Shown here: in pieces, positions 1-39,182 of the stretch
Numbering within the stretch: position 1 is the stretch's first letter
Layout: the number at the start of each line of letters is the position of its first letter
Source of the DNA: a virus
Reading direction: 5' to 3' (one strand)
Virus record (IMG/VR): IMGVR_UViG_3300034109_001208
Span: 1 to 39,182 of that record
DNA: 39,182 nucleotides
Made by a program: the position numbers and the translations under genes
Notes under the pieces: model-generated
Databases searched by the model: none
Seen by the model: the letters and a program-made list of their open reading frames with translations, nothing else
What the model was told of the DNA's origin: nothing

Positions 1-25
1 CCCTGACCACTTCTTTGTATTCCAT
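1..25 (-). CDS. 5' end of an unidentified gene (partial)
   Basis: An ATG on the minus strand at base 25 opens a frame beginning MEYKEVVR that runs off the left edge. An AAGGA element lies about 8 nt upstream, just after the stop of the preceding gene, which is the arrangement used by its neighbours. Only eight codons are visible, so no function can be given. Confidence 0.45.
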
Positions 26-36
26 GGGCCGCATCC

Positions 37-303
37 TTAACATGGCTGTTTTCGCGACGACTGCGCGTTCTTTGCGCAGTCAGACATTGGGATCAGGTGG
101 CACACGCAGTGTGGCACGCCTGTTTTTAGCTGGAGTTCTATGGACTCCGCGCATTTATTGAACAAGTCTTCGCGGTTGCGCTGCACGACGTCTGTCTCCC
201 CGCGCTCGCGGTTGTATTCTCCGCGAGCCTTCTCTTCGGTTGCCATGCGTCGCCAGTGTGCACAGCTCCGGCGCAGCTCTTCGGATCTTTGATCGTCTTC
301 CAT
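37..303 (-). CDS. Small hydrophilic protein, unknown function
   Basis: An 88-residue protein that I do not recognise. The first two thirds are highly charged and probably helical, rich in Glu and Arg. The C-terminal third holds three cysteines and two histidines in the stretch PHCVCHLIPMSDC, which could bind a metal, although the spacing matches no zinc motif I know. The ATG follows GAGAGG at good spacing. It is the last complete member of a leftward series of small genes and lies 25 bases after the preceding one. It has no signal peptide or membrane segment. Confidence 0.7.
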   Translation of the reverse strand: MEDDQRSEELRRSCAHWRRMATEEKARGEYNRERGETDVVQRNREDLFNKCAESIELQLKTGVPHCVCHLIPMSDCAKNAQSSRKQPC

Positions 304-328
304 TACGACCTCTCATGTTGTTAACGGC

Positions 329-1021
329 CTAGCCGTACTCGTCTTCGCCTTCTTCACGTCCGATGTGTCGGAAGTCAGGACTGTTCAGCAGCTCAACCAC
401 GCGAGCAGCCAGAGCCGCGTTCGAGATCTCGGAACAGTAGACGCTGACTGCGGCGTCGGTGTCCGTAGCGTGCAGCTGCACCCCGTTGAGCGCTTCGTTC
501 TCGTTAACGTCCAGCTTGATCTTGAACAGCTGTTTGGCGATGTAGAAGCTGTCAGAATTTTCGAGCCAGTAGCTCGATCTGGCCAGCGACTCCAGCTCTT
601 CGATCAACAGGTGCTGATTATCCAGGATGAGACGGATGCCTTCTTCGTCCAGCATCTTATTCCAGCCGCCGTCTGTGAACCGCCACACGTCCCCCAGCTT
701 CTCGACGCCGACAGCCTCGCGTTGCCGGATGTCATACCCGAATGCTCGCTTGATCAGCGCGTGCGCCATGCGCATGACCTCCACGGCTGTGTCCGGGTAC
801 ACCGTCCCACTCAACAGGTACGTCGAGGTCTTCGTGTAGATCTCAATAAGCTCCTTCTCCACGTCAGATGCACTGCCACCGAGGATCGCGTCGATGGGCT
901 TCGTGACACTGACGTTATCGTGAAACCAAGGCGACACGACCGCGGCGGCGGCGATCAAGTCAATACGCCAGTCGCGCACCTGTTGGACGTGCTCGCTGTT
1001 CTGTGACCATTCAAGCTGCAT
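329..1021 (-). CDS. Hypothetical protein (230 aa)
   Basis: A soluble, acidic protein of unknown function with no recognisable catalytic motif, signal peptide or membrane span. It looks mostly alpha-helical and ends in an acidic tail (EEGEDEYG). The start is well supported by GAGGAGGTG a few bases before the ATG. It lies 12 bases downstream of the preceding gene, so it is very probably co-transcribed with it. The long rightward frame opposite is a codon-bias shadow. Confidence 0.75.
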   Translation of the reverse strand: MQLEWSQNSEHVQQVRDWRIDLIAAAAVVSPWFHDNVSVTKPIDAILGGSASDVEKELIEIYTKTSTYLLSGTVYPDTAVEVMRMAHALIKRAFGYDIRQREAVGVEKLGDVWRFTDGGWNKMLDEEGIRLILDNQHLLIEELESLARSSYWLENSDSFYIAKQLFKIKLDVNENEALNGVQLHATDTDAAVSVYCSEISNAALAARVVELLNSPDFRHIGREEGEDEYG

Positions 1022-1033
1022 TTTGACACCTCC

Positions 1034-1348
1034 TCATTCCATGGGTTCTACGGTGACTGTCACGTGCGACCGAGGCTCTTCTGGCGCGTGCTTGGCCGAA
1101 AAGCTGTCTGAGTACGAATCGGTTACGTACCCACGGCCAGACAGCTCCAAATCAGGCTCTGCGGGAGCTCTGCGCATCAGGTCTTCTTCTGCCAGATCGC
1201 GGATGTAGTATTCTGCGAGGGCAGCCTCGTCCATCTCGGATTCTGGTGGCGCGTTCGGCACGATGACGTCCACCACGCGATCGACTGTGATCGACATCTT
1301 CCACTCGCACTTGAGTCTCAGCTTTCTTTCTACTTTTTGATCAGACAC
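1034..1348 (-). CDS. Small acidic protein with GTG start, unknown function
   Basis: A 104-residue protein. The start is GTG, chosen because TAGGAG stands 5-6 nt before it and no ATG fits. The N-terminal third is basic and strand-like (KLRLKCEWKMSITVDRVV). The remainder is strongly acidic and rich in Glu and Pro. No family was recognised. It lies between two other small acidic genes in the same leftward run, so a shared transcript is likely. Confidence 0.7.
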   Translation of the reverse strand: MSDQKVERKLRLKCEWKMSITVDRVVDVIVPNAPPESEMDEAALAEYYIRDLAEEDLMRRAPAEPDLELSGRGYVTDSYSDSFSAKHAPEEPRSHVTVTVEPME

Positions 1349-1366
1349 TTTGGCTCCTATGGCAGC

Positions 1367-1708
1367 TCACTCTTCTTCGCCGTCCTCATCTTCATCCTCT
1401 GCGTCCGCATCTTCATCCTCCGCGTCCTCAGCTGAAGACTCCTCGTCGGCGTCCCACAGGGCGTCATCGTCGAGGACGGTATCGTAGATGACAGCGCGCA
1501 TGGCCGCCACGACCCTGCGCCTTGCAGCAGATCCGCGCGCGAGCTCTGGGGCCCCGTCTAGGTAAGAAGACAGGTCTTTTTCGTCCTGGAACCACTCGTA
1601 CAGCGACTGTAGTTTGTGGAATACGGCGGCACCGACCTCCACTTGTTGAGCGCCGGCGAGGAAGAGGGACACACACAGATCCTCCAGGTACCATTTTGAC
1701 AGTTTCAC
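1367..1708 (-). CDS. Small protein with long poly-acidic tail
   Basis: I placed the start at a GTG (base 1708), giving 113 residues. GGAG lies 9 nt before it, whereas the upstream in-frame ATG at 1723 has no SD and begins only about 5 nt after the U-tract of a strong terminator hairpin. The longer form would be 118 residues. The body is helical and hydrophobic near the start (WYLEDLCVSLFLAGAQ). The last 30 residues are almost entirely Asp, Glu and Ala (EDADAEDEDEDGEEE). Such tails occur in DNA-mimic and protein-binding phage products, but the function here is unknown. Confidence 0.65.
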   Translation of the reverse strand: MKLSKWYLEDLCVSLFLAGAQQVEVGAAVFHKLQSLYEWFQDEKDLSSYLDGAPELARGSAARRRVVAAMRAVIYDTVLDDDALWDADEESSAEDAEDEDADAEDEDEDGEEE

Positions 1709-1728
1709 GGTGACGTTCTCCATATTGT

Positions 1729-1776
1729 AAAAAATTGGTCACAGCATGTAGATCCATTCTACATGCTGTGACCAAT
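1729..1776 (-). terminator. Strong intrinsic terminator (19-bp perfect stem), leftward
   Basis: Bases 1734-1752 and 1758-1776 form a perfect 19-bp inverted repeat around a 5-nt loop. Read leftward, it is followed by six U residues (A run at 1729-1734). It would end transcripts coming from the gene at 1812-2171. The next gene starts within 6-21 nt of the U-tract, so either there is read-through or the element has another role such as processing or operator binding. Confidence 0.85.
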
Positions 1777-1811
1777 CTATTTCCTTGTACCACTTATATG
1801 CGGCACGCAGA

Positions 1812-2171
1812 TCATCGCTTATTGCGTCCGGGAGCGCGACCGTTAGCTACGCGCTCCTTATGATGGACGTCATCTGTTGATCCGGGCACGCAGTAGAAGA
1901 CGCTCGGCTCGTAGCCGCTGTCATCGAAGTAGGGACCGGCGTACACGTTATCGCAGCCGCACTGCTCGCTGAGCCAGGGGTCGTTGATCGGGTGCGCGGT
2001 CAAGATCTCGCGAATGGTCTCGATGGGAATCCCCGTCTCTGTCGAGAGGTAGCTCAGCTCGATGACGATGACCTCCCACTCGAATCCGAACTCGTTCTCT
2101 TCTGCGAACCGCGTGACGAAGCCATTGATCGCCTCGACCTGCTTCGGATCGTGCTGTGTATTCTCGGACAT
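1812..2171 (-). CDS. Hypothetical protein (119 aa)
   Basis: A protein of unknown function. The frame stays open much further upstream, but the start MSENTQHDPK is chosen because GGAGAG sits just before it and the upstream extension runs over the next gene. Residues about 10-60 look helical. The second half has a cysteine pair (EQCGCDN) followed by a Gly/Tyr-rich stretch. It is the last gene before the strong terminator at 1729-1776, so it closes a leftward unit. Confidence 0.7.
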   Translation of the reverse strand: MSENTQHDPKQVEAINGFVTRFAEENEFGFEWEVIVIELSYLSTETGIPIETIREILTAHPINDPWLSEQCGCDNVYAGPYFDDSGYEPSVFYCVPGSTDDVHHKERVANGRAPGRNKR

Positions 2172-2223
2172 GCTGTACTCTCCATGAATTGCGCACCCAA
2201 CCAACGGATGCGCGAGTGTTGTG

Positions 2224-2604
2224 TTACTTTCGAGACGGGCGCGTGTTCCAAAACCGAGGATCGAGCCCTCGCGCACGCAGGGCTTCGTATCTTGGATCCT
2301 CTGATGGCGCCGCGTGCGCGAGGACTTCGACATCAACGCCATCGACGAGAATGGCGCGGTTTCTGAGCACCTCTTCAGCGATCGCGTGCAGGATGCCCGC
2401 GACACTCCAGGTCTCCCACTCCGTCGCCCCTTTGATGCTCCACCACGCGAGCGCTGCTTGCGCGGTCTGCGTTACAGGACTTCTATTACGGAGGCCCTCA
2501 ACGATCATTACCGCTTCTTCAAGCTGCAGATCCGGTGGCACCTTGCTGTTGAACAATCTAGGCCGATTTTCTAGTGCTTCCATGAGCGCTTCGAGTGGAG
2601 TCAT
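2224..2604 (-). CDS. Hypothetical protein (126 aa), coupled to upstream gene
   Basis: A soluble, probably helical protein of unknown function with no recognised motif. Its ATG overlaps the stop of the preceding gene as ATGA, which points to translational coupling and one transcript. The Trp-rich middle (ALAWWSIKGATEWETWSVAG) suggests a packed helical core. A 52-base gap separates it from the next leftward gene. Confidence 0.7.
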   Translation of the reverse strand: MTPLEALMEALENRPRLFNSKVPPDLQLEEAVMIVEGLRNRSPVTQTAQAALAWWSIKGATEWETWSVAGILHAIAEEVLRNRAILVDGVDVEVLAHAAPSEDPRYEALRARGLDPRFWNTRPSRK

Positions 2605-3317
2605 AGCCAGTCACCCGCAGTAATGGACGCTGTCTCGCGTGATCCTGATGAAGCGCTATCGTCTGCGACCTGTAGAGGGATTTTTGGAACAAGATCCTCC
2701 AACTTGGCGCGTGCGAGTGGGTAGTCGCGCCACATAGAGATCCACGCTCTCGCTTGCTCTTCGTTGTATGTTCGACAAAGTGGCGTGGGCTCAAACGCCT
2801 CTACTGATCGGTGTACCTCAGCAAGGAAGTCGTCGCGCGAGCATCCTACGCGGATAGTGCCGAGCTCTCCTACTCCCCCAGCGACGGGGTCCGTGGTTGG
2901 GCCGATCTGAACACGGACGTAGGGTCCGCTATCATATTGCGGAACGTAGATAGCGGGAGCGTACCGCGAGCTGACATTTGGTGATATTGATCGGAGGACC
3001 ATCAGCCTCGCATGACATTCAGGCTGCGCCAGAACGTGTCTGCTGCTCTCGGCGTACGCGGCATCGATCTCGTTCCATATGCGCAGGGTGACTTTTTCCC
3101 ACCCCTGACGAAACCATCGACTGTCTATGGCGCCGCCGAGATCAATCCGCTCGCGGCTCGACATGAGCTCGCGGGCGACCGCCTGTGCGCTTAACAGCAG
3201 CGCGGATGTCGTCGGGTATCCAACAGACATCGCGGCCAACAGCGCGCCCCTGTGGATTCCCCACAAGTAGCTTTCGACGAGGCGGTACGGTACTTTTGGT
3301 TTGGTCGTATCAGACAT
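2601..3317 (-). CDS. Hypothetical protein (238 aa)
   Basis: A cytoplasmic protein of unknown function. AAGGATC stands about 6 nt before the ATG. The start overlaps the stop of the preceding gene by 8 bases, and the end overlaps the next start as ATGA, so it is the middle member of a coupled trio. The N-terminal half has an Ala/Leu-rich helical stretch (about residues 24-50). The middle is strand-like with several Gly and Pro. No catalytic signature could be picked out. Confidence 0.75.
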   Translation of the reverse strand: MSDTTKPKVPYRLVESYLWGIHRGALLAAMSVGYPTTSALLLSAQAVARELMSSRERIDLGGAIDSRWFRQGWEKVTLRIWNEIDAAYAESSRHVLAQPECHARLMVLRSISPNVSSRYAPAIYVPQYDSGPYVRVQIGPTTDPVAGGVGELGTIRVGCSRDDFLAEVHRSVEAFEPTPLCRTYNEEQARAWISMWRDYPLARAKLEDLVPKIPLQVADDSASSGSRETASITAGDWL

Positions 3318-3840
3318 CTGGATCCTTATTCTTCAGGGACGAGCCATCCCAGTTGACATCGCCATTGAGCGCGCGGACCTCGTATACACTTAGCTGCTGA
3401 TATGTCGGCGTTTTACGTCGAACACAGGCATAGTACACCGAGTGCACCACCGTCAGGAAGATCTTATTTTGACGCTCTTGCCGGGCTTCTATGCCGCGCA
3501 GGCGGAGCTCCGCGATCAAATGCGCGTCGTTACCCTCATCCATGAGGTGTAGATATCCAGACGCAAATGCGCACAGCCGTGGGCAGGTCAGCATGATCCG
3601 GACCCACCCGACCACCGCTAGGTGCGGGGCCCCAGATCCAGCGTAGCGGTCCCACATCATCTCGAATGGCAATTCAGGATCCTCCAGCAGCTCTTTTGGT
3701 ATGCCGAGCTGCCGAGCGGCGTATTTTGGATCCTCCAGCATCAGCTTGAACATGGATCGCGCGCATACTGGGGCGAACGGGTTGGATAACATCTCGCGTA
3801 GGTCTTCAGGATCATCCATCCTGAGCATGCGTTCTGACAT
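3310..3840 (-). CDS. Hypothetical protein (176 aa)
   Basis: A protein of unknown function, with methionine- and leucine-rich helices in the first 70 residues and several scattered cysteines. I chose the ATG at 3840 (MSERMLRMDD) because GGAGG lies 5 nt before it. An upstream in-frame ATG at 3852 has no SD and sits against a GC hairpin. It heads a coupled run of three genes down to 2224. Confidence 0.72.
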   Translation of the reverse strand: MSERMLRMDDPEDLREMLSNPFAPVCARSMFKLMLEDPKYAARQLGIPKELLEDPELPFEMMWDRYAGSGAPHLAVVGWVRIMLTCPRLCAFASGYLHLMDEGNDAHLIAELRLRGIEARQERQNKIFLTVVHSVYYACVRRKTPTYQQLSVYEVRALNGDVNWDGSSLKNKDPDV

Positions 3841-3852
3841 ACACTCCTCCAT

Positions 3853-3871
3853 GCGGCCCAATGCGGGCCGC
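3853..3871. repeat. GC-rich hairpin between two leftward genes
   Basis: A perfect 7-bp inverted repeat, GCGGCCC and GGGCCGC around a 5-nt loop, lies between the stop at 3884 and the start at 3840. No T-run follows on either strand, so it is not a classical terminator. It could slow polymerase, guide RNA processing or protect a 3' end. Confidence 0.6.
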
Positions 3872-3883
3872 GGTCTCATGTGT

Positions 3884-4783
3884 TTATCTGCGCAGATGCC
3901 CCAGCATCCCCTTGTATTCTGTCGCTGTGGTAACCTCCACGTCGACTCGGTCGCCGCGCTCTGCGACCCCCAGCGCGTATATTGCCTCCTTGATCAGCAC
4001 AGCCAGCGGCAGCTTGTTATAGCTGCCGGTCGGCTGCACCCAGACGTCTCCTTTGGTCATCTGAGACACGTAGAGCTGCTTGTCGCGGAACTCGCTGTGC
4101 GTCCAGTTATGCCCGTCTCCGAACTCGAACCATGGCCTGCGCGGGTGATGGACCCGGATCAGGCCATCATCGTTGGCAGCGGCGCGGATCAGGCTCACGG
4201 CTACGCGTGGGTTCTGTGCGCGGATGACCTCCAGGAACTGATGAGCCACGGCGCATGCGTACGGCTCCATGCTGTCGTAGGCGTCAATCCAATCGGCGTT
4301 AGGCATGCTGCCGAACACGTTGTAATTGGTTGCCTTGAGTTCGGCGCGGGTGACGCGCTCGGAGATCTCAAATACAGACTGCACCTTCGAGTTTAGAAGG
4401 TACTCCAGACGGCTGAGCACACAACTGAAGCCTTCGGCCATGTCTGTCGCCAAGCAGACCTTGTGAAACGAGTCGACGTCAATGTCTGCGTCTTCGAGGC
4501 CCCTGTAGTTGATCTGAAAATTGATCATGTAGGCCTTTGGTCCCATGATCTCTGCGAGCTTGTCTTTGAAGCCCGTGTGTTCGAGGTTTGGGAAGTCACT
4601 GTCGATTTTGGCAATGACCATCGACCTCATATTGCGATCCCAGTCACGCCAGTCCACGTCGACTAGCGCAGTGTCGAGGGCATCCAAGACAGCGCGCACG
4701 GCATATGGATCTGCTATGCCTTCTAGCCGCTCGAACTCGGCGACTGCTTTTCCGAACGAATTGTCGTCATACATCTCGCTCAT
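3884..4783 (-). CDS. Hypothetical protein (299 aa)
   Basis: A soluble protein of unknown function. The start (MSEMYDDNSF) is set by AGGA upstream and an ATGA overlap with the preceding stop. The longer frame upstream only shadows the neighbour. The N-terminal region is acidic and helical. A middle segment is aromatic and basic (VHHPRRPWFEFGDGHNW). The last 60 residues look strand-rich and end in GHLRR. It is the last of a run of four coupled leftward genes (6165-3884). Confidence 0.75.
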   Translation of the reverse strand: MSEMYDDNSFGKAVAEFERLEGIADPYAVRAVLDALDTALVDVDWRDWDRNMRSMVIAKIDSDFPNLEHTGFKDKLAEIMGPKAYMINFQINYRGLEDADIDVDSFHKVCLATDMAEGFSCVLSRLEYLLNSKVQSVFEISERVTRAELKATNYNVFGSMPNADWIDAYDSMEPYACAVAHQFLEVIRAQNPRVAVSLIRAAANDDGLIRVHHPRRPWFEFGDGHNWTHSEFRDKQLYVSQMTKGDVWVQPTGSYNKLPLAVLIKEAIYALGVAERGDRVDVEVTTATEYKGMLGHLRR

Positions 4784-5193
4784 TTTTTGTCCTGATAGGC
4801 GTAGGTGACGGCGGGCGTCACGTTGTACTTGCTCAACGCGAGGAACAGCTTCGACTGCACCGTAACCGACATGTCGATCACGGTGCCACCAAACCACCCT
4901 GTCTCTTTGAAGCGCCAGCCGATCCACTCGATGTGGATCTTACCGTTCCGGTGGAAACACGCGATGTGCTTGGCGACGTGGGCGACGCATCTATCGAGAT
5001 CCTGGAAGCGCGCATCGCTACCTCCGGTACCGGACAGGTACCACCCGCGACCGTTGGCGTCCTTCAGCCAGCGCTCCACGTCGCGGTACTGGCCGGACGT
5101 GGGCCCGTTGCCGATGTCGGTCTCTGGCACGTCGGTGTCTGGTCTTAGCTGGATCGTATGATCATCGATTGTTAGCGTCATGATCATCTGCAT
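4780..5193 (-). CDS. Hypothetical beta-rich protein (137 aa)
   Basis: A protein of unknown function. Strand-forming segments alternate with turns (MTLTIDDHTIQL, GRGWYLSGTGGSD, KIHIEWIGWRFKETGW), suggesting a small beta domain. AAAGGAG precedes the first ATG. The gene overlaps its upstream partner by 32 bases and the downstream one by 4, so it is embedded in a coupled operon. A second ATG at 5181 could serve as an internal start. Confidence 0.72.
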   Translation of the reverse strand: MQMIMTLTIDDHTIQLRPDTDVPETDIGNGPTSGQYRDVERWLKDANGRGWYLSGTGGSDARFQDLDRCVAHVAKHIACFHRNGKIHIEWIGWRFKETGWFGGTVIDMSVTVQSKLFLALSKYNVTPAVTYAYQDKK

Positions 5194-5500
5194 GCTGCGA
5201 CTCCTTTGCGTGCGCTTCGTTGTACTGACGCAGCTTCTTCTGCATCTTTCTGAGCAGAGATCCGCACTCTCGACGCCGCTCGATGACGCCGCCGCGTAAG
5301 GTCTCAGTGATGTTGCTGCCGGGCGCGTTCCAGCACTCGGTCAGGTATTTGTGCGTGTTCTCCAGGTCTGTGATGATCAGCTGGAGAACGTCGGACGGCA
5401 CATCGCGTGTCACGGCGTGGACTGATGCAAGCCGCCTGGCTGTGTCGGCGCTGATGTGAGGGAGCATCGTTCTGGCGTCGACTTTGGATACTACGATCAT
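5162..5500 (-). CDS. Small basic helical protein, unknown function
   Basis: A 112-residue protein. The ATG at 5500 has AGGAG 8 nt upstream and overlaps the previous stop as ATGA. It is helical throughout, with a Lys/Arg-rich stretch (RRRECGSLLRKMQKKLRQ) near the end followed by a His/Asp tail. It could be a nucleic-acid-binding or small adaptor protein, but nothing in the sequence decides this. Confidence 0.7.
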   Translation of the reverse strand: MIVVSKVDARTMLPHISADTARRLASVHAVTRDVPSDVLQLIITDLENTHKYLTECWNAPGSNITETLRGGVIERRRECGSLLRKMQKKLRQYNEAHAKESQHADDHDANNR

Positions 5501-6165
5501 GGCTTTGCTCCTGGGATCTCGACGGTGAAGCCCACGGACCGCAGGTTCTGGATCAGCTCTTGTCCGGGAGCGGAGCTGGCGACCATCTCGTCTTCGGACC
5601 ACCCACCAACAGCCCCCGCCGTCCGCAGGAGGACTTCCAGCGTGCCTCCTGCGATGCGCGTCTTGTTTAGGACGTGGAGCAGCATGAAGACGTCGCCCAT
5701 CCAGGCCACGTCGTCGTCGCTGGCCAAGCTGACGACGTACGTTTTGATCACGTCGTCAGCGTACTTCTGGAGCGAGCTGTTGATAATATCAAAGTGCATG
5801 ACCAAGCCAGCGTCGAGATCTACCCGAGCTGTGAGCACCGCTGTTTGAGCTAGGTGGTGCGTGCTTCCCTTGCTATTCAGGACGCTCATGCGCTCGCTGA
5901 CACTGGCCCGTACGGCGCTGTACACGTCGGACATCGTCTCGAACTGCGACACTGTGAGCTCGGATATGGCTCTGGTGGCCACATTAGCGTCCGCAGTCCA
6001 CAATTCGCCGCACTGGATGCACGCAACCTCTACCAGTCGACCTGCGATCCATTCGACGACGTCGCCAGAGTCGTCGGTAGGACCGAGCCAACGCTGCCAC
6101 TGTCGGCTTTCGACGTGCGACTGCAGCTCTCCGCAGCAGCGTGGGCACCTTACATAGTAAGTCAT
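5497..6165 (-). CDS. Protein with N-terminal zinc-ribbon-like Cys pairs
   Basis: A 222-residue protein. It opens with CPRCC at residues 7-11 and a second pair, CIQC, near residue 50, the usual layout of a four-Cys zinc ribbon. The rest is helical with no catalytic motif that I recognise. Zinc ribbons of this kind often contact nucleic acid or protein partners, but the role is unknown. AAAGGT lies before the ATG. It is the first gene of a coupled run that continues to 3884 and follows the hairpin at 6189-6211. Confidence 0.75.
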   Translation of the reverse strand: MTYYVRCPRCCGELQSHVESRQWQRWLGPTDDSGDVVEWIAGRLVEVACIQCGELWTADANVATRAISELTVSQFETMSDVYSAVRASVSERMSVLNSKGSTHHLAQTAVLTARVDLDAGLVMHFDIINSSLQKYADDVIKTYVVSLASDDDVAWMGDVFMLLHVLNKTRIAGGTLEVLLRTAGAVGGWSEDEMVASSAPGQELIQNLRSVGFTVEIPGAKP

Positions 6166-6188
6166 TTTGACCTTTATTGTGTTAGATA

Positions 6189-6220
6189 GCCTGCGGGAAC
6201 CACCCGCAGGCTTTGTTTGT
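6189..6220 (+). terminator. Rightward-facing terminator hairpin in a leftward region
   Basis: Bases 6189-6197 and 6203-6211 form a perfect 9-bp GC-rich stem with a 5-nt loop. On the plus strand it is followed by TTTGTTTGT, so it would stop rightward transcripts. On the minus strand it is followed by TATCTAAC, a poor U-tract. No rightward gene lies nearby, so it may block antisense transcription or act as a processing or stability hairpin for leftward mRNA. Confidence 0.65.
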
Positions 6221-6224
6221 TGTG

Positions 6225-6962
6225 CTACAGCTTCGCGTACGCAGACTTGTTCTGCAGACGCTTCTCAGCGATCTTCACGGTGCGCGGCTTGTTGTCGGGT
6301 TCGGACACCCAAGCAGACTCGCAGGTCCACACGACGTCACCGGACTCCGGGTCTACGACGCGCTCCTTCAGCGTGATGACCCGACCGGGGCGATACTTGG
6401 TCTCGCGGACATCCGCGAAACGACCTGATACGCTGAGCTCGTTCTTCTCTTTCATGATCCCTCTTTTGGTTGCGCCGGAGCTAGACTCACCCGGCGCGTT
6501 ATTATACCCCGGATACCACTCAGACGGAGGCGCCCGGTCGTACTCGCACTGCAAGTTCATGCGGCTCGCCTTGAGCGCGGCGAGCAGCCCGTGGGTGAAG
6601 TTGCTGTGGTACAGCGTCACGCGCATGTACTTGTTCAGCCCTGTTCGGTTGAGCCATTGCGAAGCCACAGATCTACCGTCTTTGTCGATCCACCGGATGG
6701 CGTCGCCCGCGTTCATGGGCTCCCACATCCCGAATGCCAGGATCAGCTGTACGGTGATCTCTTCAGTGACGTAGTAGGTCCCGTGCACTACGCACTTGTT
6801 CTTGGCGCGCTCTCTGGCCTCGCGCTTTTTTCGAGCCTTGTTGGCCGCGTCCATACGGATGAACGCTTCCTGCTGGGCCTTGGTGAACCGGTGCGGGCCA
6901 CGGTAGGGGTCGTCGTAGGCGGAGCCATCGGCGGTCCAGTAGCTGGGCCAGTAGCCGTTCAT
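6225..6962 (-). CDS. Hypothetical protein (245 aa), basic N-terminal helix
   Basis: A protein of unknown function. I chose the ATG at 6962, which overlaps the previous stop as ATGA. A GTG four codons earlier is possible, but neither has a clear SD, which fits coupled translation. The N-terminus is aromatic (NGYWPSYWTADG), followed by a highly basic helix (ANKARKKREARERAKNK) that could bind nucleic acid. The centre looks like a mixed alpha/beta domain and the C-terminus is basic. No family was recognised. Confidence 0.72.
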   Translation of the reverse strand: MNGYWPSYWTADGSAYDDPYRGPHRFTKAQQEAFIRMDAANKARKKREARERAKNKCVVHGTYYVTEEITVQLILAFGMWEPMNAGDAIRWIDKDGRSVASQWLNRTGLNKYMRVTLYHSNFTHGLLAALKASRMNLQCEYDRAPPSEWYPGYNNAPGESSSGATKRGIMKEKNELSVSGRFADVRETKYRPGRVITLKERVVDPESGDVVWTCESAWVSEPDNKPRTVKIAEKRLQNKSAYAKL

Positions 6963-7477
6963 GGCTTGCCACACACGGCTTGGAGCATCGCGAGATCTGC
7001 CTTGAGACGCGCAAGCTCTGCTGTCGTCGCCTGCACCTTCATGAAGGTCAGCAGCGCTTCAACCTTCATCATGCCGTGCCACGCCTCATGGACGCGGTCC
7101 ATGACCTGCACCTGCGTCTCCCAGCCCTTGAACTCGATCTTGACGCCCACATCTTCGAGTTTGCGAGCCGCCGATTCAAGATTAGATTCGGAGCGCACAC
7201 CCGTGAGCTTGCTGGTGACGAAGTCTGCGTCAGGGCTCTGGCCGAGCATCGCCCAGAGTACGTTGTCGGACGCGCCGCGAAACAGTAGGATCGTTCCCAG
7301 GTTTACTCCTTTGGGATTGATCTCCGCGATGGGCAGCCCGTAAAGAAACCAGCTGCATTCGCTGGCATCCAACGCGGAGTCGTTGCTCTTCGACACGCGC
7401 GGCTTGGTGCCGATAAACGTGTTGTGACTCTCTGCTGCTCTAAACATAGCCTTCCACGGATCTACACCTACACTCAT
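6959..7477 (-). CDS. Hypothetical protein (172 aa)
   Basis: A protein of unknown function whose ATG has one of the best SDs in the window (AAAGGAGG). The first 100 residues look mixed alpha/beta. The final 50 form amphipathic helices that are probably coiled (LTFMKVQATTAELARLKADL). It is coupled to the next gene by an ATGA overlap and lies 16 bases after the preceding gene, so three genes (7778-6225) probably share one message. Confidence 0.75.
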   Translation of the reverse strand: MSVGVDPWKAMFRAAESHNTFIGTKPRVSKSNDSALDASECSWFLYGLPIAEINPKGVNLGTILLFRGASDNVLWAMLGQSPDADFVTSKLTGVRSESNLESAARKLEDVGVKIEFKGWETQVQVMDRVHEAWHGMMKVEALLTFMKVQATTAELARLKADLAMLQAVCGKP

Positions 7478-7493
7478 GATCGCCTCCTTTGGC

Positions 7494-7778
7494 TCACTTG
7501 TTCAGTTTCTCAGACCAGTCGTAGATCGACTTGTCTCCGTCCGGACCCGTGACCACACGCTCACGCCAGAATTGCTCGAACGGGACGTCGTCACAGTCCA
7601 GATACTCGTCCGCATCGTAGACGTCGACGCGCCATAGATCGGCTCCTGCGACCTGTACTTGCTGCGGATTACTGTTCATGATCTCGATCGCGCTGTCGTT
7701 GACGTGCTCAACGCCTCCGATCCACGCGAGGGCCTCTGCCCGCGTCTTGAAGTAATGGATGTTGGTGATGTCAGGCAT
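7494..7778 (-). CDS. Small acidic protein (94 aa)
   Basis: A protein of unknown function, rich in Asp and Glu in its second half (VDVYDADEYLDCDDVPFEQF), with an N-terminal segment resembling a compact alpha/beta fold. AAGGAG precedes the ATG, which lies 18 bases from the arm of the upstream hairpin. It heads a leftward unit ending at 6225. Confidence 0.72.
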   Translation of the reverse strand: MPDITNIHYFKTRAEALAWIGGVEHVNDSAIEIMNSNPQQVQVAGADLWRVDVYDADEYLDCDDVPFEQFWRERVVTGPDGDKSIYDWSEKLNK

Positions 7779-7796
7779 AACACGCGCTCCTTGATG

Positions 7797-7825
7797 GCGC
7801 CGCCTACAATAGCGGCGCGTTTTTT
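7797..7825 (+). terminator. Rightward-facing intrinsic terminator between leftward genes
   Basis: GCGCCGC (7797-7803) pairs with GCGGCGC (7812-7818) across an 8-nt loop. On the plus strand it is followed by G and then six T residues (7820-7825). Read leftward, the U-tract is missing. It is therefore a textbook terminator for the strand that carries no gene here, the second such case after 6189-6220. Confidence 0.75.
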
Positions 7826-7826
7826 G

Positions 7827-8708
7827 TTAACGGGGGACGTCCGTATCGCGGAACGGCCCCCACGGCTCGCCGGGCAGGATCGTCTGTAGCGCGAGGCGCT
7901 CCAGGTTCTGCGCGACGTACTCAAAGCGTTTTGTGGGCAGACTTAGCCGAAGTTGATCCGACTCGCCTGTGTGGGTGGCGCTCGTAAATCCGAGCGCGCG
8001 GACCCAGGACACGTTCGCAGCGGCGCGGTCCCAGTCGGAGTTTGAAGCGCGCGTTTCGTTGGGCCAGATCAAGGCATCGATCTCCGAGGTGACAGTGGCA
8101 CTCAGCAGCGTTCTCGCGGCCCACAGTGGCTCGATGTCTCCAGATCCACCCGCGTCTTCAGCCTCGCGACCAAGCATCTCAGAGCACGTCGCCGCGTCTC
8201 CAAATTTGAATGCAGACCCCCAGATCCACTTGTATATGTTGGTGGCCCAGAAATGCCCGAGGCTGTATCCGAGGAAGTGCGCTTCGTATGCAGAAGACGC
8301 ATAGAGAAGCCAGCTTCGATACGCTCCAATAAGACTGAAGTTGGAGATTCCCTTGCTCTCGATAAGTCGTAGGATGCGGATCTCGTCGGCTACAAGGATG
8401 TCGTACAGACGGGACCCCTGAGCGTATCCTACAGATCCGTACATTGACTCCACCGCGGTACTGGGTTTTATTTCAGCGCCACTGCGCACCCACAGCACGC
8501 GCGGCATGCCTGGTATCGTGTACAGGATCCGCATACATTCTATCAGCAGCGGATCCCTGTATGGATGAATGCTTCCGGGCCTGTCTTCGCGAGGCTCCAT
8601 GTACTCACTCATGACGCGGGCAGCACACTCTTCCCGCAGGGCTGTTTCCCATGGAGGCAGCGGGCGCAGCTCCGACACGATCTTGTTCACGATCTGTTCT
8701 GCGTTCAT
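7827..8708 (-). CDS. Hypothetical protein (293 aa)
   Basis: A soluble protein of unknown function, rich in Trp, Tyr and Ala and probably helical. The start at 8708 (MNAEQIVNK) is preferred because GGAG lies about 5 nt before it. The in-frame ATG 11 codons earlier lies inside the stem-loop of a leftward terminator. No signal peptide, membrane span or enzyme motif was seen. It stands alone between two hairpins, so it may be its own transcription unit. Confidence 0.73.
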   Translation of the reverse strand: MNAEQIVNKIVSELRPLPPWETALREECAARVMSEYMEPREDRPGSIHPYRDPLLIECMRILYTIPGMPRVLWVRSGAEIKPSTAVESMYGSVGYAQGSRLYDILVADEIRILRLIESKGISNFSLIGAYRSWLLYASSAYEAHFLGYSLGHFWATNIYKWIWGSAFKFGDAATCSEMLGREAEDAGGSGDIEPLWAARTLLSATVTSEIDALIWPNETRASNSDWDRAAANVSWVRALGFTSATHTGESDQLRLSLPTKRFEYVAQNLERLALQTILPGEPWGPFRDTDVPR

Positions 8709-8723
8709 CGGATCTCCAAATGA

Positions 8724-8754
8724 GAAAAGCGAGATCTCCATCTGGAGACCTCGC
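8724..8754 (-). terminator. Leftward intrinsic terminator
   Basis: Bases 8729-8739 and 8744-8754 form an 11-bp stem with one G-U pair and a 4-nt loop, followed leftward by UUUUCU. It lies 28 bases after the stop of the gene at 8783-9217 and only about 15 bases before the start at 8708, so it probably ends the nuclease/kinase unit. Confidence 0.75.
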
Positions 8755-8782
8755 CTTATGTTCTAACACCTCGACCCGCGAC

Positions 8783-9217
8783 TCAGGCCCTGCGATCCTT
8801 GTCTAGCGGAGGCTCGATCAGACCCTCTGCTTGGCGCTCCTCCATGGAGGCCGGACTGATCGCCCAGCGGTGCGCGTTGGGGCCCGTGAGCTCTTTGTGG
8901 ATGACCCCCACGAGCCCCGCGGACACGGGGTCCTGGACGCTCACGCAGATGAACACGAGGATGTTGCCGGGCTGCGCGCTCTTCTCGAACTCGAAGGGCA
9001 GGAGGTTCGTCCCTGCGAGCCGCTGCGACAGGCGCACGACCTCGCCGGCTTCGATCGCGTCGAGCACCTCGTCTGCGTGGTTGTCCATCAAGAACGTCCA
9101 CGCGGCGACGGCACCGTACATGAGGAGGTGCGTGAGCTCTCCAGAGAACAGAGCACGCGGCTGCGCGGTGGAGAACTCGCAGGTGAAGTCGACGGGAGCT
9201 GTGTTTTTGAGTGTCAT
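8783..9217 (-). CDS. Hypothetical protein (144 aa)
   Basis: A protein of unknown function. The ATG at 9217 (MTLKNTAPVD) overlaps the stop of the kinase gene as ATGA. The upstream open frame is a shadow of the kinase. It has a mixed alpha/beta pattern with hydrophobic strands (GNILVFICVSVQD) and a charged C-terminus. Its tight coupling to dNMP kinase and the RuvC-like resolvase suggests that it serves DNA metabolism, but this is inference only. Confidence 0.7.
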   Translation of the reverse strand: MTLKNTAPVDFTCEFSTAQPRALFSGELTHLLMYGAVAAWTFLMDNHADEVLDAIEAGEVVRLSQRLAGTNLLPFEFEKSAQPGNILVFICVSVQDPVSAGLVGVIHKELTGPNAHRWAISPASMEERQAEGLIEPPLDKDRRA

Positions 9218-9822
9218 CGGACGATACCTGTTTTGTTGAAGATCGACTCGACGTAGGCGTCGAGCTGCCGAAGGGCCACATCGCCCTCGTTGTTCAGGAT
9301 CAAGTCCCACTGATCGTCGGGGATCGACGCGAGCTCCGTGTCTGAGCTGTGCAGGCGATGAACGTCGTCCACGTTACGGTCCACGCGCGCCACTTGACCG
9401 TACCGCTTGCACATGTCGAACTCGTTCTTGTGCCGGAGGTCTGTGACGCACAACGCGATGGTAGGGTGATGCTCAAACAGGATCTGGATGGTCTGCTCCA
9501 GCGCGTTGACCCAGATGCACTGCGAGTCTTCGGCAAACGGGCGTGCGCCGTCGCGCGCGGCGTGCTGGCCGAATGCCTTGCGCATCGCTTCGCTCCCCAT
9601 GAGCTGCAGCGCGCGCCGCGGCGAGATGCCCCACTGAGGGTCGACCGCCTCCTTGAATGCGCGGTTCTCCAGTTGGCGGCGCTCCCACCCGAAGATGGTG
9701 CATGCGGCGTCCTTGAGCTTGCTCGCGAACGACACCTTCGTGAAGCCGTGCTCTCTCTCAAGGTAGTCCGCGAGGTAGTCTTTGCCGACGCCTTGCTTAT
9801 AGCCAAGCGCGATGAGGATCAT
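9214..9822 (-). CDS. Deoxynucleoside monophosphate kinase
   Basis: A 202-residue P-loop kinase predicted to phosphorylate dNMPs to dNDPs for phage DNA synthesis in the cytoplasm. The Walker A loop is GYKQGVGKD (residues 7-15), with Asp after the Lys as in T4 gp1-type dNMP kinases. The segment ISPRRALQLMGSEAMR matches the conserved region after the lid in that family, and CVTDLRHKNEF is the strand with the conserved Asp-Arg. Length is normal for the family. AAGGA lies before the ATG. The start lies inside the end of the RuvC-like gene (26-base overlap), indicating co-translation. The exact nucleotide specificity cannot be read from the sequence. Confidence 0.87.
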   Translation of the reverse strand: MILIALGYKQGVGKDYLADYLEREHGFTKVSFASKLKDAACTIFGWERRQLENRAFKEAVDPQWGISPRRALQLMGSEAMRKAFGQHAARDGARPFAEDSQCIWVNALEQTIQILFEHHPTIALCVTDLRHKNEFDMCKRYGQVARVDRNVDDVHRLHSSDTELASIPDDQWDLILNNEGDVALRQLDAYVESIFNKTGIVR

Positions 9823-10396
9823 GATTGATTCCTTGGTGGATGGTCAGGTTCCCCTCTTTGAGGACCTGAAGTTTTTTGTCATATATGCGGCGCGCGCACA
9901 ACGCCAGCAAGTAGGCCTCCGCCTCGTGATCTGTGAACACGTCGTGGTCTTTCCACGTGGCGCCCTGTTGCTCCCTTAGGAGGCGCCGAGCCTCAAGGAT
10001 AGCGTCGTCTTTTTTAGCCTCGTTTCCTTGACCTTTACCGAAGATCTCGGATCTCCACTCGCTGGGCTTTAGACTCGTATGCGCGCAGTGGTGGTATACG
10101 GACAGCCGCAGCACGCCGCTGCCTTCGCCCATGGCGTGCTGCACACCTTGGCCCTTTACGCCGTATGCGCAGCCTTCCACCACTGCGAACAGGATGGGAC
10201 CTGTTGCGCGCAGCTCGTTGAGCACGTCAGCCAGACCTGCCCGCAGGTACTCCAACCTTGCGACAGAGCCGGGCTTGTTGTACTTTGTGGGCGTGCGAAT
10301 CAGACGCACGTGGTCCTGCGTGTTCTGCGCGCCCTCCAGCCCTACCACGCCGATCCCGACGTTCGTAAGGCTTGGATCTATACCCAAAAACCACAT
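9797..10396 (-). CDS. RuvC-like Holliday junction resolvase
   Basis: A 199-residue RNase H-fold nuclease predicted to cut Holliday junctions or other branched DNA, resolving recombination and packaging intermediates. The first strand holds the catalytic Asp in FLGIDPSLTNVG (D7). The second acidic residue is in AVVEGCAYG (E74). The C-terminal motif TDHEAEAYLLA supplies the last acidic/His group, as in RuvC. The segment PSEWRSEIFGKGQGNEAKK matches the usual region before the last motif. GGAG stands 6 nt before the ATG at 10396. The frame runs further upstream but overlaps a rightward gene. It heads the unit with dNMP kinase and starts only 16 bases from the divergent gene. Confidence 0.87.
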   Translation of the reverse strand: MWFLGIDPSLTNVGIGVVGLEGAQNTQDHVRLIRTPTKYNKPGSVARLEYLRAGLADVLNELRATGPILFAVVEGCAYGVKGQGVQHAMGEGSGVLRLSVYHHCAHTSLKPSEWRSEIFGKGQGNEAKKDDAILEARRLLREQQGATWKDHDVFTDHEAEAYLLALCARRIYDKKLQVLKEGNLTIHQGINHDPHRAWL

Positions 10397-10412
10397 CTTT
10401 GCTCCGAGGTAA
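10397..10412. promoter_or_regulatory. 16-base divergent junction with back-to-back ribosome sites
   Basis: The leftward start at 10396 and the rightward frame opening at 10413 are 16 bases apart. The sequence CTCCGAGG contains the leftward SD (GGAG on the minus strand) and the rightward SD (GAGG) side by side. Promoters for both genes must lie inside the opposite coding sequences or further away. Confidence 0.6.
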
Positions 10413-10415
10413 ATG

Positions 10416-10775
10416 ATGGCCAGCATCGTACTGACAGTGGATGGCGCGCTGGTCGTGGGTCCGCTGTTCCAGCTGACGCTCACGACGTCTGCGCCTGTAG
10501 ACATTCCGGCTGAGATCCTGCTGATCGATTCGCGCAAGCTGACCTTCGTCCGCGTCTGCACGCTCGCAGACATGATATACCCCACGGCGCCTGATCTTGC
10601 CCGTGCAATTTACCACCGTGTGTCGACTGTCACGAAACAGTTCTCGACGTTGTCGGACGCAGAGGCAGCGAAGACTGCATACGCGGCGGCGGTGCAAAAC
10701 CTCCTGGATACCTATCAGGTGGGCACAGATACCTTCAACAACTCTTCGACTGTATACTCTCTCACCGGGGTGTGA
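10416..10775 (+). CDS. Hypothetical protein, possible virion component (119 aa)
   Basis: A protein of unknown function. ATG codons at 10413 and 10416 are adjacent. I chose the second, which is 6 nt from GAGG. The first half is strand-rich and hydrophobic (ASIVLTVDGALVVGPLFQL). The second half is helical and ends in a Ser/Thr-rich tail. It is followed after 2 bases by a long coiled-coil protein gene. Because the other rightward genes include terminase and portal, a structural role is plausible, but no motif proves it. Confidence 0.72.
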   Translation: MASIVLTVDGALVVGPLFQLTLTTSAPVDIPAEILLIDSRKLTFVRVCTLADMIYPTAPDLARAIYHRVSTVTKQFSTLSDAEAAKTAYAAAVQNLLDTYQVGTDTFNNSSTVYSLTGV

Positions 10776-10777
10776 TC

Positions 10778-11812
10778 ATGGCCCTGCCAACGATTGGATA
10801 TCAAGTCCGCAATCAGGGACAGACGCAAGACGGGCCTTCGTACAGGATCGAGACGGTCGTCACCGCCAAAGGTGACCTGCCCGACATTCACCTGTTCTTG
10901 CTCAGAATCAACGACCGCGCACGCGCAGCCGCCGACACGTTGGAGCGCGTATGCAGCGTGGCAGACTTCACAGACTACCAGCCAGACAGGCTGACCGCCG
11001 CACTGCAAGGCCAGACCTTCTATCGCGTGTCTGCGATGGTGGTCACATATACTGCGATCGACGTGGCGATCGCAGCGCGAGACTTGATCTCGGAACAGAT
11101 CACTGCGCTCGCGTTATCGTACAGGACGTACGTAGATGATTTCTCCACGGCTGGCTTCTCGCAGAGCCGTCAACCGTATAACTGGCCTGCGTTCGACAAG
11201 ACGCTGCGCGCGCGCCTCGTCGAAACGTACTGCGCTGCGCGAGCCTTGTCGCGTGCGCAGGCAGACGTGGTCACAGCGCTGCAAGCTGCGATCTCAACTT
11301 CTGGAGCTCGGATCACAGAGCTGCAAGCAGATCTCACGGATCTGCAGTCCGTGAGATCGCAGCAGTCTGCGAGCCTGACCCAGCTGCAGAGCGTCCAGAG
11401 TACGCAGACCGCGACCCTCAACGCGATGCAGCTATACCTCGCGGAGGTCAGCGCGGGCCTCGCGGCATACGTTGAGCCCAACGGTGCGGACGCCTACTTT
11501 GGCGCCGCGGGCACGGTCACCGCGCAGCAGTCCACGCGAGAGGCGCAGGTCGTCGCGGCGCAGGCGCAGCTCTCGGCCCTCACCGCTGTCATCGCGCAGC
11601 TCCAGGCAGCGCTCACCACGCTTGACGCTTCTGTGAGCGCCAAGCAGGCTGCCATCGCGACAGAGACGGCAGCGCGCGCGGGGCAGCAACAGGACCTTGA
11701 CCTCGCGCTGTCAACGCAGGCTACATACGGCGCCGCGGAAGGCTCCGCGCTCGCCGATGTCCTGCAAGTCGACCCCACGTTTGACTCGGAGACGGACTGC
11801 TGCTGTGCGTGA
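10778..11812 (+). CDS. Long coiled-coil protein ending in a Cys cluster, probable virion protein
   Basis: A 344-residue protein. After a mixed-fold N-terminal 150 residues, about 165-325 are almost continuous heptad-like Ala/Leu/Gln/Thr helices (ITELQADLTDLQSVRSQQSA; STREAQVVAAQAQLSALTAV), broken once by a Gly/Pro/Asp loop (EPNGADAYFG). It ends in TDCCCA, three cysteines in a row. GGGGTG stands before the ATG at 10778, and an overlapping GTG at 10772 is a possible alternative start. Long coiled coils are common in phage tail, fibre and whisker proteins. The Cys tip might cross-link or bind metal. The stop abuts the stop of the convergent gene with no gap. Confidence 0.75.
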   Translation: MALPTIGYQVRNQGQTQDGPSYRIETVVTAKGDLPDIHLFLLRINDRARAAADTLERVCSVADFTDYQPDRLTAALQGQTFYRVSAMVVTYTAIDVAIAARDLISEQITALALSYRTYVDDFSTAGFSQSRQPYNWPAFDKTLRARLVETYCAARALSRAQADVVTALQAAISTSGARITELQADLTDLQSVRSQQSASLTQLQSVQSTQTATLNAMQLYLAEVSAGLAAYVEPNGADAYFGAAGTVTAQQSTREAQVVAAQAQLSALTAVIAQLQAALTTLDASVSAKQAAIATETAARAGQQQDLDLALSTQATYGAAEGSALADVLQVDPTFDSETDCCCA

Positions 11813-13654
11813 TCATTTGACGGGTGGCGTCATACGCAGCTTCACTCCGGGCCAGTTGTCCGGTATGCGCGCCCCGTTGGACGTCACGCACCACAGCCAC
11901 ACGCCCTGAGCACGGGACTTTGGGCGCTCCTTCGGCTGGGGCACGTAGCCGTCCGTGAAGTACACACACGCGTCGATCTTGGGCATCTTGAGCGCCACCT
12001 CGCGGATGTGATCCGCCAGCTCGGGGTAGTCCTTCTTACTCCACGTGGCGTCGACCAGATCCATGAGCGCATCGCAGTCTGTGCCGCCGCGTGACGTACG
12101 CCCGATCTTCTTGAGGTAATTCTTGAAGTCTTCAGCATCGGTCACGCGGCCAAGCGACGAGATCTGCGTGTCCATCTGGGCGACGTACATCTCCACGCCG
12201 GGCATTGATTTGAGCATCGAGTACACCTCGTTCATGCCAGCCATCACCTCGTCGTTCCCCATGGATCCGGAAGTGTCCACGCAGAACAGCACGGAGTGTC
12301 TACGATCTTTGGTCTTGCCGGGGAACGCGGGGTAAAGCTCCGCCACGTTTGGCACGCCATGCGCGGCGCCTTGGGTGCCAAATCGTCTCCGGCTCGGCAG
12401 TCGCTGTGTGGAACGGGTGAGCGTGCGGATACGTGCTTGCACATGCTGCTTGAGCACCTTCTCCCATGGGATCACACGGGTCTCCCGCAGCTCTTCGAGC
12501 CTCGACTGCAAATGAGCCGGCATGCGCCCCACCTGCTTGAAGATCTTCTCCAGGTCGGTCAACACGGAGACCTCCAGGTTGCGGATGGAGGACTCTTCAA
12601 GCATGTCGCGGACAGCGTCGGCGCTCTGAGACTCTGCGGACGGCGACACATTCTCTGGCTCTTCGAGGTGGGCTCTACGCAGCGCGTGGTCGAGCCCCTG
12701 ATGCAGCATCCGCTTGGCGCCGGCGCTGAGGTTGGCGTTCTCGGAGATCGCCTTGTGCGCCTCTGCCACGAGCATGCTTGCTGTCAAGGCACGCTGGTTG
12801 GCGTCTGGGCGGCCACTTGCCTGTCCCGTGCCTTGTCCCGTGGATTCTGAAGGCGAGCCCTCACCTTGACCCTCACCTTGACCCTCACCTTGACCCTCAC
12901 CTTGACCCTCACCTTGACCCTCACCTTGACCCTCACCGGGCTCTGCGCCCTCAGCTTCCTCCGCGCAGGTCCCGTCCTTGTCTTCGATGGGGTCGTCGGG
13001 CTTGCGTCCCTTGGCTGCCGACAGGGCCGTGCGGATGCTGGATAGCACGTCCTGTGCGCAGGCCTTGGATTCGTTGTACAGCGCGTCGAGCTGATCGACG
13101 TACCACTCGGAGCTTCGCCCCTCCTCCAGCTCGTAGTCTTCGGGCATGATCGGCGGAGAGTTGGTCATCTTCGTCCGCATCTCCGGATTGTTGATGACGA
13201 GCTGCGTATTCACAGCACAGTCCGCCGCGGGGTTGCAGACCATGCTCGCGTACATGGACCGCTCTTCAGGGGCGACGTTACGGAGCTGTCTGCGCATGCG
13301 CGGCACGTCGCGCATCGTGAGGTGGCGGATCTCGTGTTGGAGCACGATAGACACCTCCCAGAGCGGGCAGCGCTTGAACCAGTGCATGTTCACGTGCAGG
13401 ATGTAACCTGCGCCGGGCAAGTAGGACAACGCCATGCAGAACGACACCGGATCCGTGTGCAGCTCATGCCGGAGGCGTTGTGCGAGGCGCGCGGCGTACA
13501 TCTCGTCGCCGTTGGCACGCGTATTAGATACGCGCCCGTAGCTGCTGAGGAACTGCGAGAACCGATACCTGCCGTCTCCCGGAGCTTCGGGGGCGTCAGG
13601 GGTGTAGAGCTGCAGTCCGTTCCAACTTTCGATCGTCGTGGGCTTTCTTGACAT
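11813..13654 (-). CDS. Metallopeptidase-like plus VWA domain protein (DUF2201-type), MoxR partner
   Basis: A 613-residue two-domain protein. The N-terminal region has a zinc-peptidase signature, HEIRH at residues 107-111, followed by NPAADCAVN (141-149), the pattern of the DUF2201 putative metallopeptidase domain. A low-complexity acidic linker with six GEGQ repeats follows (about 240-265), then a helical region. The C-terminal VWA domain has a complete MIDAS: DTSGSMG (460-466), GGTD (about 527) and YFTDGY. Proteins with this layout usually work with a MoxR AAA+ ATPase, which here is encoded at 15501-16790 on the same strand. An AGGG-type SD precedes the ATG at 13654. A CobT-like chelatase subunit is a weaker alternative because of the HExxH motif. 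The substrate is unknown. Confidence 0.83.
   Translation of the reverse strand: MSRKPTTIESWNGLQLYTPDAPEAPGDGRYRFSQFLSSYGRVSNTRANGDEMYAARLAQRLRHELHTDPVSFCMALSYLPGAGYILHVNMHWFKRCPLWEVSIVLQHEIRHLTMRDVPRMRRQLRNVAPEERSMYASMVCNPAADCAVNTQLVINNPEMRTKMTNSPPIMPEDYELEEGRSSEWYVDQLDALYNESKACAQDVLSSIRTALSAAKGRKPDDPIEDKDGTCAEEAEGAEPGEGQGEGQGEGQGEGQGEGQGEGQGEGSPSESTGQGTGQASGRPDANQRALTASMLVAEAHKAISENANLSAGAKRMLHQGLDHALRRAHLEEPENVSPSAESQSADAVRDMLEESSIRNLEVSVLTDLEKIFKQVGRMPAHLQSRLEELRETRVIPWEKVLKQHVQARIRTLTRSTQRLPSRRRFGTQGAAHGVPNVAELYPAFPGKTKDRRHSVLFCVDTSGSMGNDEVMAGMNEVYSMLKSMPGVEMYVAQMDTQISSLGRVTDAEDFKNYLKKIGRTSRGGTDCDALMDLVDATWSKKDYPELADHIREVALKMPKIDACVYFTDGYVPQPKERPKSRAQGVWLWCVTSNGARIPDNWPGVKLRMTPPVK
12861..12932. 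repeat. In-frame 12-bp minisatellite, six perfect copies
   Basis: The unit TCACCTTGACCC is repeated six times without a mismatch and encodes (GEGQ)6 on the minus strand in the linker of the VWA protein. Identity at the nucleotide level suggests recent expansion by slippage or recombination. A partial seventh copy follows. Confidence 0.9.
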
Positions 13655-13758
13655 CGTCTTCCCTTTTGTTTTAGCACGGAGCACGTTATTTTGCGGTGGA
13701 CCACTCCCCTACATGGAGAGTAGGGTCACCCGGGCTATACACGAGAGGTCGAGCCATT
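13655..13758. promoter_or_regulatory. Divergent intergenic region with inverted repeats
   Basis: This 104-base gap separates the leftward VWA gene from the rightward pair. It contains the palindrome GTGGACCAC (13696-13704) and the inverted repeat CCCTAC / GTAGGG (13707-13712 and 13720-13725). A TATAC element at 13736 resembles a -10 box but has no convincing -35 partner. It is likely to hold promoters and operator sites for both directions. Confidence 0.5.
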
Positions 13759-14784
13759 ATGACGCAGATCGTAGACCATGTGACTGATACCGAACGTACG
13801 CTAAATGACTTGGACCTTCATGGTCTTATACCTCAAGATCACGTGAAACAAGCTGGCGCACCGGTCTACGCGTGGCCCGAGACGCAGCTGTTTCCGCTCC
13901 ACACCGCGCAGGACGCGACGTGGAGTTTGGCGTATGCCACCCGCCAAGCACCGCGCGTGCCGCCCGTCGTGGTGGAGCGGCTCAAGAACGCGTGCGCGCT
14001 CTACAACATCAGCCCCACGCGTGTCGCAGAGCTCGCGGTGGCGCGCACCAAGCTCGCGGCGCCGACGCTCGCGGAGGCCGATTACATCCTCCCACAGTAC
14101 GCGCTGTGGCCCGTCAAGACGGCCTCGGACTGGCGACAGGCCTGCGAGGAGTATGTCCACCAGGGCAGCCGCCTCGCTCCCGACACGCGGGCGCAGGCCG
14201 CAGTGAGCCTGATCCAGAAGGCAGCGTCGCTGGGTCTGGATACGAGCGCCGTACCTACTGACCTGTACAAGCGCGCGGGCCTGACGCTCAGCGATGCGGG
14301 TACGCTTTGCGAGCACCTCCACGCACGCTCGTACCTGTTCCCCGAGGGGCATACGGGTCGCGAGCACTTCAAGATGGCGGCGGAGACTGTTTACAACAAC
14401 TTCCCTTACATCGGTGTGATCGCCGACCGTCAAGAGCTCGTCAAGATCGCGCAGGTCATCTCAGACCTGGACGCGCAGTATGAGCTGATTCGCTATTATG
14501 GCACGCGGATCGTCGATCCATATCTCGCCGTCTTCAACACAGACAAACTGGCTTCCGCCAACGTGGATCTGGATGGCACACCGGTGCCTGTGTCGCTGCT
14601 GCTGGATCTCGGAGAGCAGGAGCTTGAGGCCATCCTTGGCGCCGACTTTATGACCGAAGTTCGCGGGCCGGACGGATCAGTGGATCCGGGCACGTTCGCT
14701 GTCGTGGTCGATACGCTGCCGCGCCCCCTCAAGGTGACGCTGTTGGACATGGTGCGGCAGAATCTGTCGCAGGGTGAGCTTTGA
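13759..14784 (+). CDS. Probable virion-associated protein (341 aa)
   Basis: The start is the ATG at 13759, with GAGAGG about 11 nt upstream. The segment YILPQYALWPVKTASDWRQA, then LAPDTRAQAAVSLIQKAASLG, resembles a pattern I associate with phage structural or scaffold-related proteins, an 'ALP..Y.L.P..t..dv..A' block followed by 'L.P..R..AA..i...A...G'. This is recalled, not searched. The C-terminal half is helical with no catalytic motif. It is coupled to the next gene and lies between the VWA and MoxR genes but on the opposite strand. Confidence 0.72.
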   Translation: MTQIVDHVTDTERTLNDLDLHGLIPQDHVKQAGAPVYAWPETQLFPLHTAQDATWSLAYATRQAPRVPPVVVERLKNACALYNISPTRVAELAVARTKLAAPTLAEADYILPQYALWPVKTASDWRQACEEYVHQGSRLAPDTRAQAAVSLIQKAASLGLDTSAVPTDLYKRAGLTLSDAGTLCEHLHARSYLFPEGHTGREHFKMAAETVYNNFPYIGVIADRQELVKIAQVISDLDAQYELIRYYGTRIVDPYLAVFNTDKLASANVDLDGTPVPVSLLLDLGEQELEAILGADFMTEVRGPDGSVDPGTFAVVVDTLPRPLKVTLLDMVRQNLSQGEL

Positions 14785-15506
14785 TGGACGCGCCGGAGAA
14801 TCTGAGCCCAGAGCGCCGCGCCGCCGCCCGCGCTGCTCTGGAGAACGAAGACGCCTCCGCATCGGCGGTCTTCATGGGCGCGACCACGCTGCTCGGGGAT
14901 CAGTGCCGTGTGTACGAGGCGGAGACGACGCGCCTGCTCTTGCGGCGCATCCACAACATCGCGGTGCCTGAACTGCACTTTGAGAAGCTGCAGTGCATGA
15001 TCACCGCGTCTGTACAGCCGACGCTGTTGTGGGAGATCAACGCGTTCGAGAACACGATGGCGTGCTGCGCAGGCGTGCCCATGCTCGTGGACATCGTGCA
15101 GGAGCTTCATCCGCTCCAGATCGCGTGGGGTGTTCACGAGATAATCCCGTTCTTGCGGATCTGGCATCCTGAGATCCTACAGTCTCAGCAGGCGGATGAT
15201 CTGTTCGATCACGAGCCACGTTCGTATACCGCTCTGATGCTCTATCAGGAGGGGTTCGTAATCGCGCCGCCGGAGCTGTCGTGGGCCCAGCGTGAGCTGG
15301 ACCGCATGATACAGGACAAGGGCCTGCAGGCGCGCGTACGTACGCGCTGGGCAGAGCTCTACAAGCTAAAAAACAGCGACGAGCTCCGCGCGCTGGAGTT
15401 GACTGACTCCGACGAGGACGTGCAGATCGCACGCCTCGTCGGAGTTCACACGTACGTACGCGAGCGCCACGCTGCGCACGTACAGGAGCTCGCTACCCTC
15501 TTATGA
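14784..15506 (+). CDS. Hypothetical protein coupled to the preceding virion gene (240 aa)
   Basis: A mostly helical, acidic protein of unknown function. The ATG overlaps the previous stop (TGATG), with AGGGTGAG upstream, so translation is coupled. Segments are rich in Leu, His and Trp (WGVHEIIPFLRIWHPEILQ), and the C-terminal 70 residues are charged helices. It may act with the 341-residue protein, for example as a chaperone or second structural component, but nothing identifies it. Its stop overlaps the stop of the convergent MoxR gene by 6 bases. Confidence 0.72.
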   Translation: MDAPENLSPERRAAARAALENEDASASAVFMGATTLLGDQCRVYEAETTRLLLRRIHNIAVPELHFEKLQCMITASVQPTLLWEINAFENTMACCAGVPMLVDIVQELHPLQIAWGVHEIIPFLRIWHPEILQSQQADDLFDHEPRSYTALMLYQEGFVIAPPELSWAQRELDRMIQDKGLQARVRTRWAELYKLKNSDELRALELTDSDEDVQIARLVGVHTYVRERHAAHVQELATLL

Positions 15507-16790
15507 GGGCATGGAGTTGAGCTCCCTGTTGGTTGCCGCCATCGCGGGGGCGTTCCGCGCGATGTGTGTCACGGCGATCTTCGAGTGCAGCGCGGCGCCG
15601 AGGAGCTGCGTCATGTACCTCGTGTTGTAGCCGCCGTTGGTGTACTGCGCTGCCTTGGTGTACTCGCGGAGCTGATCTGTGAACGCGCCCCACGTGTGCT
15701 CGTGCACGAGCGTGTAGAGGTGTGCGAGCGAGTCAGCGACCTTATCCGCGGGCGGCTTGTGGACGGCGATGTAGTCCGCCAACCCGCGCATCGTGTCGCT
15801 GAGCTGATTGTCGCGACCTTCGCTGGAGATCTTCTGGATCGCCTCGTATGCGCGGTCACCTGGCACCATCTCCAGGATGTTTTTGGGATCGAGCTGTGCC
15901 TCCTGGTTTCGATAGTAGTCCTGGAACTTCACACCAGCGTCGCCGCCGACGCTGCCCATCACTGCGGCGTCGAAGGCGGCCTCGATGACAGCGAGCCGGT
16001 GACTGACGTCGATCTCGCTGAGCTCCTTGTCCTTGATGACGGCCTCTCGCTGCTTCTCCAGGGAGTAGACGAGCGCGCTGACACGCTCCCAGCCGCCTGC
16101 GGTGGCGAAGATTTCGCCGCCCTCCTCGCCCGCCTCGTCATGGATGTACCCCATGTTGGCCGCGAGGAAGTTGAGCAGCACGGGGTGCCACGGCGCATCC
16201 GTGCCACCATGCAGGGACGGGTCACGTGCGTACGCGAGGAGCTCCTCTGGCCCGCGCACGACGGGGATCACGACGCAGCGCCGCAGCAGCGCAGGGTCGC
16301 TCGTGACCTGTGACGCGACGGCGTAGCCGCCGTCCGCAGGGTTGGCCGCCAGGATCACACGCACGTTCTCGCCGATCCGATATCCGCCGAGCCAACCGTC
16401 GAGCAGCTGGAACAGCGCGTTGATCGTATGCTGCTCCACACGATTCACCTCGTCGAGGAACAGCACGACCTTCGCGGGGTCGTCGCCCACGGGGATACGT
16501 CCGTCGCGGACGTAGTGGAACGTGTCCCCGTCCTTGTCGAAGAAGGGCAGGCCGGTCAAGTCGGTCGGCTCCATGCCGATCATACTCATGCGGACGACCT
16601 TATACCCATGCTGCCTTGCAACGGCGTTGACGGCAGCGGTCTTGCCCTGCGCGGTCGCGCTGATCAGGAACGGTATGAGCGTGCCGCGAGGCATTGTGAA
16701 CGCCTGCGCGCACAATGCCTTTGCTACGGCCAGGGGCACCGCGTTGGCCAAGCCGTACGCGTCCCAAAAGTTCTTCTTGTCCTGTGCCAT
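15501..16790 (-). CDS. MoxR-type AAA+ ATPase
   Basis: A 429-residue ATPase, probably a chaperone-like motor that remodels a target through the VWA protein encoded at 11813-13654. The P-loop is SATAQGKT (residues 44-51): the GKT is kept but the first Gly of the usual GxxxxGKT is missing. Walker B is VVLFLDEVNR (108-117), sensor 1 Asn is in VILAANP (about 150), and DPALLRRC (165-172) is the arginine-finger region. The RMSMIGMEPTDLTG segment matches the region after the P-loop in MoxR and CobS-like proteins. AGGAG precedes the ATG. Cobaltochelatase CobS is an alternative relative, but no other cobalamin gene is seen. Confidence 0.83.
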   Translation of the reverse strand: MAQDKKNFWDAYGLANAVPLAVAKALCAQAFTMPRGTLIPFLISATAQGKTAAVNAVARQHGYKVVRMSMIGMEPTDLTGLPFFDKDGDTFHYVRDGRIPVGDDPAKVVLFLDEVNRVEQHTINALFQLLDGWLGGYRIGENVRVILAANPADGGYAVASQVTSDPALLRRCVVIPVVRGPEELLAYARDPSLHGGTDAPWHPVLLNFLAANMGYIHDEAGEEGGEIFATAGGWERVSALVYSLEKQREAVIKDKELSEIDVSHRLAVIEAAFDAAVMGSVGGDAGVKFQDYYRNQEAQLDPKNILEMVPGDRAYEAIQKISSEGRDNQLSDTMRGLADYIAVHKPPADKVADSLAHLYTLVHEHTWGAFTDQLREYTKAAQYTNGGYNTRYMTQLLGAALHSKIAVTHIARNAPAMAATNRELNSMPS

Positions 16791-16865
16791 CTCTTTCTCC
16801 TATTGTTGTTGTGTCGCTACGCCTAAACGGTGGTAGCGTCTACTTGTACCACAGGATCTCCAATT
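16791..16865. promoter_or_regulatory. Divergent region upstream of the terminase gene
   Basis: A 75-base gap between the MoxR start (leftward) and the terminase start (rightward). It carries GTGGTA (16830-16835) and TACCAC (16847-16852) as an inverted pair, and CGCTAC / GTAGCG (16815-16820 and 16833-16838), which overlaps it. The second half-site ends 13 nt before the terminase ATG, where a bound protein could hinder expression. No convincing -35/-10 pair was found. Confidence 0.5.
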
Positions 16866-18518
16866 ATGACGATCAATCCGATCGAGATGTCGCGCTGTGA
16901 TTTTGCAGAAGCCATGTGCATGCTTAACGGTGAAATGTTCAGCATGCGCGAGGTGCCTATGTTCTACGACATCATGGAGTGTAACGATCAGGATGTGCTG
17001 CTCAAGTGTGGTCGTCAGGTTGCAAAATCTACGACGATGTGCGCTCGCAACATCGCGAACAGCGCGTGTATCCCGCACTTCAAGACCCTGTACATATCGC
17101 CGACGCAGAACCAGACGAAGGTTTATTCACGCTCGCGTCTCCAGAAGATGATCGACCACAGCCCGCTTGCAGCGCAGCTCCTTGTGGGGCACGGCCTCCC
17201 GATGGACATCTTCACGAAGCACTTCCGAAACGGATCCGAGATCAACCTCGGATACGCCAAGGACGACCCGGATCGCATCCGATCGCAGTCTGCCGACGAG
17301 ATCGACTTTGACGAGATCCAGGACATGCTGTGCCATATCGTCTTTCCTCCGATCATCGAGACAAACGCGCGATCCAAGTACAAGTGGGTATGGAAGGCGG
17401 GGACGCCCAAGAGCGCCGAGGCCTTTATTGAGACCGACTGGAAGCGATCCACTCAAGACGAGTGGATCATGCGGTGCCTCAAATGCTCCAAGTGGAACTT
17501 CATCGATTCGGTGCGCAGCCTCGGCAAGACGGGCCCGATATGTGTGTCGTGTGGCGGTCCGCTCAACGTCCGGGGTGGCAGATGGCACTCGATGAACCAC
17601 AACCCAAACATGGTGCTGCAGACCCGCGGGTTCCACATTCCGCAGGTCATCCTGCCGATCCACTTCGAGCCGCAGCCTGATGAGCAGATCCGCAACGGCC
17701 AGCCGTCTTTGCAGTGGATGAACATCCTCAAGAAGCTCGACACGTACGACGACGTGTCCTTCTTGAACGAGGTTCTTGGCGTGAGCGTGTCCACAGGAGC
17801 TCGCACGATCACGCTCGCAGCGCTGGAGGCGCAGTGCCGAGACTACGACTTTCCATTGGTCCCCGATGCGTGGCACACGAATGGCGTGATCCGCGGTCAG
17901 GACGACGTCATGTCGATCTACGCCGGCGTGGACTGGTCAGGTGGCGGCTACTCGTCTGCATCGTATACGTCTCTTTGGATCATAGGCGCTCTGCCGAACG
18001 CGTGCTACAAATTGCTCTACTACAGGATCTTTCAAGGCAAAGACCCGCTACAGCACGTTCGAGAGGTCGTAAAAGAGTGTCGCAGATTCAATGTAAAAAA
18101 GATCGGCGCGGATGCTGGCGTCGGCGCGCTGGCGAACTCGATGCTACGCGAGGTGTTCGGATCGGACCGCGTCATACAGTTTCAGTACGGCGGCGGCACA
18201 AAGCATGATTGTATGTACCATAACGACCGTTATCACATCAACCGAACGGCGATGATCGACAGCTTCATGCTACAGGTCCTGCGTGGCCAGATCTTCTTTG
18301 CTAAAAAAGAGATCATGATGCCGGCGTTCCACCACATCCTGAATCCGTTTGAAGAGACGACGCGCGCGGGCACGCGCATCTGGCAAACCCCGGAGGGTCA
18401 GCCAGACGACGCGCTGCACAGCGGCGTATTCGCGAAGGTGACCGCCGAGCTTGACCTCGGGCGCCTCGCGCCATACGCCACGCCCACGCAGCAGGAGCTC
18501 TACTCGATGGACGACTGA
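16866..18518 (+). CDS. terL: Terminase large subunit
   Basis: A 550-residue packaging motor that translocates and cuts phage DNA at the portal. The ATPase domain has CGRQVAKST (residues 48-56) as Walker A, with Ala where Gly is common before the Lys, and ADEIDFDE (143-150) as Walker B plus catalytic Glu. A four-Cys zinc knuckle follows, CLKC (204-207) and CVSC (226-229), an insertion not present in the T4 or lambda paradigms. The nuclease domain has AGVDWSGG (D356), IGADAGVG and PDDALHSG, consistent with an RNase H-like metal site. The start at 16866 has AGGA 10 nt before it, and the upstream extension lies in the palindromic region. No small terminase subunit was recognised nearby. The end overlaps the convergent gene by 19 bases. 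Confidence 0.92.
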   Translation: MTINPIEMSRCDFAEAMCMLNGEMFSMREVPMFYDIMECNDQDVLLKCGRQVAKSTTMCARNIANSACIPHFKTLYISPTQNQTKVYSRSRLQKMIDHSPLAAQLLVGHGLPMDIFTKHFRNGSEINLGYAKDDPDRIRSQSADEIDFDEIQDMLCHIVFPPIIETNARSKYKWVWKAGTPKSAEAFIETDWKRSTQDEWIMRCLKCSKWNFIDSVRSLGKTGPICVSCGGPLNVRGGRWHSMNHNPNMVLQTRGFHIPQVILPIHFEPQPDEQIRNGQPSLQWMNILKKLDTYDDVSFLNEVLGVSVSTGARTITLAALEAQCRDYDFPLVPDAWHTNGVIRGQDDVMSIYAGVDWSGGGYSSASYTSLWIIGALPNACYKLLYYRIFQGKDPLQHVREVVKECRRFNVKKIGADAGVGALANSMLREVFGSDRVIQFQYGGGTKHDCMYHNDRYHINRTAMIDSFMLQVLRGQIFFAKKEIMMPAFHHILNPFEETTRAGTRIWQTPEGQPDDALHSGVFAKVTAELDLGRLAPYATPTQQELYSMDD

Positions 18519-18991
18519 GCCTTGGGCCGCACGACGCAGGAGCCATCGTCCTCGACGACGACCTCCAGCGGCGTGCACTTCCAGATAATCGCACGCGCGT
18601 CCTCGTCTGCAGACGACGCTTGCAGGACGCACTCACCTACGATGCGCACGAGCTCCGCGCGTGCGCGCCCCTCCGCCTGTGCGCGCTGGTGCGCACGCCA
18701 GCGGAGGTAGTCGGCGAGCAGCTCTGGCCCCACACGCGTCACGGCGCCCGCCTGCGCGAGCGCGTACACAAGTGGCCCCTCCACGTGGGGGAACGGCTGC
18801 ATCGTGACGGCACCATCGTGCACGGTCAACAAGGCGGGCGCGTGCAGCGCCAGTGACGTACTCGCGGCGTCGACTTCACTGGCGCGCACGGCGCCGAGAA
18901 TGTGCCCGCTCTGCATCGTGGGCATGATGCACACGACGATCTCCTCCTCTTCGGCGCGGAACAAGGACTTCACGCTCGCTCCAAACTGCAT
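18500..18991 (-). CDS. Hypothetical protein following DNA polymerase (163 aa)
   Basis: An alpha/beta protein of unknown function with no catalytic motif. GGGAGG stands 8 nt before the ATG, which overlaps the polymerase stop (TAATG), so the two are co-translated. An acidic run (RAEEEEIVV) sits near the N-terminus and hydrophobic strands near residues 15-60. The C-terminal segment (IIWKCTPLEVVVEDDGSCVV) looks like a beta hairpin. A replication accessory role is suggested only by position. The stop lies inside the convergent terminase gene. Confidence 0.75.
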   Translation of the reverse strand: MQFGASVKSLFRAEEEEIVVCIMPTMQSGHILGAVRASEVDAASTSLALHAPALLTVHDGAVTMQPFPHVEGPLVYALAQAGAVTRVGPELLADYLRWRAHQRAQAEGRARAELVRIVGECVLQASSADEDARAIIWKCTPLEVVVEDDGSCVVRPKAQSSIE

Positions 18992-21900
18992 TATGCCGCC
19001 TCCCGAAGACCCATGCTCACGAGGGCCTTGATGTATTTGTTGTCCGTAACGGTCTCGGGAGTGAGAGCGCACTCCAGCGGGATCTGCGACCCGTAGTTGG
19101 GTCCGACCGATACTTCGTACTGGTAGTCCACAGGCATCCACTTGTAACGCTCACGGATCCTCTCAACGATCCAGTAGTCGAAGAAAGCCTTGAGCTTATC
19201 GAGTGAGCGCAGGGGGACCTGTCCAGCGATGGAGTCGTGCACGGTCAGCAGCAGCTCGCCTCCCAGCTTGCGCAGGTGCGAATCGAGCTCACACATTTGA
19301 GACAGCAGCAGATCCGAGGCTGCTGTCTGGATCTTGAAGTTAACTGCCTGCCGCTGCGCACGCGCTCTGGCGCTGTTGTCGACGCTGATCAGCGGGAAGC
19401 GCCGCACACGACCGAACAGAGACCACACTTGACCGTAGCGGTTGACCTCTGCGTGCGTGTCTTGGATGTAGGCCTTCGTGCCGGGCGACATGTCGAACAG
19501 CATGGTCTCGATGCTCTTCGCGAACGCGACCTGCTCTGACTTCTCGGCCTCGTCCTCGGACACGAACCCGTAGATCTGCTCCACGGATCCGAGGGTGCCC
19601 TGGCCGTACAGCAAGCCGTACAGCACGCGCTTACAAGCAGTACGCTTGAACGCCACCTCGTAGTCGCTGTCCTTGACCTTCTCGACGTAATCGTAATCGA
19701 GACCGAAGATCTTGGACGTCATAAACGACGGCACGTTCATGCCGTCCCGCACCGCGATGGCCAGCGGGTCATCCTTGGGTAGGAACGCGCACAGAACGCG
19801 CACCTCGGCAGACGCGATGTCGAGGTTGAACATGACCATCCGGTCCTCCGGCAGCAGATCGACGTCGTCCGCCAGTCGGATAATGTTTGGCGCCGTATCG
19901 GGGATGAACAGGCACTTGATCTTCCAGCCTGGACTGGACTCGATCAGGATCTCCAGCCCGTCCTCGCCCACGAACGTCCACTTCCCGGCGCACAGCGTCG
20001 ATGGGATATTCTGCAGGTTGGGATCTGCGCTGGACAGGCGCCCCGTCACGGTGCCGTTCAGGTTGAACCGCGTGTGGACACGACCGTCGAGCGCCGCCGC
20101 GCGCTCCAGACCAGCGAGGTAGGTGGAGAGCGCCTTGTTGGCCTGTCCGTAGAGCGAGAGGCAGTACGCGAGCTCGCCCAGCTCCCGACTGTTTTCACGC
20201 TTGAGCTTCTGCCGGAACCCCGCATCGATCTTGATCGACCCGTCCTCATTGTAGTCGATCAGCCGCGCGGGGAGGTTGAACCGGGCGGCGATGACCTTCC
20301 CTAGCTGCGCGCCGCTCTTTAGGTTGACCTCGCTATCGCAGATCAGAGTCCGCAACCGCTGCTCCATGTTGTCCCGGAGCACTGTGATCTCTGCGCGGTA
20401 CTTCTCCAGAAGATCCTTGTCGAGAAGCGTGCCGCGCCGCTCCATGCGCTCCAGCGTCAGGGTGCCCGGGATGTACTGGTTCTTCATCACGGATTTGTAG
20501 GCCGCGAGAGGTCCAGAGCCATCTGGACGTGCTACGCGCTCCATCTGGAGCTTCGCGATGCGCCGCGTGATGTCTGCGTCGATACCGCCGTACTGAGACA
20601 GGATGTCGAGCGGGATCATCTCGTAGTTACCACCCTCAGCAGCAAACTCAGGAGTCTGCTCCACGGTAGCAGCTTTCGGTACGGGCAGCTTGAGGGCTTT
20701 GTAGATGGAGCTAATAGCCTTCTTGGCCACGCTACGCTCCGCGCGAAGGTGAGCGAGCGTCTCTTTGCTGTAGACCTTCTTCGCTTCGATCTTTAGCGTC
20801 AGAGCGCAGTAATGCGCCTCGATATCGAAGATCGTCTGGTTTACCACGATCCCGACGTCCCGACGCTCCTGCATGAACAAAGCACGCAGCTCTGGGCGCT
20901 GCTTGCACAGCGTCTCCGCTCCTTCGTAACAGATGTAGTTCTGGTCGTTGATGGATTCGATGAACACCTTCTTGAGATGATCCTCGTAACCCGCGAACGT
21001 AGGGGCGAACTCCAGCGTCAGCGATTTGAGACCATTGAACCCTGTCGCGCCCTCGTTGATCCAATGGTAACCGAGCAGCGTGTCCCAGTACAGGTTCACC
21101 GTTGGGATGTTCACCTGCTGCAGCACGTTGATGTCAAACTTCGCGTTGTGCATGATCTTGGGCTTGCGGCTCGTCACGATCTTACGGACGCACTCGCGCG
21201 CCTCGACAGGATCGTACGGCGACATCTTGTGATCCATCACGATTGTGGCGGCCTTGCCCTCGTCCCAGCCCACGCACAGCATAAGCACCTTGAAGTCCGG
21301 GGCGTACGGATGCACGCCTGTGGTCTCGGTGTCGATAGAGATGGCCCAGTTCTCCGGTGGCGCGGCGGCGCGCCCCGTGTAGTTGAGCACGTGCTCTGTG
21401 AGGTCGCGCACGTCTTGGATGTCCTTCGGCACGACGTAGTCTTTGGTCAGCTCACCGAGATCGGACGCGCCCGCGAAGCCCTCGTACAAGCACTTCATTG
21501 CGAGCCCGAGGTCGCTGATCAACACCTCGACGGTGTTGGGGTTCATGAACATCTGGCGCGGCGAGATGGTGGGCACCACCGCGTACGTGTGCCCCTCCAC
21601 CTTGATCGTGTGCACGCGACCGCGGATGTCCGCGTGCTTGCCGCCCTCCAGTTGCAGCGCCTCCGCACAGCCGGGTCCCAGCGCAAGGATGACGTTCCGC
21701 CCGTGCGGGTTGTGTGCGCGTGCGCGCCGCGCGGCCTCGGCCAGCTTGGCGTTCATATACGGCGCGCACGAGCGCGTCGCTTTGGTGGTGGGCTTCGCGC
21801 GCGCAAACTCTTGACTCGCGCACGCATACATAAGCGAGTAGTTGATCCGCAGCCCAGGCGTCTGGCTGTTGATCCGCTCCATCGCGGTCTTCAGCGTGTT

Positions 21901-22089
21901 GCGGATCTCGTGGCTGATGACGGTGCCGTTGCCCCGGCCTCGAAAATCAGGGCTCTCCAGCATGACGATGAAGTTCGTGTCTGAAGAGCCAGCGTAGTAG
22001 CCTGACAGCAGGCAGTTGCCGTCCTTTGCAGGGCAATTCTCGCACACAGATTCGCTGCGTACGGATCTTGTCCACTCTGAATCGAGCAT
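18991..22089 (-). CDS. Family A DNA polymerase fused to an N-terminal UDG-like domain
   Basis: A 1032-residue replicative polymerase with three parts. Residues 1-200 resemble family 4 uracil-DNA glycosylases: C16, C19, C90 and C108 match the 4Fe-4S ligands and VVPTISPRQMF the C-terminal motif, but the catalytic GExPG loop reads LESPD. A 3'-5' exonuclease follows with IDTET (D253, E255), HNAKFDIN and GGIDAD, apparently active. The polymerase domain has TGRLSSADPNLQNIPS, motif A NLDIASAEVR, motif B RTACKRVLYGLLYG (Tyr at the E. coli F762 position) and motif C VHDS (about 950-953). AGGAGG precedes the ATG. A UDG-polymerase fusion is known from phages such as SPO1. It lies just downstream of the primase-helicase. 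Confidence 0.93.
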   Translation of the reverse strand: MLDSEWTRSVRSESVCENCPAKDGNCLLSGYYAGSSDTNFIVMLESPDFRGRGNGTVISHEIRNTLKTAMERINSQTPGLRINYSLMYACASQEFARAKPTTKATRSCAPYMNAKLAEAARRARAHNPHGRNVILALGPGCAEALQLEGGKHADIRGRVHTIKVEGHTYAVVPTISPRQMFMNPNTVEVLISDLGLAMKCLYEGFAGASDLGELTKDYVVPKDIQDVRDLTEHVLNYTGRAAAPPENWAISIDTETTGVHPYAPDFKVLMLCVGWDEGKAATIVMDHKMSPYDPVEARECVRKIVTSRKPKIMHNAKFDINVLQQVNIPTVNLYWDTLLGYHWINEGATGFNGLKSLTLEFAPTFAGYEDHLKKVFIESINDQNYICYEGAETLCKQRPELRALFMQERRDVGIVVNQTIFDIEAHYCALTLKIEAKKVYSKETLAHLRAERSVAKKAISSIYKALKLPVPKAATVEQTPEFAAEGGNYEMIPLDILSQYGGIDADITRRIAKLQMERVARPDGSGPLAAYKSVMKNQYIPGTLTLERMERRGTLLDKDLLEKYRAEITVLRDNMEQRLRTLICDSEVNLKSGAQLGKVIAARFNLPARLIDYNEDGSIKIDAGFRQKLKRENSRELGELAYCLSLYGQANKALSTYLAGLERAAALDGRVHTRFNLNGTVTGRLSSADPNLQNIPSTLCAGKWTFVGEDGLEILIESSPGWKIKCLFIPDTAPNIIRLADDVDLLPEDRMVMFNLDIASAEVRVLCAFLPKDDPLAIAVRDGMNVPSFMTSKIFGLDYDYVEKVKDSDYEVAFKRTACKRVLYGLLYGQGTLGSVEQIYGFVSEDEAEKSEQVAFAKSIETMLFDMSPGTKAYIQDTHAEVNRYGQVWSLFGRVRRFPLISVDNSARARAQRQAVNFKIQTAASDLLLSQMCELDSHLRKLGGELLLTVHDSIAGQVPLRSLDKLKAFFDYWIVERIRERYKWMPVDYQYEVSVGPNYGSQIPLECALTPETVTDNKYIKALVSMGLREAA

Positions 22090-22098
22090 TGTATCCTC

Positions 22099-25000
22099 CT
22101 AAATGTCGGTCATGTCATCTTCGTCTATCTTCGGCAGGCTCGGCATCATGCTCTGTGCGATCCGCACGTCTGCGTCTGCGGCTTGATAGACGACTTCGCT
22201 GCGCGTGGTCACCAGCTTGCTCAGCGGATAGACCACGATGTCGTGGATCGTGGTGTCCAGCGATACGTAACGCTGTAGTGAAGTCATAATCTTCTCACTC
22301 ACGACCTCTCTCTCCTTCAACGCGTGGGGGTGCTGTTGGAGCTGCTTGCGGAGGTACGTCGTGTTCTGATCTCGATAGCGGTTCAGACCACGAAGAGTCG
22401 TGTGGTACACCTGCGCGACCACGACTACGACGTACTTGGCGTAGTCGTCGACGTACACACCGCACTGCGTCGTGTTGATGCCAGCCGCACCTCCCGGCGA
22501 CTGCAGTACAGACGCGACGCTCATTTTGATGCGGTCTATGTCGCCTTGCATGACGATCGCGGGCGTATTGAGCACGTCGTGCAATATCTGCTGATACTCT
22601 GTTCGGATCTCAGACTTGCTCGACGTGATCTTGTGCTGGATGTACCGCGGCAAGAAAGCGTCGACATCTTGCCCGCACCAGCGCATCACCGCCGCGATCG
22701 GCAGCATGGGCTGCAGCATGCGGTCGCCCGTGCCCTTGGGCAGACCCTGCAGCGTGCCATACTTGTCGTGGAGCTCTTGGTAGTGTTCGTAGATCTTTCC
22801 GTATTGTTGCAGCGGGAGCAACGTGCACGCAGTCCTGAGCTCCCGAATGCGCTCGGGGCTGTACTGTCGCACGATGTTCTCGTCCGGGCCGCTCGCGGCC
22901 TCCACGTTGTGCAGCGTGATCGTGTTCCAGCGGTTTGCGTCTTCTATGCGGTCAAATCCTGCGATGGCAGCGGCCATGACGGGCACACGGAAGCCCTGGA
23001 ACGACGCCTCTTGCGACGCGGTGCCTTGAACCTTCTTCGTGCCGCTCGCGTAGTTCATGCGCATGGTGGACAGCAGCTCGCTCACGATCTTCTGGCGCTT
23101 GGGGTCGCGGGCGTTAGACACCTCGAACTCGTCGAGGCAGAGCATCTGACCTGCGCCATCCATGCTCTGGAACACCCCCGCGACCGTGTACGCATCCATG
23201 CCCACCGCATGCTCTACGAGCTTTATCTTCTCGAACTGCGAGCCCGAGAAAAGTCCCATCATGAGCTTGGACTTCCCAGAGTTTGTGGGCGCGTTGATCA
23301 AGATCTGTGACACGTACGGGAAGCCTTGCGCGATCACGGTGTACAGAGCGACGCCCGCGAGGTAGGCGGCCTCCATCTTCTGCACGTCTTCGGACAGGCT
23401 GAAGGTCCAGTTGTCCTGCAGCATGGATCGGATCGTCTCGTATACTTGCTGCGGATCCTGCTCACAGGCGTTGTTGAGCGCGTCGAGGTCTGTGATCACG
23501 GATGACCACTGCGCGCCGCGCCCTGCCATAAACAGCCACCCCACGTCGCGCGGCGACGTCAGGGGCTCAAACACCAGCGGCTCCGGGCCGTGGACGCGGC
23601 CCTTGTACACCTGGGCGCCGTTGACGACGTACAGCGCACGCGTCTGCCGATCGTCGGACTCGTGGTAGTGGACGCCCTGACGCTTGACCGTCAAGCGCGC
23701 CTTGTCCGGGAGGTCCGCGCAGAGCTGCGTGACAGCCTGCACCAGCAGCTCGTTGTTGCGCGCCGTTCGGATCGCGTACGGCAGCGCTTGGCGCTCGTCG
23801 CCCTCGCTCGTGCCGTACATCAGCCAGTCTGGATCCCCGAGCCGCGCGCGACACCACTCGTACGGCAGCGCGTGCAGGATCTTCGTGCCGAGGACGGTGA
23901 GCATGTCCTGCGCGCGATTAAGCGGTAGCGTGACGACGGTGCTGTCGCGCCGCGCGTAGATGACGGCTGCCATCCCCTCATGCGCGAGCGGCGTCATCTC
24001 GACCTCCAGGTGGCGCACGAGCATCGCGACGTAGGTCTCGTCCGTGGACGACGATAGCAAGGTCGCCTGCAAGACCGTCTTCGGGATGTTGTCATCTTGC
24101 CGAAGATCCTGAATGACGGCGTCCTTGTCGATCAGCTCGTGGAGACAACTCCCGAAGCTCACCATCGCTTTCTGTAGATCAGCGAGGCTGCTCTTGTTCG
24201 TGACGGCAGCCTCGCTGATCTGCTGGCTCACCCAAGCGTGGCGCGGCAACCAGCACTCAGGGCGCGCGAAGTCTGCTTCGAGCTTGTCGAACATACCTTG
24301 CATGACCACTTCGTCAGGGTCGATCTTCGGGTAGTCCTGCAGAGATCCGTTCGCCCAGTCGTACACGTGCACACCGTCAGCGCGTGTTTGCTCAAGCGCG
24401 AGCCTCGTAAAGCCGACCCCGCCGTTGTCGTAGTCGCCCAACAAGCGGATGTCCGAGCAACCGAGCTCGCGCAGCGCATCCAGCGATGACACCCCCGCGC
24501 CGCTGCCGCCGATGACGCCGTACTTGAGGGTGCCGTGCTTCGCGATCTGAGCGCGGAGCAAAGACAACGCGTCGAACTCGCCCTCCACGACATAGATAAC
24601 GGACGGCGTGCCCAGAAGCGCGGTGAGCAGGTCGAGGCAGAACAGCCCGTGCTCGTCTTGGCCCTCGCCACCGACCCACAGCACGCCGCCTGTCGGATCG
24701 TTTGGGCGCCGCACCTTGGTGCACCCTGCGGTCCCGGGAGAGGCCATGTAGTGAAAGGTCAGCGCGCCCGTATAAGGTCCGATGTCCGTGAGGCCAGGAG
24801 GCACGAGGACGTCGCCCATGTATCCAGAGTACGTCTTCCGGAGGACCTCCGTCTGCATCCCCATATAGAGCACGCGACGTGTGGGCAGGATGCCGATCGG
24901 CAGTCGGTCGAGCTTGGTGAGATCCAGTCCGCGCTGTGCGAGCCATTGTATGGTGGGCTGTGCCCACTGGAACGCCGGGTCGCCGATGTTCTGAACCGCT

Positions 25001-25437
25001 GTGAGCAGCGTGGCGTGACACACGTCTTGGATCGCTTGGCGCAGCTCAACGCGCTCTCGGCGCGCCTGTATATCCGCGCTCAGCGACTTCGGCAGCGTGA
25101 TGCTCCACTCGCCCTGCACGATGTCGCTGAGCACCTCGTGGACGGTGACCCCCGCGACATCCGCGAGGAACGTCAGGGGATCGTCGCGGTACTCGCCGCA
25201 GCTACCACCGAAGCACTTTGCGAAGCCCTTGGACAAATCAATGTAGAACGATGCCGTCGTCTCCTTGTGATACGGGCAGCACCCCTTGATGCGCGAGCCT
25301 TGCAGCGTCCAGTTGCCACCCGGATTTCGAGCCGACAACGTGCGATGCCACGACGTTGAGGACACGGCGCCCCACAAATTCTTCGCGCTGCTAATCTTGG
25401 ATGTTGTTGTCTTGGATCCTGACTTCTTCGCAGCCAT
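22099..25437 (-). CDS. Bifunctional primase-helicase
   Basis: A 1112-residue replication protein expected to lay RNA primers and unwind the fork for the adjacent polymerase. The N-terminus has a DnaG-type CHC2 zinc finger: C54, H57, C75 and C80 in CPYHKETTASFYIDL and AKCFGGSCG. A TOPRIM domain follows, with VVEGEFDALSLL (conserved Glu) and LLGDYDNGG (DxD-like). The C-terminal third holds an ATPase with INAPTNSGKSKL (Walker A) and MLCLDEFE (Walker B), then a sensor-like region (FRVPVMAAAIAGFDR). The helicase looks closer to SF3/AAA+ types than to DnaB. AGGAG precedes the ATG, 2 bases after the nuclease stop. It is larger than T7 gp4, with long middle segments that I cannot assign. Confidence 0.9.
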   Translation of the reverse strand: MAAKKSGSKTTTSKISSAKNLWGAVSSTSWHRTLSARNPGGNWTLQGSRIKGCCPYHKETTASFYIDLSKGFAKCFGGSCGEYRDDPLTFLADVAGVTVHEVLSDIVQGEWSITLPKSLSADIQARRERVELRQAIQDVCHATLLTAVQNIGDPAFQWAQPTIQWLAQRGLDLTKLDRLPIGILPTRRVLYMGMQTEVLRKTYSGYMGDVLVPPGLTDIGPYTGALTFHYMASPGTAGCTKVRRPNDPTGGVLWVGGEGQDEHGLFCLDLLTALLGTPSVIYVVEGEFDALSLLRAQIAKHGTLKYGVIGGSGAGVSSLDALRELGCSDIRLLGDYDNGGVGFTRLALEQTRADGVHVYDWANGSLQDYPKIDPDEVVMQGMFDKLEADFARPECWLPRHAWVSQQISEAAVTNKSSLADLQKAMVSFGSCLHELIDKDAVIQDLRQDDNIPKTVLQATLLSSSTDETYVAMLVRHLEVEMTPLAHEGMAAVIYARRDSTVVTLPLNRAQDMLTVLGTKILHALPYEWCRARLGDPDWLMYGTSEGDERQALPYAIRTARNNELLVQAVTQLCADLPDKARLTVKRQGVHYHESDDRQTRALYVVNGAQVYKGRVHGPEPLVFEPLTSPRDVGWLFMAGRGAQWSSVITDLDALNNACEQDPQQVYETIRSMLQDNWTFSLSEDVQKMEAAYLAGVALYTVIAQGFPYVSQILINAPTNSGKSKLMMGLFSGSQFEKIKLVEHAVGMDAYTVAGVFQSMDGAGQMLCLDEFEVSNARDPKRQKIVSELLSTMRMNYASGTKKVQGTASQEASFQGFRVPVMAAAIAGFDRIEDANRWNTITLHNVEAASGPDENIVRQYSPERIRELRTACTLLPLQQYGKIYEHYQELHDKYGTLQGLPKGTGDRMLQPMLPIAAVMRWCGQDVDAFLPRYIQHKITSSKSEIRTEYQQILHDVLNTPAIVMQGDIDRIKMSVASVLQSPGGAAGINTTQCGVYVDDYAKYVVVVVAQVYHTTLRGLNRYRDQNTTYLRKQLQQHPHALKEREVVSEKIMTSLQRYVSLDTTIHDIVVYPLSKLVTTRSEVVYQAADADVRIAQSMMPSLPKIDEDDMTDI

Positions 25438-25439
25438 TT

Positions 25440-26327
25440 TTACTCCTGAGGTTTTTCGTCTGCGGGTACCTCTTCACGTCCAGGGGCGACAGCGTCGGCG
25501 GATTCTTGCGGGGGACTCTCCAACTTCCCACCGCGCGCCGGGCATCGGCCCACGAACTCGCACCATTGACAGTGGCTGCCGACCTCGGGGGGTGGCTGGC
25601 CTTCAAACGAATCCAAGCGTGTCTCGGTACGGGTGACCCAGTTCTGCAGCCAAAGAAGCAGATCTCCGAGCTCACGGCGGTGATATGCCTCCGGACGGAA
25701 CTCGATCACGCTGTCCCGCAAGAAGTGCACGGCGCACAGCACCTTCTCAGCGTCTGGGTAGTGTGCGAACCCCAGCAGCGCGTACACCTGCAGCTGCTGC
25801 GCGAACTCGGGCAGCGGACGGCGCCCGCCCGTCTTGTGGTCGAGGATCACGACGGTCTTCTTCTCGGAGCTGTACGCCACGACGTCAAGGACGCCACGGA
25901 AGAACGCCCCCTCTCCGAAGAAAGCACGCGCGGAGCCGTCCGCGCCGATGCCGAGCTGCTTCTCTGCCACGACATCGTGCTTGGGGATCCCGAATCTCTC
26001 GCGCCACAGATGGAAGCGTCCGGAGAACGCATCCATCTGATCTCGAAGCATCAACAGCTCCAGGATCTCTTGGTGCGTGAGCTGTTCGTCTGCGGACGCC
26101 TTGCGCATCAGCACGTCCATGCTCTCGGTGGACCCCATCACGCGCTGCTCAAGCACCCAGTGGGCTGCGCGACCAACACGACCATCTCCGCGTGCGACGC
26201 GCCATTTGCGGATGCTCTTGTTTACATGCTCCCAGTAAAATCGGAGCGCACACTGATCTGCTTGGTTCAACCGACTCTGGGACCACGGACGGCCCTTGAG
26301 CACGAGGCTGTTCGTCGTATCAATCAT
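25440..26327 (-). CDS. RecB/Cas4-like PD-(D/E)XK nuclease with Fe-S-type cysteines
   Basis: A 295-residue nuclease, probably an exonuclease for DNA end processing or recombination. WSQSRLNQADQCALRFYW (residues 15-32) is the typical N-terminal motif with the first Cys (C26). FFRGVLDVV and VVILDHKTGG form the catalytic D...DxK core. QQLQVYALL is the QxxxY motif. C253, C256 and C262 (CQWCEFVGRC) complete a four-Cys set as in Cas4/AddB 4Fe-4S nucleases. The tail is charged and disordered. AGGAGG lies before the ATG, immediately after the U-tract of a terminator. It is followed by the primase-helicase and polymerase genes, consistent with one replication operon. Confidence 0.88.
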   Translation of the reverse strand: MIDTTNSLVLKGRPWSQSRLNQADQCALRFYWEHVNKSIRKWRVARGDGRVGRAAHWVLEQRVMGSTESMDVLMRKASADEQLTHQEILELLMLRDQMDAFSGRFHLWRERFGIPKHDVVAEKQLGIGADGSARAFFGEGAFFRGVLDVVAYSSEKKTVVILDHKTGGRRPLPEFAQQLQVYALLGFAHYPDAEKVLCAVHFLRDSVIEFRPEAYHRRELGDLLLWLQNWVTRTETRLDSFEGQPPPEVGSHCQWCEFVGRCPARGGKLESPPQESADAVAPGREEVPADEKPQE

Positions 26328-26340
26328 TTACCGGCCTCCT

Positions 26341-26372
26341 AAAAAAGTGGCGCCCGCGGTTGCGGGCGCCAC
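26341..26372 (-). terminator. Leftward intrinsic terminator touching the next SD
   Basis: GTGGCGCCCGC (26347-26357) pairs perfectly with its complement (26362-26372) across a 4-nt loop, followed leftward by UUUUUU (26341-26346). The U-run is directly followed by AGGAGG, the ribosome site of the nuclease gene. It lies 5 bases after the stop of the candidate SSB gene and should lower expression of the genes further left unless it is read through. Confidence 0.88.
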
Positions 26373-26377
26373 GTAAC

Positions 26378-27250
26378 TCACATCTGACTCATGTCGTCAT
26401 CGCTCGTGGGCGGCAGGAACTGCGAGGGCGGGATGGACGGGGACGTCGTCGCCTGCGCCGCCGTGAAGGACGCCGCGCGAGCGCGCGCGTCTGCGGCGAT
26501 CTTCAAGTGCATGTCCTTGAAGGTGTCCTTGAGCGCGCTGCACAGCTCGCGCTCCGCTGCCGTGATGGGCGTGGCCTTCGCCTGTCGCGTCGACTCGAAG
26601 ATGGGCACCTTGTTGGCGCCCATGTCCTTGATGACCGTGGACAGCGACCAGACGTTGTCTGATAGCGCGCCCCCGAGCGCGCGCGTCTGCTGGCCGATGT
26701 TGGTGGCGATCGCACTGTTGAACGACTTGAGCTCCACGGCGAACACGCCGCTCAGGTCCTCCAGCAGCACGTACAGACGGTAGATCTGCGTGCAGGGCTT
26801 GGGCTTGTTGTTCTCGAATCCGGGCTTGTCCGCGCAGTCCTTGCACTCCATATTGCGCGTCGGCGAGAACTTGCCGTCAGGCGACGAGCACACCGTCTGC
26901 TTGGCGCCCTTGTCGTACCAGCTGTGCGACTGGGTCAAGTACAGGGGCCGGAAGCGGAGCGCCTTGCCGAGATCGGGCTGGTCCTCCGAGGGGGAGCGCC
27001 GGTACATCGTGACCATCATGGGCGACGCGAAGATGTCGCCGACCTCGGAGCGCTGGGGCACTGCGTTCGCGTCCGCGAGCTGGATGCCGTGGACGATCTT
27101 GAGCGACGGGGCGGTGAACGTGGAGTCGTCCACGTCCATGTCGTCGTTGGAGCCGGTGAGGCGCTCGATCAGCGCCTTGAGGTTGGCGCGACGTGCGTCA
27201 GGGAACATGGCCAACGCATCGTCCGATGCGTACTTGATCAGATCTGGCAT
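26378..27250 (-). CDS. Candidate single-stranded DNA-binding protein
   Basis: A 290-residue protein. The start MPDLIKYASD at 27250 is chosen because the 32-codon upstream extension is basic and low quality, although only a weak AAAGG precedes the ATG. The middle has a four-Cys cluster (C-SSPDGK..., CKDC, then C before TQIYR) that could bind zinc. It is followed by strand-rich sequence (YRLYVLLEDLSGVFAVELKS). The C-terminus is Ala/Ser/Pro-rich and ends DDDMSQM, an acidic tip like those of phage and bacterial SSBs. Its position between a membrane-protein group and the nuclease/primase/polymerase operon supports a replication role. The terminator right after it fits high expression. The SSB call is inferred, not proven by motif. 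Confidence 0.7.
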   Translation of the reverse strand: MPDLIKYASDDALAMFPDARRANLKALIERLTGSNDDMDVDDSTFTAPSLKIVHGIQLADANAVPQRSEVGDIFASPMMVTMYRRSPSEDQPDLGKALRFRPLYLTQSHSWYDKGAKQTVCSSPDGKFSPTRNMECKDCADKPGFENNKPKPCTQIYRLYVLLEDLSGVFAVELKSFNSAIATNIGQQTRALGGALSDNVWSLSTVIKDMGANKVPIFESTRQAKATPITAAERELCSALKDTFKDMHLKIAADARARAASFTAAQATTSPSIPPSQFLPPTSDDDMSQM

Positions 27251-27430
27251 GGTGGAAACCTTTGATTTTTGGTGTCTTTGTGTCTTAGACTTATGACGCT
27301 TTTGCACGCCCGTATAGCAGACACAAGACCGCCGCGCAGGATCCATATGATCCTGATCCTTCGAGATCCGTTTAGCCCCGCGATCTAGGGGTGGCGACCT
27401 TGCGCCCTTTACAGGGCGTGCGGTGTTAAC
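27251..27430. promoter_or_regulatory. Structured 180-base intergenic leader
   Basis: I find no gene here. Three inverted repeats stand in a row: AGGATC/GATCCT around 27338-27354, CCCC/GGGG near 27375, and CGCCCT/AGGGCG near 27405-27420. On the minus strand a TGCTATAC element (extended -10-like) lies about 65 bases before the SSB-candidate start, without a clear -35 box. It probably contains the promoter and leader for the replication operon. A tRNA was considered and not supported. Confidence 0.45.
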
Positions 27431-27880
27431 CTACGCTGCCGCGCGCGGTGCTGTCAAGGGCACCGCGCGCGGTCTTCCGAAGCCCGCATCCACGTCGTCC
27501 AGCGCGGACGCTAACACGTTGTAAATGTTACGGGCTACCCGGGGGAGGTCGCGTATGACCTCCTCGACGCTCTCAAGACCCAGACCTCCCGGCACGAGCT
27601 GGAGGGCCTCAAGTACGCGCAGCGCCAAGTCTGCGCGGCGGTCGAGCTTCACGACGTCTCTCAGCATGCCCATGACCCACGAGAGCTCTTCCCTGTGCAG
27701 CTGCCGCAGGAAGAGGCGCGCGCGCCCAGAGAACGTGCGTTGCAGCTGGTACGCCTTGTACAGGCGCCACGTGAACTGCACGGCCTCCAAGCCAGCCTCC
27801 ATCCAGCGGTCTGCGCTGATGGAGAACAGGCGGATCAGGAACTCGTTGATGATGTCGAGAGCATTCTTTTTCGTGTGCAT
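27431..27880 (-). CDS. Helical protein of unknown function (149 aa)
   Basis: An almost entirely alpha-helical, Leu/Arg-rich protein with no signal peptide or membrane span. AGGG stands 8 nt before the ATG, which lies 10 bases after the spanin-like gene. The C-terminus is Ala/Pro/Arg-rich (FGRPRAVPLTAPRAAA). It may associate with the membrane-protein gene upstream, but no family is recognised. Confidence 0.72.
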   Translation of the reverse strand: MHTKKNALDIINEFLIRLFSISADRWMEAGLEAVQFTWRLYKAYQLQRTFSGRARLFLRQLHREELSWVMGMLRDVVKLDRRADLALRVLEALQLVPGGLGLESVEEVIRDLPRVARNIYNVLASALDDVDAGFGRPRAVPLTAPRAAA

Positions 27881-27890
27881 GGTGTAGACC

Positions 27891-28364
27891 CTACTGGTGT
27901 ACGTAGTAACTGACGAGGTAACCAGCCACCAGCGCTCCCGCGATGTAGATCAGCACCTCTGTCGTTGTGTGACCGAAGTGCTGTCCGCTCACGCTTGCGC
28001 TGAGCTGCTGCCGCTTTTCCATCGTGAGATGTGCGGCATGTAATTGTACCATCAGATCCTGCGTATTACGCACGAGGTCTTCATTCTGCGTCTCGTAAAC
28101 TTCGAGCAGCTCTGCGTACAGCGTCGCATTTCTGCGAGCGTGAATGTACGCAGCGTACACCTTGAGTACGAGACGCAGCTGCTCCAGATCCATACACACG
28201 AAGTCGTCGGACACGGGCTCGCAGTCTTGCCAGTCTGGAGCTGGCAAACGCACGTCTAACTCTTCGAGCCCGAACCCGCGGCCCTTGGCGGGGGTGTCAC
28301 AGATCGCGCTCGCCGGAGCCAACACGATCATGACGGAGAGTATCAGCGCGCGGGCTTTGGACAC
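27891..28364 (-). CDS. Signal-peptide protein with C-terminal TM segment, candidate spanin
   Basis: A 157-residue envelope protein. Residues 1-21 form a signal peptide (ALILSVMIVLAPASA, a type I-like AxA site, with Cys two residues on). A helical, probably coiled region of about 90 residues follows in the periplasm. The last 25 residues are one membrane helix (TEVLIYIAGALVAGYLVSYY) plus VHQ. N-terminal export combined with a C-terminal inner-membrane anchor is the layout of unimolecular spanins, which join the two membranes at lysis. The lipobox is poor (SAIC), so lipidation is doubtful. The start is GTG with GGGAGG 8 nt upstream, overlapping the preceding zinc-ribbon gene by 22 bases. A different membrane role is possible. 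Confidence 0.75.
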   Translation of the reverse strand: MSKARALILSVMIVLAPASAICDTPAKGRGFGLEELDVRLPAPDWQDCEPVSDDFVCMDLEQLRLVLKVYAAYIHARRNATLYAELLEVYETQNEDLVRNTQDLMVQLHAAHLTMEKRQQLSASVSGQHFGHTTTEVLIYIAGALVAGYLVSYYVHQ

Positions 28365-28546
28365 GTGTCAACCTCCCAGGGGGCAGTGCCGCAGTTTGCG
28401 CAGTGCCACATGCCGTGCCACACAGCCTTGCGACCGCATTGCGGACACAAGCCCTTCGCGCCGTCGGCGAGCTTGACGCGCGCGTTCGGATCCAGGATCT
28501 CGTCGTCCGCGACGTCAGGCTCTTGATGCACACCGTACTTTTCCAT
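28343..28546 (-). CDS. Small zinc-ribbon protein (67 aa)
   Basis: A short protein with two Cys pairs, CPQC and CANC about 16 residues apart (GLCPQCGRKAVWHGMWHCAN...), forming a rubredoxin-like or zinc-ribbon knuckle. The N-terminal half is acidic. Such small ribbons in phages can bind DNA, RNA polymerase or a partner enzyme, and the target here is unknown. AGGAGG precedes the ATG. It lies 15 bases after the second RecB-like nuclease gene and overlaps the spanin-like gene. Confidence 0.78.
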   Translation of the reverse strand: MEKYGVHQEPDVADDEILDPNARVKLADGAKGLCPQCGRKAVWHGMWHCANCGTAPWEVDTCPKPAR

Positions 28547-28561
28547 GACACTGCCTCCTGC

Positions 28562-29560
28562 TCACGCGATGCGTGAGGTCTCGTTGGCGCGGCTACCGCG
28601 GCACTCCGCGTAGTAGTCGCACCACTTTGCGTTGCACACCCACGACTCCGGCGTTGTACGCGGATAGGAGCCGCTCGCGATACTCTCGGCCACGTCGGTC
28701 ACGTAGTCAAGGGCGTGCTCAATCTCCGCATGCGTGCGGACGACGCCCATGCCGTCCTCCGGCCAAGAGCGCAGCCGCGGCGCCGCCGTACGAGCGGTTT
28801 GGCCCGGGCGGATAATGAGCTCGAACCCGACGCGCGCACACCCGGTGGTCGCCGCATACAGCGTGAGCTGCAGCGAGTTGTTCACCTGATGCGGCCCGTA
28901 GTTCTTCTTCACGGTCTTGAGATCGAGGATCGTGTCCTGCGGATGCGGACGCGGATCCTTCGAGGCCGCGTACTCCGGGCTCATGAGCACGGTGTCTGCG
29001 TTCTTCACCACGAGGTCCACGAAGCCCATGTATGGGATGCGGTCGCGGATGATGGTCTCGATCTTGTGCTCCGAGACCCGCGGGTGGAGCTGCGGGAGTC
29101 GATCGCGGATGAACAGGCCCGCGAGCATGCGGGACTCGTGGGCGAGCTTCTCACGACGCTTGGTGGGGTCGGTGATGTCGACGAATGCGTCGTCGTCCCA
29201 CCGCTCCACCTCCGCGGCGAGGTCCACGACATTCTGGTCAATCCAGGCGAACGCCTCGTCCGGGTGCATGTCCTTACCCGTCTTGATCTTGTGGTTGACC
29301 GCGTGCTCCACGGCGCCGTGCGTCAGCGTGCCTGCGACCATGCCTGCCGATGCACCGCCGCGCTTCTTGAGCACGTAGCGGTAGTAGTATCGCCGCGGAC
29401 ATGACTGGTGCAGCGTGAGCTGCGAGAAGGACAGCGCGCGCACCGGCAGCTGGATGATCCGGGACTCTGCCTCTGTGAGCTGTGCGATGTACTCCTCGTT
29501 GCCCGTGAAGTCCGCGTCGACGTCGTCGAGGGGGTCGATCTCAAACTCGATGTCTTCCAT
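28562..29560 (-). CDS. Second RecB/Cas4-like PD-(D/E)XK nuclease with Fe-S-type cysteines
   Basis: A 332-residue nuclease. LSFSQLTLHQSCPRRYYYRY (about residues 43-62, C54) is the N-terminal motif, and GTLTHGAVEH the conserved His region. YMGFVDLVV supplies the catalytic Asp and TILDLKTVKKN the DxK. SLQLTLYA is the QxxxY helix. C309, C314 and C320 (CNAKWCDYYAEC) complete a Cas4/AddB-type iron-sulfur site with unusual C-x4-C-x5-C spacing. The acidic N-terminal 40 residues may be disordered. It differs clearly from the 295-residue nuclease, so the phage carries two members. AAGGA precedes the ATG, which overlaps the preceding stop (TAATG). Confidence 0.87.
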   Translation of the reverse strand: MEDIEFEIDPLDDVDADFTGNEEYIAQLTEAESRIIQLPVRALSFSQLTLHQSCPRRYYYRYVLKKRGGASAGMVAGTLTHGAVEHAVNHKIKTGKDMHPDEAFAWIDQNVVDLAAEVERWDDDAFVDITDPTKRREKLAHESRMLAGLFIRDRLPQLHPRVSEHKIETIIRDRIPYMGFVDLVVKNADTVLMSPEYAASKDPRPHPQDTILDLKTVKKNYGPHQVNNSLQLTLYAATTGCARVGFELIIRPGQTARTAAPRLRSWPEDGMGVVRTHAEIEHALDYVTDVAESIASGSYPRTTPESWVCNAKWCDYYAECRGSRANETSRIA

Positions 29561-30714
29561 TATGTGTCCTTTCTGACGACCTTGAGCGGCAGGCTGCCGA
29601 TCAGGTCTTTGATGTCCGGGAACTTGCGCAGGGACGCCTCGACCATCTCGGCGTTGCGCTTGCGGGTCTTGGCCCGCTTGGCCGCGTTCTCGGCTGCGCG
29701 CGCGTACTCACTCGGATCGAAGGAGGTCGGGGACATGTCCTCGTCTTCACGATCGCGCTTTTGCAGATCCGACAGCACGGACTGGAACTTGGGGTTGGAG
29801 TATGCTCCGATGGGCAGGCCATTGTTAACTGGCGGCTCATCCGTGTAGGACTCTGTTGACGGGGCGGACTCTCCGAGCACCGCGATCTCGTTGTAGAGGG
29901 CTTGGTCAAGCACCCGCCACAGCGGGGAGTCCTCTCCGTTGCCAGGGTACATGCTGGCCACATAATCGGCCAGCGCTTCTGTCGGAAGCGCCCGCTCCAA
30001 GGACACCCCCTTGAGATCGCCGTCGCTGGCGCGGATCAGCTCGCTGTAGAACCCCTTGAGCTGAACTTCGTCGAGACCGTCGGGCACGTTGGCCGTGTAC
30101 GGGGACTCCAATTCGACGAGCGGGCACAGGATGTGCGCGAGCAGCACGTCAGCGAGCAGCTGTACGCTGCGCACGGCGTCTACGTGCTCAGAGAGGCCAA
30201 TCTTGCCCTTGTAGAAGCCGAGGTACTCGTCGACCCACGCCTTGAACTCGGACTCCGCCTGCGGTGCGGACGTCTCCACGTACAGGGCATCTTCCGGCGC
30301 GTCAGGCCCCACCTCTTCGTACGTGATCGCAGGCGGCACGAGCGGCGGGCGCACGATCTCCAGGGCATCAGCTGTCGCGGGCCCGGCACCACGCATCGGT
30401 GGCGCGTAGAGCGTGGGCTGCGTCCGGCGCAACAGCGCCCGCTGGAGGAGTGCCGGAGCCTCCGGATGTTCAAGCCAGAGACCGATATCGCTTGCCACCA
30501 CGTCGAGCTCGCCAGCGTGCACGAGGGCCTCGCAGAGCAGCCCTTCGCGGTTGTACCGCACGACGAAGCCTTCAGGCGTCTGGTCATAGTTCACGGACAC
30601 CTTGGCCGTGAAACGCGGGACGTCGAGGTCCGGCGCGATCTCACGCAACAGCGCCTGCGTCAGCAGGAGCATGAGATCGGTGGAGTCAAAGATCTGAGAG
30701 TGCTTTTTCTTCAT
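29560..30714 (-). CDS. Hypothetical protein between helicase and nuclease (384 aa)
   Basis: A protein of unknown function. The N-terminal 110 residues are mixed alpha/beta. A Pro/Ala-rich stretch lies near 100-150. The middle is helical, and the C-terminal 80 residues are highly charged (EYARAAENAAKRAKTRKRNA) and end in basic residues. The ATG has AAGGAG upstream and overlaps the helicase stop (ATGA), and its own stop overlaps the nuclease start. Coupling on both sides to DNA enzymes suggests a recombination or replication cofactor. No motif confirms this. Confidence 0.75.
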   Translation of the reverse strand: MKKKHSQIFDSTDLMLLLTQALLREIAPDLDVPRFTAKVSVNYDQTPEGFVVRYNREGLLCEALVHAGELDVVASDIGLWLEHPEAPALLQRALLRRTQPTLYAPPMRGAGPATADALEIVRPPLVPPAITYEEVGPDAPEDALYVETSAPQAESEFKAWVDEYLGFYKGKIGLSEHVDAVRSVQLLADVLLAHILCPLVELESPYTANVPDGLDEVQLKGFYSELIRASDGDLKGVSLERALPTEALADYVASMYPGNGEDSPLWRVLDQALYNEIAVLGESAPSTESYTDEPPVNNGLPIGAYSNPKFQSVLSDLQKRDREDEDMSPTSFDPSEYARAAENAAKRAKTRKRNAEMVEASLRKFPDIKDLIGSLPLKVVRKDT

Positions 30715-32774
30715 TTGAGCTCCTTGAGCTGCGATCGCATCTTCGCGGTTCGGCTGGGCATGACCTTACAGCGCGCATCGAACGGGAAGATGTTTTGTTC
30801 CATACAGGATTCGACGAGCGGGCACGCCATACACAGCTGGCGTTTTCGGAGCCCGTCGTCGAACTTCTCCTTCTTACCGAGCGCCTTGCGCTGGCAATCG
30901 CTCACAGATCCCGGCACATAGTACCTCCTGATAAGAGTCGCAGCGCCCTGGCCAATTCTATAATTTCTGTCTCGTGATTGCTGGTAGTCGACGACCTTAT
31001 AGCTCAAGCTATAGTAGATCGTCACTGACGCCGCGTTGATCGTGAAGCCAGCATTGATCGAGATTTGAGACAGGTACACTCTTATACCCTCGTTCTCATT
31101 GAATGCCGCGCGCAGAGCTGTCTTCGTCTTGGAGTCGGAGCTACCGTCGATGCGCACGTAGCGAACCTGCATCGCGTCCAGGAGCGCGGCGACGTCGTCC
31201 ATCTCGGGGGTCTCGTGCGCCCACACGATCATCTTCCTACCCTCTTTCAGAACGTAGGTCTCCACGTCCAATCGAAGCTGCGTGATCTTTGGGGACGTGG
31301 CGATGCGGATGATCTGGGGTGTGCCTGCTTCTTCGCTTTGAGGGGCCGTCTGCTCCTCTACACTTTTGTCTTTCCACCCGCGAGGGACGGGGACATCACA
31401 GTCGATCCCGTCATCGAAGTCATCAGCCCGCAGAACGTCATCCTCGGACCCTGCGGCGCTGACCATATAATCAAGCGTGCTCTTCTCCGCGAGACGTATA
31501 TAGCCGGAGGTGATCTGCAACAACCGGATGTTACGGATCGCGGGGCTGCGCTCGTGATAAACTGCTGCCCCGAGCACCTCTGGGTTGGAGTACATCCCGC
31601 TCGTGAGCATGGCGTTGTAGGCGTCCTTGAGCTCCTTGGTCATCTCAATGGGCACGTCCACGATCTCGCGCGGAGGAAGTGTCAAGCACTCCTCCTTCGT
31701 CTTGATGATGGACACGTACTTCTCAAGTATCGTCTTGAGGTGATGGAGGTTTCGATACGCGATGACCGTCTCGCGCTCGATCTTCCACTTGCACTCGTCG
31801 GGCCTCCTCTTGCACGGCTCTGGCTTGACGTTTAGCGGCTTGCCCTGTTTGGCGAAGCATTTGGTGCACAGCCAGTTTGCCTCCACATCCGCGTACCGGA
31901 TTTTGAACTGGCGCTCCGTAGGTGTGAGGCTGGGGATCAGGATCTGGCACAGCGTCCAGCGGTTCAACGGATCGCCCATTGTGGGTGTGCCTGTCAAGCA
32001 CAGGCGCCTGGAGATGCCCTTGATGACCTCCAGTACGGCCTCTGTGCGTTTGGCGCCAGACGATGCGAGACCATGGGCCTCGTCGACGACCACCTGCATG
32101 AATCCGCCACGCGACTTGTGAATAGCGACCAAGTGCTCCAGATCGTTTTGTACGAGCTCGAAGTTCACGATCAGCACGTCGCTCGGATTCTCCGACTCTT
32201 GTGCGTATATCTTGTGGCGGACTTCCGCGGTGGGTACGCCGCCGCGCTTCCCCAACAGACGCCGAACTGTGAGCGTGTTATCCACGTCGTGCTCAGCGAT
32301 CTCCTTGCTCCACGTGTCCTGCACGTGCGACGGGCATAGCAGCAGGGTCGGAGTGACGCCCGCGTGCACTTTGAGCGCGCGTAGCGTGTCTATCGCGATC
32401 TTCGTTTTACCGAGCCCCATGTCGTACTCGATGGCGAGCCGGGGCCTGTGATACGCATGCGCGAGCGCCTCTACTTGGTGAGGATACGGCTCGTATCGAA
32501 CAGGTACGCTAGGATACACACGCGCCTCGATATCCTCGATCGCCTGCTTACAGCGAGCGAGGACCTCCAACGCGCTGGCGTCCCATACGAGATCCGGGAA
32601 GACGAGGTTCAAATCGGCAGCGACATCGACCCCCAGCGGGGCGTACGCCGGGAACCAAGCCTTGTCGTTGACCTGGAGGAATCCGAGCACCCGCTGATAG
32701 CCCCCAAGCAGCTCGCCGTAGAAATCCATCACGAAGACGGAGACGCCTTTGCGCCAGTGGCCAAAGACCCTCAT
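30711..32774 (-). CDS. SNF2-like helicase/ATPase with C-terminal Cys cluster
   Basis: A 687-residue SF2 enzyme predicted to remodel or translocate on DNA. PYPHQ (96-100) is the Q-like motif, DMGLGKTK (118-125) motif I, DEAH (231-234) motif II and TGTP (261-264) motif III. The second RecA domain has INAGFTINAASVTIYYSLSY and QQSRDRNYRIGQ (motifs V and VI), which are typical of SNF2 proteins. A zinc-like insert has C303, C306, C321 and C328. The extreme C-terminus adds C648, C651, C657 and C669 (C-x2-C-x5-C-x11-C), similar to the Fe-S cysteines of the nearby nucleases. AAGGAGG precedes the ATG. It is the first gene of the leftward replication/recombination block. Confidence 0.9.
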   Translation of the reverse strand: MRVFGHWRKGVSVFVMDFYGELLGGYQRVLGFLQVNDKAWFPAYAPLGVDVAADLNLVFPDLVWDASALEVLARCKQAIEDIEARVYPSVPVRYEPYPHQVEALAHAYHRPRLAIEYDMGLGKTKIAIDTLRALKVHAGVTPTLLLCPSHVQDTWSKEIAEHDVDNTLTVRRLLGKRGGVPTAEVRHKIYAQESENPSDVLIVNFELVQNDLEHLVAIHKSRGGFMQVVVDEAHGLASSGAKRTEAVLEVIKGISRRLCLTGTPTMGDPLNRWTLCQILIPSLTPTERQFKIRYADVEANWLCTKCFAKQGKPLNVKPEPCKRRPDECKWKIERETVIAYRNLHHLKTILEKYVSIIKTKEECLTLPPREIVDVPIEMTKELKDAYNAMLTSGMYSNPEVLGAAVYHERSPAIRNIRLLQITSGYIRLAEKSTLDYMVSAAGSEDDVLRADDFDDGIDCDVPVPRGWKDKSVEEQTAPQSEEAGTPQIIRIATSPKITQLRLDVETYVLKEGRKMIVWAHETPEMDDVAALLDAMQVRYVRIDGSSDSKTKTALRAAFNENEGIRVYLSQISINAGFTINAASVTIYYSLSYKVVDYQQSRDRNYRIGQGAATLIRRYYVPGSVSDCQRKALGKKEKFDDGLRKRQLCMACPLVESCMEQNIFPFDARCKVMPSRTAKMRSQLKELK

Positions 32775-32979
32775 TTTGAGCCTCCTTATGCGTGGCTACA
32801 GTAACACACTGTAGGCTCTTACTTTTACCAAACAACTGTATGCGCAGGCATTTAGCTGGCCTGTGGATCAGGCCTGTGGTAGCTTACCACGGAGCAATAG
32901 TTGGCGATAGCGCGTAAGCGTCCGCTGACTTCGACGCCCGGAAGCGCGATCTCGCACGCTGAACATCTCCGAGGTAACA
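32775..32979. promoter_or_regulatory. Divergent control region with stacked palindromes
   Basis: No gene is seen in these 205 bases between the helicase and portal starts. The region holds CTACAGT/ACTGTAG (32796-32802, 32808-32814), GGCCTG/CAGGCC (32858-32863, 32869-32874), a 9-bp direct repeat GGCCTGTGG (32858 and 32871, period 13), and the 15-base palindrome GTGGTAGCTTACCAC (32876-32890). It likely carries promoters for both directions and sites for a regulator. An origin is possible but not shown. Confidence 0.6.
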
Positions 32980-34734
32980 ATGCCCCCGCAAGACCTGAAT
33001 GGCGGTATGTCCCTTATGGAAGGCCGCAATTATATGCACCCCAATCCCATGTTTGACCTCCTGTCAGGATGGGTGCCGCACCGCTTGAAAGACCTCTTCA
33101 GGTGGTGTGAGTATATGTACTTTAACAGCGCGCACATCTCGGTCGCGGCGTCCAAGCGCGCCACCTACGTGGTCACGGATGTCAACATCAAGTCGGACGC
33201 GGACGCGCTCGTTAAAAAATACCGCGACATCGCGGACAACCACGTCAAGCTCAAGGCGCGGTTGATCGAGGTCGCCAACAACACGGCGATCTACGGCAAC
33301 GTGTTCATCTCTGTGCACGCGCCACTGTCGAGGACTCTGGCGTGTCCGGTGTGCTCTACTTCGCGCATGCTCCATACAATTCAGGGAGCGAAGTACGAGC
33401 ACAAGACACGCATGATCTCTGCAGAGTGCGTATGTGGGCACACGATCCGAGAGAAGATTGACGAGCTGCCTACGCTGGAGTCCAAAGACTACAGTGAGCT
33501 GCAGATTACGATGTGGGATCCCAAGTACATCGAGATCGACTGTAACCCCATCACGGGTGAGCGGCGCTACTGGTACGAGGTGCCGCCTGACGTGCGCGAT
33601 CGGATCGTCAAGGGCGACATGCTATTCGTCGCGCGGATGCCCATCGGATTTCTCGTCGCGGTCTCTGAACGCAAGATGTTCGAGTTCCAGTCTGACAAGA
33701 TCTTGCATCTGCGCTCACCCGCACCAGCCGGTATGGATCCTACGTGGGGCTACCCACCGCTCGCGAGCGCGCTGAAGACCTTTTACAACATCGCGGTCCT
33801 GACCCGCGCCAACGAAGCCATCGCGCTCGACCACCTGATCCCATTCCGCATCATCTCCCCGCAGCAGACGGGCACATCCGTGGACCCTGCGGCGACGATC
33901 AACATGGCCAAGTGGGCTTCCAAGGTTCAGACAGGCTATCTCGACTACCGCAACGATCCCCTGCATCTGATCTTCGCCCCCATGGGCGTAAACGTGTCCC
34001 AGATCAACGGGCAAGGTCGCGCGTTGCTGACCCTGAGCGAAGTGGAGGCTCGCGAGAATCAGCTACTCGCGGTCATGGGCATCCCGCGCGAGTTCATGTA
34101 CGGCAGCCTGCAGACGCAGGCTTCTCCGATCGGCCTCCGCATGTTCGAGAACGAGACCGAGTCTGCCGCGACTGACATCCGGATCTGCGGTCAGTGGATC
34201 ATGGACAAGATCACGTCGATCCTCGGTGACCCGCGCGTTGAGACGACGCTGGCGCCGTTCAAATTTATTGACGACGTGCAGCAGAAGCTCGCCCGCGTGC
34301 AGGTGGGGCAGGAGCTCGGCATCCTGTCGAAGACGACGATCGCAGAAGAGCACAGCATCGATCTGGTCAAAGAGCGCGATCGTCAGCTCGCAGACGCCAT
34401 GGATGACGCGCGACATCAGGGAGAGATGCAGCGCGCTGTGGATAAGATCACCAATGACTACGCGCAGCAGGCGACGGATGCAGCGCGCCAAGGTGTCGAG
34501 TCGCAGGCCATGCCCGGCCTCAACTACGACCAGCAACAGGTGGTCGCGCAAGCAGACATGGTCGCTCAGGAGCTCGCGCAGCTGGATCCGAGCACGCGGC
34601 GCAGCCGCACGGACGCGCTGCAGTCTGAGGACTACGTCATGTACAGCGTCGTGACGATGCGCCTGCGTCAGATGGAGACCGACGCGCAGAATCAGGCGAT
34701 GGCACAGATGCAACAACAACAGCCGGTGATGTGA
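32980..34734 (+). CDS. Portal protein
   Basis: A 584-residue portal, the dodecameric ring at one capsid vertex through which terminase pumps DNA. It shows the typical long alpha/beta body: SEVEARENQLLAVMGIPREFM (about 350-370) is the region where portals read 'gIP..ll', and a Gln-rich, helical C-terminal tail follows (AQMQQQQPVM). Residues 122-152 contain C122, C125, C150 and C152 (CPVC...CVC), a zinc-knuckle insertion that is unusual for a portal. GAGG lies 5 nt before the ATG in the sequence CTCCGAGGTAA, which also occurs before the gene at 10416. It is followed by an overlapping partner gene. No capsid gene follows, and the strand changes instead. Confidence 0.87.
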   Translation: MPPQDLNGGMSLMEGRNYMHPNPMFDLLSGWVPHRLKDLFRWCEYMYFNSAHISVAASKRATYVVTDVNIKSDADALVKKYRDIADNHVKLKARLIEVANNTAIYGNVFISVHAPLSRTLACPVCSTSRMLHTIQGAKYEHKTRMISAECVCGHTIREKIDELPTLESKDYSELQITMWDPKYIEIDCNPITGERRYWYEVPPDVRDRIVKGDMLFVARMPIGFLVAVSERKMFEFQSDKILHLRSPAPAGMDPTWGYPPLASALKTFYNIAVLTRANEAIALDHLIPFRIISPQQTGTSVDPAATINMAKWASKVQTGYLDYRNDPLHLIFAPMGVNVSQINGQGRALLTLSEVEARENQLLAVMGIPREFMYGSLQTQASPIGLRMFENETESAATDIRICGQWIMDKITSILGDPRVETTLAPFKFIDDVQQKLARVQVGQELGILSKTTIAEEHSIDLVKERDRQLADAMDDARHQGEMQRAVDKITNDYAQQATDAARQGVESQAMPGLNYDQQQVVAQADMVAQELAQLDPSTRRSRTDALQSEDYVMYSVVTMRLRQMETDAQNQAMAQMQQQQPVM

Positions 34735-35405
34735 TGTCAGAGAATACACACGCGAGTCTGGGGCGCAGCCTCAAAGAATACGGGGAGTCCACTTCGCCAC
34801 AGGGCAACGGAGCGCCGCTCCAAGCGCTGGTGACGCACCCACAGCAGCTGAAGCCCCTCAATGGGGCTGCCTTACGCTACGATCCTGTGAATCACTCGGA
34901 GCTGTTCACATTTCGTACGCGCGTAGAGCACTTTGAGGTCTCCAAAGAAGAGAGTGCGCGCGCTTACGAAGAGATTATGACGCGGTTCTGGAACACACCC
35001 GCAGTGGTAGACAACGACCTGGTCCACTACATGCTCAAGAGCGAGGACCACACGTTCTTCAACGGAAGGGCGTATATCCTCGTGCGCTGGACAGAGGCCA
35101 CGTATAACCCGAGCAAGGCGCCGCGCAACAGCCTCCACCTGCCGACTCCGGCGCCCGCCGCGGCGCCTGCGACCCCCGCGCGCCCCACACGCCCCCCGCT
35201 CAGGGGGCAGACGCAGACGCCAGCGCCCGCCGCACCCCCTGAGCTTGACCCAGACGCGTCATTCTACGAGGTGGACAGCCCCGACGTGTACGTCGAGCTG
35301 GGGGCGGAGCTGGAGCGCGGATCTAAAAAAGATCCAGACCCCGCAGCAGCTCCCAAGAGGGCGCCGCTGCGGGGTACTGTCGGCGTGAAGCCTACTCAGA
35401 CATGA
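34734..35405 (+). CDS. Portal-coupled protein with Pro/Ala-rich C-terminus (223 aa)
   Basis: A protein of unknown function. The ATG overlaps the portal stop (TGATG), with GGTGA before it. Residues 1-130 look like a mixed alpha/beta domain (HFEVSKEESARAYEEIMTRF; FFNGRAYILVRWTEA). From about 135 the chain is a disordered Pro/Ala/Thr-rich linker (TPAPAAAPATPARPTRPP), with a short acidic motif (ELDPDASFYEVDSPDVYVEL) and a basic end. Coupling to the portal suggests a virion, scaffold or packaging role, but no family is recognised. The end overlaps the convergent gene by 14 bases. Confidence 0.75.
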   Translation: MSENTHASLGRSLKEYGESTSPQGNGAPLQALVTHPQQLKPLNGAALRYDPVNHSELFTFRTRVEHFEVSKEESARAYEEIMTRFWNTPAVVDNDLVHYMLKSEDHTFFNGRAYILVRWTEATYNPSKAPRNSLHLPTPAPAAAPATPARPTRPPLRGQTQTPAPAAPPELDPDASFYEVDSPDVYVELGAELERGSKKDPDPAAAPKRAPLRGTVGVKPTQT

Positions 35406-35829
35406 GCTCCTCAACCAGCGCTGCCTGCTCAGGGGTCACGAGCGCGTCGCCCTTGATGCAGCGCAGGTGGTCCATGAGCGGCAGCGCCACCGCCGAGACG
35501 GTCTGCTTGGCGGCGCTGTCCGCCTCCAGCAGCGCCGCTTGCACATGCGATGTCCGCAGCCCGAGGCGACGGCTATGCCCCTTGCCCACGCGCATGGCGG
35601 CGCCTGCGTCGGGCTGGGAGAGCAGCAGGCGCGCCAGCGGAGCGCCGTAGAGCTTGCAGGGGCGGCCCAGAGGAGGCTCCCCGTCCACAGACTCGCGCAG
35701 CGCGTTGAGCGTGTCGTAGGACAGCACTCCGGAAGCCATGAGCTCTGCGCCTGTGGGCGCCCCTTCAGGACCGAGGGGGCGCACGATGACGTAGATCGTC
35801 TTGAGGAGCGTCTTCTCCCGCTTGATCAT
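35392..35829 (-). CDS. Hypothetical basic protein (145 aa)
   Basis: A protein of unknown function. The start is the ATG at 35829 with GAGG 6 nt upstream. A GTG at 35841 overlapping the previous stop is an alternative. The N-terminus is basic and strand-like (MIKREKTLLKTIYVIVRPLG), and the rest helical with a Gly/Pro linker and conserved-looking GKGHSRRLGLRTSHVQ. It could bind nucleic acid. It is the last gene of the right-hand leftward unit. Confidence 0.72.
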   Translation of the reverse strand: MIKREKTLLKTIYVIVRPLGPEGAPTGAELMASGVLSYDTLNALRESVDGEPPLGRPCKLYGAPLARLLLSQPDAGAAMRVGKGHSRRLGLRTSHVQAALLEADSAAKQTVSAVALPLMDHLRCIKGDALVTPEQAALVEELMSE

Positions 35830-35837
35830 GATGCACC

Positions 35838-36485
35838 TCACGTGTTCTTGGTCGCGCGCTTGCGCACGGACGCCGCCATGCGCTTGATCGCTGCAGCAGT
35901 GGTCGCCTGCGACTTCGCATGCTGATCGAAGACCCAGGCGACCGCATCCTGGATGTTCGGGTACGGCGCGGAGAGGCGGGCCGAGGTCGCTTCTGTCGTC
36001 AGCTTGTGCAGGAAGCTCTTCTCAGATGCCTCGTCTTTGACGTTGCTTCCGTAGTTTGTCAGGTGGAGGCCCACGACCGTTTGCAGATAGCTCTTCGCCA
36101 GCCCTGCCACGATTGCGGCGTCACTCGCCGGAGCCTCGCCGCGGCTGTACATGTAGTTATCCACGAACTCCGGCGGCAGGCACACCCAGTGACCGAGCAC
36201 GCCTTGGAGGGATGACCCGTACACGATACGATCTGCCTCAAGCGTCAGCGCGAGGAGCACGTACGTCCGCTCCTGAAAAGCGAACCGGAGCGCCACGACT
36301 GGCGCTCCCTCCAGCGCGCAGATCGCGATGAAGTTGTGCGGCAGGACTGCCACCTTGTTCGCGCCAGGATCTCCGGTGTCGGCGCCGGGGGTCGAGAACC
36401 CAGTCGACAGCAGCTTGGCCGCGTCGGCCACGTTTGTGTTGAACATATCGGACTGCCACTTGGGCAACACACGCATCATATCCAT
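35838..36485 (-). CDS. Hypothetical protein (215 aa)
   Basis: A soluble protein of unknown function. Strand-rich residues 45-105 (VAVLPHNFIAICALEGAPVV; RTYVLLALTLEADRIVYGS) are followed by a helical C-terminus that ends basic (IKRMAASVRKRATKNT). AAGGAG lies 8 nt before the ATG. It follows the 12-bp hairpin at 36507-36535 and precedes the 145-residue gene by 8 bases. Confidence 0.74.
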   Translation of the reverse strand: MDMMRVLPKWQSDMFNTNVADAAKLLSTGFSTPGADTGDPGANKVAVLPHNFIAICALEGAPVVALRFAFQERTYVLLALTLEADRIVYGSSLQGVLGHWVCLPPEFVDNYMYSRGEAPASDAAIVAGLAKSYLQTVVGLHLTNYGSNVKDEASEKSFLHKLTTEATSARLSAPYPNIQDAVAWVFDQHAKSQATTAAAIKRMAASVRKRATKNT

Positions 36486-36506
36486 GATCTTTCTCCTTCA
36501 AGTTTT

Positions 36507-36535
36507 GCGATCCGCGACACCACGTCGCGGATCGC
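36507..36535. repeat. 12-bp perfect hairpin without U-tract
   Basis: GCGATCCGCGAC (36507-36518) pairs perfectly with 36524-36535 around a 5-nt loop, between two leftward genes. AAAAC follows it leftward, so it is not a classical terminator. It may act as an mRNA processing or stability element, or as a binding site. Confidence 0.7.
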
Positions 36536-36539
36536 GAGT

Positions 36540-37358
36540 TCACACGTCGAGCCGGATTTGAATCCGATCGAACACCGGCTTCCACGTAGCGACAGGAGAT
36601 CCGCCAACCACGCGCCAGTGGCGCTCCCCAAAGAACCCATCTGTGCACGATACGATCGCAGGATCCAGGGACCCCAACCACGCCATCACCTCCTCAAACT
36701 CTGTGTCGTGCCCGTCACTGGAGATCCAGAGGTTTTGGTTTTTCCAATGCAGTGGCGCGAGGACCTTTGACGGTGCTGACTCCCACGTGGCGGTCCACGC
36801 AGACCACGAGTGTGCTACGCGCGCGCCCGCGGCCAGCAACCCGTTTGTGAGCGCCCGTCGCAGGCGTTCGAGGTGGACCTGCGTGCTGTTTCGCACAGAC
36901 AACAGCAGGGCGTCCCACTCAGCGCGGCTGTCTGCGCGGGGGCCGTAGGAGTCGTACAACCTGCGCCACGCGTCCGAGCGCACCACGACGAGGTACTCCG
37001 CATGGTGCCACGACTGGCGCCACACCTGCAGGTCTCCGATGTCCCAGAGCAGCGTGGCCCCGTGGCGCGCGGAGAGCACCTCCGCCTCGAACTGGATGGC
37101 GTAAGCGTCCTTGATCGGTGGCGACGATATGTGATCCTCTGCGCCCAAAGCACCGCCAACCACGGAACGCAGTCGATCGTCGAAGAATCGAGCACGCCGA
37201 TCCTCCGGAAACAGATGCAGCCACTCGTACTCTTTGGCAGCCGCCGCCTCTTCTGGCGTCGCGGACCCATCGTGGTCGACCATGAGCACGATCATGTACC
37301 CGCGCCGGTCGTCCGGGAACCCGGACATGACGCTCGGGCTCCAATTTCCATGACCCAT
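36540..37358 (-). CDS. Hypothetical protein (272 aa)
   Basis: A Trp-rich soluble protein of unknown function. The ATG at 37358 overlaps the upstream stop as TGATG, with GGAGGAG before it. An in-frame GTG one codon earlier is possible. The first half has charged helices (ATPEEAAAAKEYEWLHLFPE). The second half contains several Trp-containing strands (VAHSWSAWTATW; HWKNQNLWISSDGHD; RHWRVVGGSPVATWK). No enzyme motif was recognised. It belongs to a coupled unit from 38205 to about 36540. Confidence 0.74.
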   Translation of the reverse strand: MGHGNWSPSVMSGFPDDRRGYMIVLMVDHDGSATPEEAAAAKEYEWLHLFPEDRRARFFDDRLRSVVGGALGAEDHISSPPIKDAYAIQFEAEVLSARHGATLLWDIGDLQVWRQSWHHAEYLVVVRSDAWRRLYDSYGPRADSRAEWDALLLSVRNSTQVHLERLRRALTNGLLAAGARVAHSWSAWTATWESAPSKVLAPLHWKNQNLWISSDGHDTEFEEVMAWLGSLDPAIVSCTDGFFGERHWRVVGGSPVATWKPVFDRIQIRLDV

Positions 37359-37615
37359 CACTCCTCCTCTTTGTGCGCGGCCTCATAGGTCGCGATCAAG
37401 ACGTCTAGCTCCGCGACCTGATCCTGCAAGATGGCACACTCATTTCTTAGTGCGGACGTCCTTGGCGCCCCCGGGCGCGGGTCGCTGCTGCCGAGGACCC
37501 GTGTGATGTTGGTGATCCGGTTGAGGATGGAAGACCTCTCCTCTACACGCTGCTCGTACGCCTCCGCCGCGGTCAGATCGCGCGCCCACCCGTCACCAGT
37601 TCTATGTGCTCCCAT
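37358..37615 (-). CDS. Small coiled-coil protein (85 aa)
   Basis: A highly charged helical protein with heptad-like spacing in RNECAILQDQVAELDVLIAT near the C-terminus and a Glu-rich end. Two adjacent ATGs exist (37618 and 37615). The second has better spacing from GGAGG, while the first makes the ATGA overlap with the previous stop. The frame stays open far upstream but only shadows its neighbour. Function unknown. Confidence 0.68.
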   Translation of the reverse strand: MGAHRTGDGWARDLTAAEAYEQRVEERSSILNRITNITRVLGSSDPRPGAPRTSALRNECAILQDQVAELDVLIATYEAAHKEEE

Positions 37616-38205
37616 CATTGACCTCCCATTGATACGTGAACGACACGCTCGACCAGCCCGAGCATCTGCATGTACGTGATGGCCGACCAGCTGACTCCAG
37701 AAGGACCGGACAGGCGCAGCACGGGCACGTACGGGGCCTCGCTTGGGTTGGTTAGAACCGCACCGAGCCCGACAGTGGACGCCTCGCCCTCGCCCGGTAG
37801 TACGACCTTCTCTGTCCGGATCCACTTCTTCCTGTCCAAGAGTGGCACCGTCGTGAGAAGCTGCTCCAGAAGAAACGTGCTGGTGGTCCAGTAGTGCTTC
37901 GCGTTGACGGCGCTCAGGGCGTTGATCCACAAGCCTTTGGTCACGGGCGCGAAGTGTTGATTCACGAACCGGTAATCGTACACCAACGCGTCTCGAATGT
38001 CGGAGTCTCTGGGATCTTCGGAGCTCCACCCGCACTGCGCACGTAGTGCTGGTAGGTGGTCTGCGGGTCCGAACGGTAGATCTGACAGTACATCGTCCAC
38101 CGCCTTACGAACCCGATACTCTGCGTGACACGCGGTCAGTGCTCGGTGATACACCGCAGTGGCCACGTGGAGCTGCTCTTCTATCTTCGCATCAAAATCT
38201 GACAT
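37615..38205 (-). CDS. Hypothetical protein (196 aa)
   Basis: A protein of unknown function. The N-terminal 60 residues are helical with several His and Cys. The middle is aromatic (YDYRFVNQHF; GLWINALSAVNAKHYWTT). The C-terminal region looks strand-rich (YVPVLRLSGPSGVSW). The ATG stands right after a small hairpin whose loop is the SD. It heads the leftward coupled unit that runs to 36540. Confidence 0.74.
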   Translation of the reverse strand: MSDFDAKIEEQLHVATAVYHRALTACHAEYRVRKAVDDVLSDLPFGPADHLPALRAQCGWSSEDPRDSDIRDALVYDYRFVNQHFAPVTKGLWINALSAVNAKHYWTTSTFLLEQLLTTVPLLDRKKWIRTEKVVLPGEGEASTVGLGAVLTNPSEAPYVPVLRLSGPSGVSWSAITYMQMLGLVERVVHVSMGGQ

Positions 38206-38221
38206 ACGACCTCCTGTCGTA
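38205..38221 (-). promoter_or_regulatory. Hairpin presenting or masking the SD of the 196-aa gene
   Basis: On the leftward mRNA, UACGAC (complement of 38216-38221) pairs with GUCGUA (complement of 38205-38210), with AGGAG in the 5-nt loop. The A of the start codon lies in the stem. The ribosome site is therefore held in a loop touching the AUG, which could tune translation. Confidence 0.6.
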
Positions 38222-38222
38222 A

Positions 38223-38243
38223 GATCCTACACAGCGTAGGATC
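38223..38243. repeat. 8-bp perfect hairpin in the leader
   Basis: GATCCTAC (38223-38230) and GTAGGATC (38236-38243) form a perfect stem with a 5-nt loop directly upstream of the SD hairpin. On the plus strand ATTTGATTAT follows. Leftward there is no U-run. It may be an operator, a weak terminator or part of a tandem leader structure. Confidence 0.6.
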
Positions 38244-38266
38244 ATTTGATTATACCAGAAACGCGC

Positions 38267-39175
38267 TCACAGGACGAGTGTGTCGAGGACGGGTTTGGCC
38301 TTGTCGACGCCCACCCGGTCGCGCTCCCCATAGTGAACGAGGACGTGTCGATCTGCGAGCACACGCTCGAAGGCGTCGATATCCTGCTGGGCGCGCTCCA
38401 GTGGTGCGTCCCAGTGCACATACAGATCGTTGAGGTTCACAAACGCGTTCCTGTTCATAAACGCCTGCGCCATCGCGGGTAGACATTCTTCGTTGACCGT
38501 CGAGTCTCCGCGCAGTCTGAGCACCAGCTTGTTCATCGCCGGCCACTTCAGATCCAAACGCTTTATCGTCTCGAACAGTTCGGACTGCCTACCCGTCCAA
38601 AACTCCACTGTTTTGGCTCCTTGCCATTCAGAGAAGTCCGTAAGGTACGGTAGCCAGTCGCGGAGCTCGTCGATACCTGTGCTCCTATGATTACGTAAGA
38701 AGTGCGCACCCTCCGGTACGGTGCGACGCCGGAACACAACGCGTTCCAGTAAGTCCTCTCTCCCCGTCAAGACATCTTGCCTATTCGAGAAATACAAAGA
38801 CTCGTAAGAGTTGCCTGGGTGCGGCACCACGAGCTCTGATAGCTCTGGCAGTCTTTTAATGAACTCAGATGACCACTGCACGCCCTGCTGCGCTTGGTCG
38901 TATGTGTCGATGAACGATCCGAACATCTCGTACTCGTAGGCGCGAACCTTGTTCCACGCAACAGGCTCGTCGCGCCGTCCATGGACCAGACATGACAGCG
39001 ACCCCATCGTAGTCAGTTTGCGCAGATCCGGGAACACACGTGCCCCGTTCGCGAGGATCCCCAGACGCTCCAGCGTGTCGCCCCCGAGCACCCCGGACGC
39101 CAGCGCCCCTGTATCCGCTACGAGGTGCTCGACTCCGCGACCGAGAACTTCGTAGTCCTTTGCATGTAAAGACAT
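38267..39175 (-). CDS. Leucine-patterned protein, unknown function (302 aa or longer)
   Basis: The frame opens with ATG at 39175, only 7 bases from the window edge, so neither its SD nor a possible longer start can be judged. Repeating Leu patterns such as FPDLRKLTTMGSL, LPELSELVVPH and WPAMNKLVLRL suggest a short leucine-rich-repeat-like or solenoid region. No catalytic residues or membrane spans were seen. It may be a binding protein. It is the first leftward gene at the right edge and ends in VLDTLVL, 61 bases before the next start. Confidence 0.68.
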   Translation of the reverse strand: MSLHAKDYEVLGRGVEHLVADTGALASGVLGGDTLERLGILANGARVFPDLRKLTTMGSLSCLVHGRRDEPVAWNKVRAYEYEMFGSFIDTYDQAQQGVQWSSEFIKRLPELSELVVPHPGNSYESLYFSNRQDVLTGREDLLERVVFRRRTVPEGAHFLRNHRSTGIDELRDWLPYLTDFSEWQGAKTVEFWTGRQSELFETIKRLDLKWPAMNKLVLRLRGDSTVNEECLPAMAQAFMNRNAFVNLNDLYVHWDAPLERAQQDIDAFERVLADRHVLVHYGERDRVGVDKAKPVLDTLVL

Positions 39176-39182
39176 GTTGGCG

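Follow-up and report, generated by a model that had tools for sequence, protein, structure and literature searches.

A phage MoxR ATPase and metallopeptidase–VWA pair interlocked with homologues of virion genes in an uncultivated lineage

Organization of the locus

The window analysed here is a 39,182-base IMG/VR virus record, in which a MoxR-type AAA+ ATPase and a metallopeptidase–VWA protein lie on the minus strand and are separated by two plus-strand genes, called mid341 and mid240. All four open frames reported in the preliminary description are present, with their strands as described. The features of the locus and its conserved surroundings are as follows.

9797..10585, minus strand: RuvC-like Holliday junction resolvase (phrog_159, 1.1e-20), the conserved left minus-strand neighbour
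10772..11812, plus strand: coiled-coil protein, the conserved left plus-strand neighbour
11813..13654, minus strand: metallopeptidase (DUF2201_N, HExxH), acidic Gly-Glu-Gln linker and VWA domain with complete MIDAS (phrog_1314), homologue of N4 gp25; the VWA protein
13655..13758, no strand: divergent intergenic region between the VWA gene and mid341, with a candidate promoter motif toward mid341
13759..14784, plus strand: mid341, 341 aa, of a mostly helical family, homologue of Salmonella phage Arash virion protein gp242
14781..15506, plus strand: mid240, directly downstream of mid341, homologue of the Arash gp243 family, 241 codons from TTG
15501..16790, minus strand: MoxR-type AAA+ ATPase, 429 aa (phrog_1297), homologue of N4 gp24
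16866..18518, plus strand: terminase large subunit, TerL (phrog_675, 1.3e-42; PF05876, 1.1e-10)
18991..22089, minus strand: DNA polymerase A, PolA (PF00476, 6e-50; phrog_17, 5e-99), the conserved right minus-strand neighbour

The VWA protein has 613 aa when started from the ATG at 13654 and 623 aa from the GTG at 13684, the mid240 start overlaps mid341 by 4 nt, and for TerL the ATG at 16866 (MTINP) is likelier than the listed GTG at 16830. The nearest isolates by TerL are Salmonella phage Arash and Vibrio phage D69, at 28% identity. Functions are divided between the strands: MoxR and the VWA gene share the minus strand with PolA and a primase, which follow TerL, and with RuvC, exonucleases and a helicase, and the plus strand carries packaging and virion genes, namely TerL and mid341–mid240, the latter by homology to Arash gp242–gp243. 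The codon composition of the four genes is close to that of the replication genes (GC3 0.76–0.85). In the divergent region, CTATAAT is directed toward mid341 in 12 of 49 lineage loci (see below) versus 0.3 in shuffles, the window's own motif being CTATACA; the T4-type late promoter TATAAATA was also looked for and showed no enrichment.

Domains and catalytic residues of the MoxR and VWA proteins

The domain assignments first made from the letters alone hold in profile searches for DUF2201, VWA and MoxR. The VWA protein scores above the curated Pfam cut-offs for PF13203 (42.5 bits, cut-off 23.2), VWA_2 (32 bits, cut-off 27) and DUF2201 (30.6 bits, cut-off 26.4), MoxR does so for AAA (23.2 bits, cut-off 21.2), and the PHROG matches are phrog_1297 for MoxR (1.5e-35) and phrog_1314 for the VWA protein (8.5e-35). 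The label of HNH endonuclease that the latter carries in PHROGs and several RefSeq records is very probably wrong. When a profile of 14 phage MoxR proteins was compared with solved structures, the AAA modules of midasin ranked best (1.1e-43), followed by Clp ATPases and McrB. The AlphaFold model of the VWA protein (mean pLDDT 74) shows a VWA fold at residues ~450–612, which aligns with known VWA domains at VIA-align Z scores of up to 13.5.

The motifs HEIRH and NPAADCAVN and the complete MIDAS (DTSGS, GGT, FTDG) noticed earlier in the VWA protein were all found, and their conservation was followed in 41 lineage sequences, that is, the window and 40 non-redundant loci, with the VWA protein numbered on its 623-aa form. 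H117, E118, H121, D155 and N159 are conserved in 41/41, and the MIDAS residues in 38/38 of the sequences that have letters there. In MoxR, the Walker A GK, sensor N150 and R171 are conserved in 41/41, and with the Walker B Glu included, each residue is kept in 40–41 of the 41 members. Because the catalytic, MIDAS and Walker residues are all conserved across this set, chance motifs can be excluded, and this speaks for an active zincin and a functional MIDAS. In the window, Walker A has Ser as its first residue (SATAQGKT), a position that is Gly in most relatives. The residue five positions after the second His of HExxH is Asp in the window and His in 37/41.

The MoxR/VWA pair in other phages and in cells

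The preliminary description took the use of an AAA+/VWA protease-like machine by a phage, on capsid, tail or host targets, to be new. The pair itself is already known: Iyer et al. 2021 described it from jumbo phages and, by analogy to Acidianus two-tailed virus, proposed a role in virion assembly with peptidolytic processing (PMC7824862), and N4 gp24 and gp25, with the entries 'unknown' and 'vWFA domain', are two of the 14 N4-like core genes (PMC4193335). A tblastn search placed relatives of MoxR in 112 isolate phage records and, at the sensitivity used, relatives of the VWA protein in 21. In LUZ7, ZQ2, nACB1, PAc, AR9, MTATph1, Slicko01, Phosso, Atu_ph07 and Madawaska, MoxR and VWA lie on one strand, either next to each other or with a single small gene between them, and four genes separate them in PA5oct. 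For no bacteriophage was an experimentally established function or activity of the pair found in the literature.

Single-protein queries with the window MoxR, VWA, mid341 and mid240 found no true relative among viral contigs; one candidate (L002) proved to be a chance 19-residue match. With all 12 pairs included, the alignments diverged too much to serve for scanning, and the IMG/VR survey was made with reduced alignments (row L055 of alignment A10, which proved to be the wrong gene, was disregarded), which yielded 160 loci. Both genes are present in 150 of them, on the same strand in all 150 and with MoxR first in 147. After reduction to 50 loci non-redundant at 60% MoxR identity, no gene separates MoxR from VWA in 30, and the virion pair lies between them only in L169 and L090. 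The window follows the same-strand, MoxR-before-VWA pattern of the phrog_1297 and phrog_1314 pair, for which adjacency is usual but not required. Two contigs with weak MoxR-like matches (L074 and L075; ~150 positions aligned, no VWA partner in the records) were not counted.

Comparison with named systems brings out what distinguishes the window. The Atu_ph07 pair (ASV44729.1 and ASV44728.2; PMC7824862) likewise consists of MoxR and a VWA protein with an N-terminal metallopeptidase, on the same strand and with MoxR first, but it is adjacent, belongs to an unrelated phage lineage and has HQILH in place of the HExxH of the window, where two opposite-strand virion genes split the pair. In N4-like phages (Schitoviridae), gp24 and gp25 are homologous to the window pair and belong to the core genome, with RNA polymerase and replication genes as neighbours; unlike in the window, the examples compared have no gene, or a small same-strand gene, between them and lack mid341 and mid240. 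The homologous g028–g029 of Bacillus phage AR9, in which GenBank names a zincin-like protease fused to vWA, are adjacent behind an annotated early promoter, whereas the window pair is split. Among cellular systems, RavA–ViaA, NorQ–NorD and midasin share the MoxR motor and a MIDAS VWA partner, as described in the literature and, for midasin, also found by profile. Their substrates are cellular. None of the three is known to have a DUF2201 metallopeptidase domain.

A conserved interlocked gene order in an uncultivated lineage

The loci L169 and L090 were the first to show the window's own gene order. A TerL profile built from them and the window gave at least 397 relatives; the analysis used the best 80 of them, whose TerL is 33–44% identical to that of the window; one locus (L323) lies on the same contig as L090. 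The order in this lineage is RuvC (minus), coiled-coil protein (plus), VWA (minus), mid341 (plus), mid240 (plus), MoxR (minus), TerL (plus) and PolA (minus), with the outer genes present where the locus reaches. The five central genes keep the order and strands of the window in 53 of the 53 loci that hold all five (40 non-redundant by TerL), and the apparent exceptions come from convergent genes whose stops overlap, from a frame with a long upstream extension or from the orientation of the locus. Of the loci that reach 6.5 kb or more upstream of TerL, none lacks any of the genes. One further contig, filed under an Archaeoglobales MAG in which it may be mis-binned, has the same order. No isolate of the lineage was found in the phage collection.

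Mean pairwise identity among the 41 sequences is 0.27 for MoxR, 0.28 for VWA, 0.36 for mid341, 0.30 for mid240 and 0.49 for TerL; given that the central genes have diverged to such low identity, the conservation of their order is deep. The lineage MoxR and VWA proteins each form one clade (28/28 sampled members, no outsider, support 0.96 and 0.76, respectively), and thus one acquisition followed by vertical inheritance is the simplest history. Since MoxR and VWA always flank the virion pair in the lineage, the arrangement is an old conserved gene order and no accident. What is new here is that the known phage pair occurs in a conserved interlocked arrangement in a large uncultivated lineage, adding to its presence in N4-like and jumbo phages.

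The middle genes mid341 and mid240

Compared directly with Pfam, PHROGs and isolate phages, mid341 and mid240 gave nothing significant. A scan of distant TerL relatives provided 58 loci, many from large phages; mid341 had a direct match in 11 of 42 TerL-related records and in more after HMM iteration, and the iterated family extends to Salmonella phage Arash gp242. In profile–profile comparison, the lineage profile of mid341 matches the Arash gp242 family with a probability of 99.0 (E = 3e-18), and mid240 matches two families of downstream genes, at the same position in all, with probabilities of 99.4 and 97.9; cross-comparisons fail, as expected. The two genes have the features of the Arash gp242–gp243 pair type, in that both are homologous to its members (99.0 and 97.9) and stand in tandem, in the same order, on the TerL strand and upstream of TerL. 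In purified Arash virions, gp242 is represented by 21 unique peptides and 550 spectra, and Gp243 is listed in the virion table (PMC10585845). On these profile–profile matches, mid341–mid240 constitute a conserved virion-gene pair by homology, and their products are probably present in the virions of the lineage. The remark that one middle gene resembles a virion protein is in this way extended to both, and the lineage provides the pair with a family.

The model of mid341 has a pLDDT of 89. No solved relative was found for it by sequence or Foldseek, the best VIA-align Z score being 5.0, and a viral structure library returned two phage proteins only, both without a named function; for mid240, no solved relative was found by sequence. 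Arash gp243 is annotated as hypothetical in GenBank, which differs from PMC10585845 on some neighbours and agrees with it on gp242.

Separation of the two couples outside the lineage

Arash-like phages have the virion pair without MoxR and VWA, the slot before TerL being filled in Arash by a leftward block with ThiF and JAB genes. When 38 Arash-like TerL relatives were re-searched, VWA was found in 0/38 and MoxR appeared as one partial MoxR-like match, under conditions that recovered 8/8 positive-control records (two in the model and six held out); as many of the 38 are fragments, the absence of VWA is firm for the large records only. N4-like and jumbo phages, conversely, have MoxR and VWA without mid341–mid240. 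The Arash-like relatives at first suggested that the four genes travel separately, a reading overturned by the closer TerL relatives: the four do travel together, as anticipated, inside one lineage (53/53 loci), and outside it the couples separate. The suggestion that the middle genes are candidate substrates is unproven and weakened, given that Arash-like phages lack the machine and most phages with MoxR and VWA lack the middle genes. Partial correlations of tree-corrected distances, controlled for TerL and PolA, are 0.53 for MoxR–VWA, 0.31 for VWA–mid341, 0.29 for mid341–mid240, and 0.16 and 0.10 for MoxR with the middle genes. In these distances, MoxR tracks VWA far more closely than it does the middle genes.

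Possible functions of the MoxR/VWA machine

The pair is probably important to the phage, because it has been inherited vertically with intact catalytic residues, and its conserved interlocking poses a specific question, namely whether it is an early remodelling machine or a virion-protein processor. The reading that we favour, at roughly even chances, is that of an early or replication-phase remodelling machine whose target may be a phage replication or transcription complex or a host protein; dedicated processing of mid341 and mid240 is most likely not its job. As judged from the protein families, a MoxR hexamer would serve as an ATP motor on which the partner carrying the N-terminal zinc-metallopeptidase docks by way of the MIDAS in its VWA domain, and the two would remodel, and probably cleave, a bound protein. 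Given that the pair lies on the replication strand and the packaging and virion genes lie on the opposite one, the split of MoxR from VWA may be ancestral: two gene sets transcribed in opposite directions would have become interlocked and fixed in this state once, in the ancestor of the lineage, and been inherited vertically thereafter.

An early or replication-phase role is favoured by the replication-strand placement, by the neighbours of the pair and by AR9. In ~50 non-redundant loci, in a survey confined to the genes flanking the pair and heavily weighted by N4-like phages, Dda helicase, dCTP deaminase, exonuclease V, DNA polymerase, thymidylate synthase and nucleotide kinases lie on one side, N4-like RNA polymerase and DNA ligase lie on the other, and no head or tail families are among the 25 commonest neighbours on either side. 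In AR9, an early promoter is annotated ahead of the pair; dRNA-Seq recovered 33 of the 34 early promoters predicted for this phage (PMC5312081). The virion protein table of LIT1 contains no homologue of the pair (PMC3715699). The core status of the N4 homologues, the closer coupling of MoxR with VWA than with the middle genes and the occurrence of the middle genes in relatives that lack the machine point the same way. What counts against such a role is the mass-spectrometric detection of MoxR homologues in DC4 and PA5oct, the VWA–mid341 correlation, and the fact that the interlocking is perfectly kept in the lineage at low identity, which could mean function; the TerL–PolA order is equally frozen, so that interlocking alone is indecisive.

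It is possible, though rather unlikely, that MoxR–VWA instead folds, assembles or proteolytically matures virion proteins, perhaps including mid341 and mid240. The proposal of Iyer et al. 2021 (PMC7824862), the interlocking with the virion pair and TerL throughout the lineage and the VWA–mid341 correlation of 0.31 point in this direction, as does mass-spectrometric detection of MoxR homologues in virion preparations of Staphylococcus phage DC4 (PMC10638138) and in PA5oct (GenBank ESI-MS/MS note). However, GroEL and UvsX were likewise present in the DC4 fractions, and the authors want co-packaging confirmed (PMC10638138); moreover, relatives keep the virion pair without the machine, unrelated phages have the machine beside DNA-metabolism genes without the virion pair, and the AR9 promoter is early. 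A stricter version, in which the four genes are one unit, mid341 and mid240 are dedicated clients and the opposite-strand interlocking links the expression of machine and clients, is doubtful; if true, it would be the first bacteriophage MoxR–VWA machine genetically tied to named virion clients.

Host takeover or counter-defence, in which the machine would remodel or cleave a complex of the host (for example its RNA polymerase, a defence protein or a metabolic enzyme), appears improbable. The early-type gene context would suit it, and bacterial MoxR–VWA proteins act on host complexes and are coupled to conflict modules (PMC7159879), but occurrence across the whole of a deep lineage and N4 core status agree more readily with a basic function of the phage than with one specific to a host, and PADLOC, with vWA–MoxR ternary systems of the VMAP or FtsH type considered, gave no match for the four proteins, leaving the earlier conflict-system reading without support. 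Least of all do we expect a metal-insertion chelatase or chaperone like CobS–CobT or NorQ–NorD, in which the zincin-like domain would hold metal and not cut. Bacterial MoxR–VWA partners do insert metal, as described for NorQD (PMC9976466 and PMC13036017), and the VWA protein has a weak CobT-like match (phrog_17276, E = 0.17). This match is, however, insignificant and falls within the low-complexity linker, the CobS and CobT models gave no significant match, MoxR reached only 0.04 against phrog_249 (porphyrin biosynthesis), and HExxH with the conserved third His/Asp makes up a complete zincin set, its Glu retained in 41/41.

Zinc-site residues and family name of the metallopeptidase–VWA protein

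In an alignment of the window with 40 non-redundant loci of its lineage, the uncultivated large phages that share its gene order, residue 126 of the VWA protein (623-aa numbering), the candidate third zinc ligand, is His in 37 of 41 sequences and Asp in three, the window protein being one of the latter. In the published reference from Atu_ph07 (ASV44728.2, locus L013:6181-7470), HQILH stands where HExxH is expected, and because of this replacement its peptidase may be inactive. The family is named 'HNH endonuclease' in PHROGs (phrog_1314), a name also carried in several phage records, including AR9 (NC_031039), PBS1 (NC_043027), and MTATph1 (OR602862). Since a Pfam search of the window member returned no HNH match, this name is, judging from sequence, probably a propagated mislabel.

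Surroundings of the virion pair

The virion pair gp242-gp243 of Salmonella phage Arash, homologous to mid341 and mid240, is separated in Arash from the gene for the terminase large subunit (TerL) by the following set, whereas the window has MoxR in that slot:

L087:9831-12851, ThiF (E1-like), Prok-JAB, and a third gene (Arash gp246c-gp248c)

This is a ubiquitin-like gene set, and the Arash virion proteome list includes all three products. Upstream of mid341, in the region equivalent to window 13655-13758, CTATAAT directed toward that gene occurs in 12 of 49 lineage loci, versus 0.3 in shuffles, often 12-13 nt ahead of the ATG; across the lineage loci, it is not found before MoxR, TerL, PolA, or the coiled-coil gene.

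Other genes and an archaeal record

Further window genes are as follows:

25440-26327 and 28562-29560, minus strand, two separate phrog_69-type exonuclease genes in a single replication block
26378-27346, minus strand, scoring 26.2 bits, above the cut-off of 23.6, with PF18897, the Gp3-like (recombination directionality factor-like) family
32980-34734, plus strand, unknown protein of 584 aa, also present in the TerL-related phages L053 and L072 (E 4e-58)

L329 (QMZE01000001.1), a contig from a phage of this lineage in which the whole gene order is present, is filed under an Archaeoglobales archaeon MAG title; this filing may reflect either a host link or mis-binning.
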